Positions 1 to 64,000 of a DNA stretch of 64,000 bases are shown piece after piece. This DNA is from Salinilacihabitans rarus. GTDB taxonomy: Archaea; Halobacteriota; Halobacteria; Halobacteriales; Natrialbaceae. The stretch spans positions 1,302,001 to 1,366,000 of the forward strand of contig NZ_CP100762.1 of NCBI RefSeq assembly GCF_024296665.1. Reading direction: 5' to 3'. The notes below the pieces were generated by a model that was not told the DNA's origin, ran no database searches, and worked only from the letters and a program-made list of their open reading frames with translations. Position 1 is the stretch's first letter. The number at the start of each line of letters is the position of its first letter. A program made the position numbers and the translations under genes.

Positions 1-173
1 CGATGGACCGGGACTACGCGATGCTGGTGATCGCACACCGCCTCTCGACGGTGACGAACGCCGATCGGATCTACACGATGGAGGACGGTGAAATCGTCGA
101 GGTCGGGCCCCACGAGGAGTTGCTGTCGAACTCGAGTACGTACTCGTCGCTGTACTCGTTGCAGTCCCAGTAA
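1..173 (+). CDS. ABC transporter ATP-binding protein, C-terminal end (partial)
   Basis: The last 56 codons of a gene that enters from the left edge. The reading frame, from position 3, contains [12 protein letters not shown], the H-loop region of an exporter-type ABC ATPase, followed by the usual tail with a [13 protein letters not shown] segment and a stop at 171-173. This tail is typical of MsbA/LipA-like exporters in which a membrane domain and an ATPase are fused. Because it abuts a glycan biosynthesis cluster, it may export a lipid-linked sugar, but the substrate cannot be read from this fragment. The membrane domain and Walker motifs lie outside the window. Confidence 0.85.
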
Positions 174-174
174 C

Positions 175-1137
175 CTAGGGACCCGACGCCGACGAGTTCG
201 ACAGGATCCGTTCGAGCACGGCCGGCCGCTCTACGTACCAGTCCACCGTCTCCTCGATTCCCGCCGAAAACGGATACCGCGGATCGTAGTCGAGGACTCG
301 TCTCGCCCGTCCGATGTCCGCGACGTACCTGCTCACCTCACCCGTTCTGGTCGACTCCACGACGATCTCCGACTCGTTCGACGTCAGGTCGGCTACCCTC
401 CGTGCCAGTTCGATCAGCGACGTTCCCTGCCCGGAGGCGATGTTCAACGTCGTGTCCGCGACTTTGTGATGCCGTTCGATACAGCCGTAGAGCCCATCGA
501 CACAGTCGTCGATGTACGTGAAGTCGAGTACCTTGTTCGCGCCGTAGACGATCAGATCGAGGTCTTCGTGACACCGGGCGACGAACAGGGGGACGACCCG
601 GTCCGCAGCATCGTATCGCCCGTACACGTTCGAGAGTCGCACGATGGTCGTCGTCAGGTCGTAACACTGACCGTACGCCGTAACCATGGATTCGCCGCCG
701 ATCTTGCTCGCCGTGTACGGGCTCTCGCTGGTGTCGGCGTAGGTCGCCGACTCGTCGTAGACGACCCGATCGGTGTTCCCGTACACTTCCCTCGAACTGG
801 CGAAGACGAACTTCGAGATCCCGTTCTCTCGGGCGAACTCGAGCAGGTTGAACGTCATCGTCACGTTCTCCATCGCGAGTTCCGGCCGCTCGACGAGTCG
901 GTGAACCCGTGCGTGCGCTCCGAGGTGGATTATCGCGTCGAACTCCGACGACAGGTCGTCGAGGCCGCCCCTCTCGCGGAGGTCGACGAGTTCGGTCACC
1001 GCGTCGACCTCGTCCGACCAGCGGTTGGGGGTAACGTCGACGCCGGTCACGTCGTAGCCTTCGGCGTGTAACCGTTCGACGAGCGCCGTTCCTATCATTC
1101 CGCTACTTCCGGTGACGAGGATGGATTCGGGAGTCAT
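175..1137 (-). CDS. NAD-dependent epimerase/dehydratase (nucleotide-sugar epimerase family)
   Basis: A 320-residue extended short-chain dehydrogenase. The N-terminus has the Rossmann motif TGSSGMIG (about residues 9-16) that binds NAD(P), and the active-site pair YTASK (Tyr-x3-Lys) lies in the middle, after SSREVYG. Length and layout match UDP-glucose 4-epimerase or dTDP-glucose 4,6-dehydratase relatives, so it most likely changes a nucleotide sugar that feeds the neighbouring glycosyltransferases. It converges on the ABC transporter with one base between the stops. The exact substrate is not predictable. Confidence 0.85.
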   Translation of the reverse strand: MTPESILVTGSSGMIGTALVERLHAEGYDVTGVDVTPNRWSDEVDAVTELVDLRERGGLDDLSSEFDAIIHLGAHARVHRLVERPELAMENVTMTFNLLEFARENGISKFVFASSREVYGNTDRVVYDESATYADTSESPYTASKIGGESMVTAYGQCYDLTTTIVRLSNVYGRYDAADRVVPLFVARCHEDLDLIVYGANKVLDFTYIDDCVDGLYGCIERHHKVADTTLNIASGQGTSLIELARRVADLTSNESEIVVESTRTGEVSRYVADIGRARRVLDYDPRYPFSAGIEETVDWYVERPAVLERILSNSSASGP

Positions 1138-1200
1138 GATTCGGTCTCGGGTATCGGTTTCGTTCGCCGGAACCGTCCGCTTGCCCCGTTCTCGAGCGTC

Positions 1201-2166
1201 TCATCCGTCGGCGTACGGGGCCGCCAACCGTTCGCCGACCGGTCCGTCGAACCGATCGAGGAGCAACTCGTCGAGGTACCCCCGCAACCGCCATCGGGAG
1301 GCGCTGTCGTCGTCGAGGACGACCCGTCCGAGTTGCCGCCACACGGGCGTCCCGTACTCCACGTCGACCAGCAAGCGAAACAGCGAACGAGGGTACGTTT
1401 CCGGGAAATTCTTCCGCCGAAATCGCAGGCTGTTGCGCCCGTACCAGTACGATACGCGCTCGCTCTCCGCCTGCGACGCGTTTATGTGGTACACGAGTGC
1501 CCTGGGGTGATAGACGAGCGTCTCGTCGCGTTTCCACAGTTTCGCCATCACGTCCAGTTCCTCGAACTGTGGATGGCCTTCGTAGTCCGGGTCGAACCCG
1601 CCGAGGTCCTCGATCGCGTCGACGCTGAACGACATGTTCGCTCCGACGAGGAAGTCAGTTCTGACGGGTGCCGACGGGATCCACTTGTAGGTACGTTGCG
1701 TGTGTTCGCCGTACTGGTTGATGAAGTTCTGATTCGTCGGCGAGGTCTCGACGTCGTACTGGAACGCGAGGTCTTCGTCCGTGACCGGAGCGGGCCCGCC
1801 CACGGCGACCGCGGAGTCGTCCCACTCGTATCCGCGTTCGATCCCTTCCAGCCACGTCTCCCTGGGAACGACGTCGTCGTCCAGAAAACAGATGACGTCC
1901 CCGTTCGACAACTCGATCGCGTCGTTTCGCCCTCGCTGTAGGCTGGTGTCCTCTCCCCTCGCGTGGTGACGGAGATCGATCGACCGTCGGCCAAAGCGCG
2001 ACGCGTGCGATTCGACGACGCGTCGCGTCTCCTCGTTGGCGCCGTTGTTGACGACGATGACCTCGTCGGGGCGGGACCGCTGCGAGACCAGACGTCCCAG
2101 CAACCGATCGACGTGTTCGGGCCGATCGTACGTTACCACGGCGACTGTCGTCGTCAGCGACATCAC
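1201..2166 (-). CDS. Glycosyltransferase family 2
   Basis: A 321-residue inverting GT-A enzyme. It begins with a nucleotide-binding strand (VAVVTYDRPEHVDRLL), has a metal-binding FLDDD motif near residue 95, and carries the acceptor-side segment GGFDPDYEGHPQFEELD. No membrane span is evident, so it probably acts on a lipid-linked glycan at the cytoplasmic face. A Shine-Dalgarno-like GGAGGTG sits ten bases before the ATG (2171-2177 on the plus strand), and a TATA-like stretch lies near 2207-2214. The 63-bp gap to the epimerase suggests co-transcription. Donor and acceptor sugars are unknown. Confidence 0.85.
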   Translation of the reverse strand: MMSLTTTVAVVTYDRPEHVDRLLGRLVSQRSRPDEVIVVNNGANEETRRVVESHASRFGRRSIDLRHHARGEDTSLQRGRNDAIELSNGDVICFLDDDVVPRETWLEGIERGYEWDDSAVAVGGPAPVTDEDLAFQYDVETSPTNQNFINQYGEHTQRTYKWIPSAPVRTDFLVGANMSFSVDAIEDLGGFDPDYEGHPQFEELDVMAKLWKRDETLVYHPRALVYHINASQAESERVSYWYGRNSLRFRRKNFPETYPRSLFRLLVDVEYGTPVWRQLGRVVLDDDSASRWRLRGYLDELLLDRFDGPVGERLAAPYADG

Positions 2167-2333
2167 GCAGTGACACCTCCTGACAGGTTCTACCGTCCTC
2201 GACGAGACGTATAACCATTATTCACGACACGAGATAATTACATTATTCGTGTGCAAATGTCATAAAATATCGTGACGTAAGCTCTCGAATTCCGCGCGCG
2301 AAGATCGACTCCCGGGGCTCGGCAGGGCCACGA

Positions 2334-3488
2334 TCACGAGCGGGGGTTCGGCCGCTTCCCGTCGGTGGGGCCCGTTCGTCCGGTCCGGTCGACGATCGCC
2401 CGTAAACGTCGGGTCGTTTCATCGACGGTCCGCCGCCACTCGTACCCGCGGGCTCGGATCGCCGACCGCGGGGACCGCTCGATCGGCGCCGTCAACTCGC
2501 GTTCGAGCGCGGTCGCGAACCGCTCCGGGCGGCCGACCGGGACGGTCCGTCCACACCCCTCGACGAGCGACACGAGCTGGTCGAGATCGCTCGTGACGAC
2601 GGGCGTGTCGGTCGCCATCGCCTCGAGGACGGTCCGCGGAACGCCCTCGGAACGGCTCGGGAGTACCAGCACGTCGGCGCTCCGGTAGATGCCCGGCATT
2701 TCGTCGTACGAGCGCTGCCCGTGGAACGCCACGCGGTCGTCGATCGCGAGGTCTCGAGCGAGCGATTCGAGGCGACCCCGAAGCGGGCCGTCGCCACAGA
2801 CGTGAAGTTCGACGTCCGGAACCGCGTCCTCGACCCGGGCGACCGCACGTATCGCGTCCTGTGGCCGTTTGCCGTCGACCAACCGTCCGACGAACAACGC
2901 CACCGGGCCGTCGTGGTCGATCAACTCGCTCTCGGGGCCGTCGGGCGCGAACCGGTCCGCGTCGATCCCGTTCGGAACGACGTCGACCCGACTCGAGACG
3001 CCGACCTCCCGCAGGCGACGTTTCTCGGGCTCCGTGTAACAAAACACCACGTCGGCCCGGTCGAACGTCCACCGGCCGAGCGACTGCAGGTAGAGGTCGA
3101 ACGCCCACTCGGGTGCGTTCTGCGAGTACAGCCCGTGGTTCGTGATCGCCAGCGGAGGGTCCCCGAGCGCGCGCCTCGCCGCGGCCAGGTTCGTCGAGAA
3201 GTACAGGTGCGAGTGAGCGTGAACGACGTCGAACCCCTCTGTGGCCGCCAGGTACCGTGCCACGCCGGGGCTGACGTCGTTTCCGAGCGGCGCGAGGGCC
3301 GGATCGAACCGCACCACCGCGTACCCGTCGCGCTCCTCGATCCGGGGGCGGTCGGGGGCGTGCCGGACGGTGAGGACGGTCACGTCGTGGCCCATCGCCG
3401 CCTGATCGCGGCTCATCGCGTGGACGTGGTACGGACCGCCGCCGCTTACGTCCGGGTAGACCTTCTGGGCGACACGCAGGATCCGCAT
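2334..3488 (-). CDS. Glycosyltransferase family 4
   Basis: A 384-residue retaining GT-B enzyme. The N-terminal domain has the glycine-rich acceptor loop (DVSGGGPYHVHAMS), and the C-terminal domain has VALFVGRLVDGKRP and the donor-binding E-x7-E region, SRSEGVPRTVLEAMA. I chose MRILRVAQ as the start because a strong GAGGAGGT ribosome-binding site lies nine bases upstream; a longer reading from 3515 would swallow that site. It lies 42 bases downstream of the sugar-phosphate transferase, so the two are probably one operon. Likely role: extension of the surface glycan at the cytoplasmic side. Confidence 0.85.
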   Translation of the reverse strand: MRILRVAQKVYPDVSGGGPYHVHAMSRDQAAMGHDVTVLTVRHAPDRPRIEERDGYAVVRFDPALAPLGNDVSPGVARYLAATEGFDVVHAHSHLYFSTNLAAARRALGDPPLAITNHGLYSQNAPEWAFDLYLQSLGRWTFDRADVVFCYTEPEKRRLREVGVSSRVDVVPNGIDADRFAPDGPESELIDHDGPVALFVGRLVDGKRPQDAIRAVARVEDAVPDVELHVCGDGPLRGRLESLARDLAIDDRVAFHGQRSYDEMPGIYRSADVLVLPSRSEGVPRTVLEAMATDTPVVTSDLDQLVSLVEGCGRTVPVGRPERFATALERELTAPIERSPRSAIRARGYEWRRTVDETTRRLRAIVDRTGRTGPTDGKRPNPRS

Positions 3489-3530
3489 CGGCGTGTTACC
3501 TCCTCGAAGTCCCATACGATTCGTCCCGAT

Positions 3531-4964
3531 TCACCCTCGCAAGACGCGGTACACGTCCTCCAGCACCAGCCACAGTTGCCGGATCACGATCTGGAGGTCG
3601 AACCACAGCGACTGTCGCCGGATGTACTCGAGGTCGTAGCGAAGTTTCGCATCCGGGTCGGTGCTCTTCGCGTCGTTGATCTGCGCCAGACCGGTCAGGC
3701 CGGGCTTGACGAACCACCGCTTGCGCCACGTGGGGGCGTCGCACTCGAGCAACTGCTCTTCGTCCACCCACGCGGCTCGCGGCCCGACGACGCTCATCCG
3801 ACCCGCGAGGATCGACCACAACTGCGGAATCTCGTCGAGGTGCGTCCGCCGCAGCGTGTGGCCGACCCGGGTGATGCGGTCGTTCTCCTCGTCGTCGGTC
3901 GGGACCGCGGACTCGTCTTCGGGGACCATCGTCCGGAACTTGTACACGCGGAAGGTGCCCCCGAACCCCGCCGTCCGCTCCTGCCCGTACAGCACCGGTC
4001 CCGGGCTGTCGAGTTTGATCGCGACCGCGATAGCCAGCACCAGCGGCGCGAGCGCCACCAGACCGACCGCGGCGAACGTCACGTCGAAGACGCGCTTGAA
4101 CAGGTGATCGATCGGGTCCCACGGTTCGAGGTCCACGTCCACCAGTTCGCCGACGTCGTCCGCCGAAACCAACACGTTGTCGGCGTACTCCCGGTGTACT
4201 TTCGCGTCCACGCCGTGCTCGTGACACGCCTCCAGCGCGCCGAAGAACTCCGCGCGGTCGGCACGCCGGAAGGCCAACACGACGGTGTCGACGTCGTACT
4301 TCACGAGGACGTCCCTGAGCCGCGATAACCCTCCGAGACGGTGCAGGACGCCCTCGTCGCGCGTCGCGGCCGTCTCGCCGACGTCGTCGCCGGCGGTCGT
4401 CCCGCCGTCCGCGGCGGGTTCGACCGGTCCGCGGTCGACGTCGGCGATCGACGGACAGAGGTAGCCGAGAAGCGGCGTCCCGACCTCCGGCGCGATCCGT
4501 TCGATCTGTTCGCGGTCGTCGCCGACGACCAGCGTTCTCCCGGGGTCGCCGGTCGGTCGGCGAATCCACACGAACCACGCGGGAATCGTGATCGCCAGTA
4601 GCCCGACGGCCATCACGAGCGTCGCTCGCGGCAGGCGGTAAGACCACTCGAAGTAACCCAGCGTCGCGAGCGCGAGTCCGCCGATGAGCACGCGTTTTTG
4701 CGCGAGAAATACGGTGTCGAGGATGCGTCGCGGGTGGGGCTTGTAGAGCGGAACGAGACTTCCCGCGACCGCGAGCACGCTCAGCGCGAGCGCCCAGTAC
4801 AGCGATTCGCCGCTCAACACCGTCACGTCGAGGCGGTTGAACAGCGGCACGTACGTCGTAAACAGCGACTGGGAGAGGCGGTGGTTCGCGACCGTAACCG
4901 CTCCGACGGTCAGTACGACGACTCCGAGGACGCTCACCGCGCGGTACCGCCAACCCGTGACCAT
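3531..4964 (-). CDS. Polyprenyl-phosphate sugar-1-phosphate transferase (exopolysaccharide initiating enzyme)
   Basis: A 477-residue enzyme of the bacterial sugar transferase family (WbaP/EpsL-like). Four to five hydrophobic segments come first, then a soluble Rossmann-like stretch, another membrane helix near FDVTFAAVGLVALAPLVL, and the conserved catalytic tail with YKFRTM, LRRTHLDEIPQLWS and SVVGPRAAW. Members move a sugar-phosphate from a nucleotide sugar to a polyprenyl or dolichyl phosphate, the first step of glycan assembly. A TATA-like element lies about 28 bases before the ATG, so the message is probably leaderless. Sugar specificity is not known. Confidence 0.88.
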   Translation of the reverse strand: MVTGWRYRAVSVLGVVVLTVGAVTVANHRLSQSLFTTYVPLFNRLDVTVLSGESLYWALALSVLAVAGSLVPLYKPHPRRILDTVFLAQKRVLIGGLALATLGYFEWSYRLPRATLVMAVGLLAITIPAWFVWIRRPTGDPGRTLVVGDDREQIERIAPEVGTPLLGYLCPSIADVDRGPVEPAADGGTTAGDDVGETAATRDEGVLHRLGGLSRLRDVLVKYDVDTVVLAFRRADRAEFFGALEACHEHGVDAKVHREYADNVLVSADDVGELVDVDLEPWDPIDHLFKRVFDVTFAAVGLVALAPLVLAIAVAIKLDSPGPVLYGQERTAGFGGTFRVYKFRTMVPEDESAVPTDDEENDRITRVGHTLRRTHLDEIPQLWSILAGRMSVVGPRAAWVDEEQLLECDAPTWRKRWFVKPGLTGLAQINDAKSTDPDAKLRYDLEYIRRQSLWFDLQIVIRQLWLVLEDVYRVLRG

Positions 4965-4989
4965 TCATCACGTACGGCACCGGCGAATA

Positions 4990-5000
4990 GTATAATGCAT
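4990..5000 (-). promoter_or_regulatory. TATA-like promoter element of the sugar-phosphate transferase gene
   Basis: TGCATTATACT-like sequence on the minus strand, about 28 bases before the ATG at 4964, in a locally A+T-rich patch. The spacing fits a leaderless haloarchaeal transcript. Confidence 0.4.
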
Positions 5001-5128
5001 TTGATGATTCCTCGTGACGGTTTACGAATGTAAACTGAATTGTGTCGTTCGAGCCACAATCACTCCGTAGAGCGTGTGTTCTCGCCGACGAATCGGTAGC
5101 CGCCGGCCGACGACCGCCCGGAACGGGG

Positions 5129-7576
5129 TCAGTCCAGTCGTACTTCCGACCCGTCTTCGACCGCCGCCGTCGAGACGCGGACCTCCCGGTCCCCGACGGA
5201 GTAGTTGCCGGGGTACGGCACCGTCACTTCCAGCCGGCCGTCGTCTCCGACGGTCACGTCCCGTTCGTACGCGATCGTCTCTCCCGAGACCGTCACCTCG
5301 GTCTCGACCGGCACCGTCTCTCCCGGTTCGCCCGGCGCGGTGATCGTCGCTCCCGGCACGACGGCGAAGGCCGTCACCTCCTCGTCCACGTACACCGCCC
5401 GGTAGTGTTCGAGCGCCTCGCCGCCGTCCCCGCCAGCGCCGAGGTCGTCGTGGAGTCGCGCCTGGGTGCTGTCGGCCGGGTACTCGGCCTCCACCTCGGT
5501 CAGGACGACGTACCCCACGTCGCTGCGGTCGAACTCCTCGTACCAGCCGTCCGGGTCGTCGCCGGTCCGGAACGCGTCGAAATTGTCGAAGGCGTACTCG
5601 TAGTCGTCCGCTTCTCCGCTGACGAAGTAGTTGTACATCCGGTTGTGTCCCCACACGCTCAACACGAAGTTCTCCGGGTACTCGCGGTCGACGGCGTCGG
5701 CGTCTTCGTCGATGGCCGTCGCGGCGCCGAACTCGGCGTCCCCGTGTGCCGTCTGACCGACCAGAGACGGCGCGTAGATCAGGCTCACCCCGCAGACCAG
5801 CAGCGCGATCCAGACCAGCGCGAAGAGCGTGCGACGGTCCCGCGGAACGACGATGCTCGGTTCGGGTTCGCCGCCGTTGGCCGCGACGGCCCGAGTCGTC
5901 GCGCTCCGTCCGGCCCCTCCGTCGCCCGCCGACCTGAACGGCGCGGGCTTCCGGGCGAGACCCGCCCACGCCAGCAGGTAGACGAACCCGAATCCGCCGA
6001 GCACCGAGAGCGGGATCGTTAGCTGGCCCGCGAACCGGCCCTGGATCGCCGCGAGCGCGAGCCAGAAGACGACGTACACGGAGAGCAACAGCCACGCGGG
6101 CTCGTAGCGGCGGTACGTCGCCCAGCACGCCCACCCGAGGACCAGCAGCGCCACGTAGAAGCTGAGACCGATCTGCGACACGGGGCCGAACACCACCGCG
6201 TCGTCCAGACCGAACAACGACGCCGTCTCCGTGATGTCCTCCCTTGCGACCAGATCGACGGCTCGGTCGGAGAGCCTCGCCCACTCGGCCGGGGCGAGAC
6301 CCCGGAACGCGACGAGGCCGCCCGCGACCAGAATCGGTTCGAGTCCGACGAGGGCGGCCGCGGGCCACTCCCGACGACGCCACAGTTCCCCGAGTCCGAC
6401 GACGGCCACCGCTCCGAGCGCGACGAGCAGCGAGACGCGGGGGACGAACGCGCCGTGCCAGCCCCAGCGAACGTGCAAGAACGCGGTGAGCGCCGCGCTC
6501 AGGCCCAGCCCGACCAAGATCGGCGCGTTCGCCGGTGCGGGCGGGAGGTCCGCGCGAACGTCGAGGGCGACCTTCGTTCCGACGTACGCCGCCGCGGGGA
6601 CGAGCATCAGTATCGACCCGCCCCAGGCGAGGACCGAGAACGCGAGGGCGACCCCCAGTACGACGGTCGCGACCCGCGTCCACGGGCGTCGGAGGTGCTC
6701 GCGGATCGCCCGCCGCGTTGCGGAACGGGCGATCCGCCGTCGCCGCAGGTCGACGGCCAACCAGGCGAGCGTCGTCAGCGTGACCCCGAGCCAGAAGTAC
6801 TGGTGTAACCGGTGTTCGAGGAAGCCGATGCCGGAGTACACGGCGTGAACCGGCGCGAGTGCGAGGAGGACGACCGACGCCACCCCGACTCGTACGTCGT
6901 CCGCGACGACGACGGCGAGCCAGTAGACGACGATCCCCAGCGCGACCGCCCCGACGACGGGCAGCCACGCGGCGATCGTCTCCGCCGCCCACTGGTCGCC
7001 GCCCAGCAACTCCGCGAGGAACCAGTTCGAAGCGTGGGTTAGCGGCCGCCTGCTCGCCGCTCCCTCCGGCATCCGCGCGACGACCGCGACGTCGGTGATC
7101 CCGTCGGACTCCGCGAGCAGCGCCTCCAGCCAGTAGCGGTAGTGGTACGGATCGTTTCCCGGCGAGACGACGCGGCCGTCGCGGAACACCGACCGGTAGT
7201 TCAGGATCCGCATCCCGAACAGGAAGACGAGCGCGCCGGCGAGGGCCGCGGCGGCGCGGGGGTCGAACGCGACCGGGAACGAGAGGTCGACTCCCGAACT
7301 CGCGGCGTCTTCGACGGCGATCGGTTCGTCGGCGAGGCCGGCCCGAACCCCCTCTCTACTGGCGATACGGTACTCGCCGTCGACCTTCGCGACGATTCCG
7401 CGAGAGACGAGTTCGCCGAAGGTTCCCGAGTCGAGCGACAGGTCGTCGAACGTCCAGGTGTCGTGCTCGGCGTCGACTTCGAGCACGGTTTCGATCACCC
7501 GCTCCCCGTCGGGATACTCTTCACAGAAGGACGTCACCGCGTCGGCGACCGAAGGCGGGTCCCGGTCGTCGCCCAT
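5129..7576 (-). CDS. STT3/AglB-like membrane protein with altered WWDYG motif
   Basis: An 815-residue protein, using the MGDDRDPP start, which is preceded by a G-rich site; a start 14 codons earlier is possible. Residues 1-80 look like a small winged-helix fold, followed by about a dozen hydrophobic helices (residues 107-600) and a soluble C-terminal domain. The first membrane helix is followed by NDPYHYRYW (141-149), matching the catalytic first-loop DxD-type motif of oligosaccharyltransferases, and by EHRLHQYFW (254-262), resembling the second-loop motif. Where STT3 proteins have WWDYG, this one has SVWGHNRMYN (640-649). It probably handles a lipid-linked glycan, but classical sequon glycosylation is uncertain. 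Confidence 0.72.
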   Translation of the reverse strand: MGDDRDPPSVADAVTSFCEEYPDGERVIETVLEVDAEHDTWTFDDLSLDSGTFGELVSRGIVAKVDGEYRIASREGVRAGLADEPIAVEDAASSGVDLSFPVAFDPRAAAALAGALVFLFGMRILNYRSVFRDGRVVSPGNDPYHYRYWLEALLAESDGITDVAVVARMPEGAASRRPLTHASNWFLAELLGGDQWAAETIAAWLPVVGAVALGIVVYWLAVVVADDVRVGVASVVLLALAPVHAVYSGIGFLEHRLHQYFWLGVTLTTLAWLAVDLRRRRIARSATRRAIREHLRRPWTRVATVVLGVALAFSVLAWGGSILMLVPAAAYVGTKVALDVRADLPPAPANAPILVGLGLSAALTAFLHVRWGWHGAFVPRVSLLVALGAVAVVGLGELWRRREWPAAALVGLEPILVAGGLVAFRGLAPAEWARLSDRAVDLVAREDITETASLFGLDDAVVFGPVSQIGLSFYVALLVLGWACWATYRRYEPAWLLLSVYVVFWLALAAIQGRFAGQLTIPLSVLGGFGFVYLLAWAGLARKPAPFRSAGDGGAGRSATTRAVAANGGEPEPSIVVPRDRRTLFALVWIALLVCGVSLIYAPSLVGQTAHGDAEFGAATAIDEDADAVDREYPENFVLSVWGHNRMYNYFVSGEADDYEYAFDNFDAFRTGDDPDGWYEEFDRSDVGYVVLTEVEAEYPADSTQARLHDDLGAGGDGGEALEHYRAVYVDEEVTAFAVVPGATITAPGEPGETVPVETEVTVSGETIAYERDVTVGDDGRLEVTVPYPGNYSVGDREVRVSTAAVEDGSEVRLD

Positions 7577-7874
7577 CAGTCGCCCCCCGTCCGTGACCGG
7601 TCTCGATGCGGACTCCACCGCGTTCGACCCGCGGACGGACCGCGACGCGGACGGCTACCCGCGACGACCGGTCCGCGATCGACGCGACGGCGAACGGTCG
7701 GATCCCGTGATCGATTTCGAGCCCTCATGAGACATCTTTCGGGGGCCGTTCCCGACGCGAGGGTATTGTTTGACCCCACCTACAGCCGTGGCTCCCGATT
7801 TCAGAACGACGTTACTCACGGGAGCGACGGACCCTGCGACCCGGAGGCGGCGACGGGGCGCGAAACGCGAGAGT

Positions 7875-8783
7875 TCACGGATCGAATCGTCGGGTCGCTC
7901 GCGATCTGACGTACGACGGAACGTAGCTCAGTTGTAGTTTCCCCTTTTCGAACAGGAACTGGAAGACCGATCGCGCCCGTCGGGGATCCGCCATCACCGC
8001 TTTGTGAAACGCCTTGGCTGCGTTCGATAACTCGCGGCGCCGCACGTAGGACTTGCCCAGAACGTACCGATACTGGGCGCGATACGAGGACGGTAACTCG
8101 TCACGGAACTCCGCGAGGAACGCGGTCAGTCCGGCGATCTTTTCGGCATCGTTTCCGGTGAGTTGTCCGTCGTGTCTGTGGTATCGGTACAGCGGGTCGT
8201 CGATTCCGACCAGACGGTACCCCCGGAGGAGTCGTATCCAGAGTGCGACGTCGTCCATGTACCCGATCCGTTCGTCGAACGATCCCACGTCGGCGAGTGC
8301 AGACGCCCGTACCGTCAGCCCGCCCGTTCTCGCCTCGGTCTCGACCGACGGTCCGAGGTCGGCGGGCGAGGTCATCGCGGCGGCCGCGCCGTGTACGTCG
8401 ACCGCTTTACCGTCCCGGCAGACTTCGAGAGCGACGAAGGTGCCCGCACACCGTCCGGATTCCGATCGGAGCGTTTCTATCGACCGCTCCAGAAACGTCG
8501 GTTTCAACTCGTCGTCGGAATCGAGAAACGAGACGAACTCCCCTTCGGCGGCGTCTATCCCGCTATTTCGCGCGGCCGAGGGGCCTCGATTGGTCTCGTG
8601 CGAGAGGAGCGTGACCCTGTCGTCCGCGTAGTCGTCGACGACTGCATCGGTTTCGTCGGTCGATCCGTCGTCCACGACGACGAGTTCGAAGTCCCGAAAC
8701 GTTTGCTCGAGCACGCTGTCGATCGCCCGGGGGAGGACCGCGGCCCGGTTGTACGTGGGAACGACGACGCTCGCGGTCGTCAT
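7875..8783 (-). CDS. Glycosyltransferase family 2 with helical C-terminal tail
   Basis: A 302-residue GT-A enzyme. The N-terminal domain shows SVVVPTYNRAAVLPRAIDSVLEQ and VVDDGSTDET, and the metal-binding motif is FLDSDDE near residue 90. After residue 215 the sequence becomes a helix-rich tail (YVLGKSYVRRRELSNAAKAF) that resembles a TPR repeat. The same layout recurs in the two genes at 12331-14186, so these three are paralogues. It lies 70 bases downstream of the FkbM methyltransferase, suggesting a shared transcript. Likely role: adding a sugar to the surface glycan. Confidence 0.85.
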   Translation of the reverse strand: MTTASVVVPTYNRAAVLPRAIDSVLEQTFRDFELVVVDDGSTDETDAVVDDYADDRVTLLSHETNRGPSAARNSGIDAAEGEFVSFLDSDDELKPTFLERSIETLRSESGRCAGTFVALEVCRDGKAVDVHGAAAAMTSPADLGPSVETEARTGGLTVRASALADVGSFDERIGYMDDVALWIRLLRGYRLVGIDDPLYRYHRHDGQLTGNDAEKIAGLTAFLAEFRDELPSSYRAQYRYVLGKSYVRRRELSNAAKAFHKAVMADPRRARSVFQFLFEKGKLQLSYVPSYVRSRATRRFDP

Positions 8784-8853
8784 GCGGACCGTAGGCGCAA
8801 CAGGTGCAAAAACACCGGGGGACGGATACCGGGTGGGCTACCCATGCGAGCCC

Positions 8854-9714
8854 TCACGCTGACCGTTCGGCACGGACGAAGTGCCCGCCGTCCCAGTCCC
8901 ACAGCCGTTCGGTTTCGAACCCGCGGTCGTCGAGCCAGTCGTAGAGTTCGGTCGCGGGCGCGCTGGCCTCGTAGTAACTGTCCGACGTGATCACGTCGAG
9001 GTACACGAGTCGACACCCCGCGATCGATCGCTCCAGTCCCTTCAGCACCTCGAACTCCGCGCCCTCGACGTCGACCTTGAGCACGTCGGGTGCGGGGACG
9101 TCCCCGTCGACGAGCGCGTCGCCCGTCGTCGTTTCGACCCGGATTCCGTCCGACGCCCGATCGGAGAGGTATCCGAACTCGCCCGCACCCGCGTCTTCGG
9201 TTATCTTGAGCGTCCGTTCGCCGCTTTCGCGTTCTGCCAGCAACGCACGCTGGTACACGTCGGCCGAGAGACCGTTGAGCGCGAGGTTCTCCTCGATTCG
9301 CGCGACGTTGTTCGGGTTCGGCTCGACGCCGACGACGTATCCGGACTGCAGTTTGGCCGCCGCGAAGCAGGTGTAGATGCCGATATTGGCGCCGACGTCC
9401 CAGAAGACATCGTCCGGTTTCAGGTGATCCAAGATGTCGCCGAGGACCGGGAACGACGCGTCCGTCTCCGGATACCGCTGGAACAGCAGGTACTCGTCGA
9501 CGTTCGCTATCTTGAATCGGAGCGTCAGTCCGTGGCTCGTGATCCGCTCTTCGGCGGGAACGAACGGCGAGAGGACCGCTCGATAGGCCTCCGACGCCTT
9601 CGTTCCGAGTTCGTACTGCCGTAACGGATCCTTGACCGGTTCCGGGACGTATCGAACCCCCTCCCTGACCGCGGATCCCACCCCGACGAGCAACTTCGCG
9701 AACTCCATACCCAC
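8854..9714 (-). CDS. FkbM family methyltransferase (copy 1)
   Basis: A 286-residue SAM-dependent methyltransferase. The cofactor-binding motif DVGANIGIYT lies at residues 106-115, followed by the acidic GVEPNPNN strand end and the family's PDVLKVDVEGAEFEVLKG signature. FkbM-type enzymes usually O-methylate a sugar or polyketide hydroxyl, so methylation of the surface glycan is the natural inference. It is closely similar to the gene at 11294-12181, which faces the other way across the deacetylase. A TTTAAATAAGT promoter element lies just upstream, giving a leaderless message. Confidence 0.85.
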   Translation of the reverse strand: MGMEFAKLLVGVGSAVREGVRYVPEPVKDPLRQYELGTKASEAYRAVLSPFVPAEERITSHGLTLRFKIANVDEYLLFQRYPETDASFPVLGDILDHLKPDDVFWDVGANIGIYTCFAAAKLQSGYVVGVEPNPNNVARIEENLALNGLSADVYQRALLAERESGERTLKITEDAGAGEFGYLSDRASDGIRVETTTGDALVDGDVPAPDVLKVDVEGAEFEVLKGLERSIAGCRLVYLDVITSDSYYEASAPATELYDWLDDRGFETERLWDWDGGHFVRAERSA

Positions 9715-10096
9715 TGCTGGCCGCGGACCTACTTATTTAAACCCGGCATATCGCCTCGATCGCGAGGTCGACGTCCATCGGTGCGCGGTAAATGGTTCAT
9801 ACAAAGTCGAGAAGCGGGCTCATCGGGCTGTTACGAGCCGAACTCGGACGCGATACGTCACAGACGAACGCGGAGGCGGGCGACTCCGACGGTGTCCAGC
9901 GCGCTGTGCAGCGGATGCGGCGCGATGTAATACTGAAGTAACAGGGCGGCGTCGGTTGAAATCGATCGCGAAGAGATGTTCCTAAACGTCCGGTTCGGAC
10001 GACGCTCGCTCGAAGCGCCGTCGCGTTCGATATCGGCTGTACCCGTGCGAGCGACGCCGAGGTCCGAAGTCGGTCGCGTCGCTACTACACCTCCTC
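9715..10096. promoter_or_regulatory. Divergent intergenic region with TATA box for FkbM copy 1
   Basis: This 382-bp gap separates the minus-strand FkbM gene from the plus-strand deacetylase. The minus-strand TATA-like element TTTAAATAAGT is at 9731-9741, about 22 bases before the FkbM ATG. No convincing TATA box for the deacetylase and no coding region were recognised in the rest. Confidence 0.45.
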
Positions 10097-10861
10097 ATGA
10101 TTCCGAAACAGCGTCTCCTCCGGGGCCTTAACGCCCGTACGAACTTCGTTCATCTGTTCGCGGACTGTCACCCGGTCGTCCTCCAGTACCACTCCGTGAA
10201 CGGAACCGGGTGGGACGACGTTCCAGCCGACTGGTTCCGGGCGCACCTCGACTGGCTACACGCGCGGTACGACGTCGTCGACCTCCCCGACGTGATCTCC
10301 CCGACGACGGGTAAAGGGGTCGCGCTCACGTTCGACGACGGACTGCGGAGTTTCCACCACACGGTCTTGCCGATCCTCCGGGAGTACGACGCGCCGGCGA
10401 CGGTCTATCTCATCGGCGAGGCAGTTCTCGACCCGAAAGGCGAGTACATGCCGGTCGAGTCGGATTACATGACTCGGGATCAGTTGACCGAGATCGTCGA
10501 CGACCCGCTGGTCACCGTCGGAAACCACACTCGGAGCCATCCGAAGCTCTCCGAACTCGATCGAGACGCGATCGAGTCCGAAATCACCGAGGGAAAGGAG
10601 ATCATCGAGGAAGAACTCGGCGTCGACGTCGATCGGTTCTGCTACCCGTTCAACGACTACGATGCGACCGCCGTCGACGTGGCCCGCAGACACCACGCGA
10701 CGGCGGTCACAAGCGGCGGCGAGCAGCGACTCATCACGTCCGAGACCGATCCGCACAGGATTCCGCGAACGAGAGGCGAAAAACCACCGACAGAAGTGCG
10801 ATGGCTCGTCCCCGACCTGCCGACGCGACTCGTGGGGGGCTACCGGCGACTCTTCGGGTGA
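10097..10861 (+). CDS. Polysaccharide deacetylase (NodB-like)
   Basis: A 254-residue carbohydrate esterase 4 protein. It has the metal-binding TFDDG motif at residues 78-82 and the H-x3-H zinc ligands in NHTRSH (144-148), followed by RFCYPFNDYDATAVDVAR, which matches the family's later motif. These enzymes remove acetyl groups from N-acetylated sugars, using a divalent metal. No signal peptide is visible, so it probably works on a cytoplasmic or membrane-linked intermediate. It stands alone between two inverted FkbM copies. Substrate not known. Confidence 0.87.
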   Translation: MIPKQRLLRGLNARTNFVHLFADCHPVVLQYHSVNGTGWDDVPADWFRAHLDWLHARYDVVDLPDVISPTTGKGVALTFDDGLRSFHHTVLPILREYDAPATVYLIGEAVLDPKGEYMPVESDYMTRDQLTEIVDDPLVTVGNHTRSHPKLSELDRDAIESEITEGKEIIEEELGVDVDRFCYPFNDYDATAVDVARRHHATAVTSGGEQRLITSETDPHRIPRTRGEKPPTEVRWLVPDLPTRLVGGYRRLFG

Positions 10862-11293
10862 GATACGGTGCTATCGTCGAAGTCGAGATGGTGTCGGCGT
10901 TGAACGGTGCGTTCTCTCGATTGGTTGGCTGACTTCGGTATCCGTTCTCGGAACTGTTTGACGCCGGATCACGTGCGGCCGTATCGGACGCCGCACCAGG
11001 ACGACGGTATCATCCGACGCGCCAAACGGCAGGACAGCCGCCAGGAGATCGCCGATGCAGAAACCGGGTCCGTACCGAACCGGACACCGGAATCGTATCT
11101 CTCATCCGGACGTCCAAGCCCTCGTTACCGGAACGGAAACTCGGCGAGATACCGGCGGGAGTTACCGTTCGCGGTCGTCGGAAACGAGAACGACGCCCTT
11201 CGTACGACCGACGAGCGGCGTTTCGTCGACCGGATGACGATTACGATGCTGTAGCCGCCGGGTAATATTGTAGACCGGGCGGCAAGGGTCGGT
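10862..11293. promoter_or_regulatory. Intergenic region with TATA box for FkbM copy 2
   Basis: 432 bp between the deacetylase and the second FkbM gene. The element TAATATT at 11263-11269 is about 27 bases before the ATG at 11294, fitting a leaderless transcript. Open frames in this stretch (for example 10907-11254) have atypical composition for this genome and no recognisable motif, so I do not call a gene. No complete gene is seen. Confidence 0.4.
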
Positions 11294-12181
11294 ATGAACG
11301 TCGTGGATATTATCACCAATTCGGCCCCCGGGATCAAGCGAGGTGTTCGATACGTCCCGGAGCCGGTCAAGTCCCCGCTTCGTCAACTCGGCGTCAAATC
11401 GATCCTCTCGGACGCCTATCGGCGGCTCCTCGACCCGTTTTTCCCGACCGAACAGCGAATCACCGCCCACGGGCTCACGGTGCGGTTCAAAATCGAGGAC
11501 CCGGAGGAGTATTTCGTCTTTCAGAAGTACCCCGAGACGGACGCGTCGTTTCCGGTCCTCGGCGACATCTTGACTCGTCTAGAGCCGGACGACGTCTTCT
11601 GGGACGTCGGCGCCAATATCGGCATCTACACCTGCTTCGCGGCGGCCAAACTGCAGTCCGGCGGCGTCATCAGTATCGAACCCAACCCGAACAACGTCGC
11701 GCGAATCGAGGAGAACCTCGCGCTCAACGGCCTCTCGGCGGAGGTTCACGAGCGCGCCCTGATGGCCGAACGCGACGAGGGCGTGCTACGGATCTACGAG
11801 GACGCGGACGCCGGCGCGTTCGGATTCCTCTCCGAGGACGGATCCCCCGTCCGGAGCGAGTCGCTCACGATCGACCCGACGGAGAGCGTTCGCGTCGAAA
11901 CGACGACGGGCGACGCGCTCGTCGACGGGGGCGTCCCCACGCCGGACGTCCTCAAAATCGACGTCGAAGGCGCCGAACTCGACGTCCTGCGAGGGCTGGA
12001 ACGAACGATCACGCGGGAAGGAGTTCGGGTGATCTACGTCGACGTGATCACGTCGGACGAGTTTTACGACCGACCCATCGCCCCGGACGAAGTGTACGAG
12101 TGGTTCGACGACCGCGGGTTCGAAACCGAACGGCTGTGGGACTGGGACGGCGGGCACTTCGTCCGCTGCGAGCGGCCCTAG
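11294..12181 (+). CDS. FkbM family methyltransferase (copy 2)
   Basis: A 295-residue SAM-dependent methyltransferase and a close paralogue of the gene at 8854-9714. It shares long near-identical blocks, including RYVPEPVK near the N-terminus, YPETDASFPVLGDIL, the SAM motif DVGANIGIYTCFAAAKLQSG and the C-terminal RLWDWDGGHFVR. The copies diverge most at the N-terminus and around residues 155-200, where this one has about ten extra residues. The pair probably arose by inverted duplication, and the enzymes may methylate different glycan positions. It is followed by two glycosyltransferases on the same strand. Confidence 0.85.
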   Translation: MNVVDIITNSAPGIKRGVRYVPEPVKSPLRQLGVKSILSDAYRRLLDPFFPTEQRITAHGLTVRFKIEDPEEYFVFQKYPETDASFPVLGDILTRLEPDDVFWDVGANIGIYTCFAAAKLQSGGVISIEPNPNNVARIEENLALNGLSAEVHERALMAERDEGVLRIYEDADAGAFGFLSEDGSPVRSESLTIDPTESVRVETTTGDALVDGGVPTPDVLKIDVEGAELDVLRGLERTITREGVRVIYVDVITSDEFYDRPIAPDEVYEWFDDRGFETERLWDWDGGHFVRCERP

Positions 12182-12291
12182 CCGGTGGACGTGTCGTTCC
12201 GTCGCGCGAAGCTACGCGAACCGTCCGACTGCCGACCGGCCGCGCGGCCGGCGACCGGTCGCCCAAGGATCGTTTGTTTCACAGTAGCGTA

Positions 12292-12298
12292 CATATAA
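12292..12298 (+). promoter_or_regulatory. TATA-like element before the tandem glycosyltransferases
   Basis: CATATAA lies about 33 bases before the ATG at 12331, so transcription would start about ten bases before that ATG and serve the two overlapping GT2 genes. Assignment rests on sequence and spacing only. Confidence 0.35.
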
Positions 12299-12330
12299 CA
12301 ATGCGAGTCCCATTCGACGTCCACCGGTGA

Positions 12331-13278
12331 ATGGCCCGCGTCAGCGTTATTACTCCCACATATAACGACGGCCAGTTTATCCCCCGAGCGATACACAGCG
12401 TCCTCGGGCAGACGTACGACGACGTCGAACACGTCGTCGTCGACGACGCGTCGACCGACGAGACGTCCCGCGTACTCGATCTCTACCACGATCCGCGGAT
12501 CAAGACGGTGACGCGGGACACGAACGGGGGGCTCGCAGCGGCGCGAAACGACGGGCTCAGGGCGGCGGAGGGCGAGTACGTCGTCTTCCTCGACGCGGAC
12601 GACGAACTGCTCCCACACGCGATCGAGACACTTCTGGAACTCGTCGAAGCCGGCGAGTGGATCGCGGTGTGTCCCTCCCAGCTGTGGATCTGGCGGGACG
12701 GAACGACGGAAGTCGATCCCGCGCCGCCGCGACCGATAACGAGCGAGGACATGCGAACCGACGGGATGCACGTCGTGGGCGGCGTCGGCGGGATGATGGT
12801 CGAGGCGGAGACGCTCGAGGACGTCGGCTCGTTCGACGAGGAGCTCCGGTACCTCGAAGATTACGACGTCTGTCTTCGACTCGCCGAAGCGCACGCGCTC
12901 CGCGGAACCGACGAAATACTGTACCTCTACCACCGAGGCTACGAGGGGCAGTTGACGACGCACAAGGACGAGTATCTGAGCGAACGACGGCTGTTTCTGA
13001 AGAAGAACCGGGATCGGCTCTCGAACCGACACCGGTCGAAGCACTACTACCGACTGGCTCACGCACACGCCGAGACCGGCCGGATGGACGAAGCGCTGTG
13101 GAACCTCCTCGACGCGATCGCCGCGTACCCGTACAGGATCCCGTACTACTACTACTTCCTCTCGATCGTCCTGGGTGAGCGGGCGTACGGTGTGGCCTCG
13201 AAAGCCCACGAAGCGATCAAGCGGCGGGTCGTCTCGGTGCTCCCTCGGAACCGACCCGGGCCACGACGAAACAGATGA
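12331..13278 (+). CDS. Glycosyltransferase family 2 (tandem copy A)
   Basis: A 315-residue GT-A enzyme. It starts with VSVITPTYNDGQFIPRAIHS, has VVVDDASTDET near residue 35 and the metal-binding motif FLDADDE near residue 87. The last 100 residues form a helix-rich tail with KHYYRLAHAHAETGRMDEAL, which resembles a TPR repeat, and an unusual run of tyrosines near residue 273. It overlaps the next gene by four bases (ATGA), so the two are translationally coupled. It is clearly a paralogue of the next gene and of the one at 7875. Donor sugar unknown. Confidence 0.86.
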   Translation: MARVSVITPTYNDGQFIPRAIHSVLGQTYDDVEHVVVDDASTDETSRVLDLYHDPRIKTVTRDTNGGLAAARNDGLRAAEGEYVVFLDADDELLPHAIETLLELVEAGEWIAVCPSQLWIWRDGTTEVDPAPPRPITSEDMRTDGMHVVGGVGGMMVEAETLEDVGSFDEELRYLEDYDVCLRLAEAHALRGTDEILYLYHRGYEGQLTTHKDEYLSERRLFLKKNRDRLSNRHRSKHYYRLAHAHAETGRMDEALWNLLDAIAAYPYRIPYYYYFLSIVLGERAYGVASKAHEAIKRRVVSVLPRNRPGPRRNR

Positions 13279-14186
13279 GCACCGTCAGCGTCGTCACCCC
13301 GACGTACAACCACGCGGACCTCCTCCCCCGGGCGATAGAGAGCGTCTCCGAGCAAACGTACGACGACGTCGAACACGTCGTCGTCGACGACGCGTCGACC
13401 GACGGTACGAGGGGACTGATGGCCGACCACGACGATCGGGTCCGGTACATCAGAAAGGCGGAAAACGACGGGCTCAGCGAGACGCGCAACGTCGGCATCC
13501 GGAACGCGAGCGGCGACCGTATCCTCTTTCTAGACGCGGACGACGAACTCAGAGCGGATGCGATAGAGAGCCTGATCGAGCATCTCGACCGGGGGGAGTT
13601 CGTCGGCGTGATCCCCTCGAAAGAGAAAGTAGAGACGGACGGGAGCGTCAGGTTCGAGATCCTGGAGCGGGGCGTCGTAACCGCCGACGATCTGCGCGAG
13701 GCGAACGTGCTCGGCGGCATCGGGGGCGGCCTGTTCGAACGGGCCGCGCTCGAAGCGGTCGGCTGCTTCGATGCGGAACTCAGACACAGCGAGGATTACG
13801 ATCTGTACCTCCGTCTCGCCGAGCGGTACTCGCTGTACGCCGTCGACCAGCCCCTGTACGTCCACTACACGGGGTTCGAAGACCAGCTGACGTCCGAACG
13901 GGGACACTACGAACACAGGGATAGCATCAGACGGTTCCTGCGGAAGCACGAAGGTCGGCTGTCGTCGTACCGACTCGCCGAGCGCCACTACAATCTGGCC
14001 CACGTCTGCGCTCGACAGAACGACCCGGGAGAGGCGGTCGGGGAGTTGAAACGCGCGATCGCGGCCTTTCCGTACCGACCGCCGTACTACTACTACCTCG
14101 TCGCGACGAAAGCCGGGTCGAGACAGTACGACGCGGCGCGAACGGTACACGAGACGGTCCGGGAGTGGCTCTCGAGGGTCACGTGA
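13275..14186 (+). CDS. Glycosyltransferase family 2 (tandem copy B)
   Basis: A 303-residue paralogue of the preceding gene. It has VSVVTPTYNHADLLPRAIES, the identical EHVVVDDASTDGT segment, FLDADDE near residue 87, and a C-terminal helical tail with RHYNLAHVCARQNDPGEAV followed by a tyrosine cluster. Its ATG overlaps the stop of the upstream gene, and its own stop overlaps the convergent GT4 gene by eight bases. Tandem duplication followed by divergence would let each add a different sugar to the same glycan. Confidence 0.86.
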   Translation: MSTVSVVTPTYNHADLLPRAIESVSEQTYDDVEHVVVDDASTDGTRGLMADHDDRVRYIRKAENDGLSETRNVGIRNASGDRILFLDADDELRADAIESLIEHLDRGEFVGVIPSKEKVETDGSVRFEILERGVVTADDLREANVLGGIGGGLFERAALEAVGCFDAELRHSEDYDLYLRLAERYSLYAVDQPLYVHYTGFEDQLTSERGHYEHRDSIRRFLRKHEGRLSSYRLAERHYNLAHVCARQNDPGEAVGELKRAIAAFPYRPPYYYYLVATKAGSRQYDAARTVHETVREWLSRVT

Positions 14187-15363
14187 CGCTGCGGTACTCC
14201 CGGAGGAGGCGGTCGAGAACTCGTTCGGGTTCGAACCGTTCGAGTCGCGCCTCGCACCGCTCTCGGAGCGTCGACAGCGACCCGGGGTCGTCGTAGACCG
14301 ACGCCAGTTTCGCGCGCAAGTCGTCCGGGTTCCCCGGTTCGAACGTCAGACCCGCGTCCCCGACGACCCACGGGGGACCGCCGACGTCGGAGACGATGGC
14401 CGGCGTACCGTACTGCATCGATTCGAGGACGGCGCGGCCGAACGGCTCCGGCCAGGTCGCCGGGTGGACGAAGACGTCGGCCTCGTCGTAGTACCGCGGG
14501 AGGTTCGAGTGGGCGATCCAGCCGTGGAAGGTGACCCGGTCTGTCGCTCCGGTCGACTCCGCGTACGTTTCGAGCGCCTCCCTGTCGGGCCCGTCACCGA
14601 CGACGTGTACGCGAATCGGACGTTCGAGGCGCGCGGTCGCAGCGAGGAGCGTCCGGAACCCCTTGTACTCCTCCAGACGGGCGACGGCGAGGACGTCGAA
14701 CGCCGTCTCGTCGAACCGATCGGTCCCCGACGGGGGAGCGTCGGCCGCGACGAACCCGGGCTCGTAAAAATTCGGAACGACCGTGATCTCGACGTCGAAT
14801 CCGACCGTCGCGTACACGTCTTTTACCGCCGGACTCTGCGCGAACAACTTGTCCACGCGGTCGACCAGTCGCGGAACGACGTTCGTTCGACCGACGTACA
14901 CCGGCGATTTCAGCAGCTTTCGTACCATTCCGGTGTCGTCGTGGACGAACTTGCGGTAACTGGAACAGTGCTCGTAACAATCTGGCGTCATCTCCCCCTG
15001 GTTCGTACAGAACAGGGCGTACGAGTTGAGCCTCCCCACGACCGGCGTCTCGCCGTCTCTTCGGTACAGCCCGGCTGCGGGGAGCAAGATCGGCGCGAAC
15101 ACGTGAAAGACGTCACACTCGTCGTGGCGATCCATGAGTCGTGCGACCTCGCGAATCCACCGCACGGCGTGTGCCGATCGATCGATCGAACGCTCGACGA
15201 CGGAGTACGGTCGCTCCGTCGGCAACTCGTTTCGTTCCCGGTCGATCGTCAGCAGCGTCACCGTGTGACCGCGCTCCGAGAGCGCTCGGGCCAGGGCGTC
15301 GAGGCTGACGTTCGATCCGCCGCCGCTGACGGAGAGCTTCTCACACAGGATCGTGACGTGCAC
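14179..15363 (-). CDS. Glycosyltransferase family 4
   Basis: A 394-residue GT-B enzyme. The N-terminal acceptor loop is VSGGGSNVSLDALARAL, and the C-terminal donor domain contains VLAVARLEEYKGF and the E-x7-E stretch EPFGRAVLESMQYGTPAIV. Between the domains is a cysteine-containing segment (CTNQGEMTPDCYEHC, about residues 113-127), also seen in a different form in the next gene; it could bind metal or form disulfides. It converges with the tandem GT2 genes. Likely role: extension of the surface glycan. Confidence 0.85.
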   Translation of the reverse strand: MHVTILCEKLSVSGGGSNVSLDALARALSERGHTVTLLTIDRERNELPTERPYSVVERSIDRSAHAVRWIREVARLMDRHDECDVFHVFAPILLPAAGLYRRDGETPVVGRLNSYALFCTNQGEMTPDCYEHCSSYRKFVHDDTGMVRKLLKSPVYVGRTNVVPRLVDRVDKLFAQSPAVKDVYATVGFDVEITVVPNFYEPGFVAADAPPSGTDRFDETAFDVLAVARLEEYKGFRTLLAATARLERPIRVHVVGDGPDREALETYAESTGATDRVTFHGWIAHSNLPRYYDEADVFVHPATWPEPFGRAVLESMQYGTPAIVSDVGGPPWVVGDAGLTFEPGNPDDLRAKLASVYDDPGSLSTLRERCEARLERFEPERVLDRLLREYRSVT

Positions 15364-15432
15364 GGTCGATCACCGTTCGGTAGCTTGGGGGGTCGGATCG
15401 GTGCGTCTCACGACGGGTCCGTGACACACGGG

Positions 15433-16677
15433 CTACAGTTCCACACTGATCTCCGACCCGCGTCCCCGATCGGAGACGGCTCCGTAAATTTCTAGGAGAC
15501 CCCCGAGGACGCGTTCCCTGTCGTACTCCCTCGCCTTCCGTTTTCCGCCCCGTGAGAGGGCTCGAAGGCGATCACCGCGAACGAGTCGGAGGATCGCCTC
15601 GCGGAAGCCCCCGACGGAGCCGTCGGTAGTCACCCCGCCCTCTCCGATGATCTCCGCCACGGCTCCGTACTCGCTGCTCACGATCGGCGTCCCCGTCGCC
15701 AGCGCCTCCAGATATACGCGAGCCAGCGGCTCCTCCCAGATGCCGGGGTAGACGAAACAGTCGTGCTCGGCGTACACGGGCGGCAGTTCGGCGTTCGGGA
15801 CGAACCCCGCGAACTCCACGAGGTGGTCGACGCCTCGCTCGGCCGCCTGCTCCCGGAGCGTCGATTCCAGTCCGCCGGTTCCGACGACCGTGAGTTCGAA
15901 GTCGAACGCGCCGTCGGTCGCGGCCTCCAGGATCGGGATCAGCTTCTTGACTCCCTTGCGCTCTATGAGTGAGCCGACGTACAAGAGCCCGTACGGCTCC
16001 GCGAAGTCGCTTCGGTGATCGATGGAGAACTCCTCGTCGACGGGATGCGGAACGACGTGGATGCGGTCGCGGTCGTACCCGAACCGGACGTAGTTCTCTC
16101 GAACGTGGTCGGAAGGGGCGCGGAACGCGTCGACGTGCGCGAGGCGTCGTTCGGCCGACCGGACCAATCGAAGGGAAAAGAGCTGGCTCGCCGTCCGGTA
16201 ACAGTATCCGTACTCCTCGTTTTCGAATCCCGTGCGGGCGATGCAGTTCAGACACTTCGGGATCGACTTGCGCTCGCACTGTCGCTCGTTCAAGTAGAGC
16301 AAATCGTTCTTCGGGCAGACGCCCTGGTACGCGTTCAGCGTGACGACGGTCCCCGCATCCGTCTCCTTCCCAACCGCCGCGATCGCGGGAATCAGCGACA
16401 TCAGGTAGCTGTGGACGACGTCGTACTCGCCGAACTCGTCGAGTCTGGCGGTGACCTCCTCGTTCAACCGCGTGTCCGTGTGCGGGTGACGGCTGTTCCC
16501 GGTGAGATATCGGTACTCGACCCCGGGCGTTTCGAGGTCGTCCGACGGCGTTTCGGCGCAGTACACGCACACGTCGTGGTCCGTCTCCGCGAGTCCGTTC
16601 ACGACCTGCGTCGCCGTGTGAGTCGCGCCGGTCCCCTCCGCCGTCGGAAAGTGGGGATGGATAAAGGCGATCCGCAT
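15433..16677 (-). CDS. Glycosyltransferase family 4 with cysteine-rich insert
   Basis: A 414-residue GT-B enzyme. It begins MRIAFIHPHFPTAEGTGATH, continues through a cysteine-rich stretch near residues 120-157 (Cys in GVCPKND, RQCERK, KCLNC and YCYR), and ends with GLLYVGSLIERKGV and the E-x7-E region EEPLARVYLEALATGTPIV. The five or six cysteines are unusual for a haloarchaeal protein and suggest a metal site or disulfides. The order of genes suggests transcription with the GT4 gene downstream, 69 bases away. Substrates not predictable. Confidence 0.84.
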   Translation of the reverse strand: MRIAFIHPHFPTAEGTGATHTATQVVNGLAETDHDVCVYCAETPSDDLETPGVEYRYLTGNSRHPHTDTRLNEEVTARLDEFGEYDVVHSYLMSLIPAIAAVGKETDAGTVVTLNAYQGVCPKNDLLYLNERQCERKSIPKCLNCIARTGFENEEYGYCYRTASQLFSLRLVRSAERRLAHVDAFRAPSDHVRENYVRFGYDRDRIHVVPHPVDEEFSIDHRSDFAEPYGLLYVGSLIERKGVKKLIPILEAATDGAFDFELTVVGTGGLESTLREQAAERGVDHLVEFAGFVPNAELPPVYAEHDCFVYPGIWEEPLARVYLEALATGTPIVSSEYGAVAEIIGEGGVTTDGSVGGFREAILRLVRGDRLRALSRGGKRKAREYDRERVLGGLLEIYGAVSDRGRGSEISVEL

Positions 16678-16781
16678 CGCCGACGGGTACCACGCGGGTT
16701 TCTATAATAGGCCGTCACGACGTCCGTGACAGTGTTCGGATCCGATGCGTGCCGGCGGGAGCGTTCCTCGACGGCTCGGAC

Positions 16782-17921
16782 TCACGGGGAACCGCGGCGA
16801 ACGGCACGTTCGAACGCCTCGACGAGTATCTCCTGCGTGTAGCCGTTTTCGACGATCGCCCGCCCTCGCTCGCCGAACCGCCGTCGTTTCGTCGGATCGG
16901 CCGCCAGTTCCCGAATCGACCGGCAAAACCCCTCGACGTCGTCCGGGTCGTGGAGGTATCCGCACTCGCCCTCGGCTACGGTGTGTTCGATCCCGCCGAC
17001 CGAACTGCCGACGACCGGAAGCCCCACGGCCATCGCTTCGACGACGGTGATGCACAGGCCCTCGAACCGCGACGGCTGGACGTAGACGTCGATCGAGTTC
17101 AGGAACCGCGGCAGGTCACGAACCGCACCGAGCAACTCGACGTTTTCGAGCCCCGAGGACTCGATCCGGGACTCCAGCGCCGGTCGCTCGGGGCCGTCGC
17201 CGGCGATCCGGAAGACGACCCCGCTCCCGGCGAGTTCCTCCGCGACGGCGAGGAGCGTCCGGTAGTTCTTTTGCTCGGACAGCACCCCGACGCTTCCGAC
17301 GACCACCGGGTCGGCGTGGCCGTGTTCCCGCCGTTCGAACTCGCTCAGCGGGACGCCGGCGATCGGAACGGTTCGGACGAACTCGTCGGGCAACTCGAAC
17401 CGCTCGCGGAGCATCTCCGCGACCGGCTCCGAGTCGGCCAGCACCACGTCGCTCAGCCGACACGTGGCGCCGAACAGCCGCTTCCTGAGGGCCGATTTGA
17501 ACCGTTCGTTGTGTTGCCACGTGGCGACGACCGCGTCGCGGTTGAAGATTCCGGCGAGTCGGACGAGGAGGACCGAGTGAAAGAGCGAGCCGACGATGAC
17601 GTCCGCGCCGGCCACCGCCGAAACGAGCCTCGAAACGTCCCGAACGCTCCCGATCCTCGTACAGTCGAGGATCGTCCGATCGGCGGGGAGCCGTCGGTCG
17701 ACGAACGTCTCCTCGTAGCCGGCGACGGTCACGACGGTGACGTCGTATCGATCGTCGTCCAGTCCGTCGAGCAACCGGCACATTCCGACTTCGGCCCCGC
17801 CCGTGTCGAGGGCGTTGATCACGTAGACCAGGTTGCACTCGTCCGGTTCGCCGTCCGTCCCGGAAGCGCCTTCCCCCGAGCCCCGCGGAATCGTGCCCGG
17901 CGTGTGGCTGAACGCGTCCAT
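16782..17921 (-). CDS. Glycosyltransferase family 4
   Basis: A 379-residue GT-B enzyme. I start it at the ATG at 17921 (MDAFSHT), because everything further upstream in this frame is the antisense shadow of the epimerase. The acceptor loop is INALDTGGAEVGMCRLLDGL (about residues 34-53), and the donor domain has VGSVGVLSEQKNYRTLL and SRFEGLCITVVEAMAVGLPVV. It starts five bases after the stop of the epimerase, so the nucleotidyltransferase, epimerase and this gene form a tight operon: make the sugar nucleotide, change it, transfer it. Confidence 0.86.
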   Translation of the reverse strand: MDAFSHTPGTIPRGSGEGASGTDGEPDECNLVYVINALDTGGAEVGMCRLLDGLDDDRYDVTVVTVAGYEETFVDRRLPADRTILDCTRIGSVRDVSRLVSAVAGADVIVGSLFHSVLLVRLAGIFNRDAVVATWQHNERFKSALRKRLFGATCRLSDVVLADSEPVAEMLRERFELPDEFVRTVPIAGVPLSEFERREHGHADPVVVGSVGVLSEQKNYRTLLAVAEELAGSGVVFRIAGDGPERPALESRIESSGLENVELLGAVRDLPRFLNSIDVYVQPSRFEGLCITVVEAMAVGLPVVGSSVGGIEHTVAEGECGYLHDPDDVEGFCRSIRELAADPTKRRRFGERGRAIVENGYTQEILVEAFERAVRRGSP

Positions 17922-17926
17922 GTCGA

Positions 17927-18931
17927 CTACGCGATGGGACTCGTCCGCGACTCCATCACCAGCGGTTCGTACCAGTCGCGGTTGGCTCGGTACCAGTCGA
18001 CGAACCGGGCGACGCCCTCGCGGATGCCCGTCGTCGGTTCGTAGTCGAGCAGGTCGCGGGCTTTCGAGACGTCGGCGTGGGTGTGCCGGGCGTCGGCCTG
18101 GCGGGCGTCCTCGTAGACGGGGGTGACGTCCGCGCCGGTCTCGGCGACGACGTGGTCGGCGAGTTCTTCGATCGTGATCGTGCCGGTGGAGCCGACGTTC
18201 ACCACCTCGCCGTCGGCGGCGGCGGTTTCGAGCAACGCGAGGTTCGCCTCGACGACGTCGTCGACGTAGGTGAAGTCCCGGGTCTGCCGGCCGTCGCCGT
18301 AGATCACCGGCGGCTTCCCGTCGAGACACCGCGAGGTGAAGTTCGTGATCGCCATGTTCGGGCGCATCCGCGGCCCGTACACCGTGAAATACCGCAGGCT
18401 CACCGTCGGCACGTCGTAGATCGTCTCCCACACCCGACAGTAGTGCTCCGCCGCCAGTTTCGTCACGCCGTACGGACTCTGCGGAGTGGTCGGGTGCTCC
18501 TCGTCGTACGGCAGATACTCGACCTCGCCGTAGACCGACGAGGACGAGGCGTTGACGAACCGGCGGACGCCGTACTCCTCGGCCGCGAGCAGGAGCGTCA
18601 CCAGTCCCGTCGTGTTGATCTCGTGTGGTTTCATCGGGTTCTCGACGCTCGTCCTGACGCCCGCCTGCGCGGCCTGGTGGAAGACAAAGTCGACGTCACG
18701 GGTCGAGAACAGGTCGGCGACGAGGTCCGCGTCGGTGATCGACCCCTCGACGAACTCGAAGCGGTCGCCGCCGACCTCGCGACACCGCTCGAGGTTGCGC
18801 TCCTTGATCCGGAGGTCGTAGTACGGGTCCATCGCGTCGAGGACGACGACCTCGTGTCCGCGTTCGAGCAGTCCGCGGGCGACGTGCGAACCGACGAACC
18901 CCGCGCCGCCGGTGACGAGAGCGCGCGCCAT
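17927..18931 (-). CDS. NAD-dependent UDP-sugar 4-epimerase/dehydratase
   Basis: A 334-residue extended SDR enzyme. It has the NAD-binding motif TGGAGFVGSH at residues 7-16, the serine-rich SSSSVYG active-site stretch, and the catalytic YGVTK (Tyr-x3-Lys). The YYDLRIKERNLERC and QAAQAGVRTSVENP segments are typical of UDP-glucuronate or UDP-glucose 4-epimerases. It lies six bases after the nucleotidyltransferase and five before a GT4 gene. Likely substrate: a UDP-hexose or hexuronate for N-glycan synthesis, which is inference from family and context. Confidence 0.88.
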   Translation of the reverse strand: MARALVTGGAGFVGSHVARGLLERGHEVVVLDAMDPYYDLRIKERNLERCREVGGDRFEFVEGSITDADLVADLFSTRDVDFVFHQAAQAGVRTSVENPMKPHEINTTGLVTLLLAAEEYGVRRFVNASSSSVYGEVEYLPYDEEHPTTPQSPYGVTKLAAEHYCRVWETIYDVPTVSLRYFTVYGPRMRPNMAITNFTSRCLDGKPPVIYGDGRQTRDFTYVDDVVEANLALLETAAADGEVVNVGSTGTITIEELADHVVAETGADVTPVYEDARQADARHTHADVSKARDLLDYEPTTGIREGVARFVDWYRANRDWYEPLVMESRTSPIA

Positions 18932-18937
18932 CGACGA

Positions 18938-19708
18938 TCAGTCCGTTCCGGCTTCCGACGCCCGTTCGGCCGCCGCCGGTCCGACGACGGGTTCGGCGTC
19001 GCCCCGCAGCAGTTCCTCCGCTCTGTCGCGGTCGTCGGGGTAGCCGACGTCGATGCGCCAGCCGTCCATCCGGATGGCGTCGATCGTCCGGCCCGACTGG
19101 ATCAGGAGGTCGATCGCGTCCGGCAGTTCGTACTCGCCCCGATCGGAGGGCTGGACGAGGTGACAGGCGTGGAAGATGGCGGGCGTGAACGTGTAGAAAC
19201 CGGTCATCACGAGATTCGACGGTGGCTCGTCGGGTTTCTCCATCACCTCGACGATCTCGCCGTACTCGTTCGTATCCAGCACCCCGTACCGCGAGGCTTC
19301 CTCGTAGGGGACTTCCTCGACGAGGAACGCGGCGTCGGCGCGCTCCTCGCGCTGGCGGTTGATCACGTCGCCGAGGTTCGCCCGGAAGACGTTGTCCCCG
19401 AGCATCAACACGAACTCGTCGTCGACGTGGGGTTCGGCCTGGAGGATGGCGTGGGCGAGGCCCAACTGCTCGCGCTGGTGGGCGTACGTGATCGGCACCC
19501 CCTCGTACGCGTCGCCGTAGCGCTCGATGATCTGCTCTTTCATGTAGCCGACGACGACGATCAGTTCGTCGGCGCCGATCTCGACGAGGTTGTCGAAGAC
19601 GTCCTCGACGATGGGCTGGCCGTCGACTTCGACGAGCGCTTTCGGCTTGTCTTCCGTCAACGGCCGGAGGCGGGTACCCCTGCCGGCGGCGAGAACGACG
19701 GCTTGCAT
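18938..19708 (-). CDS. Sugar nucleotidyltransferase (AglF-like UTP--glucose-1-phosphate uridylyltransferase family)
   Basis: A 256-residue nucleotidyltransferase. The signature AAGRGTRLRPLT at residues 7-18 binds the nucleotide and metal, KPKALVEVDGQPIVE follows, and the second metal-binding Asp is in MLGDNVF near residue 110. The family joins a sugar-1-phosphate to UTP or dTTP; the haloarchaeal relatives named AglF act in N-glycosylation. It is the first gene of a three-gene operon with the epimerase and a GT4. The choice between UDP and dTDP products is not settled. Confidence 0.87.
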   Translation of the reverse strand: MQAVVLAAGRGTRLRPLTEDKPKALVEVDGQPIVEDVFDNLVEIGADELIVVVGYMKEQIIERYGDAYEGVPITYAHQREQLGLAHAILQAEPHVDDEFVLMLGDNVFRANLGDVINRQREERADAAFLVEEVPYEEASRYGVLDTNEYGEIVEVMEKPDEPPSNLVMTGFYTFTPAIFHACHLVQPSDRGEYELPDAIDLLIQSGRTIDAIRMDGWRIDVGYPDDRDRAEELLRGDAEPVVGPAAAERASEAGTD

Positions 19709-19864
19709 ACGCTACCACCATTCCGAATTCGGGCAAGTAGGTGAGCCCTGTAACTGCCGGGTGCTGGAGAGCGGGTCGCGGTACGGCGGAGCCACGTTGA
19801 AAGCGTTAACTGTCGAGACGGAGTACGGAAACGCGTCGCGGCGCCGAGACGGCGCCGTCTCGCA

Positions 19865-20566
19865 ATGAACCGAAACGCAGGCGTCACCGAACTGATCCGG
19901 GCCGCCCTCCCCGAGTGGTCCGTGCCGGTCTTCGAGTTCGCGGCGTTGCTCGGCGACGCGTTCGTTGCGGCCGGCGTGTTGCTCGCGTTCGTCGGCGCCG
20001 ACGCGTACCGCTGCGCCCGGCGCGGGTCGGGCCGTCCCGTCTCCGACAGGGCCGCGTTCGTGCTGGCGGTCGTGCTCGGCGGCCTCGCGCTCACGCTCGT
20101 GTTGAAGGCGGCGTTCGGCTTCTCGCGTCCGCCCTCGTCGCTGCAGGCCGTCCCGCGCGAGGGGGAGGGGTTCCCGAGCGGCCACACGATGGCGGCGACG
20201 GTCCTCTGGACCGCGCTCGCGCTCTGGGGCGGGCGCACGGCGACCCGGCGAGGGGTCGCGGTCGCGGCGGTCGCCGTCGGCGTCGTCGGCCTCTCGCGGC
20301 TCGCGCTCGGCGTTCACTACCTCGTCGACGTGCTGGCGTCGGTCGGGTTTGGTCTCGCCTACCTGTTTCTCGCGGCGACGCTGACGGGCCGCGAACCGGC
20401 GCGGGCGTTCGCCGGCGCGGCGCTGCTCGGGGCGCTGGCGCTGGCGGCGACGGACGGGAGCGCCGACGGATGGCTGGCGTTCGTCGGCTGCGTCGGGGGT
20501 GCCGCGGGCTGGTGGGTCCTCGTCCGCTCGCGGGTGCGGCGCCTGTGGGTCTCGGCGGTGCGGTGA
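19865..20566 (+). CDS. PAP2 family membrane phosphatase
   Basis: A 233-residue membrane protein with about six hydrophobic segments and the three-part phosphatase signature: K81-x6-RP (KAAFGFSRP), PSGH at residues 104-107, and SR-x5-H (SRLALGVH, 144-151). These enzymes dephosphorylate lipid phosphates such as phosphatidate or polyprenyl diphosphate. Its position next to a glycan cluster makes recycling of a dolichyl-type carrier attractive, but that is inference. It starts 156 bases from the divergent nucleotidyltransferase gene. Confidence 0.87.
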   Translation: MNRNAGVTELIRAALPEWSVPVFEFAALLGDAFVAAGVLLAFVGADAYRCARRGSGRPVSDRAAFVLAVVLGGLALTLVLKAAFGFSRPPSSLQAVPREGEGFPSGHTMAATVLWTALALWGGRTATRRGVAVAAVAVGVVGLSRLALGVHYLVDVLASVGFGLAYLFLAATLTGREPARAFAGAALLGALALAATDGSADGWLAFVGCVGGAAGWWVLVRSRVRRLWVSAVR

Positions 20567-20731
20567 CCCACGTCGCGCCGTAAACGGGCGTCTATCGCCG
20601 AGTAGCCGCGTCGTTCTCGACGGCAATTTACTGATAACAAAGACCGTCTTCGGGTTATGACGGTTTGCGTCGCACAGACCTAGCAACAAAAGACCCTCAC
20701 GGGACACGTCAAACGAATTACGACAATCAGG

Positions 20732-22330
20732 ATGTCAGCACGATCACGGTTCACGTCAGTTCTCCTCGCGGCGATGCTGGTGCTGTCGACGGTGGCGATC
20801 GCCACCCCGGCGGCCGTCGCACAGGAGCAAGACGGAACACAGGCCGTACAGACGCTCGCTGACGGCGAGGAGCTCTACCTCGTCTTCGGCGCGAACCTCG
20901 AGGACATGACACTCGAGGAGTACATCGAAACGCACGCGTTAGGCGAGGTCGACCAGGAGACGTCCGCCGACGTCATCCAGTACCAGGACGTCGACCAGGT
21001 GAACATCAACCAGCAGGGCAACGCCACCTCGATCTCGATCGACAACGGGACGGCAACGGCCGTCCAGGAGGCGAACCAGCGGAACTCGAACTCCCAGGTC
21101 GGCGAGGCCACCGCCGAGAACCGGGCCGGTGACGTCTCGAACACCCTGTTCGAGGACGTCGGCACGGTCTACGTCGTCGTCGGCGACAGCGGCCAGCAGT
21201 TCGAGGGCTGGGGAATCGCCGACAAGAAAGGCGACAAGGCCGAGACGGTCACGCAGGAGGCCCAGGCGACGATCACGCAGTACCAGGAAGTCGAGCAGGC
21301 GAACGTCAACCAGCAGAACACGGCGTTCGCGATCGCCGAGAACGAGAGCGAAGCGACCGCCATCCAGCAGTCCTACCAGTACAACGAGAACCTGCAGGAA
21401 GGCGCCGCGAACGCGACGAACGTCTACCAGACCGACGGCGACGGCGATGGCGACGGTGCCAAGTACAAGAAAGCGCCCGACCACTACCAGATGACCTACG
21501 ACTGGCACGCGGGCGAGCCCGCCAGCGCGGTCCAGTTGGCCGACGCCACAGTCGAGCAGGCCCAGGAGGTCGATCAGGCCAACGTGAACGAACAGACGGC
21601 CGCGGTCGCCATCGCCGTCGGCGAGAACGCGACCGCGACCGCCGTCCAGTTCACCGAACAGAGCAACCTCAACGCGCAACTCGGCACCGCCGAGGCCATC
21701 AACGTGCTCGAGGCCACCTCCGGGATGAACGTCGCGACCGCCGGCGCCGCCGCCGACGAGATCGTCAGTCAGGAGACCGAGACGGTCGGCAGCCACGACA
21801 AGAAGAAAAAGTCCGACGGCGACGGCGACGGCGGCGCCGCCCAGCAGAGCAACGCCGAGGTGACCCAGTACCAGAGCGCCGAACAGCTCAACGTCAACAT
21901 GCAGAGTTCGGCGATCGCCATCGCGACCAACGGCAGCGAGGCGACCGCCGTCCAGCTGGCCTACCAGCAGAACTACAACGCGCAGGTCGGGTACGCCGAC
22001 GCGGTCACCGTCGGCGGATCGAGCCACGGCGGCGTCGTCTACACCGAGGAGACGAGCGTGACCCTCGCCGGCGAGAGCAGCAGCGACTCGCTTGTCACGT
22101 TCGACTTCGCGGGCGAGAACTACCAGACCAACGACGTCGACCAGCAGGCAAACGCCCAGATCGAGCAGGCCCAGTTCGTCGCCCAGGAGAACTTCAACGA
22201 ACAGCAGGGTGCCGTCGCCGTCGCGGACGGCGAGGGAGAGACCGCCAGCGCGGTCCAGTTGAGCATGCAGGAGAACGAGAATCTGCAGTACGCCGCCGTC
22301 GGCGCCGTGACCGTGCCGGCTACCCCGTAA
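20732..22330 (+). CDS. Secreted protein with five curlin-like Gln/Asn/Ala-rich repeats
   Basis: A 532-residue protein with a Sec signal peptide (residues 1-30, hydrophobic core LLAAMLVLSTVAIATPAAVA). After an acidic stretch come five imperfect repeats at about 78-130, 177-230, 270-325, 373-427 and 472-528, spaced 93-103 residues apart. Each has a V-x-Q-x-Q-x-V-x-Q-x-N-x-N-x-Q unit, then an AIA-rich strand, ATA-x-Q, and x-Q-x-N-x-N-x-Q. Regular Gln/Asn ladders with small residues resemble curli CsgA repeats and beta-solenoid amyloids. Linkers are rich in Asp, Gly and Lys. There is no C-terminal anchor. A T-run terminator follows. Function unknown; an extracellular fibre or matrix is the best guess. 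Confidence 0.7.
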   Translation: MSARSRFTSVLLAAMLVLSTVAIATPAAVAQEQDGTQAVQTLADGEELYLVFGANLEDMTLEEYIETHALGEVDQETSADVIQYQDVDQVNINQQGNATSISIDNGTATAVQEANQRNSNSQVGEATAENRAGDVSNTLFEDVGTVYVVVGDSGQQFEGWGIADKKGDKAETVTQEAQATITQYQEVEQANVNQQNTAFAIAENESEATAIQQSYQYNENLQEGAANATNVYQTDGDGDGDGAKYKKAPDHYQMTYDWHAGEPASAVQLADATVEQAQEVDQANVNEQTAAVAIAVGENATATAVQFTEQSNLNAQLGTAEAINVLEATSGMNVATAGAAADEIVSQETETVGSHDKKKKSDGDGDGGAAQQSNAEVTQYQSAEQLNVNMQSSAIAIATNGSEATAVQLAYQQNYNAQVGYADAVTVGGSSHGGVVYTEETSVTLAGESSSDSLVTFDFAGENYQTNDVDQQANAQIEQAQFVAQENFNEQQGAVAVADGEGETASAVQLSMQENENLQYAAVGAVTVPATP

Positions 22331-22362
22331 CGCTCGCGAGACGACGACGCCGAACCCGCGGC

Positions 22363-22369
22363 TTTTTTT
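22363..22369 (+). terminator. T-run terminator after the repeat protein
   Basis: Seven consecutive T residues 33 bases after the stop, within otherwise G+C-rich sequence, as expected for an archaeal intrinsic terminator. No strong hairpin is needed in archaea. Confidence 0.5.
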
Positions 22370-22419
22370 GGCGCGACTCGCCGGGTAGCGGCGGCGTCGG
22401 TCGTCGCGTCGACTGCCAG

Positions 22420-23163
22420 TCAGCCCCGGTCGGCGTCGACGTCCCCGCGGTGCTCGTCGAGCGCCTCGTCGATCGTCAACTCGCCCGCGGCGACCCGGCG
22501 GGCGAGCAGTTCGTCGATCGCCCGGTTGGTCTCGCTGCGCTCGCGCGAGCGGTCCTTGATCGTCTGCAACTCCCCCTCCGTGGGTTCGATCTCGCGCTCC
22601 TCGAGGACCTCGCCTTCGAGGCGGGCGATGTTGACCGCCGCGAGCACGTCGCCCATCCCGCGGGCGCCGGTGCCGAGGTAGGGCGTGGTCCCGGTCTCGT
22701 CGACGAGTTCGACGCGGACGTCCTCGATGTCGTTGACCAGTTTGGCGCTCTCGAGGCGGGAGCCGTCGCCGACGCGGACGACGGGCGCGGTCGCCTCGGC
22801 GGCCTCGCGCTGGACGACCTCGACCGCGTCCGCCAGCGGCACCTGAAAGGCCGCGACCACCACGTCCCCCGAGAGAACCGCGATGCCGGGGTTCCTGCCG
22901 GGGTCGACGCCGATCACCGTCCGCCCGCCGCCGCCGCGCAGAGCCGCGAGCGCGCCGTCGACGGCCCGGCGGGGGTCGTCGGGATCGGCGACGATCGTCC
23001 GCTGCTCGAACGCGTCGGCGTGGGCGGCGTCCGTGACGACGACGGCGGTCGAGTCGGGGAGGTCGTCGTCGGGTTCGACCGTGGTGAACGTCGCCCCGCG
23101 GTCGCGGAGTTCGTTCACGACGCCGTGGTACACTTCGAAGTCTGACGTGGCGACGACGATCAC
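22420..23163 (-). CDS. RuvC/YqgF-like RNase H-fold protein, divergent from radB
   Basis: A 247-residue protein starting at a GTG. Its core is TVIGVDPGRNPGIAVLSG (residues 82-99), which matches the first strand of RuvC-type nucleases, with Asp87 as the expected first metal ligand; VVAAFQVPLADAVEVV follows. The N-terminal 80 residues form a separate small domain, and the C-terminus is charged and helical. It is divergent from radB with 123 bases between the starts, which suggests a recombination-linked role such as a Holliday-junction or branched-DNA nuclease. A complete set of catalytic acidic residues was not verified. Confidence 0.6.
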   Translation of the reverse strand: MIVVATSDFEVYHGVVNELRDRGATFTTVEPDDDLPDSTAVVVTDAAHADAFEQRTIVADPDDPRRAVDGALAALRGGGGRTVIGVDPGRNPGIAVLSGDVVVAAFQVPLADAVEVVQREAAEATAPVVRVGDGSRLESAKLVNDIEDVRVELVDETGTTPYLGTGARGMGDVLAAVNIARLEGEVLEEREIEPTEGELQTIKDRSRERSETNRAIDELLARRVAAGELTIDEALDEHRGDVDADRG

Positions 23164-23286
23164 GCGCGCCCATTCGCGGCCGCCCCGAATAAACTGCACT
23201 CTCCGGCCGCCGGTCTTCGCGGGCCGCCGATCGCACGATCCGGCCGGTTCCGGGGCCTTTTTGCCGCCGAGTGACCAACGAGAACC

Positions 23287-23988
23287 GTGAACGGGGAGCC
23301 GATCCCGACCGGCTGTGGCCCGGTCGACGAGTTGCTCGGCGGGGGGTTCGAACGCGGCGCCGTGACCCAGCTGTACGGCCCGCCCGCGGCCGGCAAGACC
23401 AACCTCGCGCTCTCGGCCGCCGTGGAGGCGGCCGCCGACGGCGGCACCGCCGTCTACATCGACACCGAGGGCGTCTCGGTCGACCGCTTCGAGCAACTGC
23501 TCTCGGCGCGGGCCGACGACGTCGAGGCGGTCGCCTCCCGGGTCGTCATCGAGGACGCCCTCGACTTCGCCGAGCAGGCCGAGGCCGTCCGCGACGCCGA
23601 GGAGTTCGCCGAGCGCGCCGACCTGATCGTCCTCGACAGCGCCACCGGCTTCTACCGACTGGAGCGCGTCGGCGAGACCCACGACGGCGACGCCCTCCGG
23701 CGGGTGACGGGTCAGGTGACCCACCTGCTCTCGCTCGCGCGCAAACACGACATCGCGGTCGTCGTCACAAACCAGGTGTTCGCCGACCCCGACTCCGACC
23801 GGACCCGGCCGCTCGGCGGGAACACCCTGGAACACTGGACGGGCGTGGTCGTCCGCCTCGACCGGTTCCGCGGGGGCAACCGGCGGGCGACCCTCGAGAA
23901 GCACCGCTCGAAGCCGGCCGGCGACTCGGTCACCTTCCGGATCACCGGCTCCGGACTGGACGGGACCGACGAGACGGCCCGACTCTGA
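23287..23988 (+). CDS. radB: DNA repair and recombination protein RadB
   Basis: A 233-residue RecA-fold protein, beginning at GTG. Walker A is GPPAAGKT (residues 31-38) and Walker B is DLIVLDS near residue 115. The conserved VVVTNQVF and GGNTLEHW segments match archaeal RadB. Compared with RadA, it lacks the N-terminal helix-hairpin-helix domain, as RadB does. RadB is a RadA mediator paralogue that assists homologous recombination. It is followed 61 bases later by an unrelated glycosidase gene. Confidence 0.9.
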   Translation: MNGEPIPTGCGPVDELLGGGFERGAVTQLYGPPAAGKTNLALSAAVEAAADGGTAVYIDTEGVSVDRFEQLLSARADDVEAVASRVVIEDALDFAEQAEAVRDAEEFAERADLIVLDSATGFYRLERVGETHDGDALRRVTGQVTHLLSLARKHDIAVVVTNQVFADPDSDRTRPLGGNTLEHWTGVVVRLDRFRGGNRRATLEKHRSKPAGDSVTFRITGSGLDGTDETARL

Positions 23989-24048
23989 TCCGGACACACG
24001 TTCGCCGCCGCCCGAACGGTTAACAGCCCTGCGGTCCCCCGTGGTGGC

Positions 24049-26238
24049 ATGGACGACCCCGACGAATCGACCGACGGCACCGACCGCGTCGCGGCGCTAC
24101 TCGAGGCCCTGACCCGGGCGGAGAAACTCCGACTCGTCCGCGGGCGCGACGATCCGGCGGGGACCGCGACGGGCTACCTGCCGGGCGTCGAGCGACTCGA
24201 CGTCCCGGCGTACCGGCTGGTCGACGGCCCGCTCGGCGTGCGCGCGGAGGGCGAGCGCGCGACGGCGTTCCCGGCGTCGATCGCGGTCGCGGCGACGTTC
24301 GATCCCGACCTCGCCCGGGCGAAAGGGGCCGCGATGGCCCGCGAAGCGAGGGCGCTCGGACAGGACTGTCTGCTCGCGCCCGGGACGAACCTGATCCGCG
24401 TGCCCCACTGCGGGCGGAACTTCGAGTACTACGCCGAGGAGCCGACGCTGGCCTCGCGGACGGTCGCCGCCGCGGTCGCGGGGATCCAGTCCGCGGACGT
24501 CGTCGCGACGGTCAAACACTACGTCGCGAACAATCAGGAGGCCGACCGCGTGCGCGTCAGCGCCGAGGTCGACGAGCGGACGCTGCGCGAACTCTACCTG
24601 CGGCCGTTCCGGGCGGCCGTCGACGCCGGCGTCGGCTCCGTGATGACGGCGTACAACCGCGTCAACGGGACGTACATGAGCGACCACGAGCGCCTCGTCG
24701 GCGAGGTGCTGAAAGGCGAGTGGGGGTTCGACGGCTACGTCGTCTCCGACTGGTACGGCACCGAGAGCGCGGTCGGCGCGGCGACCGCGGGGCTGGACCT
24801 CGAGATGCCCGGGGTCTCGCCCGAGGGGGTGGACGAGGACGACGCGTGGGACCCCGGCGACCTCGACGGCGAGGCCGCAGACGTCTTCGCGGGCCTCCCG
24901 GACGCGACGAAGGCGGGGCTCTTCGGCGACCCCCTCCGCGAGGCGATCGAAACGGGAGCGGTGCCGCCGGAACGGCTCGACGACATGGTCCGGCGGGTGC
25001 TGGGACAGATGGGACGGATCGGGCTCCTCGACGGCGAGGGCGACGGCCGCGACCGGCGCGACGAAGGTGCCCTCGACGCGCCCGAACACCGCGACCTCGC
25101 CGAACGGATCGCCGCGCGCGGGACCGTCCTGCTCGAGAACGACGGCGTCCTCCCGCTTTCGGCCGACGCCGACGTCGCGGTGATCGGCCCGAACGTCGAC
25201 GAGGCGAAACTCGGCGGCGGGGGCTCCTCGGAGACGACGCCGTTCCAGTCGACGAGCCCCGCCGCGGGCGTGACGGCGCGGGCCGACGGCGAGGTGACCG
25301 TCGCGCGAGGCGTCCCCCGAGTTCCGGAGCTCTCGCTGTTCGACGTGCTGCCGTTCGTCGGGGACGACGAGGGCGACGAGGACGGAGGGGACGACGGCGA
25401 CCGGGGCGACGAGTCCGGGCCCGAACCGAGCCTCGACGGGGCCGCCGCGGCGGCCCGCGAGGCCGACGTCGCGGTCGTCTTCGTCCGCGACCGGACCACC
25501 GAGGCGAAAGACCGCGACGACCTGCGGCTGCCCGGCGAACAGGACGCGCTGGTCGAGGCGGTCGCGGCCGCGAACGACCGGACGGTAGTCGTCGTCTACT
25601 CGGGCGGGCCCGTCGAACTGCCGTGGCGCGAGGACGTCGCGGCGATCCTCGAAGCGTGGTACCCGGGGCAGGCCGACGGCGACGCCGTCGCGTCCGTGCT
25701 CTACGGCGACCGCGATCCGTCGGGGCGGCTGCCGGTCACGTTCGCACCCGAGGACCGGTACCCGACGGCCGACGAGCGCCGCTACCCCGGCGTCGACGGG
25801 CGGGCGCGCTACGCGGAGGGGCTCTTCGTCGGCTACCGCCACTTCGACGCGGCCGGCGTCGCGCCGACGTACCCCTTCGGCCACGGGCTCTCCTACGCCG
25901 CGTTCGCCTACCGCGACGCCGAGGTCGTCGACGGGCGAACCGTCCGCGCGACCGTCGAGAACGTCTCGGAACGGGCCGGCCGCGAGGTCGTGCAGGCGTA
26001 CGTCCGCCCGCCGGAGTCGCCGGCCGTCGAACGCCCGCCCCGCGAACTGGCCGGCTTCGCGACGGTCGACCTCGACGCGGGCGAGCGCCGGACGGTCGAC
26101 GTCGACCTCGACGAGCGGGCGCTCGGGCGGTACGACCCGGACGAGGGGTGGACGGTCGACCCCGGGACGTACGCCGTCGAACTCGGGCGCTCGTCGCGGG
26201 ACCAGCGACTGGCGGTCGAGGTCGACGTCGGCGACTGA
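24049..26238 (+). CDS. Glycoside hydrolase family 3 (beta-glucosidase type)
   Basis: A 729-residue GH3 enzyme with the usual order: N-terminal TIM barrel, alpha/beta sandwich and C-terminal fibronectin-III-like domain (from about residue 620). KHYVANNQE is the substrate-binding stretch, and VVSDWYG contains the nucleophile Asp234. The acid/base region cannot be placed firmly, and there is an Asp/Gly-rich acidic insert near residues 440-470. No signal peptide is visible, so it is probably cytoplasmic. The family hydrolyses beta-linked gluco- or xylo-oligosaccharides from the non-reducing end. Confidence 0.88.
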   Translation: MDDPDESTDGTDRVAALLEALTRAEKLRLVRGRDDPAGTATGYLPGVERLDVPAYRLVDGPLGVRAEGERATAFPASIAVAATFDPDLARAKGAAMAREARALGQDCLLAPGTNLIRVPHCGRNFEYYAEEPTLASRTVAAAVAGIQSADVVATVKHYVANNQEADRVRVSAEVDERTLRELYLRPFRAAVDAGVGSVMTAYNRVNGTYMSDHERLVGEVLKGEWGFDGYVVSDWYGTESAVGAATAGLDLEMPGVSPEGVDEDDAWDPGDLDGEAADVFAGLPDATKAGLFGDPLREAIETGAVPPERLDDMVRRVLGQMGRIGLLDGEGDGRDRRDEGALDAPEHRDLAERIAARGTVLLENDGVLPLSADADVAVIGPNVDEAKLGGGGSSETTPFQSTSPAAGVTARADGEVTVARGVPRVPELSLFDVLPFVGDDEGDEDGGDDGDRGDESGPEPSLDGAAAAAREADVAVVFVRDRTTEAKDRDDLRLPGEQDALVEAVAAANDRTVVVVYSGGPVELPWREDVAAILEAWYPGQADGDAVASVLYGDRDPSGRLPVTFAPEDRYPTADERRYPGVDGRARYAEGLFVGYRHFDAAGVAPTYPFGHGLSYAAFAYRDAEVVDGRTVRATVENVSERAGREVVQAYVRPPESPAVERPPRELAGFATVDLDAGERRTVDVDLDERALGRYDPDEGWTVDPGTYAVELGRSSRDQRLAVEVDVGD

Positions 26239-26485
26239 GGGAGTTCGGACGCGCCGCTCGCTCCTCGCGGTCGCCGTCGAGCAGGAACCGGCGGGCCACC
26301 CGGGGCTCGCCCGGACGACCGACGTCGCCGTCTACGGTTCCGAGCAGGTCGCGGACCGCAGCAGCGACTCGCCGTCTATCAGTTGGTGGCCCACGGGAGC
26401 CACCGAGAGATAGCCCGTGCGGGTCAGGTTCCGGACCGGTCGCGGCCGGAGCGCGGGTCGACGTCGGAACGAACGGACGAACCGT

Positions 26486-27643
26486 TCAGAGTTCGTTCAG
26501 CTTCCGCAGGAGCTGGCCGCGGTACTCCTCGTCGCTCTGGACGCCCTTCAGTTCGAGGACGTTGCGTTCGAGTTTGTCGAGGGCGACCCGGAAGGCGTTC
26601 TCGGCGCCGTAGCCCTCGCCGGTGCCGGCGACCTGACCCTTGCTGGTGCGCAGACGGATCTGGCAGGCGATCAGGGGGGTGCCGCGGAGTTTCTCCTTGT
26701 GCTCGTGGAAGCGGACGTGGGCGTGCATCACCTGCATCTCCCCGTACTTGTCGGAGACGTCCTCGATGCTCTGGACGATCGACTCGCGGGTGACGGTGTC
26801 GAGAAGCGAGACGTTCGTGATCTGGACGTCCATGTGCTCCTCCTCGGTGAACGTCAGCGCCCGCAGGACGTCGGTCTTGGTGACGACGCCCTGGACGACG
26901 CGGTCGTCGTCGTCGGGCGTGACGACCAGCCCCGCGTAGTCGTGGTCGAGCATCTGCTCGACGGCCTCCCGGGCCGTGGCGTCGAGGGCCGTCGTCTCGA
27001 CGGGGCTGTTCATGATGTCGTAGACGGGAACGTCGAGCAGTCGCTGGGAGTCGCCGACGCGGTCGCCGGTCGTCGTCTTGTGGTTCTCCCGGATGACGAA
27101 GTCCGCGATGTCGTGGGTGGTGACCACGCCGGTGAGGTAGCCGTTCTCGTTGAGCACCGGCAGCCGCGAGACGCCGTGCTCGCGCAGGAGGTTGATCGCC
27201 TTGCCGATCCCGTCGTCCTCGTCGAGCGTGATGGGATCGGCGGTGTAGATGTCCCCGACGGTGATCGCGTCGAGGTTCTGGAGGACCGCCCTGAGGATGG
27301 CGTCCTCGGTGATGACGCCCCACAGTTCGTCGTTCTCGAAGACCGGGGCGACCTTGGTGTTGCCCTCGACGAGCATCCGCGCCACCTCGCGGACGTCCTC
27401 GCGCCGGTCGACCTTCGGCGTCGGGTCGTTCCGGCTGGGTTTGATCAGCGCCGCCACCTTCGCGTCGTCCTCGACGTGAGACTGGAGCACCTCCCGCTCG
27501 CTGATGACGCCGGCGTACTCGCCGTCGTCGGTGACGATTATCCCCTTGGGGTTGCCGTTCTCGAAGGTCGAACGGACCTTCCCCATGCGCGTTCCGACGT
27601 CGACTTCGATGTACTCCGTGGTGGCGATATCGGCGATATCCAT
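26486..27643 (-). CDS. Four-CBS-domain protein with C-terminal HPF/RaiA-like domain
   Basis: A 385-residue protein; the ATG at 27643 begins the first CBS domain. Four CBS units lie at about residues 1-60, 65-120, 125-185 and 205-265, each with the strand-helix pattern G-V-(I/V)-(S/T)-x-x-(D/E), for example GVVTTHDI and GVVTKTDV. CBS pairs bind adenosine nucleotides. Residues 270-385 are different: VHVRFHEHKEKLRG-like and ENAFRVALDKLERNVLELKG resemble the ribosome hibernation factor fold. A sensor that ties energy state to translation is possible, but the family similarity is my reading, not a search result. Confidence 0.75.
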   Translation of the reverse strand: MDIADIATTEYIEVDVGTRMGKVRSTFENGNPKGIIVTDDGEYAGVISEREVLQSHVEDDAKVAALIKPSRNDPTPKVDRREDVREVARMLVEGNTKVAPVFENDELWGVITEDAILRAVLQNLDAITVGDIYTADPITLDEDDGIGKAINLLREHGVSRLPVLNENGYLTGVVTTHDIADFVIRENHKTTTGDRVGDSQRLLDVPVYDIMNSPVETTALDATAREAVEQMLDHDYAGLVVTPDDDDRVVQGVVTKTDVLRALTFTEEEHMDVQITNVSLLDTVTRESIVQSIEDVSDKYGEMQVMHAHVRFHEHKEKLRGTPLIACQIRLRTSKGQVAGTGEGYGAENAFRVALDKLERNVLELKGVQSDEEYRGQLLRKLNEL

Positions 27644-27747
27644 CGTTCTGCGGCCACGTACTCGCGCGACGGTATTTAACGTACCGCCATGTACTTCCGG
27701 GCGGGCAACGGGCCGCCGTTTATGAACGTCGGCCGCGAACGTCTCGC

Positions 27748-28107
27748 ATGGCAACCGGTACCGACGTCTCGTTCGATCGGGCCGCCGTCCCCGACATTTC
27801 GGTCCTCGGACGCTACACGTACCTCGCCACCGAACTGTTCTGGGGAACGATCGCCTTCCTCGGCCTCCGGCGCGCGGGCGCGCTCCGGCGGGCCGCCGCA
27901 ACGATCCTCGCGCTGTACCCGATCGCGTACGTCTGGGATCGGTACACGCTCGCCGTCGGCGTCTTCGACATCAACCTCCGGACGGGAATCGACGTCGCCG
28001 GGATCCCGATCGAAGAACACCTCTTCATGGCCGTCGTGCCGGGACTCGTCCTCGCGGTCCACGAGACGCTCTTCGGCGACGGGCCGGGCGATTCTCAGGA
28101 CCGGTGA
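27748..28107 (+). CDS. Single lycopene cyclase-domain membrane protein
   Basis: A 119-residue protein with about three membrane spans and the GIPIEEHLFMAVVPGLVL signature of heterodimer-type (CrtYc/CrtYd) lycopene cyclases, preceded by RYTYLATELFWG. Haloarchaeal CrtY is usually one protein with two such domains (about 240 residues), so this is half a typical enzyme. It may pair with itself or with a second subunit elsewhere, or have another membrane role. It starts about 100 bases from the divergent CBS gene. Carotenoid-related function is inference from the domain only. Confidence 0.7.
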   Translation: MATGTDVSFDRAAVPDISVLGRYTYLATELFWGTIAFLGLRRAGALRRAAATILALYPIAYVWDRYTLAVGVFDINLRTGIDVAGIPIEEHLFMAVVPGLVLAVHETLFGDGPGDSQDR

Positions 28108-28151
28108 GCGATCACGGCCGTCTTAGTTCCCGACCGGTAATCGAGGGATAG

Positions 28152-28910
28152 ATGGTGCGATCCTCGCGCTCCGACGACTCCGACGGCCCTCGCGATCCCT
28201 CCCCGTCCCGTGACGGCGACGACCGGGCGGGAATAGCCGGCGTCCTCCGCGGTCTCGTCTGGCTCGCGTTCGTCGCCGCGGTGGCGGTCGGGACGGTGCT
28301 GTACGGGCCCGCGCTGGCCGACCTCGTCGCGGACGATTCCGTCCCGGCGCCCAGTCCCGACCCGCCCGAGACCGGCGACCGGAACCCGGACGCGACCCAC
28401 CCCGGCGACCCCGGAGAGACGGCCTACCGGACCGACGTCGAGACGATCTCCTCGTCGTCGGTCGAGGACTTCGTTCACGCCGAGGTGAACGAGCGCCGCG
28501 CCGAGCACGGTCTCGACCCGATCGAGTGGGACGGCACGGTCGCCTCCGTCTCGCGGGCCCACAGCGCCGACATGCACGAGCGGGGCTACTTCGCGCACGT
28601 GAACCCCGACGGCGAGGGGCCGTACGATCGCTTCACCGAGGTCGGCGACTACTGTGGCGTCTACGGCGAGAACATCGCGAAGACGTGGGTCGACGCCTCC
28701 GTCCAGCAGCCGGGTGCAAACGGAACCGTCGAGTACCTGACCGCCGAGGGGGTGGCAGAGGGGGTCGTCGACCAGTGGATGAACTCGACGTCCCACCGCG
28801 CGGCGATCCTCGAGGCGGACGTCGACGGCTGGGACCGCGGCGGCGTCGGCGTCTACGTCGCCGAGGACGGCACGGTGTACGCCACGCACAACTTCTGCAG
28901 GGAGTGGTAG
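28152..28910 (+). CDS. CAP-domain (SCP-like) extracellular protein
   Basis: A 252-residue protein with a membrane segment near residues 33-58 (LRGLVWLAFVAAVAVGTVLY) and a low-complexity Pro/Asp linker, then a CAP domain from about residue 105. It keeps VHAEVNERRAEHGLDPIEW, HSADMHERGYFAHVNP and GENIAKTW, and ends with YATHNFCREW. Two cysteines (YCGV near the middle, FCRE at the end) could form a disulfide. Archaeal CAP proteins are exported and poorly understood; some bind lipids or act as proteases in other groups. Confidence 0.82.
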   Translation: MVRSSRSDDSDGPRDPSPSRDGDDRAGIAGVLRGLVWLAFVAAVAVGTVLYGPALADLVADDSVPAPSPDPPETGDRNPDATHPGDPGETAYRTDVETISSSSVEDFVHAEVNERRAEHGLDPIEWDGTVASVSRAHSADMHERGYFAHVNPDGEGPYDRFTEVGDYCGVYGENIAKTWVDASVQQPGANGTVEYLTAEGVAEGVVDQWMNSTSHRAAILEADVDGWDRGGVGVYVAEDGTVYATHNFCREW

Positions 28911-28957
28911 GCGAGGGGACTCGCACACTCTTGGTCGGGGACGACATATCGACGCGC

Positions 28958-29800
28958 ATGAACGGCGACGCCGCCGACGACACCGCCGGGAGCGACGATG
29001 GCGACGGCAGCGACGGGGACGCCCTCCGCGAGACGCTCGCGGCGATCTACCGGACGGCCGGCGACCGGGAACTGAGCTTCCTCGCCGCCGGGGTCGCCTA
29101 CTACGCGTTCGTCTCGCTCGTCCCGCTCGTGTTGCTCGCGCTCGTCGTCGGATCGCTCGTCGGCGGCGAGGCCCTCGCTCGCCGGCTGATCGCGGTCGCG
29201 GGGGACTTCCTCCCGGCCGCCGGCGAGGAACTCGTGATCGCCGCGCTGACGACCGAGGCCAGCCGCGTCGAGGCGTCGGTCGTCGCCCTCGTCGTGGCCG
29301 CGTGGGGCGGGCTGAAGGTGGTCCGCGGGCTGAGCAAGGCCTTCGGCGAGGTGTACGACGAGGTGGGGGAGACCTCGCTGCTCGGGGAGGTCCGCGACGG
29401 CCTCGTCGTGATCGTCGCCGTCGCCGGTGCGCTCGGGCTGATGCTCGTCGTCGGGGCGGTCCTCGGCCTCTTCGGCGGCGAGGTCCCATTCGCCGGCCTC
29501 CTCGGCTGGCTCGTCCTGCTCGTCGGGCTGTTCCTCGCGTTCCTGCCGATCTACTACGTCCTGCCGCCGACGCGGGTCACCCTCGCCGAGGTCCTCCCGG
29601 GCGCGGTCGTCGCGACCGTCGGCTGGGCCGCCCTCCAGGCCGGCTTTCAGGTCTACGCCGCCAGCGCGGCCCGCTACGAGGCCTACGGCGCCGTCGGCGT
29701 CGTCCTCCTGTTCGTCACCTGGCTCTACTTCGCCGGGATGGTGCTCTTACTCGGCGCCGTCGTCAACGTCGTCCGCTCGCGGCCGGCCACCGCCGCGTGA
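28958..29800 (+). CDS. YihY/UPF0761 family membrane protein
   Basis: A 280-residue integral membrane protein. The soluble N-terminus is acidic, followed by about six helices; the AAGVAYYAFVSLVPLVLLAL segment and the tail AAYEAYGAVGVVLLF-type pattern (ARYEAYGAVGVVLLFVTWLY) match the YihY/BrkB family once called ribonuclease BN. These are membrane proteins with no proven nuclease activity. It starts 47 bases after the CAP gene. Substrate or partner unknown. Confidence 0.8.
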   Translation: MNGDAADDTAGSDDGDGSDGDALRETLAAIYRTAGDRELSFLAAGVAYYAFVSLVPLVLLALVVGSLVGGEALARRLIAVAGDFLPAAGEELVIAALTTEASRVEASVVALVVAAWGGLKVVRGLSKAFGEVYDEVGETSLLGEVRDGLVVIVAVAGALGLMLVVGAVLGLFGGEVPFAGLLGWLVLLVGLFLAFLPIYYVLPPTRVTLAEVLPGAVVATVGWAALQAGFQVYAASAARYEAYGAVGVVLLFVTWLYFAGMVLLLGAVVNVVRSRPATAA

Positions 29801-29846
29801 CCGCGACGGAGAAGAGTTTTCACGCCGCGGCCGACACACGGTACCG

Positions 29847-30401
29847 ATGAGCGACGGGCAACCGGACGGATCGACGGGCGGCGACGACGACGAGTCCGAC
29901 GCCCCCGGCGGCGGACCGCGCCGCGTGGTCTCCGAGCGGAGCGTCGACGACATCCTCGCGTCGCTGGACGACGTACAGGGCGATCCGGAGTCGCCGGCCG
30001 GAGCGAGCGACGAGGGCGGACCGGACAGGAGCGACGACGCGGCGAGCGAGTCGGGCGTCTCTGACGCCGAAGATGACGAGAGCGACGGCGACGACGCGAG
30101 CGACGAGGAGAACGCGGACGAGTCGACGAACGAACCCGACGACCCGACGACCGCCGAGGTCGCGGCCGGGGGCGAGGACCCCCCCGTCGACTCCGACCTC
30201 GCGGCGCGCGTCGAGGCCGGCGCGGTGACCGGCGCGGATGTCCGCGCGGCCGAGGCCGGCGAGGGCCGGGCGGCGACGCCCGAGGTCGGCGAGATCGACC
30301 TCACGCTCGACGACCTCGACGGGGCGTCGAGCGGCCCGGACGGCGCGGCCGACGACTCGCCGGGGCTGTTCGACCGCCTCAAGGGGCTGTTCTCGCGCTG
30401 A
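29847..30401 (+). CDS. Acidic hypothetical protein with amphipathic C-terminus
   Basis: A 184-residue protein of extreme acidity. It is nearly all Asp, Glu, Ser, Gly and Ala with few hydrophobics, apart from the RSVDDILASLDDV helix near residue 30 and the C-terminal LFDRLKGLFSR, which could form an amphipathic helix. No domain is recognised. It lies 46 bases downstream of the YihY gene on the same strand. It is probably a disordered cytoplasmic or membrane-surface protein. Composition alone makes coding likely but function unassignable. Confidence 0.6.
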   Translation: MSDGQPDGSTGGDDDESDAPGGGPRRVVSERSVDDILASLDDVQGDPESPAGASDEGGPDRSDDAASESGVSDAEDDESDGDDASDEENADESTNEPDDPTTAEVAAGGEDPPVDSDLAARVEAGAVTGADVRAAEAGEGRAATPEVGEIDLTLDDLDGASSGPDGAADDSPGLFDRLKGLFSR

Positions 30402-30440
30402 CGGGCCGCCGCGTCGGGCGCGAACGGCACCCGGACGGGG

Positions 30441-32093
30441 TCAGCCCTCGTACTCGAAGACGCGGGCCATCCCCGACTCCAGGTGGTAGACGTTGTGGCA
30501 GTGAAACAGCCAGTCGCCGGGGTTGTCGGCGACGAAGTCGAACTCGACGCGGCCCATGTGCGGCGGGACGAGGACGGTGTCCTTGACGGCGTCCCCGACC
30601 CGGAAGAAGTGGCCGTGCAGGTGCATCGGGTGGATCATCGGGCTGCGGTTGCCCATCCGCACGCGGACGTGCTCGCCCTCCGAGATCGTCAGCCGGTCGG
30701 CGTCCGGATACGCCTGCCCCCCGATCGTCCACGCCCCCTGACTCGGGTCCCACGCGAGCGCGAAGTCGAACGTCCGGTCCGGCTCCCCGTCGAGGCCGTC
30801 GAGCGGCGACACCGCAACGAGGTCGCCGTACTCCAGCACCCGCTCGGGCTGGTCCGGTTCCGTCGGGGACTCTCCATCGGCCCCCTCGTAGCGGAGGATC
30901 CCCCGCGCCGGCCGCTCGTCGCCGTCGACGGGAACGGCGACGACCGCCCACGCGCCCGGCGCGTCCGCGTCGAGGACGGCGTCGTACCGCTCGCCCATAC
31001 TGACGTCGAACGCGTCGACCTCGACCGGTTCCACGGGACGACCGTCGGCGTGCGTGATCCGCAGCGGGTGGCCGCCGACCGCGACACGGTACGTCGTCGC
31101 GCTGCTCGGGTTGACGAACCGGAGTCGGACGCGCTCGCCCTCCTCGACGGCGAACTCGGGCGGATCGTCCGGGAGCCGGCCGTTGATGAGGAGCCCCTCG
31201 TACGGCGGCCGCTGGCCCCCCATCTGCCCGCCCATCTGCCCGCCCGGACCGGTACCACCGGGTCCTCCATCGCCGGGACCGGAGCCTCCGCCGCCGGGTC
31301 CGGGGCCACCACCATTTCCGCCGGGTCCGGGGCCGTCGCCACCATTTCCGCCGGGTCCGGAGCCTCCGCCGCCGGGACCCTGCCCACCTCCACCACCGCC
31401 GCCGGGGCCGCCGCCACCATTTCCGTCGGGTCCGGGGCCACCACCGCCACCTGGACCCGGACCGCCGCCCCCTTCTTCGAGTCGCGGCTCGTCGGGGAGA
31501 TAGTCGTCCACGAGCAGCGTGTACTCGCGGTCGTAGTCGACGTGTGGCGAGTCCTCCTCGACGATCAGCGGCCCGTAGAGCCCGCGGTCGAGTTGCAGGC
31601 CGACGTGGCTGTGGTAGACGTAGGTTCCCGGCGGCGTCGCGTCGAACTCGTAGCTGAACGAGCCGTCCGGTTCGATCGGCTCCTGGGTCACCCCCGGCAC
31701 GCCGTCCATCGGGTTCGGGACCGGCACCCCGTGCCAGTGGACCGTCGTCCCCTCCGGAAGCCGGTTCTCGACGTCGATACGGAGGGTCTCTCCCTCGGCC
31801 GCCCGAATCTCCGGCCCCGGGAACCGATCGCCGTAGAGCCACGTCCGGTACGTCTCGTCCGGCGGGACCGACGCCGACCCCGTCCCGGCGGTCAGGGTCC
31901 GCGTCCCGTCCTGCAGAATCGAATCGAGCGAGTCGCCGTTCGGGAGGGCCGTCCCGTCGGACCCCGAGCGGAGGCGGCCCGCCAGTCCGACCGAGAGACC
32001 GCCCGCCAGCGCCCGTAACGCCCGTCGTCGCGACGTCCTGCGTGTCGATGTGGTCCACTCTCTCACGCCGCGGGCTTCGACGCGCGCGGCCAT
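30441..32093 (-). CDS. Multicopper oxidase with glycine-rich insert
   Basis: A 550-residue laccase-like enzyme. The start is placed at 32093, giving a Tat-like signal TSRRRALRALAGGLSVGLAG. Copper ligands are HWHG (119-122), YHSH (160-163), HPMHLHGHFF and HCHNVYHLESGM near the C-terminus, so both the trinuclear and type 1 sites are complete. Residues 208-293 are an almost pure Gly/Pro/Asn/Asp stretch between domains one and two. The enzyme is probably exported and oxidises metal ions or phenols. The insert is encoded by repetitive DNA and may vary between strains. Confidence 0.85.
   Translation of the reverse strand: MAARVEARGVREWTTSTRRTSRRRALRALAGGLSVGLAGRLRSGSDGTALPNGDSLDSILQDGTRTLTAGTGSASVPPDETYRTWLYGDRFPGPEIRAAEGETLRIDVENRLPEGTTVHWHGVPVPNPMDGVPGVTQEPIEPDGSFSYEFDATPPGTYVYHSHVGLQLDRGLYGPLIVEEDSPHVDYDREYTLLVDDYLPDEPRLEEGGGGPGPGGGGGPGPDGNGGGGPGGGGGGGQGPGGGGSGPGGNGGDGPGPGGNGGGPGPGGGGSGPGDGGPGGTGPGGQMGGQMGGQRPPYEGLLINGRLPDDPPEFAVEEGERVRLRFVNPSSATTYRVAVGGHPLRITHADGRPVEPVEVDAFDVSMGERYDAVLDADAPGAWAVVAVPVDGDERPARGILRYEGADGESPTEPDQPERVLEYGDLVAVSPLDGLDGEPDRTFDFALAWDPSQGAWTIGGQAYPDADRLTISEGEHVRVRMGNRSPMIHPMHLHGHFFRVGDAVKDTVLVPPHMGRVEFDFVADNPGDWLFHCHNVYHLESGMARVFEYEG
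31230..31470. repeat. Imperfect G+C-rich tandem repeat coding for the Gly-rich insert
   Basis: Short imperfect units built on GGTCCGG, CCACC, CCGCCG and ATTTCCGCC-like blocks recur through this interval, inside the multicopper oxidase gene. They code for Gly-Gly-Pro-Gly-type runs in one frame and Pro-rich runs in the antisense frame. This is a candidate for replication slippage. Confidence 0.6.
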
Positions 32094-32364
32094 CAAGGCG
32101 GAGGGGAACGGGCCGAATTCGCGACAGTCGTCCGGTCCGATGGTTCTGCCAGTCCCATCGGGAGCGACGGACACACCGCTGGGGAACTCGTCTACGTGGG
32201 TTGGGCAGGCCCCAATCGAGCCACTAGCTATCACCTCCGTTCTCGACGAAATAGAGGGTGTCGATGTGCTTTCGTCGGCGTTCGCTCAGTTCTCGACGGC
32301 CGGTCGGGTTCGGCGGGGCAGCGTGCAAGGTACGGACGCTGTATTCAGCACCGTCGCAACAAAC

Positions 32365-32757
32365 TTAGAGACAGTCGGCGTCCAGTTGCGGACGACCACC
32401 GGTATCGATGGTGACGACGAGTTGTAGAAACTGCTCGCAGGAGTCGCGACTCCACTCGTAGGTGAGGCTCTGTGACCGATCGACGTCGATGCGAATCGAG
32501 TATTGCTGACGGCGATACGTCTCGCCTTCGAACTGGAACGAAGAGCCCGCCGGAACAGAGACCATATCAAGCTGGTCGACCGGCTCCTCGGCGTCCGTCC
32601 TGATGTGTACCCAGACGGTGTGTGTCTCGGTGTCGGTGTTCTCCACGGAAAGCGCCAGAGAACCGCGGTCTTGCCCGCGCGGCGACTGACAGCCTGCCAT
32701 CGAAAGACCCCCGCTACTCGCCAGCAGTTGGAGGGCGTGACGGCGCGAGACGGTCAT
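32365..32757 (-). CDS. Hypothetical Tat lipoprotein
   Basis: A 130-residue protein starting at MTVSRRHALQLL (an ATG four codons earlier, at 32769, is an alternative). It has a twin-arginine motif SRRHAL, a short hydrophobic stretch and the lipobox SMAGC, so it is probably exported folded and lipid-anchored outside the membrane. The mature part is beta-rich with SVENTDTETHTVWVHI, a pattern common in haloarchaeal lipoproteins with an immunoglobulin-like fold. Ligand unknown. It lies 270 bases upstream of the multicopper oxidase start on the same strand. Confidence 0.7.
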   Translation of the reverse strand: MTVSRRHALQLLASSGGLSMAGCQSPRGQDRGSLALSVENTDTETHTVWVHIRTDAEEPVDQLDMVSVPAGSSFQFEGETYRRQQYSIRIDVDRSQSLTYEWSRDSCEQFLQLVVTIDTGGRPQLDADCL

Positions 32758-32769
32758 CGACAGGAACAC

Positions 32770-33155
32770 TTGCTGAAACAGAAATAAATCTCGGGGATGC
32801 CGCCAGTTCGAAGTTCGTCCCCCGTCGATACTGGTATGTACCGGAGACGCGCGAGCCGACGGGTTCCACCGCCGGGGCCACGTGCAGGACCGTCAGTTTA
32901 GATCTGCCGGGCCCTTCGAGAGGAGTAACTCGTCTAAATACGGTGGTCGAAAGCTCGGACAAAGTCGGGCTGATCTCCGTGATGTTGGCACGAATCGCGC
33001 CCACGCGCACCTCCTCGCGGTATCGCTGTTCGACCTCGGCCCGCCGGTCGTCGATCTCGTCGCGATCGACGGCGACGGCCGGCTCCGTGAACTGGGCGAG
33101 AAGACGGCACGAGGTGCCCCAGCGAGACCGGGCGGCCCCGCACCGCTCGTGGGTG
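32770..33155. other. Gap without a confident gene; one weak minus-strand open frame
   Basis: A minus-strand frame (around 32900-33155) reads RAEVEQRYREEVRVGAI and may be the C-terminal part of the broken zinc-finger gene listed next. Outside that, no start, promoter or domain was recognised. Confidence 0.3.
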
Positions 33156-33290
33156 TCACTCGTCGCGGGCCGGACACGGCTGGCCCTCATCGCAGATGTA
33201 GCACCAGCAGTGGTCGCAAACCGGGGGGTCCAGCGCGACGGTCCGGCTCACACCGACCACCCCCGCTGGAACCGACACGTCGCGGGTGAC
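33156..33290 (-). pseudogene. Remnant of a small zinc-finger-type gene
   Basis: The open frame between stops at 33291-33293 and 33156-33158 codes for a segment with CDHCWCYICDEGQPC, four closely spaced cysteine pairs that look like a zinc site. The frame then stops. The adjacent frame, starting within the same bases, continues as THERCGAARSRWG, which supplies the H-x2-C expected next. This suggests a one-base shift that broke a longer gene. A real short protein cannot be excluded. No upstream ATG is present in the frame. Confidence 0.35.
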
Positions 33291-33329
33291 TCAGCGTGGC
33301 CTATCCGATCGAAAACCGTAATAAGTGGA

Positions 33330-33404
33330 TGGGTTGGGGCAGATTTGAACTGCCGGCCTCCTCCATGTCAAGGAGGTGTCATAACCAGACTAGACCACCA
33401 ACCC
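33330..33404 (-). tRNA. tRNA-Val (anticodon GAC)
   Basis: The minus strand folds as a tRNA. The acceptor stem GGGTTGG pairs with CCAACCC plus the discriminator A, the anticodon stem CCTCC pairs with GGAGG around loop TTGACAT, and the T arm has GTTCAAAT. The anticodon is GAC, reading GTC and GTT codons. No intron and no encoded CCA. It lies between the zinc-finger remnant and trpD. Confidence 0.93.
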
Positions 33405-33530
33405 GTCTGGCTTTCCTCCCGTGGCGTCGCGCCACGTGATCTGCACTCGTTCGTTGCCCCGCCCCGTAATTGAAGGTTTCGAATCGGGCGCCGTACGCGA
33501 CTCGTCATCACGGCCGGGGGCGTCGATACG

Positions 33531-33578
33531 CTTAAGTGAGTGTACTCATTTGAGCATTACAAGACAGAACCGTACACT
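33531..33578 (+). promoter_or_regulatory. trp operon promoter with inverted repeat
   Basis: A TATA-like CTTAAG at 33531-33536 lies about 53 bases before the trpD ATG. AGTGTAC at 33539-33545 and its exact reverse complement GTACACT at 33572-33578 form an inverted repeat with a 26-bp spacer, straddling the expected transcription start. TGTAC-centred boxes are the kind of operator bound by TrpY in Methanothermobacter; a similar repressor here is speculation. Confidence 0.4.
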
Positions 33579-33588
33579 GGTGTCCACT

Positions 33589-34599
33589 ATGCAGGATTAC
33601 GTCGAACGCGTCACGGACGGACGGGACCTCACGCAGGCGGAGGCCCGGGCGGCCTCGGAGGCGGTCTTCGAGGACGCGACGGAGGCACAGATCGGCGCGC
33701 TGCTGGCGGCGCTTCGAGCGAAAGGCGAGACCGAAGCCGAGATCGCGGGCTTCGCCGAGGGGATGCGCGCGGCCGCGCGGACGATCGATCCCGACCGGCC
33801 GACGCTGGTCGACACCTGCGGGACCGGCGGCGACGACTACGACACGATCAACGTCTCGACGACGAGCGCGGTGGTCGTCGCCGGCGCGGGCGTCCCGGTC
33901 GCGAAACACGGCAACTACTCCGTCTCCTCCTCGTCGGGGAGCGCGGACGTCCTCGCGGAACTCGGCGTCGAGGTCGACGCCGACCCGCCGGCCGTCGAGG
34001 CGGCCATCGAGGCCGACGGCATCGGCTTCATGCTCGCGCCCGTCTTCCACCCGGCGATGAAGGCCGTCATCGGCCCGCGCAAGGAACTCGGGATGCGGAC
34101 GGTGTTCAACGTCCTCGGGCCGCTGACGAACCCCGCCGACGCCGACGCGCAGGTCGTCGGCGTCTACGACCCCGACCTCGTCCCCGTCCTCGCCCGCGCG
34201 CTCGCGCGGATGGACGTCCAGCGGGCGCTGGTCGTCCACGGGTCGGGGACCGACGAGATCGCCGTCCACGGCGAGACGACCGTCGCCGAGGTGACCGGCG
34301 AGTCCGTCGAGCGCTACGCGATCGACCCGGCCGACCTCGGCCTCGAACGCCGCGGGATCGGCGAGATCGCCGGCGGGGCGCCCGCGGAGAACGCGGCCGA
34401 CCTGCGGGGAATCGTCGCCGGCGAGGTCGACGGCGCCAAGCGGGACGTGATCCTCGCGAACGCGGGGGCCGCCATCTACGCCGCCGACGAGGCGGACTCG
34501 CTCGCGGAGGGCGTCGAGGTCGCCCGCGAGGCGATCGACTCCGGGGCCGCGCTGGCGACCCTCCGACGGCTGCGGGGCGTCGCGACGGAGGCCCGATGA
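33589..34599 (+). CDS. trpD: Anthranilate phosphoribosyltransferase
   Basis: A 336-residue enzyme that joins anthranilate to PRPP, the second step from chorismate to tryptophan. DTCGTGGDDYDTINVST (GTGGD binds PRPP) is near residue 80, and KHGNYSVSSSSGSADVL is the family's anthranilate-side motif. The start at 33589 gives the normal length. It overlaps trpF by four bases (ATGA), as do the following genes, so trpDFEG is one translationally coupled operon. Confidence 0.95.
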   Translation: MQDYVERVTDGRDLTQAEARAASEAVFEDATEAQIGALLAALRAKGETEAEIAGFAEGMRAAARTIDPDRPTLVDTCGTGGDDYDTINVSTTSAVVVAGAGVPVAKHGNYSVSSSSGSADVLAELGVEVDADPPAVEAAIEADGIGFMLAPVFHPAMKAVIGPRKELGMRTVFNVLGPLTNPADADAQVVGVYDPDLVPVLARALARMDVQRALVVHGSGTDEIAVHGETTVAEVTGESVERYAIDPADLGLERRGIGEIAGGAPAENAADLRGIVAGEVDGAKRDVILANAGAAIYAADEADSLAEGVEVAREAIDSGAALATLRRLRGVATEAR

Positions 34600-35255
34600 C
34601 GCGCGTGAAGGTCTGCGGGCTCACCCGGGAGACCGACCTCGACGCGGCCGTCGACGCCGGCGCGGACGCCGTCGGCGTCGTCTGCGACGTGCCGGTCGAC
34701 ACCCCCCGGGAGGTCCACCCGGCGCGCGCGGCGGACCTGCTCGCGGCCGTCCCCCCGTTCGTCACGGGCGTCCTCGTGACGATGCCGTCGGGCCCCGAGC
34801 GCGCGATCGAACTGGTCGAGCGCGTCGGCCCCGACGCGGTCCAGATCCACGGCGGGCTGGAACCGGTCGACCTCTCGTACCTGCGCGCGTCCGTCGACGC
34901 GACGGTGCTGTCCGCCGTCGACGCCGGCGACGTCGACGCGGCCGCGGCCTACGACGGCGTCGTCGACGCGCTGGTCGTCGACTCGGTCGACGAGGACGGC
35001 GGCGGCGGCACCGGCGAGACCCACGACTGGGAGCGCACGGCGGCGGCGACGGCCGACCTCGCCTCGCCGGTGGTCCTCGCGGGCGGCCTCGACCCCGGCA
35101 ACGTCGCCGACGCCGTCCGGACCGTCCGGCCGTTCGCCGTCGACGTCGCCAGCGGCGTCGAGGCCCGCGGCGGCGTGAAGGACCGCGAGGCCGTCGAGGC
35201 GTTCGTCGACCGCGCGAAGGGGGCCCGCCCCGCGGAACGCCGGGTACAGCGATGA
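34596..35255 (+). CDS. trpF: Phosphoribosylanthranilate isomerase
   Basis: A 219-residue (beta/alpha)8 barrel. The catalytic Cys is in KVCGL (residues 5-9), the active-site Asp is in ALVVDSV, and phosphate-binding loops are VVLAGGLDPGNV and VDVASGVE. It catalyses the Amadori rearrangement that is step three of tryptophan synthesis. ATGA overlaps link it to trpD and trpE. An acidic glycine-rich loop (DEDGGGGTGE) near residue 135 is typical of halophilic insertions. Confidence 0.95.
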   Translation: MTRVKVCGLTRETDLDAAVDAGADAVGVVCDVPVDTPREVHPARAADLLAAVPPFVTGVLVTMPSGPERAIELVERVGPDAVQIHGGLEPVDLSYLRASVDATVLSAVDAGDVDAAAAYDGVVDALVVDSVDEDGGGGTGETHDWERTAAATADLASPVVLAGGLDPGNVADAVRTVRPFAVDVASGVEARGGVKDREAVEAFVDRAKGARPAERRVQR

Positions 35256-36916
35256 CGCCCGAACTCGATCTCGACCGCGAGGCGTTCGTCGACCTCGCCG
35301 GGTCGAACGACGAGCGACCGGTCGTCGTCCGCGCGACGGCGACGCTCGACGTCGACACGACGCCGCTGTCGGCCTACGCCGCGCTGACCGGTCGCGCCGA
35401 CGCCGCGACGGGGCACTCGCCGTACGCCTTCCTGCTCGAGAGCGCCGAGAAGACCGCGTCGACCGACCCCGACGGCGCCTTCCGCCCGAGTTCCGCAGAC
35501 GCCGACCGCCACGCGCGGTTCTCCTACGTCGGCTACGACCCCGAGGCCGTCGTCACGGTGGGGCCGGAGGGGACGACGATCGAACCCCTCTCGGCCGACG
35601 CGCCGGTCGACTCGATGGCGGCCGACGAGGACGGCGACGTCGTCGACGCGCTGCGGGCGGCGCTGCCGGACGCTCGCCTCGCGAACGTCCCCGACCGCGA
35701 GCGCCAGCACCTGGAGGGGGGGCTCGTCGGCTTTCTCGCCTACGACGCCGTCTACGACCTCTGGCTCGAGGAGGTCGGCCTCGAACGGCCCGACTCGCGG
35801 TTCCCGGACGCGCAGTTCGTCCTGACGACGAAGACGGTCACCTTCGACGACCGCGAGGGGACCGTCTCGCTCGCGTTCACGCCGCTGCTGGAGGCCGGCG
35901 ACGACGCCGGCGCGGTCTACGACGACCTCGAAGCCGAGGCCGCGCGGGTCCGGGAGGCCCTCGCCGCCGACGCCGCGTTCGAGGCGGGCGGGTTCGTCCG
36001 CGGCGAGGAGACCGCCGGCTCCCGCGAGGACTACGAGGAGAGCGTCCGCCGGGCGAAGGCGCACGTCCTCGACGGCGACATCTACCAAGGCGTGATTTCG
36101 CGCACGCGCGAGATCACCGGCGAGGTCGACCCGCTCGCGTTCTACGAGTCGCTACGGGCGGTCAACCCCTCGCCGTACATGTACCTGCTCGAGCACGACG
36201 ACCTGACCGTCGTCGGCGCGAGCCCCGAGACGCTCGTCTCGGTGCGCGGGCGCGAGGTGATGTCGAACCCGATCGCGGGCACCTGCGACCGCGGGTTGAG
36301 TCCGGTCGAGGATCGCCGGCTGGCGGGCGAGATGCTCGCCGACGGGAAGGAGCGCGCCGAGCACACGATGCTGGTCGACCTCGCGCGAAACGACGTCCGC
36401 CGGGTCGCCGAACCGGGGTCGGTGCGCGTCGAGGAGTTCATGAACGTCCTCAAGTACAGCCACGTCCAGCACATCGAGTCGACGGTGACCGGTCGGCTGG
36501 CCGAGGACGCGGACGCCTTCGACGCCACCCGGGCCGCGTTCCCCGCGGGCACCCTCTCGGGGGCGCCGAAGGTCCGCGCGATGGAGATCATCGACGACCT
36601 CGAAGCCGAACCCCGCGGGCTGTACGGCGGGGGCGTCGGCTACTACTCGTGGACCGGCGACGCCGATTTCGCGATCGTGATCCGGACGGCGACGGTCGAA
36701 GGCGGCGCGGCGCACGCCGCGGACGAGCGAGCGGGGGACCCGCGGGCCGAGGGCGAACTGGACCGGATCACCGTCCGCGCGGGCGCCGGCCTCGTCGCCG
36801 ACAGCGACCCGGCCGCGGAGTACGAGGAGACCGAGAAGAAGATGGGCGGCGTGCTGGCGGCGCTCGAACGGATCGAGGAGGCGCCGGCGGCCGACGCGCC
36901 GGAGGTGAGTCGGTGA
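35252..36916 (+). CDS. trpE: Anthranilate synthase component I
   Basis: A 554-residue chorismate-binding enzyme that makes anthranilate with TrpG-supplied ammonia. The N-terminal LLES motif (residues 61-64) matches the tryptophan feedback site of TrpE. The C-terminal core has DIYQGVISR, NPIAGTCDRG, LVDLARNDVRRV and ITVRAGAGLVADSDP. It overlaps trpF (ATGA) and trpG (GTGA). Feedback inhibition by tryptophan is therefore likely. Confidence 0.95.
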   Translation: MTPELDLDREAFVDLAGSNDERPVVVRATATLDVDTTPLSAYAALTGRADAATGHSPYAFLLESAEKTASTDPDGAFRPSSADADRHARFSYVGYDPEAVVTVGPEGTTIEPLSADAPVDSMAADEDGDVVDALRAALPDARLANVPDRERQHLEGGLVGFLAYDAVYDLWLEEVGLERPDSRFPDAQFVLTTKTVTFDDREGTVSLAFTPLLEAGDDAGAVYDDLEAEAARVREALAADAAFEAGGFVRGEETAGSREDYEESVRRAKAHVLDGDIYQGVISRTREITGEVDPLAFYESLRAVNPSPYMYLLEHDDLTVVGASPETLVSVRGREVMSNPIAGTCDRGLSPVEDRRLAGEMLADGKERAEHTMLVDLARNDVRRVAEPGSVRVEEFMNVLKYSHVQHIESTVTGRLAEDADAFDATRAAFPAGTLSGAPKVRAMEIIDDLEAEPRGLYGGGVGYYSWTGDADFAIVIRTATVEGGAAHAADERAGDPRAEGELDRITVRAGAGLVADSDPAAEYEETEKKMGGVLAALERIEEAPAADAPEVSR

Positions 36917-37533
36917 CGGCCCGACGCGGCGCGCCCCGTGACGGCGAGTCACGTCGTCCGCGCGTGTTGTTCGTCGACAACTTCGACTCGTTTACCTACA
37001 ACCTCGTCGAGTACGTGGGCGAGGCCGCCGAGACCGAGGTACTCAAGAACACGGCCTCGCTCGCCGACGTCCGCGAGGTCGACCCGGACGCCATCGTGGT
37101 CAGCCCGGGGCCCGGCCACCCGAAGAACGACCGCGACGTGGGCGTGACGACGGCCGTCCTCCGCGAGGTCAGCCCGGCGGTGCCGACGCTCGGGGTCTGT
37201 CTCGGCCTCGAAGCGGCCGTCTACGCCTACGGCGGGGCGGTGGGCCGCGCGCCGGCGCCGGTCCACGGCAAGGCGTCGGCGGTCGACCACGACGGCGAGG
37301 GCGTCTTCGCCGGCCTCGAACCGGGCTTTCGCGCCGGCCGGTACCACTCGCTGGTCGCGACGGAGGTGCCGGACTGCTTCGAGGTGACGGCGACCGCCGA
37401 CCACGCGGGCGAGACGCTCGTGATGGGGATCAGACACCGCGAGCACCCGATCGAGTGCGTACAGTTTCACCCGGAGAGCGTGCTGACGGCCGCGGGCCAC
37501 GACCTGATCGAGAACTTCCTCGCGAGCGTCTGA
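36913..37533 (+). CDS. trpG: Anthranilate synthase component II (glutamine amidotransferase)
   Basis: A 206-residue class I glutaminase starting at GTG that overlaps the trpE stop. The catalytic Cys96 is in GVCLGLEAAV, and the His/Glu pair is in VQFHPES near the end. DNFDSFTYNLVEY and SPGPGHP are family hallmarks. The usual GHQ after the cysteine is replaced by GLE, a deviation worth noting. It ends the operon; trpCBA are not in the window. Confidence 0.94.
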   Translation: MTARRGAPRDGESRRPRVLFVDNFDSFTYNLVEYVGEAAETEVLKNTASLADVREVDPDAIVVSPGPGHPKNDRDVGVTTAVLREVSPAVPTLGVCLGLEAAVYAYGGAVGRAPAPVHGKASAVDHDGEGVFAGLEPGFRAGRYHSLVATEVPDCFEVTATADHAGETLVMGIRHREHPIECVQFHPESVLTAAGHDLIENFLASV

Positions 37534-37557
37534 GGGCGCGAAAACGAGCGGCCGGCG

Positions 37558-37731
37558 TCAGGGACTGACGATGCCGGCGGCGTAGAGGGCGGCGAGGACG
37601 ACGGCGGCGACGAGTCCGAGCCGAACCGCGAGTTTGACCGCGACCTTGATCGCCGTGACGACGACGGCGAACGCGGCGAGAGCGACGAGCACGAGGAGGA
37701 TCGTCGAACCGGAAGTGAGTGGGTCGACCAT
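37558..37731 (-). CDS. Small membrane protein
   Basis: A 57-residue protein of two hydrophobic helices separated by a short lysine-bearing turn (TAIKVAVKLAVRLG). The ATG at 37731 precedes GSTILLVLVALAAFAVVV. It converges with trpG, 24 bases between stops. No homologue is recognised. Composition and length are consistent with a real small membrane protein. Confidence 0.55.
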   Translation of the reverse strand: MVDPLTSGSTILLVLVALAAFAVVVTAIKVAVKLAVRLGLVAAVVLAALYAAGIVSP

Positions 37732-38148
37732 ACCAGTAAGCGGGCGCCCCGACGACGTAATCTTTCCGGGTAACGTGAAAGAAAAGCTGCGGTGAACGTC
37801 CGCCGGATCGACCGCGCCGGTCCCGGCTACAACGTTAACCGCCTCGGGGACGTAGTTCGGAGCAGTGACCGACCGCACCGGGGTGGAGTCGGAAGCGCCC
37901 GCCGGCGGCGAGCGGCCGCCGGGTCAGCGTGCGTGTGTGATCAGCGCTCATCACTTTCAGATCGCTCTGAAAATCATTAATAGCATCGCCATCGTAGCCG
38001 TTTACGGACGCGAACGCGGCCGTTTCGGCCGACGTCCCGAGAGGCCGATACGTTGAGCGTGAGAGACGTCTATACAAGTGAGATTGTACTAGGACAACCA
38101 AACCAGTTGCTTTATGGGGGATGCACGATTACCGAACCTTCGCCACGA
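37732..38148 (+). promoter_or_regulatory. nrdJ upstream region with TATA-like element
   Basis: 417 bp before the leader ORF. A TATA-like GCTTTATG at 38109-38116 would set transcription near 38138, just before the leader ORF. The rest is mixed, with an A+T-rich patch near 37970-37985 (AAAATCATTAATAG). No cobalamin riboswitch-like structure or NrdR box was recognised. Confidence 0.4.
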
Positions 38149-38226
38149 ATGATGCGAGCCAGCACCCGGACCCACGACAGAATCGCCGGCCGGCGCCGTG
38201 CCGCGCCTGAGGTGATCCGCGCATGA
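38149..38226 (+). CDS. Candidate leader ORF overlapping nrdJ
   Basis: A 25-codon frame (ATG ATG CGA...) whose TGA overlaps the nrdJ ATG as ATGA. The peptide is strongly basic (MMRASTRTHDRIAGRRRAA...), unlike the acidic proteome. It sits about 33-40 bases after a TATA-like element, so it would be the first start codon of a near-leaderless message. It could be a leader controlling nrdJ translation or a chance frame. Confidence 0.35.
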   Translation: MMRASTRTHDRIAGRRRAAPEVIRA

Positions 38227-41200
38227 GCGGCTCAGACCTCTCCGCGGACGAGATCACGCTGCCGATCAAGCGCACCGAGGGGGAGACGCTCGAAGAGCGC
38301 ATGACGGCCAACGCCTACCACAACATCCTGCCCGCCCGGTACCTGCGCAGGGGCGCCGACGGGAACCTCGTCGAGACCCAGGAGGAACTCTTCGAGCGCG
38401 TCGGCAAGAACATCGCCCTCGCGGAAGTCGTCTACGAGGCCGACAACCGCGACGTCGAGGTCACCGTCACGCCGGATCAGTTGAAGCCGAACCACCCGCG
38501 ACGGGACGAACTCGCCGCGGAGGTCTTCGGCGAGGGGACGACCGTCGACGACGACGTCGAGGTCGAACTGACGGAGCGAAACGTCAACAAGTTCGCCTAC
38601 GACACCGTCGTTCCCGACCTCCCCGACGAGATCCGCGAGCACGTCGAGGACGTCGCCGAGACGTTCATCGAGGGGATGGAGACGCTCTCTTTCATGCCGA
38701 ACTCGCCGACGCTGATGAACGCGGGCGACGAACTCCAGCAGCTCTCGGCGTGTTTCGTCATGTCTCCGGACGACGACCTCTCCGACATCCACGAGACGGC
38801 CAAGGAGGCCGCCGAGGTCTTCCAGTCCGGCGGCGGCGTCGGCTACGGCTTCTGGCAACTGCGCCCGTACGGCGACGCGGTCGGCTCGACCGGCGGCATC
38901 GCCTCCGGGCCGATCACCTTCATGCGGACCTACGATCAGCTCTGCGAGACCATCGCCCAGGGCGGCACCCGGCGGGGCGCCCAGATGGGCATCATGCGCG
39001 TCTCACACCCCGACGTCATCGAGTTCATCCACGCGAAGAACAAGGACGTCTCGCTGGCCCACTGTCTCCGACTGAACGACCCCGACGACTACACCTACAC
39101 CACGTTCGCCGAGGCCCTCGAGGAGGCTCGCGACCTGATCGACGAGGACGGCCGCGTTCCGAAGCACCTCCGCAACGCCGTCGAGGGCCACCTCTCTAAC
39201 TTCAACATCTCGGTCGGCGTCACCGACGCGTTCATGGAGGCGCTGGGCAACGACGAGGAGTACACGTTCACCAACCCGCGTACGGGCGAACCGCACGTCG
39301 CCACCGAGGAGACAAAGGAGATGTACGAGCGCTACGGCCTCGGCGAGTACGTCGAGGTCGGCGAGGAACTCTCCGTGCCCGCCGAGGTCGTCTGGGAGCG
39401 CATCGTCGAGGGCGCCCACGAGAACGGCGAACCCGGCGTGATCTACCTCGAACGGGTGAACAAGGAACACTCCTTCGACGTCGAGAAACACCCCGATCAC
39501 CGGATCAAGGCGACGAACCCCTGCGTCACCGGTGACACGCTCATCAGTACGGAACACGGGTTGATTCCTGCCGAGGAACTGTACGAGCAGGGCGTCGTAA
39601 CTGACGTCGTCGTCGATGGTCGGCTTAGCGAAGACACCGTCAAAGAAGCGAGTAGCGTCTTCAAGACCGGTGAGAAGGACGTCTACAAACTCACGACCGA
39701 GGAAGGATACGAACTCCGGCTCACCGCCGACCACCGCGTCATGACCAACGACGGATGGGTCGAAGCTAGCGAACTTGAGACCGGTGACACGGTCCACGTC
39801 CAGAACCGGAAAGGATCGTTCGGCCGGCACGGCACTGCCGAGGAAGGACGTGTACTCGGTTGGCTCGTCGGAGACGGTCACTTCAAGCACGGTGAAGAAC
39901 GCGCAGTGTTGAACTTCTACGATGAGGACTGCGAACTCTCCGAGCGCTTCGCCGAGGACGTCAACGACGCCGTTCGCGACCCGATCGGAAACGCGAACTA
40001 CGACGTCGGCGTCTGTCAGATACAGCGTCCCGAAGAATACCGGGGTGTCGACGCTCGAGAGGAGCGTGTCCGATCTATTCGCCTCTACGAACTCGCCGAG
40101 GAAGCCGGGCTCGTCGAGGATAAACACCAGGTTCCCGACGCCGTCTTCCGCGGCAGCGAGGAGATGGCCCGTGGGTTCCTACAGGCGCTGTTCACAGCCG
40201 ACGGCGGAGTCCAGGGAACCGTCGAAAAGGGTGTCTCGGTTCGACTCTCGAGTTCGGATCGCGATCTGTTGGTCGACGTCCAACAACTCCTGCTCAACTT
40301 TGGTATTGCGAGCAAGATTTATGACGAGCGACGCGAGGAGGGGACGAAGGCACTTCCAGACGGAAATGGCGGCACGAAAGAGTACAACATCCGTGCCCAA
40401 CACGACCTCGTCATCGCGAAGGACAACCTCGTCCGATTCCGGGAGGTAATCGGATTCCTTCTCGAGTCGAAGAACGAGGCCCTCGACGAGCGACTCGACG
40501 CGTACGACCGCGGTCCATACGGTGAGCGGTTCGAAGCGACCGTCGAGTCCGTCGAGTACGACGGCCATGAAGCGGTGTACGACCTGACCGAACCGGACAC
40601 CCACTCGTTCCTCGCCAACGGTCTCGTCGTCCACAACTGCGGTGAGCAGCCCCTCGAGGAGTACGAGGCCTGCAACCTCGGGCACATCAACCTCTCGACG
40701 CTCGCGGACTTCGACGCACCGGACTGGCGCGTCTGGTCCGAGGAGCACGCCGACGAGTACGACTCGCGGGAAGAAGCCGTCGAGGCGTTCCTCGAGGAGG
40801 CCATCGACTGGGCGGAGTTCGACGAGCGCATCGAGTACGGCACCCGCTTCCTCGAGAACGTCGTCACGATGTCGGACTTCCCGGTCGAGGAGATCGAGGC
40901 GACCGTCCGCCGGATGCGCAAGATCGGGCTCGGCGTCATGGGGCTGGCCCAGCTGTACATCCAGCTCGGCATCGAGTACGGCAGCGAGGAGGGCAACGAG
41001 GTCGCCCGCCAGCTGATGACCCACATCAACCACGGGTCGAAGTGGACGAGCCACGAACTCGCGAAAGAGCGCGGCTCGTTCGACGACTGGGACGAGTCGA
41101 AGTACGCCGACCCGACCGAGTACCGCGAGTGGTTCGAGCGCCAGACCGGCCTCGACGCCGACGAGTGGGCCGAGGGCTTCCCCGTCCGCAACCACAACAC

Positions 41201-42443
41201 GACGACCATCGCGCCCACGGGCACCACGTCGATGGTCGGCAACACCACCGGCGGCTGTGAGCCCATCTACAACGTCGCCTACTACAAGAACGTCACCGAC
41301 GACGTCCAGGGCGAGGAGATGCTCGTCGAGTTCGACGACTACTTCCTGCGCACGCTGGAGGCAAACGGTATCGACGTCGAGGCCGCGAAACGCGAGGCCC
41401 AGGAACAGATGGCCAGCAACGAGTTCGACGGCGTCGAGGGCCTGGAGACGGTACCGGACGCCATCGGCGAACTGTTCGTCATCACCTCGGACCTCTCGGC
41501 GAAAGAACACGCGGCCGTCCAGTGTGCCTGTCAGGTGGGCGTCGACTCCGCCATCTCGAAGACGGTCAACGCGCCCAACGACTCCACGCTCGAGGACGCC
41601 AAGGAGGTCTTCGAGTGGGTCTACGAGCACGGCGGGAAGGGCGTCACCTACTACCGCGACGGCACCCGCTCGAAGCAGGTGCTGACCACGCGCGCGGACA
41701 ACGCCGAGTTCGCCGACGAGGACGAGGCCGCCGCGGCCATCGTCGAGCAGATCACCGAGGTGTTCGGCAGCGTGGAGACGTTCCTCGAAAACGAGGACGT
41801 CCGGGCCGCCGCCGGCGGCGACCTCGGGTCGCTGTTCGACGGCGTCGAGCCGGCCGACTACGCGGAGAAGCGCCCGCGGCCGGACACCCTCCACGGCGTG
41901 AGCCAGCGCATCGACACCGGCTACGGCAAGGTCTACATCACGATCAACGAGGACCCCGAGACGGGCGAGCCGTTCGAGCTGTTCGCGAACACGGGCAACA
42001 GCGGCGGCTTCACCGGCTCGTTCACCGAGGCGCTCGCGAAGACAATCTCCGTCGCGCTGCGCTCGGGCGTCGACCCCTACGAGATCGTCGACAAACTCGA
42101 GGGGATCCGCTCGCCGAAGGTGGCCTGGGACAAAGGCGAGCAGATCCAGTCGATCCCGGACGCGTTCGGGACGGCGCTCCGGCGCTACCTCGACGACGAG
42201 ATCGACAAGCCCTACCCGCGCCAGCAGACCCTCGAGGAGTCCGCCGACGCCGAGGAGGCCGTCGGACACGAGGGTCACGAGACCGACGGCGGCGCGGCGA
42301 CCGAGTCCGCCGGCGCCCGCGACGCGACCCAGGACCTCATCGACGCCGGCGAGTCGCCGGAGTGTCCCTCCTGTGGCTCGCTGTCGCTGTACTACTCCGA
42401 GGGCTGCAAGACCTGCGAGTCCTGTGGCTGGTCGGAGTGTTGA
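38223..42443 (+). CDS. nrdJ: Adenosylcobalamin-dependent ribonucleotide reductase, class II, with intein
   Basis: A 1406-residue precursor; the spliced enzyme is about 1034 residues. It makes deoxyribonucleotides using coenzyme B12. Core signatures are QLSACFVMSPDDD, SGGGVGYGFW, the split NP-CGEQPL active site and EACNLGHINLS, followed by the NTTGGCEPIYN and PTGTTSMVGN stretches. The C-terminus has zinc-ribbon cysteines (CPSCG, CKTCESCG) used for reductant transfer. An intein (residues 434-805) interrupts NP|CGEQ. The gene overlaps the basic leader ORF at its start. Essential under aerobic and anaerobic growth, so intein splicing must be efficient. Confidence 0.95.
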   Translation: MSGSDLSADEITLPIKRTEGETLEERMTANAYHNILPARYLRRGADGNLVETQEELFERVGKNIALAEVVYEADNRDVEVTVTPDQLKPNHPRRDELAAEVFGEGTTVDDDVEVELTERNVNKFAYDTVVPDLPDEIREHVEDVAETFIEGMETLSFMPNSPTLMNAGDELQQLSACFVMSPDDDLSDIHETAKEAAEVFQSGGGVGYGFWQLRPYGDAVGSTGGIASGPITFMRTYDQLCETIAQGGTRRGAQMGIMRVSHPDVIEFIHAKNKDVSLAHCLRLNDPDDYTYTTFAEALEEARDLIDEDGRVPKHLRNAVEGHLSNFNISVGVTDAFMEALGNDEEYTFTNPRTGEPHVATEETKEMYERYGLGEYVEVGEELSVPAEVVWERIVEGAHENGEPGVIYLERVNKEHSFDVEKHPDHRIKATNPCVTGDTLISTEHGLIPAEELYEQGVVTDVVVDGRLSEDTVKEASSVFKTGEKDVYKLTTEEGYELRLTADHRVMTNDGWVEASELETGDTVHVQNRKGSFGRHGTAEEGRVLGWLVGDGHFKHGEERAVLNFYDEDCELSERFAEDVNDAVRDPIGNANYDVGVCQIQRPEEYRGVDAREERVRSIRLYELAEEAGLVEDKHQVPDAVFRGSEEMARGFLQALFTADGGVQGTVEKGVSVRLSSSDRDLLVDVQQLLLNFGIASKIYDERREEGTKALPDGNGGTKEYNIRAQHDLVIAKDNLVRFREVIGFLLESKNEALDERLDAYDRGPYGERFEATVESVEYDGHEAVYDLTEPDTHSFLANGLVVHNCGEQPLEEYEACNLGHINLSTLADFDAPDWRVWSEEHADEYDSREEAVEAFLEEAIDWAEFDERIEYGTRFLENVVTMSDFPVEEIEATVRRMRKIGLGVMGLAQLYIQLGIEYGSEEGNEVARQLMTHINHGSKWTSHELAKERGSFDDWDESKYADPTEYREWFERQTGLDADEWAEGFPVRNHNTTTIAPTGTTSMVGNTTGGCEPIYNVAYYKNVTDDVQGEEMLVEFDDYFLRTLEANGIDVEAAKREAQEQMASNEFDGVEGLETVPDAIGELFVITSDLSAKEHAAVQCACQVGVDSAISKTVNAPNDSTLEDAKEVFEWVYEHGGKGVTYYRDGTRSKQVLTTRADNAEFADEDEAAAAIVEQITEVFGSVETFLENEDVRAAAGGDLGSLFDGVEPADYAEKRPRPDTLHGVSQRIDTGYGKVYITINEDPETGEPFELFANTGNSGGFTGSFTEALAKTISVALRSGVDPYEIVDKLEGIRSPKVAWDKGEQIQSIPDAFGTALRRYLDDEIDKPYPRQQTLEESADAEEAVGHEGHETDGGAATESAGARDATQDLIDAGESPECPSCGSLSLYYSEGCKTCESCGWSEC
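39522..40637 (+). other. Intein in NrdJ with LAGLIDADG homing endonuclease domain
   Basis: 372 residues from Cys434 (CVTGDTLIS, block A) to the His-Asn end (SFLANGLVVHN), with Cys806 as the next extein residue. Block B is LTADHRVM. Two LAGLIDADG-type motifs, LGWLVGDGH (about residue 544) and GFLQALFTADGG (about 650), mark a homing endonuclease. All splicing residues are present: Cys1, TxxH, penultimate His, Asn and Cys+1. Codon use looks slightly less G+C-rich than the flanking exteins, as expected for a mobile insert. Confidence 0.92.
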
Positions 42444-42546
42444 GCCGCTGAGCCGCTGAACTGACCGCGGTTCGAACGTTCCGGTCCGCCCGTCGAGTTT
42501 TCCGCCGACCCGAACGCTTAGCAAGCGCCGTCGCAAACGTCGAGTG

Positions 42547-42723
42547 ATGAGCGACGACGGCGGGGCGGACGACGGCCCCGAGGGAACCGGCGCGACCGGC
42601 GGGACCGCCGTCGGCGGGGCGCCGACCTGCCCGTTCTGCGAGGCCCCGCTGTACGAGCGTCACTGCAAGTACGTCTGCCCGCAACACGGCGTCGTCGTCG
42701 ACTGCAGCGACCCGTTCCGCTGA
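42547..42723 (+). CDS. Small zinc-finger protein
   Basis: A 58-residue protein. The first 26 residues are disordered and Gly/Asp/Thr-rich, followed by CPFCEAPLYERHCKYVCPQHG and a terminal VVVDC. Cys/His pairs fit one or two zinc sites. It lies 104 bases after nrdJ on the same strand. Haloarchaea carry many such mini zinc-finger proteins, with mostly unknown roles. Confidence 0.75.
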   Translation: MSDDGGADDGPEGTGATGGTAVGGAPTCPFCEAPLYERHCKYVCPQHGVVVDCSDPFR

Positions 42724-42727
42724 CGGA

Positions 42728-43438
42728 TCAGCCGGACTCCGAGAGGCGGGTGCGGGCGACGCGGTAGGCGGGACCGGCGAGCAACAGGGCGGCGGCGAAC
42801 GCACACGCCGCGGCCAGCGAGGTCCCGAGGTCGCCGACGCCGTCGGTCGCGATCGTCGACGCGGAGGCGCCGACGGCGACGGCGGCGACCGTCCACGGTA
42901 GTTCGCCAACCGCGGTCCCGACGAGGAACTGCCCGATAGAGACGTCGCTGGCGGCCGCCGCGACCGTCGCGACGTCCGAGGGGATCGGCGCCAGCCGCGA
43001 GGCCGTCACGCCCCGGATCGGCCCCGCGGCGTCGTAGTACCGGCGGGCGACGTCGCCGGCGGCTTCGAGGCGGCCCGCGACCGGTCCGGACGGGAGGTCG
43101 CGACTCGCCGCGTCCGGCGCGACCGGATCGGCGGCCAGTCGTCCGGCGACGACGAAGACCGGCGTGACGGTCGCGAGCACGCCCGCGAGCGCCACCGGGA
43201 CGCCGAGGATCGCGCCGTAGCCGAAGCCGACGACGGCCGCCAGCGGCGTCGTCGGCCACGCGAACAGCGGCCGGAGGAGGTAGAGGGCGGCGACGAGGAG
43301 GCCGAACCGCAGCGGGTCGTCGGCCAGCGACTCGACCGTCGCGAACGTCGCCGCCGGCGAGGCGACGAGGTTCGCCGCGAGGACGACGCCCACGAGGGCC
43401 GCCGCGACGAACCGCCGGGAGGGAAGCGACGGCGCCAT
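42728..43438 (-). CDS. TVP38/TMEM64 (DedA-like) membrane protein
   Basis: A 236-residue integral membrane protein starting at MAPSLPSRRF. It has about five hydrophobic helices and the family's central region with FGYGAILGVPVALAG and SRLAPIPSDV, where the Pro-Ile-Pro pattern is characteristic. Related VTT proteins move or flip lipids across membranes. It converges on the zinc-finger gene, four bases apart. Specific lipid unknown. Confidence 0.78.
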   Translation of the reverse strand: MAPSLPSRRFVAAALVGVVLAANLVASPAATFATVESLADDPLRFGLLVAALYLLRPLFAWPTTPLAAVVGFGYGAILGVPVALAGVLATVTPVFVVAGRLAADPVAPDAASRDLPSGPVAGRLEAAGDVARRYYDAAGPIRGVTASRLAPIPSDVATVAAAASDVSIGQFLVGTAVGELPWTVAAVAVGASASTIATDGVGDLGTSLAAACAFAAALLLAGPAYRVARTRLSESG

Positions 43439-43542
43439 CGGGTCGGCTTCGAAGCCGGGGACTGAAATCTTTGTGACTCGCCGGCGCCCGGACCTGAGCG
43501 GGGTCACAACGCTTATCAGCGTCGGCGGGACAGGACGAACCG

Positions 43543-43902
43543 ATGGCCGAGGACGACCGCGTCGAGCGCGGGCTGGCGCTGCTCGCCCGCCTCGAACACG
43601 AGTCGTTGTCGCTCGCCGAAGTCGTCGACCGGATCGAGACGGTGACGACCGACCCGACGGTGACGCGGACGATCCTCGATCGGGCCGAACTCCGGGGCAT
43701 CATCGAACGCGAGGACGGGATCGTCCGCCCGAAGAGCCGCCAGTACGTCCGGTTCGGGCGAGACGTGATCACGAAGGAAGGCGAGTTCTCCTGTCGGCGC
43801 TGCGGGTCGAGCCTCTCGACGGGCTACTTCATTCGGGTGGACGCCGGCGAGATCGGGCCGTTCGGCTCCTCGTGTATCAGGAAAGTGACCGGCAGGGAGT
43901 AG
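43543..43902 (+). CDS. DUF5830-type winged-helix and zinc-ribbon protein
   Basis: A 119-residue protein. Residues 1-70 form a helical winged-helix-like domain (LAEVVDRIETVTTDPTVTRT), and residues 80-119 carry CRRCGSSLSTGYF and SSCIRKV, fitting a zinc ribbon. It looks like a transcription regulator or RNA-binding protein specific to haloarchaea. Family name given from memory, function unknown. Confidence 0.65.
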   Translation: MAEDDRVERGLALLARLEHESLSLAEVVDRIETVTTDPTVTRTILDRAELRGIIEREDGIVRPKSRQYVRFGRDVITKEGEFSCRRCGSSLSTGYFIRVDAGEIGPFGSSCIRKVTGRE

Positions 43903-43903
43903 T

Positions 43904-44998
43904 TCAGCGACCCCGCCGAAGCTCCTCGATGAGCCGTTCGATCGTCTCCTGCTGGCGTTCGAGCAGTTCCGTCTGGCGGTCGATCGTCGCCTCGAGGTCC
44001 TCGATGCGCGCGAGCAGTTCGGGGTCGGTTCCGCCGGCGTCGGACTCGAAGCCGCCCGTCTCGAACTCGTCGCGGGGCTCCTCGGCCTCCACGTGTCGCA
44101 CCGCGTCGGCCGCGTCCTCGAGCACCGCGCCGCCGGAGTCCTCGTGGTCGGCCTCGAACTCCGCGGACCCGTCGTCGATCCCCGCCGCCGAGAGCGGGTC
44201 CTCGACGTCGGCCTCGTCCGGGTCGGACGCGGTCGCGGCCGCGGCTTCGGCCTCGACGTCACCCTCGTAGTCGTCGGGGGCGGGCGGGTCCGCGTCGAGC
44301 GGGTCGACGCCGTCGCCGAAGGCGGTGGCGGGGTCCGCGCGCGTCGGCGCCCCGTCGCCGGTACCGACGTGCTCGTTGAGTTCCTCGAGCGAGCCCACGT
44401 CGTGGTAGTCGAACAGCGCCCGCTTGAGGCGCTCGGAGACGTCGTCGGCGCGGTCGTTGGGCGCCTTGATCCGCTGGGGGCGGCCGTCGACCTCGAGGAC
44501 GATCTGGGTGGCGACGCTACCGTCCTCGAACGAGAGGCCGGTGACGTCCTCGAAGTGGTACTGCTCGAAGTCCCCGTCCCAGACGGCGCCGCCGATGTGC
44601 TTGACCAGGCGGTCGCTCGTGACGATCAGCGTGAGTTCGCTGAAGCGGTAGGTCTTGACGACCGTCTCGCCGGGGTCGGTGATGTCGTTGCCGTTCAACA
44701 CGCCGGCGAGGACGGGGTGGAGGACGTCGTCGCTCCGGCCCGAGGGGACGGTGAACTCGCGTTCGCCGTCGAGGGAGTACTCGAGCGTAAACCGGGTCTT
44801 GCGCCGTCCCTCCGAGAGGATGAGGCGGTCGGCGTCGTGTGAAAACTCGTCGACTGATTCGTCGCTGAGCAGCCCTTCCGCGCGGTAGACGATCGAACGC
44901 GAGGGGGTGACGAAGAGTTCGTCGTCGCCGCCGAGGGTGACACGCGCCGCGATCTCTTCGCCGTCGAGAGTAGACTGTACGATACCGGGAACGGTCAT
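43904..44998 (-). CDS. Tandem PH-like domain protein with C-terminal coiled coil
   Basis: A 364-residue protein starting at MTVPGIVQS. Residues 1-180 contain two beta-rich repeats (FVTPSRSIVYRAEG, then TLIVTSDRLVKHIGG) that resemble bacterial PH domains. Next comes a long acidic Asp/Ala/Glu linker, and finally a heptad coiled coil (ARIEDLEATIDRQTELLERQ). The layout suggests a membrane- or cytoskeleton-associated scaffold. It converges with the preceding gene, one base apart, and is divergent from tRNA-Met by about 100 bases. Confidence 0.6.
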   Translation of the reverse strand: MTVPGIVQSTLDGEEIAARVTLGGDDELFVTPSRSIVYRAEGLLSDESVDEFSHDADRLILSEGRRKTRFTLEYSLDGEREFTVPSGRSDDVLHPVLAGVLNGNDITDPGETVVKTYRFSELTLIVTSDRLVKHIGGAVWDGDFEQYHFEDVTGLSFEDGSVATQIVLEVDGRPQRIKAPNDRADDVSERLKRALFDYHDVGSLEELNEHVGTGDGAPTRADPATAFGDGVDPLDADPPAPDDYEGDVEAEAAAATASDPDEADVEDPLSAAGIDDGSAEFEADHEDSGGAVLEDAADAVRHVEAEEPRDEFETGGFESDAGGTDPELLARIEDLEATIDRQTELLERQQETIERLIEELRRGR

Positions 44999-45100
44999 GT
45001 CCACGAGTTCGTAAGGCCCTGTGATAAATCCGTGGGTACTCGTTGCACGCCGACCCGGAATGGGAAGCTTAAAGAAAGCCACCGCGTAACGGGAAAACGA

Positions 45101-45252
45101 GCCCGGGTGGCTTAGCTGGACATAGCGCCGCACTCATAGGGTTCGGAGATTCGGTGCGGTTTCGCCTTGGAAGCCTCCCTGTCCCCACGAGGACCGCCGA
45201 GCCTCGGACCTGGGACATGCGGAGATCGAGGGTTCGGAGCCCTCCCCGGGCA
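45101..45252 (+). tRNA. Elongator tRNA-Met (CAT) with intron
   Basis: The exons fold normally: acceptor GCCCGGG pairs with CCCGGGC plus A, the anticodon stem is CCGCA/TGCGG, and the T arm is GAGGG-TTCGGAG-CCCTC. The anticodon CAT is at 45135-45137. About 78 bases at 45139-45216 interrupt the anticodon loop after position 37, as in the elongator tRNA-Met of Haloferax volcanii, which carries an intron at this site. The intron contains paired segments suited to a bulge-helix-bulge splice site. Its 3' end is duplicated 150 bp downstream. Confidence 0.9.
45139..45216 (+). other. Intron of tRNA-Met
   Basis: About 78 bases removed by archaeal tRNA-splicing endonuclease; exact ends are uncertain by a base or two. 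The position one base after the anticodon is canonical for archaeal tRNA introns. Confidence 0.8.
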
Positions 45253-45254
45253 CT
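45231..45254 (+). repeat. Attachment-site-like repeat, copy 1 (tRNA-Met 3' end)
   Basis: 24 bases starting GGTTCGGAG and ending CGGGCACT, covering the T arm and acceptor end of tRNA-Met plus two bases. An exact second copy lies at 45381-45404. Direct repeats of a tRNA 3' end are the mark left by tyrosine-integrase insertion. Confidence 0.8.
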
Positions 45255-45331
45255 TTTCCATTTCGTCACGAGTCGAAGACGAGTGACAACATCGGAAAAG
45301 TGCTCACGGTGAACGCGACGAACCCGGAGGT

Positions 45332-45354
45332 CTTGCGCGAGCGGAGCGCGCAAG
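45332..45354. other. Hairpin inside the 150-bp spacer
   Basis: CTTGCGCG and CGCGCAAG are exact inverted repeats around a seven-base loop. A second small hairpin, GCAGC-GTT-GCTGC, is at 45362-45374. Both lie between the two copies of the tRNA-end repeat, the first beginning about 80 bases after tRNA-Met. Confidence 0.55.
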
Positions 45355-45380
45355 GCAGGAAGCAGCGTTGCTGCGACCGT

Positions 45381-45404
45381 GGTTCGGAGCCCTCCCCGGG
45401 CACT
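45381..45404 (+). repeat. Attachment-site-like repeat, copy 2
   Basis: Exact 24-bp copy of the end of tRNA-Met, exactly 150 bp from copy 1. The A+T-richer accessory genes start just downstream, so this is a plausible recombination boundary of a former integrated element. Confidence 0.75.
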
Positions 45405-45450
45405 ACTCAAATTCTTTATATGCCCGCGTGAAAACACCCCCCATCGAGCG

Positions 45451-45693
45451 ATGGCAGTCGCTCGCGCGAACGGCGGCCTCGTCCGGGTTCGCGGCGCGGA
45501 GGGCCGGGTGCGGCTGGAGATCGACGACCGGTGGAGACTGCGCGAGAAGATCGATAGCTACCGCAGAACCGTCGACAGCCCCCGACGGGACCTGATCGGG
45601 CTGGCGAACCGGCGCGTCCAGCAACTGCGCGAGCGTGAGCTTTCATTGAGTGAAAACTCCACACGAAGCGAAGGGGGTGAGGCCGATGGCTAA
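45451..45693 (+). CDS. Small hypothetical protein of the accessory island
   Basis: An 80-residue basic protein beginning MAVARANGGLVRVRG, with RLEIDDRWRLREKIDSYRR in the centre and a polar tail. No domain is recognised. The ATG lies 46 bases after the second tRNA-end repeat. The frame overlaps the following winged-helix gene by eight bases. Genes of this size commonly sit beside integration sites in haloarchaeal viruses and plasmids, but relatedness was not tested. Confidence 0.5.
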   Translation: MAVARANGGLVRVRGAEGRVRLEIDDRWRLREKIDSYRRTVDSPRRDLIGLANRRVQQLRERELSLSENSTRSEGGEADG

Positions 45694-46033
45694 GTATTCT
45701 ATCCCGGACGGCCACTGGGACGAGGACGATTAGGACGATAGCACCGAAGACGGCGAGCCGGAGATCGCCGACGATACGCCAGCGACGTGGCTCGTCTACC
45801 TCGTCCTCGAGGACACGGTCCTGAACCAGACGATGCTCGCCGAGCGAACCGGACTCTCGAAACGCCGTGCTCGCGAGGCGGCGAACGATCTCTTCGGCCG
45901 GGGGATACTCATTTTCCACCGCGATCCGACGGACCAGCGCCGCCGCGTCTATTATCGGCCGGACTGTTTCGATGGTGTCGTAGGCGCACACCGATCGTAT
46001 ACCGCTATTCGACAGGGTTATTTCGTTAGTTGA
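45686..46033 (+). pseudogene. Winged-helix regulator with an in-frame amber stop
   Basis: The frame reads MAKYSIPDGHWDEDD, then TAG at 45731-45733, and continues for 99 codons to a TGA at 46031-46033. The downstream part has LVYLVLEDTVLNQTMLAERTGL, SKRRAREAANDLFGRG and DQRRRVYYRPD, a clear winged-helix regulator pattern. Either one substitution broke the gene, or a shorter product starts inside (ATG at 45833 would cut the first helix). Overlap with the upstream frame suggests they were one operon. Confidence 0.6.
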
Positions 46034-46035
46034 AA

Positions 46036-46476
46036 CTATACAGTAAAGATAGAGCGATCTCTAAGGGTGAGTTGACGGATTTTGTACTCGAGAACACCAG
46101 CGACAAGAGATGCAGCTAGTATAAGAAACCAAAACCAGAGCACGAAATCGAACCACGTCGGGGTGATACCTGCACCGGACGACTGCGCAGATTTAACCAT
46201 CGACGACCACGAGACGGCAAGAGCACCTGCGTATATTCCCGCTGTGATGGTAATGGGCGAGATGATTCGATAGCGCGCCGAAACGAAAGCCGAAATGCCA
46301 CCGATGAGGATCATTCCGCCGAAAATCCATACCTGCGCACTGGTAGTTGGTGCAAGGCCATCTCCGTACTGAAATCCTGCAAGAAAGCGGTCAATGAGGA
46401 AGGTGCTAATAAGGAAGAGGAGGCCAATTCCAATCGTAAATCGAACTGGAGTATACCATCGACGGAACTCGGTCAT
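46036..46476 (-). CDS. Four-helix membrane protein of the accessory island
   Basis: A 146-residue protein starting at MTEFRRWYTP (a start 14 codons upstream, at 46518, is possible). Four hydrophobic segments are seen: IGIGLLFLISTFLI, VWIFGGMILIGGISAFV, TITAGIYAGALAVSW and FVLWFWFLILAASLVAG. It is richer in Ile, Phe and Ser and poorer in G+C than neighbours. No family recognised. Two bases separate its stop from the winged-helix pseudogene. Confidence 0.55.
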   Translation of the reverse strand: MTEFRRWYTPVRFTIGIGLLFLISTFLIDRFLAGFQYGDGLAPTTSAQVWIFGGMILIGGISAFVSARYRIISPITITAGIYAGALAVSWSSMVKSAQSSGAGITPTWFDFVLWFWFLILAASLVAGVLEYKIRQLTLRDRSIFTV

Positions 46477-46642
46477 GTTCGATGGGACAACACTTTCGGG
46501 GATAACTGTTTCCCACACAGTCGTCCCGTGACGGGAGCCGGACTGGCGGGCGCCATTTTACCACCCAATTTTAGGAAAGACATAAAGAAATTAACGCTCA
46601 CAAATGTTAAATGGTGTAGAGTAGACTTGCTGGTCGCCAGCC

Positions 46643-47845
46643 ATGGCAAGAACCAACGACGATATCGATGTTAAAGTCGATGAGATTCATCAGAAGCGGA
46701 CGAGTTCGATGTCTCGGCGGCGGCTGATGCAGGCACTCACCGGGTTAGGAATGACGGTCGGATCTGCTGTCTACATCACTCCAGAAGATGTGAAGGGAGC
46801 GAGTGCAGATCAGGTTCCTATAGTGAAAGGCCATACGTTTGCGGAGCCGGGTGATCCGACGACCGAGCGTGTGACAGTAAAAGAGAACGTTCCTGCTGAC
46901 TGGTACAACAATCTGAAAAGGGCCGAGCGGGTTCAGGAGGCATTAAAGCTAGAAGAAATAGACGAAGTCTCTCTCGTAGAAACGCGCCCACCGGAACCTG
47001 GTGGAGAAAACGCGTACATCTACGTCGAAGTAGCTGAGAAGTTGGCAACCGAATCCAAGAAAAATGCCGGCGATATTGTTGGCGGCATTCCCGAACGATC
47101 AAACGGAATCGAGATCGAGGCGGTTGTCAACGAACGTGTGGGGTACGAATCTGAAGACGATCAAGAGTCTTCCGGAAGTAAAAACGAAATCGACGTAGAG
47201 TCGCACAGTGCCACTGTCAATCCCGGGCAAGCGATTTACACCGGGAATGGCACGAGCGGAACGGCGGGTGGACGAGTATATTACGATAGTCACGACTACC
47301 CACGGTTTATCACCTGTCACCATCTGTGGCACGGAGAAGAACCGGACAGAAATAACGTCGACGTATACGATAGTTCTAATGTTGACTTAGGTTATGCAAT
47401 TAATGGGGATTGCAAATCGGATTATCTTGTTTTTGCTCCGGAGTCTGATGTTTCGGTTAGCAATCGAGTTAGCGGAGGGATCATTGCAGACATTACTGGA
47501 GAATACTCGCAAGATTATGTCAATATACTTGCGGGGGAAGGCGAGTCTGTCGAGAAGCAAGGGAAGACCACTGGTTACACTACCGGGGAATTACATACCG
47601 CAAATGGCTACGTCGCTTTTGTGGGATTTGAGGGATGTGATGATCGTTCGGATCAGGTGAGATGGGGAGATGGTTCTGATTTTGATGACGGGGACAGTGG
47701 ATCCGTTGCCTGGTACCAGTGGGGCGATGATTACGATGAGAATTGGGCAGTTTCCTTGAACGCCGGAACCTATTGGGATTCTTCACTCTCATTGACCGTT
47801 TTCGGTTCTGGGACTTGGCACTTCCCGAACTATAGCTGGGGATAG
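46643..47845 (+). CDS. Tat-exported chymotrypsin-like serine protease
   Basis: A 400-residue protein. The N-terminus has a long n-region, then SRRRLMQALTGLGMTVGSAV, a Tat signal. A propeptide-like domain (to about residue 185) is followed by a protease core with ITCHHLW (His226), SDYLVFAP (Asp260) and DDGDSGSVAW (Ser352), the order and spacing of an S1-type triad. Disulfide-forming cysteines are at 225, 257 and 332. It is A+T-richer than flanking genes. Similar exported proteases act in defence or nutrient use. Confidence 0.75.
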   Translation: MARTNDDIDVKVDEIHQKRTSSMSRRRLMQALTGLGMTVGSAVYITPEDVKGASADQVPIVKGHTFAEPGDPTTERVTVKENVPADWYNNLKRAERVQEALKLEEIDEVSLVETRPPEPGGENAYIYVEVAEKLATESKKNAGDIVGGIPERSNGIEIEAVVNERVGYESEDDQESSGSKNEIDVESHSATVNPGQAIYTGNGTSGTAGGRVYYDSHDYPRFITCHHLWHGEEPDRNNVDVYDSSNVDLGYAINGDCKSDYLVFAPESDVSVSNRVSGGIIADITGEYSQDYVNILAGEGESVEKQGKTTGYTTGELHTANGYVAFVGFEGCDDRSDQVRWGDGSDFDDGDSGSVAWYQWGDDYDENWAVSLNAGTYWDSSLSLTVFGSGTWHFPNYSWG

Positions 47846-48253
47846 TATCGTCCCTCGATATGTCTCTCCGCCCTCACGGGTTTATCTGGCTGCACAGCAG
47901 TCCCCTTCGTCGGGACGATCGGATTCAGACTGCGTAATTACACGGAAGAATCCTACGACGCACGTATCAAAATTCGATTGTACGGCCAGACAGCGTTCGA
48001 ACAGACCTATCAATTGCCAATCGCAAGTGGGGACGACCCGTACGTGCTGGTAGAGGCTGCTGCCGTCTCGAACGTCCCTGCTGGCGTAACCTATACCGTC
48101 TCCCTGTTCCTCGATGGAGAGACGGTGCAAACTATCGATGCGACGATGGATTGCACCGACCGAGACGAAGACGAGATGGACGAGGAACTCGATATCGCTA
48201 TCGGGTTTGGATCCGATCCTGATAGCGTAACCATAGCTGATACACAGTGTTAG
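47846..48253 (+). pseudogene. 5'-truncated lipoprotein remnant
   Basis: The frame directly continues from the protease stop and reads LTGLSGCTAVPF, a lipobox, then a beta-rich region with YDARIKIRLYGQTAFEQTYQLP and VPAGVTYTVSLFLDGE, ending DTQC before TAG. No ATG, GTG or TTG occurs before the lipobox, so the true N-terminus and Arg-rich signal are missing. The shape matches haloarchaeal Ig-like lipoproteins. Recombination that placed the protease gene here is a plausible cause. Confidence 0.5.
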
Positions 48254-48501
48254 GCTCGTATATTTTGTGATTAGTGGGTTTGATGTGTGCAGGCGAATAT
48301 ACATGATTATTTACTAACAGGGACCGTCGTTCCGGGTGCCGCGACGCCAGTGTCTCTCGCGGCGAAGGTCACTCTCGACCGACCCTCCGAAAACCCTCGA
48401 ATTCGGCCGCTCGGGACCCTCTCGTGGCCCGACGCGTTACGACGATGTTACGCCGGATACGGGACGAGTAGCTAACCCGGGTGCGGCCGAGGAATGCGTT
48501 C

Positions 48502-48705
48502 ATGCGCTGGGAACGGGTCGCGGTCGCGGTCGCGGTCGCCGTCGGCCTCGTCGGCGGCGTCGGTGCCGTCGGCCTCGGCGGGTTCGCCCGGTCGTTCGTG
48601 GGAACGCTCGACGCGGGCGCGGTCGGCTTCTTCCTGACGGCGACGGCCGTGGTCTGGATGACGCGCGTGGCACGCCGTCTGCGACCGGGCGCGACGCGCC
48701 GCTGA
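48502..48705 (+). CDS. Small two-helix membrane protein
   Basis: A 67-residue protein. Two helices (AVAVAVAVGLVGGVGAVGL and GAVGFFLTATAVVWMT) are joined by a short loop and end in a basic tail (RRLRPGATRR). Start chosen at MRWERVAV. It converges with the GDPD gene, four bases apart. No function assigned. Confidence 0.5.
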   Translation: MRWERVAVAVAVAVGLVGGVGAVGLGGFARSFVGTLDAGAVGFFLTATAVVWMTRVARRLRPGATRR

Positions 48706-48709
48706 CGCG

Positions 48710-49519
48710 TTAGTGCGGGTTCGGCGGCCGGTCGGCGAAGACGCCGTCGACGCCGGTGAGCGCGAGCGCGAGCGACTCGACCCGCGAGTCGGCGGTCCAG
48801 GCGTTCACCGCGAGGCCGCGGCGGTGGGCCCGCGGGACGACCGCCGTCCGGAAACAGAGCTCCCCCCGGGGGTGGATCGCGGCGCAGTCGAGGGCGTCGG
48901 CGGCCGCCAGCGCCTCGCCGACGCCCGACCGGCAGACGACCGCGAGCGGGACGGTCGGATCGCGCTCGCGGACCGCGGCGAGCGCGTCGGGGTCGAACGA
49001 GGAGACCAGCGCCGGCCCGTCGCGGTCGGCGAGGGCGTCGAGGACGTCCGCCGCGAGGCCGCGCTCCTTGAGTTCGACGTTCAGGACGACGTCGTCGGGC
49101 GTCGCCGCGACGACCGCGTCGAGGCGGGCGACCGTCGCGTCGGTGTCCGCGACGGCGAGGTCGCGAAGGATCTCCCAGTCGACCTCGTCGACGCGGTCGG
49201 GGCGGCCGGCGAGGCGGTCGAGGCGCTCGTCGTGGACGCAGACGAGTTCGCCCGATCCGCACCGGCGGACGTCCACTTCGATCCCGTCGGCGCGCGGGGC
49301 GGCGTACGCGACGGCCTCGACGGTGTTCTCGGGGGCGACGCTCGCGAAGCCGCGGTGGGCGAACAGCAGGGCGGCCCGCTCGCGCGCCCAGGCCAGCGCG
49401 AGGAACGCGACGGCGGCGAGCGCGACCGCCGCGCCCACGGCGACCCGTCGAAATCGGCCCGCGTCGCCGTCGGTCCCGCGGCCGAAGTCGTGCGATGTCG
49501 TCACGGCCGACCCGTCCAC
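48710..49519 (-). CDS. Glycerophosphodiester phosphodiesterase
   Basis: A 269-residue protein. After an N-terminal hydrophobic helix (GAAVALAAVAFLALAWA) comes the catalytic region AHRGFASVAPENTVEA, with His and Arg of the family, then GIEVDVRRCGSGELVCVHDERLDRL, which supplies the metal-binding Glu/Asp and second His. It hydrolyses glycerophosphodiesters. The single helix anchors it to the membrane, with the active domain probably outside. Confidence 0.87.
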   Translation of the reverse strand: MDGSAVTTSHDFGRGTDGDAGRFRRVAVGAAVALAAVAFLALAWARERAALLFAHRGFASVAPENTVEAVAYAAPRADGIEVDVRRCGSGELVCVHDERLDRLAGRPDRVDEVDWEILRDLAVADTDATVARLDAVVAATPDDVVLNVELKERGLAADVLDALADRDGPALVSSFDPDALAAVRERDPTVPLAVVCRSGVGEALAAADALDCAAIHPRGELCFRTAVVPRAHRRGLAVNAWTADSRVESLALALTGVDGVFADRPPNPH

Positions 49520-49603
49520 GGCCCGACCGATAGGTCGTCCGGTCGTCCGCCGACCGCGGCGGCGATGACAACCACTTTCCCCTCCCCCGCCTATGGGTCG
49601 ACC

Positions 49604-50167
49604 ATGCAGACTGTCACTCGCGATCGGGTGCCGACGCTCACCGCCATCCTGAGTCTCGTCTCACTGGCGCTGGTCTTCGGCGCGGCCGGCGGGGCGATCC
49701 CGGCCGACTGGCTGCCGCGGGCGCCGGACGCGGTCATCGAGGCGATCCCCCACGTCAACGCGGCGATCAGCCTCGCCGCCATCGGCACCATCCTCGCGGG
49801 CTGGCGGGCGATCCGTCGCGGGAACGTCGCCCGCCACCGCCGGCTGATGGTCGCGACGGTCGTGCTCTTCGGGACGTTCCTCGTCCTCTACCTCTACCGG
49901 CTGACGATGCTCGGCGGCCCGTCGACGTTCCCCGGCCCCGACGCCGTCCGGCTTTACTTCTACCTGCCGCTGCTGGCGGTACACGTCCTGCTCGCGATCG
50001 TCTGTATCCCGCTCGTCTACTACGCGCTGTTGCTGGCGTGGACCCACTCGGTTCCGGACCTCCGCCGGACCGCTCACGCCCGCATCGGCCGCGTCGCGGC
50101 GTCGCTGTGGCTCGTCTCGTTCTCGCTCGGCGTCGTCGTCTACGTCCTGTTACACCTCGTCTACTAG
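49604..50167 (+). CDS. DUF420-family membrane protein
   Basis: A 187-residue protein with five hydrophobic segments. PHVNAAISLAAIG, RHRRLMVAT and the C-terminal RIGRVAASLWLVSFSLGVVVY are typical of DUF420 proteins, which are often linked with cytochrome oxidase assembly. His residues in PHVNA, RHRR and AVHVLL may bind haem or metal. It converges with purF, overlapping by four bases. Confidence 0.8.
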   Translation: MQTVTRDRVPTLTAILSLVSLALVFGAAGGAIPADWLPRAPDAVIEAIPHVNAAISLAAIGTILAGWRAIRRGNVARHRRLMVATVVLFGTFLVLYLYRLTMLGGPSTFPGPDAVRLYFYLPLLAVHVLLAIVCIPLVYYALLLAWTHSVPDLRRTAHARIGRVAASLWLVSFSLGVVVYVLLHLVY

Positions 50168-51705
50168 TCGTCGGCGCCGACGGGCGCCCCGCCGATCTCG
50201 GGGCGGTCGACCTCGCGGTCGGTCGCCTCGTCCTCGATGTCGTAGGGGTACTCGCCGGTGACACAGCCCAGACAGAGGTCGGCGCGGCTCTCCCCGAGGG
50301 CCTCCGCGACCGCCTCGTGTGAGAGGTACGCGAGGCTGTCGGCGCCGATGGCCTCGCGGATCTCCGCGACGCTCCGGTCGGCGGCGATCAGTTCCTCGCG
50401 GGTGGCCATGTCGATGCCCATGTAGCAGGGCGCGACGATCGGCGGCGCGCCGATGCGGACGTGGACCTCCGCGGCGCCGCAGTCCTTGAGCAGGTTCACG
50501 AGTTGGGTGGAGGTGGTGCCACGGACGATCGAGTCGTCGATGACGGTGACGGTCTTTCCCTCGATCGTGGACTTGATCGGGTTGAGCTTCAGCCGCACCG
50601 CGCGCTCGCGTTCGTCCTGTGTCGGCATGATGAACGTGCGGCCGACGTAGCGGTTCTTCATCAGCCCCTCGGCGAACTCGACGCCGGGGTCGTCCTCCTC
50701 GCGGGGGTCGCCGTCGGCGGTGGTCTCGGCGGCGCCGTCGGCGTACCCCGAGGCGAACGCCCGCCCCGAGTCGGGGACGGGCATGACGACGTCGGTCTCG
50801 ACGCCGCTCTCCTCCCAGAGCCGGCGGCCGAGTTCGCGTCGTGCCTCGTAGACGAGCGTGCCGTCGATCCGCGAGTCCGGGCGGGCGAAGTAGACGTGTT
50901 CGAAGAAGCAGTGGGCCGTGCGCTCTTCCTCGACGAGCTGGTAGGAGTCGAAGCCGGAGCCGTCCTCGCGGAGGACGACGAGTTCGCCGGGGCGGACGTC
51001 CCGGACGCGGTCGCCGTCGAGGGTGTCGATCGCTGCCGACTCCGAGGCCAGCACGTAGCCGTCCTCGAGTTCCCCGATGCACAGCGGGCGGTTGCCCAGC
51101 GGGTCGCGTACGCCCATGATCGTGTCGTCGTGGCTGATCGTCAGCGCGTACGAGCCGTGGATCCGGCCCATCGTCCGCTTGACGGCGCGGACGAGGTCCT
51201 CTTCGAGGAGGTTGCGCGCGAGGTCGTGGGCGATCACCTCGGTGTCGCCGTCGCTGGTGAACGCGTGGCCGAGGCCGGCGAGTTCGTCGCGGATCTCGTC
51301 GGCGTTGACGAGGTTCCCGTTGTGTGCGAGCCCGAGCGACCCCGACTTGAACGAGACCGAGAAGGGCTGGGCACACGAGGAGTCGACGCTGCCGGCGGTC
51401 GGGTAGCGGACGTGGCCGACGCCGGCCGAGCCGGCGAGCGAGTCGATGTCGTCCTCGTCGAAGACGTCGCCGACGAGGCCCATCTCGACGTGGCTGTGCT
51501 GCTGGAAGCCGTCGTGGGTGACGATCCCCGCCGACTCCTGGCCGCGGTGCTGGAGCGCGTACAGCGCGTAGTACAGCGGCCGCGCCGCCGACCGCGCCTC
51601 CAGCGAGACGCCCACGACGCCGCACTTCTCGGTCATCCCGGTTCGCGGCCCGGTAGCGGTCCGACCCGCGTCGACTCGGCGGGTCCCGCCACGCCCATCG
51701 GTCAT
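50164..51705 (-). CDS. purF: Amidophosphoribosyltransferase
   Basis: A 513-residue enzyme that starts purine synthesis by making phosphoribosylamine from PRPP and glutamine. The Ntn nucleophile is the Cys of MTEKCGVVGV; the start at 51705 adds a 26-residue leader before it, removable as a propeptide. I prefer 51705 because a TATA-like GGTTTTTACC lies about 27 bases upstream, but 51636 (MTEKCG) is possible. PRPP is bound by VTVIDDSIVRGTTS. CLGCVTGEYP near the end may ligate an Fe-S cluster with other cysteines. Confidence 0.93.
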   Translation of the reverse strand: MTDGRGGTRRVDAGRTATGPRTGMTEKCGVVGVSLEARSAARPLYYALYALQHRGQESAGIVTHDGFQQHSHVEMGLVGDVFDEDDIDSLAGSAGVGHVRYPTAGSVDSSCAQPFSVSFKSGSLGLAHNGNLVNADEIRDELAGLGHAFTSDGDTEVIAHDLARNLLEEDLVRAVKRTMGRIHGSYALTISHDDTIMGVRDPLGNRPLCIGELEDGYVLASESAAIDTLDGDRVRDVRPGELVVLREDGSGFDSYQLVEEERTAHCFFEHVYFARPDSRIDGTLVYEARRELGRRLWEESGVETDVVMPVPDSGRAFASGYADGAAETTADGDPREEDDPGVEFAEGLMKNRYVGRTFIMPTQDERERAVRLKLNPIKSTIEGKTVTVIDDSIVRGTTSTQLVNLLKDCGAAEVHVRIGAPPIVAPCYMGIDMATREELIAADRSVAEIREAIGADSLAYLSHEAVAEALGESRADLCLGCVTGEYPYDIEDEATDREVDRPEIGGAPVGADD

Positions 51706-51730
51706 GTGCACTCGTAGAGGAGCCGAAGGG

Positions 51731-51738
51731 TAAAAACC
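51731..51738 (-). promoter_or_regulatory. TATA-like element of purF
   Basis: GGTTTTTA on the minus strand, about 27 bases from the ATG at 51705. Supports a leaderless start there. Confidence 0.4.
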
Positions 51739-51820
51739 TCCTTGTTCGTGTCGTTCGTCGACCCCGGGCGAGTCGAAAGTATTCACGAACGTGTATCGTC
51801 GGGCGGTCCGGCGGGTCGGC

Positions 51821-52864
51821 TCAGAGCCCCAGCGCGGTCGTCACCGGAATCCCGGCGGCGACCGCGCCGAGTACGTACCCCGCGAGCACGCTCGCGTTCA
51901 GCGGCGGCAGGCCCGCGTGGACCCCCTCGAAGCGTTCGAGGATGTAGGTCAACGCGGCGAGGCCGACGACGCCGCCCGCGACGGCCCCCAGCGCCGGGAG
52001 GTTCGCGCCGAGCGCCGGGACGACGACCGGCGCGTCGAGGAAGTGGGCCGCGCTGACCGCGAGCATCCCGGGGATCAGCGCGTCGCCGAGGCCGAGTATC
52101 GTCGCCGGGAACCCGTCTCCGCCGGCGTCGCCCCCGTCGCCCCCGTCTTCGTCGTCGACGCCGAGGCCGCCGAGGTCGGTCTCGCGGTAGGAGAAGTCAC
52201 GCGATTCGGGGACGACGAACACCAGCGGGGCCTTCATCGACCCGGCGCCGGCCGCGACCTCCTTCATGTGCCCGGAGCCGTACACGGCGTAGGCGTCGTA
52301 GGCCGCCCAGACGACGAGGAGGACGACGATGGGGAGCGGCCCGAAGCTGAGGCCGAGCATGGCCACGCCCGCGGCGCCGCCGACGACCGCGGCGACGTTC
52401 AGCACGTACCACTCGGGGTGGCGCCACAGGGCCGCGGCGGTGAGGACGGCGACGGCGACCGGCAGGGGACTCGCGGGCAGGCCCACGAGCGCGGGGTCGT
52501 CGGTCACGAGGCGGCCGAGACCGGTGCCCAGTACGACCGCGTCGGCGACGAGGATGCCGAACGAGCCGACGAGCAACAGCCGAACGAGGTCCAGTCCCCT
52601 GTCGTAGCGGACGGCGGCGACGAGGACGACCGTGAACCCGAGGACCATCGCGGCGAAGACGCCGACGTTGCCGACCTGTCCGGGGTCGTCGAACAGCACC
52701 AGCCCCAGCGCGGCCGCCTCGTCGGCCAGCGCGAGGCCCCCGAGGACGGTGGCGAAGTAACACGCCGCGACCCCGAGTCGCGGCACGGAGGCCCCGAGGC
52801 CGGGGCCGGCGCTCCCGGCGTCCGGCGCGACCGTCGCGTCCCCGCGTGCGGCCTCGTCGGTCAC
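51821..52864 (-). CDS. Presenilin-like intramembrane aspartyl protease
   Basis: A 347-residue protein with nine hydrophobic segments. The catalytic Asp pair is in AYDAYAV (Asp190) and LGLGDALI (Asp261), the YD and GxGD motifs. The third PAL motif appears as GLPPLNAS. A large acidic Gly-rich loop (about residues 232-252) follows the first Asp, as in this family. It cuts membrane proteins within helices. Start MTDEAARG. Confidence 0.88.
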   Translation of the reverse strand: MTDEAARGDATVAPDAGSAGPGLGASVPRLGVAACYFATVLGGLALADEAAALGLVLFDDPGQVGNVGVFAAMVLGFTVVLVAAVRYDRGLDLVRLLLVGSFGILVADAVVLGTGLGRLVTDDPALVGLPASPLPVAVAVLTAAALWRHPEWYVLNVAAVVGGAAGVAMLGLSFGPLPIVVLLVVWAAYDAYAVYGSGHMKEVAAGAGSMKAPLVFVVPESRDFSYRETDLGGLGVDDEDGGDGGDAGGDGFPATILGLGDALIPGMLAVSAAHFLDAPVVVPALGANLPALGAVAGGVVGLAALTYILERFEGVHAGLPPLNASVLAGYVLGAVAAGIPVTTALGL

Positions 52865-52991
52865 GGCGACTCACCCGTCGGCCCGCGAACTTCGTTCATC
52901 ACACGCATCTGTGAAGAGAACGCGGTAAATCCGTTTCCATTCGGCCGGACCGGCGCGGCCGCTCTCCGGCGGGGACGAGAGAAGACGAGGC

Positions 52992-53168
52992 TCAGTTGTC
53001 GCCGGCCTTCGACTGCCAGGCGTAGTCGCGGCGCTTTGCCGACTTGCCGAAGCCACAGGAGGCACACTCGCCTTTCTTCACGTGGTAGGACTTGTTCCCG
53101 CAGCGTCGACACTTGACGTGCGTCGTCTTGTTCTTCTTCCCTTGGCTCGGGGTTCCTGCGCCAGTCAT
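52992..53168 (-). CDS. rpl37e: Large ribosomal subunit protein eL37
   Basis: A 58-residue zinc-ribbon ribosomal protein. CRRCG and CASCG form the zinc site, with the basic stretch [12 protein letters not shown] and the tail [10 protein letters not shown]. The ATG overlaps the stop of the LSm gene (four bases), so the two form an operon conserved in archaea. Confidence 0.95.
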
Positions 53169-53392
53169 GGAGTGATCGAGACGACGTTGTCGCCGCGTAT
53201 AATGGTTGTGTCTTCGGCCGACGCCTCCTCTCCCATTCCGTCCTCGAGGGGTACCGTCACGTCTTCGAGGACGAGGTTCATGTGCTGGTCGTACCCCGTC
53301 AGGTCGCCGACGTACTCCTCGCCGCTCTTGAGGCGCACCGAGACCCGTTCGCCGAGGGACGCCTCGAGGACGTCCAGCGGTCGTCCGCTCAT
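53165..53392 (-). CDS. LSm (Sm-like) RNA-binding protein
   Basis: A 75-residue Sm-fold protein: Sm1 is [30 protein letters not shown] and Sm2 is [12 protein letters not shown]. Such proteins form heptameric rings that bind U-rich RNA. The start MSGRPLDVL gives the normal length. Overlap with rpl37e by ATGA. The partner RNAs are unknown. Confidence 0.93.
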
Positions 53393-53474
53393 ACGTGAGA
53401 GGGCAAGTGATGCGCACTTAATCGTACCGGTCGCCGCCACGGAACGAGACGACGGCACCGCCCCGCCGCGCCGC

Positions 53475-54536
53475 TCAGACGTCCACGGCGAACGGTTCGT
53501 GCTCGTCGGCGACGGCCGCGAACGCGGCCAGCAACTCCGCGGTCGCCTCGAGGTCGCCGACGTCGATCACCTCGACGGGGGTGTGCATGTACCGGGTGGG
53601 GACGCTGATCACCTGCGAGGGGATCGCCCCCGCGGCGGTGAAGAAGGCGTCCGCGTCGGTCCCCGTCCCGGTCCCGAGCGCCTCGACCTGCACCTCGATC
53701 CCCGCGTCGGCCGCCGCCTCGCGGACGGCCCGGCAGACGACGGGGTGGTTGGTGCTACCCCGGCCGACGGCGGGGCCGGCGCCGAGTTCGACGTCGCTCG
53801 CCTTCCCGCGCGGCGCCGTCGGGTAGTCGAGCGCGTGGCCGACGTCGACCGCGACGACGGCGTCGGGGTCGAGGTCGAAGCCGACCATCTTCGCGCCCTG
53901 CCGGCCGACCTCCTCCTGGACGGTGCTGACGGCGTAGACGGTCGCGCTCGCGTCGCGCTCGGCGGCCCGGCGCAGTCCCTCGGCGGCCGCCCAGGTGCCG
54001 ACGCGGTTGTCGAGGCCGCGGCCCGCCAGCCGCGTCTCCGTGAGCCACGAGACGCCCCCGGAGAACGTGATCGGGTCGCCGACAGCGACGCGCTCGCGGG
54101 CGTCCTCGCCGTCGGCCGCGCCGACGTCGATCCAGAGGTCGGCCACCTCGGGGGCGTCGTCGTCGCCCTCCCGCAGGTGGATCGCCGTCCGGCCGACCAC
54201 GCCCTCGACCGGCCCGTCGTCGGCGTGGATCGTCACGCGCTGGCCGCGGGCGACCGTCGGGTCGATCCCGCCGATCCCGCCCGGCCGGACGAAGCCGTCG
54301 TCGTCGATCGAGCGGACGATGAGGCCGATCTCGTCGGCGTGGCCGGCGAGGGCGACCGCCGGCGCGTCGGGGTCCCCCTCGCGGACCGCCACGGCGTTTC
54401 CGTAGGCGTCGGTCCGGACCTCGTCGGCGAACGCGGCGACGTACTCCGTCCAGCGTCGCTGGCCGGCGGCCTCGAACCCCGCCGGCGAGGGCGTCTCGAG
54501 CAGGTCGGTCAGGAACGCGCGCGTCGAATCGTCCAT
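53475..54536 (-). CDS. M42 family metallopeptidase
   Basis: A 353-residue glutamyl-aminopeptidase/deblocking-aminopeptidase-like enzyme. The start MDDSTRAFL is at 54536. AGHADEIGLIVRSI carries the first metal His and Asp, STVQEEVGRQGAK the catalytic Glu pair, AVDVGHALD the next Asp, and PTRYMHTPVEVID the last His. These form large tetrahedral complexes that trim peptides from the N-terminus. Sometimes annotated as endoglucanase by transfer, but the motif pattern is peptidase. Confidence 0.88.
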   Translation of the reverse strand: MDDSTRAFLTDLLETPSPAGFEAAGQRRWTEYVAAFADEVRTDAYGNAVAVREGDPDAPAVALAGHADEIGLIVRSIDDDGFVRPGGIGGIDPTVARGQRVTIHADDGPVEGVVGRTAIHLREGDDDAPEVADLWIDVGAADGEDARERVAVGDPITFSGGVSWLTETRLAGRGLDNRVGTWAAAEGLRRAAERDASATVYAVSTVQEEVGRQGAKMVGFDLDPDAVVAVDVGHALDYPTAPRGKASDVELGAGPAVGRGSTNHPVVCRAVREAAADAGIEVQVEALGTGTGTDADAFFTAAGAIPSQVISVPTRYMHTPVEVIDVGDLEATAELLAAFAAVADEHEPFAVDV

Positions 54537-54633
54537 GTCAGGAGGTGGCGGGGCAGAACGCTTGAACCTGCTGGCGGGGCGCGTGGTTCCGACCGGCACA
54601 ACGGCTAAGTGGTCAGCCGTGGAGGTCTATCGT

Positions 54634-54942
54634 ATGGGCGACAAGAAGTTCACCTTCATCGAGTTGCATCTGGACGGCGACACCCAGTTCGGCCCGAAGA
54701 CGATCAGCGACGCGCTGCCGGTCGGCGACGAGGCGGCGGCCACGGAGGCCGAGGCGGACGGGGACGAGGAGGCGGCCGCGGCCGCCGACGAGGACGAGGA
54801 GGGCGGCCGGGGCGCCGTCGGCGCCGTCGTCGGCCTGCTCGCGCTCGTCGGCCTCGCGCTCGCGCTCCGGAAACTCCGCGGCGGCGACGAGGACGAGGAA
54901 CTGAGCGAGGAGTACGAGGAGCCGGACGTCGTCGTCAGCTGA
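54634..54942 (+). CDS. Acidic membrane-anchored hypothetical protein
   Basis: A 102-residue protein. A folded N-terminus (KKFTFIELHLDGDTQFGPK) is followed by an Ala/Glu/Asp-rich linker, a single helix (VGAVVGLLALVGLALALRKL) near residues 68-87 and a short acidic tail. The start MGDKKFTF follows an A/T-poor leader. No known domain. It precedes a zincin gene by 47 bases on the same strand. Confidence 0.6.
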   Translation: MGDKKFTFIELHLDGDTQFGPKTISDALPVGDEAAATEAEADGDEEAAAAADEDEEGGRGAVGAVVGLLALVGLALALRKLRGGDEDEELSEEYEEPDVVVS

Positions 54943-54989
54943 GACGAATCGGCCGAACCCTTTTGCGTTTCCTTCGCGTACCGACGGTC

Positions 54990-55946
54990 GTGAATCTCTA
55001 CCGTAGCGTCCGGGCCGTCGCCGGGGCCTCCGGCGAGAGCGCCGTCGACTGGCGCGCCGCCGCCGAGGCCGCCAAGGCCGCGACGGACCCCGGCTCACTC
55101 GATTTAGCGCCCGGCGAGCGCGCGGCCTACGCCCGCGACGTCCGGGACGCCCGCCGCGAGGTGCGGTCGGTCGCCGGCGTCGCCTTCGACGTCCCGGAGG
55201 TCGTCGAGATCCAGAACCGCCACCACTGGATGGACGCCAACGTCGAGACCTTCGAGCGCGTGATGGCCCCCATCGAGGCCCACACCGGCGCCTTCCCCGG
55301 CGTCGCCCGGACGATCAACACCGGGACGATGACCGTTCTCCTCTCGTTTCTCGGCCGGAACGTCCTCGGCCAGTACGACCCCCTGTTGCTCGCGGAGGCG
55401 CCCGACGACGACCACGCCCTCTACTTCGTCCGCCCGAACATCCTCCGGGCCGCCGAGATGCTCGACGTCGACCCCGACCGCTTCCGGCGCTGGATCGCCT
55501 TCCACGAGGTGACCCACGCCGCCGAGTTCGGCGCGGCCCCGTGGCTCTCGGACCACCTCGAAGCGCGCATGGAGTCGGGCATCGACGCCCTCGCGGAGGG
55601 GAGCTTCGACCGGGACGCCTTCCGCGACCTCGACGCGGCGATGACCGTCGTCGAGGGGTACGCAGAACTCCTGATGGACCACGCCTTCGACGACGAGTAC
55701 GAGGACCTCCGCCGGAAACTCGACGCCCGCCGGAAGGGGCGAAACCCCCTCCAGCGGCTGCTGCGGCGGCTGCTCGGCCTCGGGCTCAAACAGCGCCAGT
55801 ACGAGCGCGGCAAGGCGTTCTTCGAGGGCGTCGCCGAGGCCCGCGGCCTCGAAGCCGCCGCCGCGGTCTGGGAGCGTCCGGAGAACCTGCCGAGCCACGA
55901 GGAACTCGACGCGCCCGGGGCGTGGCTCCGGCGCGTCGACCCCTGA
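54990..55946 (+). CDS. DUF2342-like zinc-dependent peptidase
   Basis: A 318-residue protein starting at GTG. The motif HEVTHAAEF near residues 172-180 is the HExxH zinc site, and VEGYAELLMDH gives a downstream Glu typical of this zincin family, sometimes called coenzyme F420 biosynthesis-associated. Cytoplasmic. Substrate unknown; the family name is from motif resemblance. Confidence 0.8.
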   Translation: MNLYRSVRAVAGASGESAVDWRAAAEAAKAATDPGSLDLAPGERAAYARDVRDARREVRSVAGVAFDVPEVVEIQNRHHWMDANVETFERVMAPIEAHTGAFPGVARTINTGTMTVLLSFLGRNVLGQYDPLLLAEAPDDDHALYFVRPNILRAAEMLDVDPDRFRRWIAFHEVTHAAEFGAAPWLSDHLEARMESGIDALAEGSFDRDAFRDLDAAMTVVEGYAELLMDHAFDDEYEDLRRKLDARRKGRNPLQRLLRRLLGLGLKQRQYERGKAFFEGVAEARGLEAAAAVWERPENLPSHEELDAPGAWLRRVDP

Positions 55947-55953
55947 TCGGCCG

Positions 55954-56301
55954 TCAGTCGAGCGACCCGACGAACGGTTCGAGGGCGTCGACGTTCTCCG
56001 CGGGTGTGACCTCGTGGCTCTGTGGATCGTAGTCGACGATGCCGTGGTCGTCAAGCCGCGGCAGGTGGTGGTGCACCAGCGCGACGGCGACCCGTTCGAG
56101 CGCGGCGTCGTCGACCGCGTCCGGCGCCACCTCCCGTTCCCGCGCGGCGACCCGCCGGGCGAGTGCCGTCGCGCTCGCGGTCGCTCTCTCGCTCTCGCTC
56201 TCGGCGTCCAGCAGCGCGGCGAGCAGGCGCTCGCGCCGGGCGTCCGAGAGCAACTCGTGGACCGTCTCCCGCCCGAGGGACTCTCCGTCCAGTTTTGCCA
56301 T
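55954..56301 (-). CDS. Winged-helix regulator, DUF7344-type
   Basis: A 115-residue protein. LLSDARRERLLAALLD is the first helix pair, and ALVHHHLPRLDDHGIVDYD is the recognition helix and wing, a pattern of many small haloarchaeal regulators. A Ser/Glu/Thr-rich insert near residue 35 is poorly conserved. It converges with the zincin gene. Target genes unknown. Confidence 0.75.
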   Translation of the reverse strand: MAKLDGESLGRETVHELLSDARRERLLAALLDAESESERATASATALARRVAAREREVAPDAVDDAALERVAVALVHHHLPRLDDHGIVDYDPQSHEVTPAENVDALEPFVGSLD

Positions 56302-56392
56302 GGTAGCGTCGCCGGCCGCGACGGAAACAAGGGTTGATCCTAACCAGTATGGGATTCCGTTTACCCGTCGTGACGGTCACGGCGGCCGACAG

Positions 56393-56587
56393 CTACCCCA
56401 CGATCCGCAGCAGGTACCACAGGAGGGCGCCGCCGACGACCAGTCCGCCGAGGGTCGACGCGCCGACCACCGCGGGCGAGGCCCCGCCCTGTAGCGCCAT
56501 CAGCCCGCCGGAGAACCCCACCAGCAGCACGAACCCCGCCGCGAGCCGTCGTCGGTCGCCGGCGGACGGCCCTCTCGTGCGGCTCAT
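56393..56587 (-). CDS. Small membrane protein
   Basis: A 64-residue protein with two hydrophobic helices (LAAGFVLLVGFSGGLMAL and AVVGASTLGGLVVGGALLWY). Its ATG overlaps the stop of the next gene upstream by ATGA, so translation is coupled. Function unknown. Confidence 0.55.
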   Translation of the reverse strand: MSRTRGPSAGDRRRLAAGFVLLVGFSGGLMALQGGASPAVVGASTLGGLVVGGALLWYLLRIVG

Positions 56588-56979
56588 ATGTTCCGCGGCG
56601 CGCTGACGTGCATCGACGCGAACGACCACCCCTCCTCGTCGGGGTCGCGAAGCAGCGTCCCGCTCCAGCGGGTGTCGAACCGCCACCGCTGGCCGGTCTC
56701 GCGGTCGGTCCACGCGAGTGCGACCTCGTCGGCGAACCAGGCGCAGTCGCCGCGCCGGCCGACGGTCAGGCGGTCGCTCTCGACCGACCACTCCTCGGTC
56801 GTGCGGTCCTGTTCGCGCAGTCCCGCCGCGACGTCGTCGCCGCCGAACAGCGACTCGCTCACGCCGACCTTCACGGTGGCCTCGTCGTCGCGGAAGAACG
56901 GTGCCAGGGGCTCGCCCCGGCGCAGGGCGTCGTAGTAGGCTCGAACGGCCTCCTCGGCGTCCTCGACGTCCGTGTCCAT
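56584..56979 (-). CDS. SnoaL/NTF2-like domain protein
   Basis: A 131-residue protein of the NTF2 fold: AVRAYYDALRRGEPLAPFF begins the cone, followed by the curved sheet (DRLTVGRRGDCAWFADEVALAW). Residues lining the pocket are mixed, so enzyme or ligand binding is possible. Coupled with the small membrane protein downstream. Confidence 0.7.
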   Translation of the reverse strand: MDTDVEDAEEAVRAYYDALRRGEPLAPFFRDDEATVKVGVSESLFGGDDVAAGLREQDRTTEEWSVESDRLTVGRRGDCAWFADEVALAWTDRETGQRWRFDTRWSGTLLRDPDEEGWSFASMHVSAPRNI

Positions 56980-57033
56980 GTGCGCGTCGTCTCCCGCCGA
57001 CGGTAAAGTCCCTCCGGGCGCACGAGCAGGCGC

Positions 57034-57585
57034 TCACATGAACCCGCGGTCGACCTCGTCGGTCTCGACGAGGTCGTCGAGTTCGGCGTCCAGCAACTCC
57101 TCGGCCTCCTCGAACCGGTCGGCCAGTTCGTCGAGTTCGTCCGGGCGGTCGTAGCCGTCGTACTCCATCGGGCCGAACGCCGGGCTCTCGAGGGCGTCCA
57201 TCACGTCCTCGAAGAAGTCCTGGGGCCGCGTCGGGGCGTCGGCGTGGGTCTCGACGACCGTCTGCAGGCGCTTCGCGACCGTCTCGGCGTGCTCGTCGTC
57301 CTCGGGGGGCGACTGGACGGCAAAGCGCCCGCCGGCGTCCTCCTCCGGCAGGAACGAGCCGATCTCGTCGTCGAGTTTGCGGGCCACGCGGGTGCCCACG
57401 CCGCGGACCTCGTAGGGGTTTTTCGCATAGGTCTTCAGGACGTAGACGCCGCCCCGCGGGTGGGCGAGGTAGAGGTCCTCGCCGAGGCCGCCGGCCCGGT
57501 CGCCCGCGACGGCGCGCCAGTCCTCGGGGTCGACGTCCCGTCCGACGACGTCCTCGAGTACGTCCTGCCACTCGCGAATCCGCAT
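57034..57585 (-). CDS. Conserved haloarchaeal hypothetical protein
   Basis: A 183-residue protein. The N-terminus has MRIREWQDVLEDVVG and YLAHPRGGVYVLKTYAKNPYEVRG, which look beta-rich. The C-terminal half is acidic and helical (ELADRFEEAEELLDAELDDL). No domain recognised. It lies 54 bases upstream of the NTF2-like gene. Confidence 0.6.
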   Translation of the reverse strand: MRIREWQDVLEDVVGRDVDPEDWRAVAGDRAGGLGEDLYLAHPRGGVYVLKTYAKNPYEVRGVGTRVARKLDDEIGSFLPEEDAGGRFAVQSPPEDDEHAETVAKRLQTVVETHADAPTRPQDFFEDVMDALESPAFGPMEYDGYDRPDELDELADRFEEAEELLDAELDDLVETDEVDRGFM

Positions 57586-57717
57586 GGGCGAAGGTTTCGG
57601 CGCGGGGAGAAAATACGTATCGGTCCCGACGACCCTCTCGCTGGTCGACTCGCGGCCCGCGAACCGGAAAGCCTACGATGCGGCGGCCGCGACCGTCGGT
57701 AAACGTTCCGTTACACC

Positions 57718-57966
57718 ATGACCGTCCCTCGCCTCGACGCCCTCCGCGACGCGTTTCTGGCCGCCCCGGTCGAGAGTTCGCTGGTCGCGCTCGCCCCCCT
57801 CGCCCTCGCGGCCTGTCAGCTCGCGAATAGCTACGTCAACGGCCTCCCGGCGCTGCCCGCGGTCGGCTTCGCCGTCGCGATGGTCGCGTTCGCCGCCGTC
57901 GCGATGGGCCTCCGCGAGGCCGAGACCCGGCGCCGGCGCCTCGAACGCGACCTCCGCCGCGTCTAG
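57718..57966 (+). CDS. Two-helix membrane protein
   Basis: An 82-residue protein with helices near VALAPLALAACQLANS and VGFAVAMVAFAAVAMGL and a charged C-terminal tail (REAETRRRRLERDLRR) that may form a coiled coil. It converges with the SPW gene, overlapping by four bases. Confidence 0.5.
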   Translation: MTVPRLDALRDAFLAAPVESSLVALAPLALAACQLANSYVNGLPALPAVGFAVAMVAFAAVAMGLREAETRRRRLERDLRRV

Positions 57967-58493
57967 CGTACCCGGGCGCCCTCGCCCGCGACGGTGCGGG
58001 CCTCCCGCGACTCGTAGGCGTTGTAGCCGGCCAGCCCGGCGATCAGCAGGCCGGAGACGACGGTACTCCAGAAGAGGCCGCCGAGCATTCCGAGGAGGGC
58101 CGCGGACGCGATCAGCCAGAGACCCAGTACGGTGACGAGCGAGCCGACCCCGGTACTCGGCGGGACGTCGTTCGACACCCGGTAGACGTTGTAGCCGGCC
58201 GCGAGGAAGACGACCGCGCCGACGACGACGTTGTTCCACAGCGACGCCGCCCCGGTCTCGAAGAAGAACGCCGAAGCGACGACCCACGCGCCGACCGCGG
58301 CCACGATTGCGCTGCCGAACGGCGTGCTGCGCCGGCGCTCCTCGGCGGCGATCTGCGTGGGCTCGTCCCGGGGGTCACGCTCCGGGTCGACCGCCACCGC
58401 GTCGGTGCCGCCGGTCCCCGCGCGGGCGCCGACCTCGTCGCGCCGGACGGCGTCGCGCTCGTCGCCCTCGTCGCGCCGGCCCGAGTCGCTCAT
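57963..58493 (-). CDS. SPW repeat membrane protein
   Basis: A 176-residue protein. A disordered, charged N-terminus is followed by four hydrophobic helices and two SPW-like units (GAASLWNNVVVGAVV and GLFWSTVVSGLLIAG), where Trp near a helix start repeats. The family is common in haloarchaea, with no function known. It ends in a basic tail. Confidence 0.7.
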   Translation of the reverse strand: MSDSGRRDEGDERDAVRRDEVGARAGTGGTDAVAVDPERDPRDEPTQIAAEERRRSTPFGSAIVAAVGAWVVASAFFFETGAASLWNNVVVGAVVFLAAGYNVYRVSNDVPPSTGVGSLVTVLGLWLIASAALLGMLGGLFWSTVVSGLLIAGLAGYNAYESREARTVAGEGARVR

Positions 58494-58635
58494 GCCGGTC
58501 GACGGTTCCCCGTCGGCGCCCTAAAGCGGGGCCGACCGTTCCGCCGTTCTGTCGTCGACTACCCGGGTAATACGCTTTTACGCGGACGGGCGCGGCCGAG
58601 GTCGTGGACCGACAGCGTTTTTCGCCCGCCGGTCG

Positions 58636-61347
58636 ATGATCGAATTCGTGAACGTACGCGGAACGGTCGCGGGCGAGGTGGCGGTCCGGACCGTCGAGAC
58701 GAGTTACGGCGAGAGCGACCTCGCCGAGGTGCCGTGTCGCCTCGAATCGGTCGGCGACGACGCGGACGGCCCGACCGCCGAGGACCCCGAGGTCGCCACC
58801 GTGACGCTGTGGGGCAAGTGGACCGAGTCGGCCGACCTGCTCGAACCGGGGATGGAACTGCTCGTCACCGACGCCGAGGAGCGGGAGTTCCGCGGCGAGA
58901 CCCAGTACTCGACGACCGGCGACTCCTACGTCGTCGTCGAGCCGTCGTTTCTGGTGAACGTCACCGCGATCCGAAACTGGGTCGAGTGTCCCCGGCTCTA
59001 CTACCTCAACAAGCTCTCGGGAGTGCCGCTGAACTACCCCGTCGTCAAGGGGACGCTCGTCCACGAGGTGTTCGGGGACCTCCTGCGGGGTCGGGACCTC
59101 GAAGAGGCCATCGAGGACCGCGTCGACGGGCGCGGCCTCGAACTGGGCCTGCTCGGGGAGTCCCCCGAGGCGGTCCGCGAGGACGTCCGGCAGAACGCGG
59201 CGGCCATCGAGGGCTGGCTCGAACAGGGTCGGCTGACCGAGGAGGACGACTGGCGCTCGGAGCAGTTGCTCATCAGCGAGACGTTCGGCATCCGCGGGCG
59301 GGCCGACGCCATCCGGCGGGGCGCGCCGGTCGAACTCAAGACGGGCAAGAACCTCCGCAAGGAGCCCCGGTTCAAGGACAAGGTGCAGGCGGCCTGCTAC
59401 GCGCTGTTGCTGGAGGAGAACGGCGACGAGGTCGACACCGGGACGTTGCTGTACACGAAGAACTCGGCGCTCGACCGCAACGAGGAGACGGGCGATCTCA
59501 CCCCCGCGAAGGACTTCTCGATGGGCGCGGGCCTGCTGAAGTACGTCGTCCGCCTGCGCAACGAGATCGCCGCGATGGAGTACGACGACGGCGTCCCCAC
59601 GGGTCACGAGGGCGACGCCAAGTGCGAGTACTGCTTCGAGCGGGACGCCTGCATGGTCGTCTCCGGCCGCCTCGACCAGGAGTCGAAGGCCGGGCGGATC
59701 GGGGAGCCGCTGCCCGAGGCGGAACGCGACCACTTCGAGCGGTTCTACCGCGCGATCGAGGAGGAGCGTCGCGCGGTCCACCGCGAGTACGCGAAGCTCT
59801 GGGAGCAGACGGCCGCGGAACGCGCCGACGACGACCGCGCGCTGGTCGACCTCGAGTTCCTCGGGAAGCGCCCGCTCGACGGCGGCCGCTGGGAACTGCG
59901 CGCGCGCCAGCGCGACGCGGCGACCTCGAAGCTCCGCGAGGGCGACCTCGTGCTCGCGAGCGACGGCCACCCGGTCCGCGGCGAGGCGGAACTCGCGCGG
60001 ATCGAGCGCCTCGGCGACGAAATCGTCCTGACCGCGGACGAACCGGTCGAGGTCGCCCGCCTCGACGTCTACCCCTCCGAACTCACCACCGACCGCCTGC
60101 TCGTCGCGCTCCACGACGCCCTGCTGAAAGGCGACGAGCGCCGCAAGGACGTCCTGTTCGGGCGCACCGAACCGCAGTTCGAGGACCCCGGCGAGACCTT
60201 TATCGACAACAACGACGCGCAGGACGAGGCCGTGCGCAAGGCCGTCGGCGCCGAGGACTGCGCGCTGATCCACGGCCCGCCGGGCACCGGGAAGACGTAC
60301 ACCATCGCCCGGGCCGTCCGCGCGATGGTCGACCGCGGCGAGCGCGTCCTGCTGTCGGCGTTTACCAATCGCGCGGTCGACAACGCGCTCGAAGCGCTGC
60401 TGGAGGCGGGGATCGACCCCGACGATATCGTTCGCGTCGGCAGCGAGAGCGGCGTCCGCGAGGACATGGAGTCGCTGCGACTCGAACGGTCGGGCGACCC
60501 CGGCGAGCGCGTCGCCGAACTCCGGGAGGCCAGCGTGGTCGCGGCGACGACCGCGGCCTGTGGCTCGCGGGTGATGAAAGAACAGACCTTCGACGCGGCG
60601 CTGGTCGACGAGGCGGCCCAGTTGACCGAACCCGGCACCTACGCGGCGATCGAACTGGCCGACCGGTTCGTCCTCGTCGGCGACCACCAGCAACTCCCGC
60701 CCGTGGTGCGCGCCGAGAACGACCTCTCCGAGTCGCTGTTCGAGCGCCTCGTCGACCGCTACCCGGAGGCGGGGGTCATGCTCGACCGCCAGTACCGGAT
60801 GAACCAGCGCATTCAGGCGTTCGCCTCCCGGGAGTTCTACGACGGCGCCCTCCGGCCCGCGACGCCCGCGGTGGCGAGTCGCACGCTGGAGGACCTCGAC
60901 GGCGTCTCGCGGGACGCCCTCCCGCCGGAGCTACGCGACCCCGTCTCGTTCCTCGCGGTCGAGGGCGACGGCGACCGCTACACCGACGACGCGGAGGCCG
61001 GGCGGATCGCCGACCTGATAGCGACGTACGAGGCGGCGGGGCTCGACCGCTCGGCGATCGGCGTCGTCGCCCCCTTCCGCGCGCAGGTGTCGACGATCTC
61101 CGAGCGCGTGCCCGACGACGTGACCGTCGACACCGTCGACCGCTTCCAGGGGTCGAGTCAGGAGGTGATCGTCGTCTCGTTTACGGCCACGGGGACGCTC
61201 GAAGGCCCGATCTTCGAGGACTACCGGCGGATCAACGTCGCGCTCACCCGGCCGAAGCGGGCGCTCGTGCTCGTCGGCGACCCGCGGGCGCTTGAGTCGG
61301 ATCCGGTCTACGCCCGGATGCTCGAGTGGGCGCGGGCTAGTCGGTGA
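58636..61347 (+). CDS. Dna2-like OB-fold, Cas4-nuclease and helicase protein
   Basis: A 903-residue protein. Residues 1-110 resemble an OB fold that binds ssDNA. Cas4-like nuclease signatures follow: ECPRLYYLNKLSG (Cys118), HEVFGDLL, GRADAIRRGAPVELKTGK and CEYCFERDACMV, which together give the 4Fe-4S ligands and PD-(D/E)xK site. The helicase half has GPPGTGKTYT (about 545), LVDEAAQL and NVALTRPKRALVLVGD. Domains match eukaryotic Dna2, which cuts flaps in replication and repair. Its stop overlaps the convergent carotenoid oxygenase gene by 11 bases. Confidence 0.88.
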   Translation: MIEFVNVRGTVAGEVAVRTVETSYGESDLAEVPCRLESVGDDADGPTAEDPEVATVTLWGKWTESADLLEPGMELLVTDAEEREFRGETQYSTTGDSYVVVEPSFLVNVTAIRNWVECPRLYYLNKLSGVPLNYPVVKGTLVHEVFGDLLRGRDLEEAIEDRVDGRGLELGLLGESPEAVREDVRQNAAAIEGWLEQGRLTEEDDWRSEQLLISETFGIRGRADAIRRGAPVELKTGKNLRKEPRFKDKVQAACYALLLEENGDEVDTGTLLYTKNSALDRNEETGDLTPAKDFSMGAGLLKYVVRLRNEIAAMEYDDGVPTGHEGDAKCEYCFERDACMVVSGRLDQESKAGRIGEPLPEAERDHFERFYRAIEEERRAVHREYAKLWEQTAAERADDDRALVDLEFLGKRPLDGGRWELRARQRDAATSKLREGDLVLASDGHPVRGEAELARIERLGDEIVLTADEPVEVARLDVYPSELTTDRLLVALHDALLKGDERRKDVLFGRTEPQFEDPGETFIDNNDAQDEAVRKAVGAEDCALIHGPPGTGKTYTIARAVRAMVDRGERVLLSAFTNRAVDNALEALLEAGIDPDDIVRVGSESGVREDMESLRLERSGDPGERVAELREASVVAATTAACGSRVMKEQTFDAALVDEAAQLTEPGTYAAIELADRFVLVGDHQQLPPVVRAENDLSESLFERLVDRYPEAGVMLDRQYRMNQRIQAFASREFYDGALRPATPAVASRTLEDLDGVSRDALPPELRDPVSFLAVEGDGDRYTDDAEAGRIADLIATYEAAGLDRSAIGVVAPFRAQVSTISERVPDDVTVDTVDRFQGSSQEVIVVSFTATGTLEGPIFEDYRRINVALTRPKRALVLVGDPRALESDPVYARMLEWARASR

Positions 61348-62839
61348 CCGCCGGGAAGAACTCGCCGTGGAAGCCGAACGGAAGGTGGTGGGGCAGCGGC
61401 GCCCGCGCCCGCTCGGCGAACGTCTCGCCGTCGAGGACGAGCAGGAACGAGCGCTCGGCGTCGACGTCGAGGACCGTCGCGAGGACGACGCCGCGGTCCT
61501 CGCGCTCGCCCTCGGCGTCCGGCGCCGGCACGAACACCGGTTCCTCGGCGTAGTACCCCTCCTCGAACCACTCCTCGGCCTCGCCGGTCCCGAGGTCGAC
61601 CTTCACGAGGCCGTTGCCGCCCGCGCGGCCGGTTAGCTGGCCGTAGGCGTACCGCGCGGGTCGGCCCCACGCCGTCGGCGCGACGCGGGGGAGTTCCATC
61701 CCGCGGTAGAGCCGCCGGCGGCGGACGCTGTCGCCGTCGAGGGGGAGGTGGACGCGCGTGAGTTCGCCGTCGGCCGTCTGGAGTCCGCCGGGGCCGTCGA
61801 GCGACGACAGGAACAGGTTCTCGACGATCGTCGCGTCGTCGTAGGCCACGAGGTCGACGACGACGTCGCCGTCGGTCTCGAAGGCGTCGACGACGTGGAA
61901 GAAGAAGAGCGCGGTCGTCCGCCGCCGCGTCACGACGTCGCCCGACTCGCGGTCGACGACGAGCCAGCGGGTGCCCCGCTTGGGCCGCCACCGGTAGCGG
62001 TCGACGAAGCCGGCCCCGCCGGGCAGGAGGAACCGCAGCGGGTTCACGACGAACGGCGGTTCGACGAGGACGACGTACCGCCGGGTGAGCCCGAAGCTGT
62101 GGAGGTAGGCGGGTCTGTCGACCGCGATGGAGGCGATCTCGATCCGCTCGGGGCGGTCGTCGGGGACGCGGTAGATGCGGTACCGGCTGGGGCGGCCGAA
62201 CTCGGTCGCGTAGGCGACCGTCTCGCCGCGCTCGGGGTCGCGGCAGGGGTGGGCGGTGACGTGGTGGGCGGGGAGGTCGTCGGCGTACGCGAGGTCGCCC
62301 AGCGTCGCCAGCGTCTCGGGGTCGAACCGCACCCGCCGGGGCGTCTCCGTCAGCGCGACGTGCTCGCCGCCGATCCTCGCGACGTTCACGCTGGCGTTGT
62401 CCGTCGGCGTCCGCACGAGCGACCGGAGGCGCTCGCGGTAGCTCCCCGCGGTCGCGAACTGGCCGGTGAGCCGTCCCTCCTCGGTCGCCCGCCGGTAGGC
62501 GTCGGTCCGCAGGAACCGGTTCGAGTAGGTCACGTCGCCGCCGTCGAACCGGAACTTGTGCAGCATCGCCAGCCCGTCGAACCAGTGGGCGACGCGCTCG
62601 CCGTCGACCTCGAACTTCGCGGGGCCGTTGCGGACGAGCGCGCCCGAGAGCCACGCCGGCACTTCGCCCTCGACCGGCAGGTCGACGCCGTCGCGTTCGC
62701 GTTCGAGCGTTCGGAACCCCGGTTCGTAGCCCGTCACCTTCCGGTAGACGGCGGCGTCGGACAAAAAACGCTGGCTCGCGGCTCCCGGGCCGCGGTCGCC
62801 GTCGTTTTGTCCCTCCCGCGCGAACGGCCGGTGTGACAC
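61337..62839 (-). CDS. Carotenoid oxygenase family protein
   Basis: A 500-residue seven-bladed propeller enzyme. The four Fe-ligand His are expected in HHVTAHP, YLHSFGL, FHVVDAF and FGFHGEFFP near the C-terminus. The N-terminal WLSGALVRNGPAKFE and HWFDGLAMLHKF match the family. It cleaves a carotenoid or apocarotenoid double bond, possibly giving retinal. The N-terminus overlaps the divergent next gene by seven bases, so translation may really begin at TTG 62764. Confidence 0.85.
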   Translation of the reverse strand: MSHRPFAREGQNDGDRGPGAASQRFLSDAAVYRKVTGYEPGFRTLERERDGVDLPVEGEVPAWLSGALVRNGPAKFEVDGERVAHWFDGLAMLHKFRFDGGDVTYSNRFLRTDAYRRATEEGRLTGQFATAGSYRERLRSLVRTPTDNASVNVARIGGEHVALTETPRRVRFDPETLATLGDLAYADDLPAHHVTAHPCRDPERGETVAYATEFGRPSRYRIYRVPDDRPERIEIASIAVDRPAYLHSFGLTRRYVVLVEPPFVVNPLRFLLPGGAGFVDRYRWRPKRGTRWLVVDRESGDVVTRRRTTALFFFHVVDAFETDGDVVVDLVAYDDATIVENLFLSSLDGPGGLQTADGELTRVHLPLDGDSVRRRRLYRGMELPRVAPTAWGRPARYAYGQLTGRAGGNGLVKVDLGTGEAEEWFEEGYYAEEPVFVPAPDAEGEREDRGVVLATVLDVDAERSFLLVLDGETFAERARAPLPHHLPFGFHGEFFPAVTD

Positions 62840-64000
62840 GCGTCGAACTGCCCCTCGGGACGGGGACGGTCGCGGCCGCGTTCCCCGACTGCGAGGTGAC
62901 GGTCGCCGACCCGCCCGGCGGCGCCCCCGTCGACGTCCGCGCGGCCGCCGAACGCGCGCTCGCCGACCCTCACGGCCCGCCGCTGGCCGACCGGGTCGAC
63001 CCCGGCGACGAGGTCGCGGTCGTCGTCACCGACCGCACGCGGGCGGTCCCGGACGACGTCCTCCTCGACGTCCTCCTCGCGGAACTGGCCGACTGCGGCG
63101 TCCCCCGCGAGCGGGTGACGGTCGTGATCGGCCTCGGCCTCCACCGGCCGATGACCGACGCCGAGATCGAGTCGATGCTCGGCCCGCACGCCGATCTGGC
63201 GGTCAACCACGACCCGGAGGCGGTCGTCGAGGTGGGCGCGGTCGAGGGGAGCGAGACGCGCCGCGTCCCCGTCGAGATCGGACGCCCCGTCGCGGACGCC
63301 GACGTCGTCTGTTCGACCGGCGTCGTCGAGCCACACCAGTACGCGGGCTTCTCCGGCGGCGCGAAGACGGTCGCCATCGGCGCGGGGAGCGAGTCGCTGA
63401 TCGGCTACACCCACGGCCCGGCGATGCTCGCGCGCGAGGGGGTCCGCCTCGGCCGGATCGAGGGCAACCCCTTCCGCGAGGCGATCGACGCGGCCGGCGA
63501 CCTCGCCGGCGTCGAGTTCTGTCTGAACCTGACCCACGGCCCCGCGGGGGTCCTCGGCGTGAGCGCCGGCGACCACCGGGCGGTCGTCGCCGACCTCGCG
63601 GCCGTCGCCCGCGACGCGCTCTCGGTCCCGGTCCCCGCCGACCGCGCGTTCGACGTCGCCGTCTGCGGCGTCGGCGCGCCGAAGGACGCGACCCTCTATC
63701 AGGCGACGCGGGCGGCGACCTACGTCGCCCTCGGCGACCGGAACCCGCTGTGCGACGGCGGTCGACTCGTCGTCCCCGCGCGACTGGATGAGGGTGCGGG
63801 CGCGGGAACCGGCGAGCGCCGCTTCTACCGGCGCCTCCGGGAGGCGACGGACGCCGACGCGCTCTACGAGTCGATGCTGGACGGGTACGAACCCGGCGCC
63901 CAGCGGGCGTTCGTCGTCGCGCGCGTCCTCCGCGAGCACGACGTCTGGGTGACGAACAGTCGGGCCCCCGACGTCGTCGAGGAGTGCCTGCTGACCGCCG
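62833..64000 (+). CDS. LarA-like (DUF2088) racemase, partial
   Basis: The first 389 codons, running off the right edge. Start GTG at 62833. LPLGTGTVAAAFPD is the usual N-terminus, VVTDRTRAVPDDVLLDVLL and GLHRPMTDAEIESMLG are in the first domain, and QYAGFSGGAKTVAIGAGSE is the conserved central loop. LarA uses a nickel-pincer nucleotide to racemise lactate and other 2-hydroxy acids. Substrate here not known. The start overlaps that of the carotenoid oxygenase. Confidence 0.85.
   Translation, partial: MTRVELPLGTGTVAAAFPDCEVTVADPPGGAPVDVRAAAERALADPHGPPLADRVDPGDEVAVVVTDRTRAVPDDVLLDVLLAELADCGVPRERVTVVIGLGLHRPMTDAEIESMLGPHADLAVNHDPEAVVEVGAVEGSETRRVPVEIGRPVADADVVCSTGVVEPHQYAGFSGGAKTVAIGAGSESLIGYTHGPAMLAREGVRLGRIEGNPFREAIDAAGDLAGVEFCLNLTHGPAGVLGVSAGDHRAVVADLAAVARDALSVPVPADRAFDVAVCGVGAPKDATLYQATRAATYVALGDRNPLCDGGRLVVPARLDEGAGAGTGERRFYRRLREATDADALYESMLDGYEPGAQRAFVVARVLREHDVWVTNSRAPDVVEECLLTA

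Follow-up and report, generated by a model that had tools for sequence, protein, structure and literature searches.

Asparagine-linked glycosylation is taught as requiring the sequon N-X-S/T and one STT3-type enzyme that reads it through the WWDYG motif, the element that recognizes the sequon in STT3 and PglB. What a protein of this kind might do when WWDYG is replaced is the question raised by an ORF in a 64,000-nt stretch of the Salinilacihabitans rarus genome (the window). The ORF, at 5129..7576 on the minus strand with an ATG at 7576, encodes an AglB/STT3-like GT-C protein of 815 aa, a member of a family here called STT3v. A GTG start at 7618 is also open and would give 829 aa (5129-7618, minus strand); the ATG at 7576, used in the first-pass annotation of the window, is the start conserved across the family. 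That annotation had noted the loop motifs NDPYHYRYW and EHRLHQYFW, with SVWGHNRMYN in place of WWDYG, all of which were found in the ORF, and had suggested transfer of glycan to another acceptor, such as a different protein motif or a lipid.

Sequence features of the window protein, all on the minus strand, were compared among 55 aligned STT3v members. The EL1 motif NDPYHYRYW (N141-W149, 7130..7156) contains the catalytic Asp, D142, found in 55/55. In the EL2 motif EHRLHQYFW (E254-W262, 6791..6817), H255 is likewise present in 55/55, and position 254 is acidic in 54/55 (D in 33, E in 21 and H in 1). The EL5 region around ITETA (6218..6241), counterpart of TIxE, carries E450 in 54/55. The counterpart of WWDYG, V638-LSVWGHNRMYNYF (5621..5665), has W642 in 54/55 and R646 and N649 in 55/55; R514 is invariant as well. 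Pfam matched the protein only at the C-terminal AglB_L1 peripheral domain (5204..5353; PF18079, 2.5e-6), and the model TIGR04154 (archaeo_STT3) gave 126.8 bits, below its cut-off of 450, with 96 to 178 bits for seven further members. A sequence search of the PDB with the protein gave no match, and a WWDYG elsewhere in it was looked for and not found.

The replacement is a property of the whole family. WWDYG is present in 0/63 STT3v members and in 44/44 canonical AglB loci, whereas a motif of the type VLSx(W/M)xxNRxxN occurs in 63/63 STT3v members; judged from this sharing among relatives, the altered motif is neither a chance change nor a sequencing error. The site reads VLSxWGxNRMYN, with Gly in the place of the Asp of WWDYG in 44/55. 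In a profile-profile alignment of 683 columns (E 2.1e-36) between STT3v and 15 canonical haloarchaeal AglBs, VLS-V-W-G-H-N lay opposite VLS-W-W-D-Y-G, D142 opposite the EL1 Asp, EHR opposite DHH and ITE opposite TIxE, while the DK motif, i.e. the canonical YVM(V/I)D...K region after WWDYG, fell opposite a gap. Because both WWDYG and the DK motif are missing, the STT3v proteins are classed on their motifs as AglB-like and not as AglB. Two forms of EL2 occur among them, DHH, which is the form of canonical AglB, and EHR (or DHQ) with HQYFW; the latter is found in Natrialbaceae and a few others, and includes the window protein. Several members (L101, L104, L105, L106, L129, L155 and L097) have a C-terminal extension of about 200 aa, which in the three scanned (L101, L106 and L155) is a laminin-G/ConA-like lectin domain that perhaps binds glycan.

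Structure prediction was in agreement with a relationship to AglB. In the AlphaFold model (pLDDT 89.9) the window protein is predicted to have a GT-C membrane fold followed by C-terminal domains of the AglB type, and its best match in the PDB was Archaeoglobus fulgidus AglB (3waj; Z 34.3, rmsd 3.8, 591 residues aligned), which outranked ArnT, PMT and further GT-C enzymes with the C-terminal domains included. With archaeal AglB (A. fulgidus 3WAJ, 5GMY and 7E9S; haloarchaeal TIGR04154) STT3v shares the GT-C fold over residues 103-815, the EL1, EL2 and EL5 catalytic residues and the AglB_L1 domain, but it lacks WWDYG, has a gap at the DK region and possesses an extra N-terminal domain. Bacterial and eukaryotic STT3/PglB share their fold (Z 26-32) and catalytic logic with STT3v but, unlike it, keep WWDYG and read the sequon. 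The extra domain (residues 1-82, 7331..7576, minus strand; invariant W41, G54, V57 and Y69) is retained in all 55 aligned members, is missing from canonical AglB and has no Pfam or NCBIfam match. It had been described as winged-helix-like, and was modelled as helix-helix-helix-hairpin-helix (pLDDT 88); a Foldseek search of the PDB with these 82 residues returned nothing at E 0.001, and its top matches, with E values of about 0.4 or higher, were for the most part winged-helix folds. For this domain of helices and a beta-hairpin, a winged-helix-like fold is therefore plausible but not proven.

Using the window protein as query (E 1e-10), STT3v was detected in 216 of 391 haloarchaeal genomes, representing 60 of 86 genera; of these 391 genomes, 384 have a canonical AglB above the TIGR04154 cut-off. 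Beyond the haloarchaea, only partial matches (at most about 106 bits) turned up among 294 genomes sampled across the phylum, whereas full-length STT3v proteins score about 720 bits or more. In a FastTree tree the branch splitting STT3v from canonical AglB had a support of 1.000 and a length of 1.96. A second, canonical aglB, for which the first-pass annotation had proposed a search, is present in the window genome (L002:7932-10805, 844 bits with TIGR04154) about 140 kb from the STT3v gene; its product contains WWDYG and carries YGVLSWWDYGHLIT. A search of that genome for a further copy of STT3v found none. Two genomes with STT3v, G118 (L125; listed as 100% complete) and G381, have only weak canonical AglB matches, under the cut-off. 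In one genus (g20; G204, G214, G215 and G326), canonical AglB matches are unusually weak (about 1e-128) and number three in each genome, which suggests a split or diverged aglB. Automatic annotation labels some STT3v members 'STT3 domain-containing protein'; as far as the searched literature shows, these genes are known as sequences but uncharacterised. Neither a WWDYG-less haloarchaeal relative of AglB nor a proven N-glycosylating enzyme with the same variation was found in the literature searched.

The genes around STT3v bear on its donor. Polyprenyl glycosylphosphotransferases make lipid-diphosphate sugars, and the next gene downstream of STT3v in the window (3531..4964; PF02397, TIGR03025) encodes such an enzyme, predicted to start the lipid-PP-linked glycan. 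It is followed by genes assigned by domain match to a GT4-type glycosyltransferase (2334..3515), a GT2-type glycosyltransferase (1201..2166) and an NAD-dependent sugar epimerase/dehydratase (175..1137), and a further GT2-type glycosyltransferase gene (7875..8783) lies upstream, all on the minus strand. In neighbourhoods whose gene calling was approximate (two window genes were placed on the wrong strand, and the STT3v locus L132 was without a called gene), the glycosylphosphotransferase family was found in 25/49 STT3v loci, DUF4330 proteins in 16/49 and BacA/UppP-type polyprenyl-PP phosphatases in 8/49, each against 0/13 canonical AglB loci. DUF4330 proteins recur as STT3v neighbours together with a small membrane protein that Pfam does not match and, in many cases, a BacA/UppP phosphatase (L086, L101, L103, L108 and L109). 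Among the 391 genomes, 202 contain both STT3v and PF02397, 14 only STT3v, 39 only PF02397 and 136 neither; thus PF02397 is present in 202/216 genomes with STT3v and 39/175 without it, an odds ratio of 50 uncorrected for ancestry. Since STT3v co-occurs with the polyprenyl glycosylphosphotransferase, its donor is probably a dolichol-diphosphate (Dol-PP)-linked glycan.

The acceptor was approached through the mature ends of S-layer proteins. Ninety S-layer-type genes were collected as NF041335 matches, that of genome G093 being taken from the genome's TIGR04216 matches; 60 were selected for STT3v status and genus with their sequences still unseen, and 30 were taken as the search returned them. 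A signal was present in 89/90, and 86 could be anchored and were counted, L187 (no signal) and L198, L200 and L252 (no anchor) being dropped and L255, which was mis-anchored, counting as a negative. The mature end was assumed from the alanine run of the signal and Asn was scored in the first two residues after it, by a rule fixed after the first 70 genes had been seen. Asn at these positions was found in 26/34 proteins from genomes with STT3v and 8/52 from genomes without it (Fisher 1.7e-8, ancestry ignored), and Asn without a sequon in 16/34 and 3/52, respectively (Fisher 9.5e-6, ancestry ignored); of the 26 sites, 16 lack the sequon and 10 have it. At mature positions 3-9 the frequency of Asn did not differ between the two sets. 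In the nine genera with both kinds of genome, Asn occurred in 13/18 against 2/24 (same-genus permutation p 5e-4, which corrects only partly for ancestry) and Asn without a sequon in 9/18 against 0/24. For the 20 genes fetched after the rule had been set, the figures were 9/12 with STT3v and 1/7 without.

A further 20 S-layer-like genes from STT3v-containing genomes, which were weaker TIGR04216 matches, half of them from Natrialbaceae relatives of the window and without matched STT3v-free controls, had the N-terminal Asn in only 6; pooled with the others they give 32/54 against 8/52 (p 3e-6). The Asn was absent from all ten S-layer-like genes of six Natrialbaceae genomes with EHR-type STT3v and from the S-layer-like proteins of the window's own genome, and when scored by eye according to EL2 type it was found in 13/20 for DHH and 2/11 for the others. 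Most EHR-type genomes lack this Asn, so that the N-terminal Asn reading is supported for family members of the DHH subtype and not for the subtype of the window. The window also encodes, at 20732-22330 on the plus strand near the glycosylation cluster, a secreted-looking protein of 532 aa with an S-layer-like signal start, MSARSRFTSVLLAAMLVLS, which is a possible surface substrate.

S-layer genes are also linked physically to STT3v, lying within 6 kb of it in several lineages (G018, G353, G232, G011, G103, G241 and G267). In the Halobacterium-like G018 the S-layer gene is about 3 kb from STT3v and is followed by glmS, glmU and a glycosylphosphotransferase gene, and the mature end of its product, ANADQ, has kept the Asn and lost the Ser; the gap is about 4 kb in G353, and in G232 (L099) STT3v is accompanied by two S-layer-type genes and is probably plasmid-borne. 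A small HMM found S-layer signals at 7/54 STT3v loci, 0/13 AglB loci and 0/20 other loci, figures that are illustrative only, since several of its ten training signals had come from loci later counted. In G067, STT3v fragments (C1:214037-214499; L149 and L150) are flanked on both sides by complete S-layer glycoprotein genes (locus L154, C1:204000-223900), about 50 kb from the full STT3v gene, and represent a decayed or duplicated copy.

Since the catalytic residues are kept, WWDYG is replaced, canonical AglB coexists and sequon-less N-terminal Asn tracks the family, an acceptor specificity different from that of canonical AglB is well supported. We propose, with a probability of about 0.55, that STT3v proteins are active AglB-like oligosaccharyltransferases working beside canonical AglB with a Dol-PP donor, without reading Ser/Thr and mostly on an Asn of the S-layer. 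The donor would be a dolichol-diphosphate-linked glycan started by the glycosylphosphotransferase, canonical AglB instead using dolichol-monophosphate glycans, and the acceptor would be picked without reading Ser/Thr at +2. For the DHH subtype, which makes up most of the family, the acceptor would be an Asn that is residue 1 or 2 of the mature S-layer glycoprotein; for the EHR subtype of the window the donor logic would be unchanged and the acceptor probably shifted. Within this proposal, the most likely function is that of an additional oligosaccharyltransferase which takes its glycan from Dol-PP and does not require Ser/Thr, and the S-layer N-terminus is probably the target in most of the family. 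The 39 genomes with the glycosylphosphotransferase but no STT3v, and the 14 with the reverse, count against it. The first-pass suggestion of a different acceptor, which named no particular candidate, is partly supported, and of its two options, a protein motif or a lipid, the data favour a sequon-less protein Asn for the DHH subtype only.

The alternative that survives best, and which we nevertheless consider unlikely, is that STT3v ligates or transfers exopolysaccharide or some other polymer of the surface, moving a Dol-PP-linked chain to a lipid, glycan or capsule anchor. It would account for the neighbouring glycosyltransferases, for the TIGR03025 match of the initiating enzyme, which is of exopolysaccharide type, and for the lack of a link to N-terminal Asn in the EHR subtype, and aepG of Haloarcula hispanica, located in the aglB cluster, affects exopolysaccharide and not S-layer N-glycans according to the extract consulted of PMC9943897. 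However, the closest structural match is an AglB, which glycosylates protein, ahead of ArnT and PMT, and this alternative predicts neither Asn at one specific N-terminal position nor linkage to S-layer genes. Still less probable is a redundant AglB acting on N-X-S/T from a Dol-PP donor, with another residue holding the Ser/Thr: the 10 N-terminal sites that do have a sequon and the retention of the second Trp of the motif in 54/55 members are consistent with it, but the motif Asp is changed in nearly all, the different residues R646 and N649 are invariant, the 16 other sites lack a sequon and the DK-motif region faces an alignment gap. That STT3v performs an unassigned step of haloarchaeal O-glycosylation, the enzymes of which are called elusive in the consulted part of PMC8241124, appears very improbable, as the S-layer signal concerns Asn at one position and short O-linked disaccharides would need no Dol-PP repeating-unit pathway. 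A catalytically dead relative with a regulatory role, as the family-wide conservation of the N-terminal domain and the often regulatory nature of winged-helix folds might suggest, is hardly credible, given that R514 and the catalytic residues Asp, His and Glu are invariant or, among the latter, almost so.

The preferred reading, a sequon-independent oligosaccharyltransferase, has a natural point of contact in Halobacterium salinarum, the prokaryote in which a glycoprotein was first recognized. The Halobacterium-like genus in the census (g29) contains STT3v in 4 of 13 genomes, H. salinarum not being among them, and what we take to be the N-terminus of the H. salinarum S-layer protein was matched in 4/4 of these genomes and in 1/9 of the others. 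STT3v is predicted to be present in H. salinarum, where, as a guess from gene numbering, it may lie between the yvrO ABC transporter gene and glmS. In the extracts consulted, yvrO is VNG0002G, between VNG0001H and VNG0003C; VNG0005H and VNG0006G were not mentioned in the literature searched. According to the excerpted review, the S-layer protein of H. salinarum bears a repeating-unit glycan at Asn-2, built on a Dol-PP carrier and sensitive to bacitracin, and glycosylation of this site persists after the Ser is changed. A single oligosaccharyltransferase gene had been identified in the species, leaving the Asn-2 enzyme unexplained there, and the transferase has been looked for and presumed absent since there was but one aglB (extracts of PMC4335974 and the review). 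STT3v would share with the Asn-2 system a sequon-independent N-terminal Asn and a Dol-PP carrier, the latter as suggested by its genetic association with the glycosylphosphotransferase, and the sequon-less Asn in STT3v genomes fits the Asn-2 glycan.

N-glycosylation independent of AglB does exist in haloarchaea, in the Agl15 pathway of Haloferax volcanii (PMC8241124, in the part consulted). STT3v was considered as the oligosaccharyltransferase of that pathway and rejected, there being no STT3v match in genus g43, which has the best AglB and S-layer matches and is probably Haloferax; H. volcanii likewise has no PF02397 match. Agl23 of H. hispanica was also considered, and is described in the extract consulted as a putative flippase.

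The fuller claim, that STT3v is the missing sequon-independent oligosaccharyltransferase that glycosylates the S-layer glycoprotein at its N-terminal Asn with a repeating glycan carried on Dol-PP, which would solve the Asn-2 problem of Halobacterium, and that it has been re-aimed in Natrialbaceae, is put forward tentatively, at a little short of even odds. STT3v may nonetheless be regarded as a concrete candidate for a decades-old puzzle at the tip of the S-layer protein, in which R646, N649 and the W-G-x-N-R motif may select Asn by another route. If this is true, a sequon-independent enzyme would give protein glycosylation a new tool.

Follow-up and report, generated by a model that had tools for sequence, protein, structure and literature searches.

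A secreted five-repeat protein with conserved Gln/Asn ladders and a small single-repeat partner in Natrialbaceae: a candidate two-component extracellular amyloid-like system

FapC of Pseudomonas is built from imperfect repeats of fixed length with conserved Asn/Gln, joined by long flexible linkers of variable length, with a constant number of repeats and a related minor subunit (PMC12822426). Curlin repeats follow the published definition X6QXGX2NX10, about 22–23 aa (PMC3521004, PMC10192328), and structure prediction gives confident stacked solenoids for most curlins (PMC10192328). The described archaeal amyloid proteins that we found are sheath proteins of methanogens, which are extracellular, amyloid or amyloid-like, and composed of imperfect repeats (PMC6242892, PMC10593813). 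In a 2012 survey, one archaeal protein is mentioned as having curli-like repeats (PMC3521004). Amyloid staining is reported for haloarchaeal biofilms: the matrix of Haloferax volcanii is Congo red/ThT-positive and a putative amyloid, for which the subunit gene is not established and HVO_1403 has been suggested (PMC4180959).

The window analyzed here, a 64,000-nucleotide stretch of the Salinilacihabitans rarus genome, encodes a secreted 532-aa protein, hereafter the large subunit (Table 1). Its N-terminal signal peptide, ending near ...TPAAVAQ, is the only strongly hydrophobic segment by hydropathy. Past this segment the best 19-aa window reaches only 1.03, and the protein therefore has no membrane anchor. 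A first-pass annotation had described a signal peptide and five repeats with two Q-x-N-x-N-x-Q units each, which our analysis reproduced: the ORF contains ten exact units, at residues 89, 116, 189, 216, 282, 310, 385, 412, 485, and 513, compared with a mean of 0.04 and a maximum of 2 when the mature sequence was shuffled 20,000 times. The two units within a repeat are separated by 27–28 residues, the repeats are 52–59 aa long in the window protein, and they are spaced by 100, 93, 103, and 100 residues. In repeats 1–4 a short strand of the A.A/AIA type precedes ATAVQ or ATAIQ (repeat 1 is SISIDNGTATAVQ), and repeat 5 is looser (AVAVADGEGETASAVQ). The linkers are more charged than the repeats (20% D+E and 5% K+R vs 13% and 0.7%); the first-pass annotation proposed that they would keep the protein soluble in salt. 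N-glycosylation sequons had no overall excess in the large subunit (6 vs 5.4 expected) and sit at the turns of repeats 2–4 in at least half of the relatives. The conserved N-terminal element ELYLVFGANLEDMTLEEYIETHA is possibly a cap.

Table 1 Features of the locus. Coordinates are positions in the window unless a locus handle is given; residue numbers refer to the large subunit.
Feature	Coordinates	Strand	Basis or remark
Glycan-biosynthesis island between large-subunit gene and small partner	175..20566		Pfam; same split in G016, G017, G085, G110
Conserved element GATAACAAAG upstream of large-subunit gene	20633..20642	+	Motif or core 8-mers in 40–41/52 relatives' upstream regions
Large subunit, secreted five-repeat Gln/Asn-ladder protein, 532 aa	20732..22330	+	ORF, translation, 99/125 family genomes
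Signal peptide, residues 1–31, Sec-type, without twin arginine in the window copy	20732..20824	+	Sequence and hydropathy; putative cleavage site
Conserved N-terminal element ELYLVFGANLEDMTLEEYIETHA, residues 42–70	20855..20941	+	Invariant L48 Y49 L50 F52 G53 L61 E62 H68
Repeat 1, residues 75–131	20954..21124	+	
Conserved element in linker 1–2, FEDVGTVYVVVGDSGQQFEGWGIADKK, residues 139–166	21146..21229	+	Invariant F140 V143 G144 V146 G151 F157 G159 W160 D164
Repeat 2, residues 174–231	21251..21424	+	
Repeat 3, residues 267–325	21530..21706	+	
Repeat 4, residues 370–427	21839..22012	+	
Repeat 5, residues 470–521	22139..22294	+	
Enlarged Natrinema small partners	L065:4934-5899; L089:7509-8477; L091:6506-7411	-	
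Small-gene leaders	L136 about 12240-12372	-	Also leaders in L061–L116

Sequence searches of Pfam, NCBIfam, and PDB with the large subunit found no relative, and besides the small partner described below its own genome contained no paralog by sequence. An NCBIfam match to a ClpXP enhancing factor (E 0.01) fell far under the cut-off and was rejected as compositional. PDB matches to the PhoQ sensor (E 0.007, two-repeat profile) and auracyanin (E 0.11, small-repeat profile) were weak, involved Q/N-rich stretches, and were judged to be chance. The curlin profile PF07012, proposed as a check by the first-pass annotation, matched neither the large subunit nor 29 relatives and hit nothing in the genome even at E 10, while an E. 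coli control scored over the cut-off. Profile-profile comparison of the large subunit with curlin repeats (hhalign) scored below shuffled controls. Elsewhere in the family, two Natrialbaceae genomes encode genuine curlin-repeat proteins, which score above the PF07012 cut-off (L137, G028:C1:1329075-1329671, -; L138, G025:C2:945391 onward, +). These have a signal peptide and about ten 19-aa units (DADVDQRNxAxVxQDGKNN), and their genes are separate from the large-subunit gene. The archaeal protein in the 2012 survey (PMC3521004) was perhaps of this kind.

Conservation and length statistics were calculated from 50 non-redundant relatives (<90% identity). Repeats 1–4 were 54–59 aa and repeat 5 was 50–52 aa (SD 0–0.8), while the linkers varied in length, with 5 to 69 aa for linker 2–3. 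Mean conservation was 98% at the 55 Gln/Asn positions of the ladder, compared with 64% at the remaining repeat positions and 51% in the linkers, where Gln and Asn themselves averaged only 57%. The repeats alternate strictly between two faces. The inward face consists of 53% Q/N, 39% AVILG, and 0.3% D/E; the outward face has 26% D/E and is poorly conserved. So little acid on the inward face is striking for a halophile and indicates a buried polar face. We conclude that the five-repeat Gln/Asn feature is genuine and maintained by purifying selection. The nearest repeat from another genome bore the same number in 250/250 cases, and in 235/250 when only genomes with <50% identity were compared. 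Because repeats match their same-numbered counterparts across genomes, the five-repeat order is ancestral with no recent tandem expansion.

AlphaFold2 modeling, also suggested by the first-pass annotation, predicted every repeat as all beta with pLDDT of about 70–90, and we consider the beta character of each repeat a confident prediction. The full protein, modeled from a 29-sequence alignment, had a mean pLDDT of 55 and a pTM of 0.46, with linkers mostly below 50. Strands within a repeat were about 20, 8, and 25 residues long, the last being shorter in repeat 5. The same strands appeared when a two-repeat construct was modeled from 50 sequences (pLDDT 68, pTM 0.39). Stacking between repeats was not established in either model at these pTM values. 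Foldseek comparison of both models with the PDB returned just four matches with E up to 10, of which three were functional amyloids: CsgA 8c50 and FapC 9nqd and 9u4u. All three were weak (E 0.57–0.8, FapC 0.78–0.80; TM-score <0.1). We treat them as a lead only, because unrelated models in a viral model library reached lower E-values with equally poor superposition.

Whole-genome searches identified large-subunit orthologs in 99/125 Natrialbaceae genomes and 26/29 genera. Most were full length with 50–60% identity. Named records that assign the family to Natrialbaceae came from Natrinema, Natrialba, Haloterrigena, Natronococcus, Halopiger, Halobiforma, Natronorubrum, and others. A class-wide search beyond Natrialbaceae recovered only a handful of divergent members, in three further families. 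The large subunit is thus an old, nearly core surface protein of Natrialbaceae. In genus g33 of family f4, long ORFs (mostly 800–1150 aa) matched the large-subunit profile only near the N-terminus, in the signal-peptide region (E around 1e-4 to 1e-5); these are possibly S-layer proteins. A viral or tail-fiber origin was considered and rejected, with viral contigs containing no relative and the Foldseek comparison with viral models being uninformative.

The neighborhoods of relatives revealed a genetic partner that was absent from the first-pass annotation. One to four small genes lie upstream of the large gene in divergent orientation and encode secreted proteins, typically 95–190 aa (MKRTLTITLTVALIGSLMFMGFAGTAAA...), each with roughly one copy, in degenerate form, of the Q/N repeat. 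A small gene was present at 47/59 loci bearing the large gene, a count of loci and not of species, with certain genomes represented twice. The 12 loci without one were mostly divergent-subfamily or second copies, and L096 lies at a contig end; two (L073 and L082) were ordinary orthologs, with L073 split by an island. Among the 125 genomes, 87/99 with the large gene and 0/26 without it had a small gene (Fisher p 5e-18, counting genomes as independent of shared ancestry). The small-protein profile matched repeat 1 of the window protein with E 2.7e-9, a value that the Q/N/A-rich composition may flatter. The window genome has a single small partner (G000:C1:1295836-1296240, -), located outside the window and 26.5 kb from the large gene. 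It adjoins a 742-aa ORF, presumably CDC48-type from our reading of its sequence, that is 96% identical to the equivalently placed ORF of L066. Some small partners in Natrinema are enlarged to about 260–270 aa by a non-repeat domain inserted between the halves of the Q/N repeat.

The small genes also share a 5' leader that begins GGGCAACGCGYCAC and whose end base-pairs with an arm of the GTGATGCGTGCC type directly before the ATG. Closing stems of at least 6 pairs were found in 46/47 leaders vs 41% of mononucleotide shuffles (mean z -3.1). The exact leader motif is unique within the window genome, and an Rfam search of the leaders had no match. RNAalifold on a sequence-only alignment of the leaders returned no structure, the 3' arms being misaligned. 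Upstream of the large-subunit gene itself, positions 20633–20671 of the window contain GATAACAAAG and GGTTTGCGTCGCA, about 60–100 nt 5' of the ATG and conserved across genera. These are a candidate operator/promoter, distinct from the small-gene promoter.

Small and large genes are side by side in most other relatives, whereas a glycan island splits the pair in at least five genomes from several genera: that of the window, G016 (where the island was recognized only in part), G017, G085, and G110. By Pfam, the island encodes epimerases, glycosyltransferases, a bacterial-type sugar transferase, FkbM methyltransferases, a polysaccharide deacetylase, an NTP transferase, and PAP2. The glycan neighbors reported by the first-pass annotation are real, and other genera have them at the same locus, but they are restricted to some lineages. 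Either the locus is a hot spot for glycan islands or the split is an ancestral arrangement lost elsewhere. Among the islands compared (the window and L146–L153), the sugar transferase was conserved and the glycosyltransferases were more variable. Further along the window, positions 46001–48000 have a GC content of 0.50 vs about 0.70 around them and contain a 400-aa ORF (46643–47845, +), possibly a recently acquired element.

We lean, with some reserve, towards interpreting the locus as a two-component extracellular amyloid-like fiber or matrix system of Natrialbaceae, in which the large subunit probably works like curli or Fap fibers while being unrelated to both by sequence. This interpretation builds on the 98% conserved ladder, the strict two-face alternation, and the combination of fixed repeat length with variable linkers; on repeats predicted as all beta in a protein without a membrane anchor and with FapC-like architecture (PMC12822426); on the co-occurring small partner, divergent upstream at 47/59 loci, and the recurring glycan-island linkage; and on three of the four PDB fold matches being functional amyloids, each of them weak. 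Against it count the AlphaFold2 models, in which stacking is not established, unlike those of most curlins (PMC10192328), as well as the weakness of the fold matches, the lack of sequence kinship to any known amyloid, and a co-occurrence statistic that ignores shared ancestry.

Under the amyloid-like interpretation, the large subunit would leave the cell by the Sec route. Each 52–59-aa repeat would fold into strands A (about 20 aa), B (about 8 aa), and C (about 25 aa), and strands A and C, which share the same Gln/Asn face, may form two in-register rungs. With five repeats, about ten rungs would result, with continuous hydrogen-bond ladders of Gln and Asn side chains and an Ala/Val core. The acidic face would be directed towards the brine, and the charged variable linkers would loop out as in FapC. 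Subunits could add end to end through exposed edge rungs, with the small single-repeat proteins serving as a putative nucleator, cap, or minor subunit, a part comparable to that of CsgB or FapB, and we infer a matrix or adhesion function for the system as a whole.

A rival reading is a non-polymerizing extracellular beta-solenoid, namely an adhesin, cell-surface coat, or S-layer-associated protein with polar ladders inside one or several stable domains, no end-to-end assembly, and small proteins that are paralogous surface proteins. The absence of a membrane anchor and the long variable linkers, which would be unusual in one continuous solenoid, make this less likely in our view, even with a repeat order so strictly kept (same-number nearest repeat in 250/250) and conserved non-repeat elements that could cap a solenoid. 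Glycan neighbors and sequons at the turns of repeats 2–4 would suit a surface glycoprotein, while the co-inherited single-repeat partner more closely resembles a nucleator or minor-subunit arrangement. We judge it very improbable that the large subunit is a Q/N-rich extracellular polymer, intrinsically disordered or phase-separating, in which the repeats mirror composition instead of a fold, since 55 position-invariant Q/N, strict two-face alternation, and fixed repeat length are unexpected for such a protein, despite its Q/N/A-rich composition and about half of its residues having pLDDT <50. A true csg-type curlin homolog diverged past recognition is hardly credible: the alternating Gln/Asn strands, the weak fold match to CsgA 8c50, and the existence of curlin-repeat proteins in two Natrialbaceae genomes would fit, but PF07012 is unmatched, the profile comparison is below shuffled controls, the rung is 27–28 aa without a Q.G..N.A turn vs about 22–23 aa in curlin, and L137/L138 are encoded by separate genes.

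Returning to the amyloid-like interpretation, we tentatively put forward the locus as an undescribed archaeal class of functional amyloid, independent of curli and Fap. Such a class might comprise a five-repeat major subunit and divergent single-repeat nucleators, with an uncharged Gln/Asn/Ala core and acidic outer face suited to saturated brine, linked in several genera to a surface-polysaccharide island and contributing to a protein-glycan biofilm matrix. In line with the first-pass annotation, which knew of no haloarchaeal system of this form, our literature searches, partial in coverage, returned no description of the family. The locus provides a concrete gene pair that is conserved across most Natrialbaceae and yields a sharp structural prediction. 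If the large subunit polymerizes, it would represent an independent invention of a Gln/Asn-ladder fiber and a test of amyloid cores at multimolar salt.

Among the known systems, curli CsgA/CsgB (8c50) resemble the locus in strands that alternate and direct Gln/Asn and small hydrophobic residues inward, in the five repeats of E. coli CsgA, and in the pairing of CsgA with CsgB, a smaller related protein. Unlike curli, the large subunit has no Q.G..N.A turn, a rung of 27–28 aa, long linkers, and a partner with a single repeat. Archaea have no outer membrane of the kind that CsgG serves. Under the published repeat definition (PMC3521004, PMC10192328), the large subunit does not qualify as a curlin, because its unit is Q...Q.N.N.Q, recurring 27–28 aa apart within 52–59-aa double units. 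Of the amyloid/curlin reading in the first-pass annotation, a secreted, repetitive, beta-rich protein with a conserved uncharged Gln/Asn face was retained and curlin kinship was not.

Methanogen sheath proteins, compared from the published papers alone, are likewise archaeal and extracellular with imperfect repeats. MspA/SH of Methanospirillum hungatei and MspA of Methanosaeta form tubular sheaths, and for MspA no partner or operon is described. We do not equate the Haloferax volcanii matrix with the large subunit, the family being almost confined to Natrialbaceae.

The closest architectural analog of the large subunit is FapC (9nqd, 9u4u), a better one than curlin and, with the family-wide conservation and the divergent small partners, an addition to the first-pass annotation. 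No FapC chain was among the PDB sequence matches up to E 10 with two profiles. The large subunit differs in having five repeats of about 58 aa vs three, no fap operon, and no outer membrane, and FapC is a fiber with a solved Greek key repeat, whose rungs stack within and between monomers, while the large subunit is known here from sequence and predicted strands. Both are nevertheless secreted proteins with fixed Q/N repeats and variable linkers (SD 0–0.8 aa vs 5–69 aa in the large subunit), and models of long-linker FapC (PMC12822426) resemble our AlphaFold2 model in their confident repeats and poorly predicted linkers.
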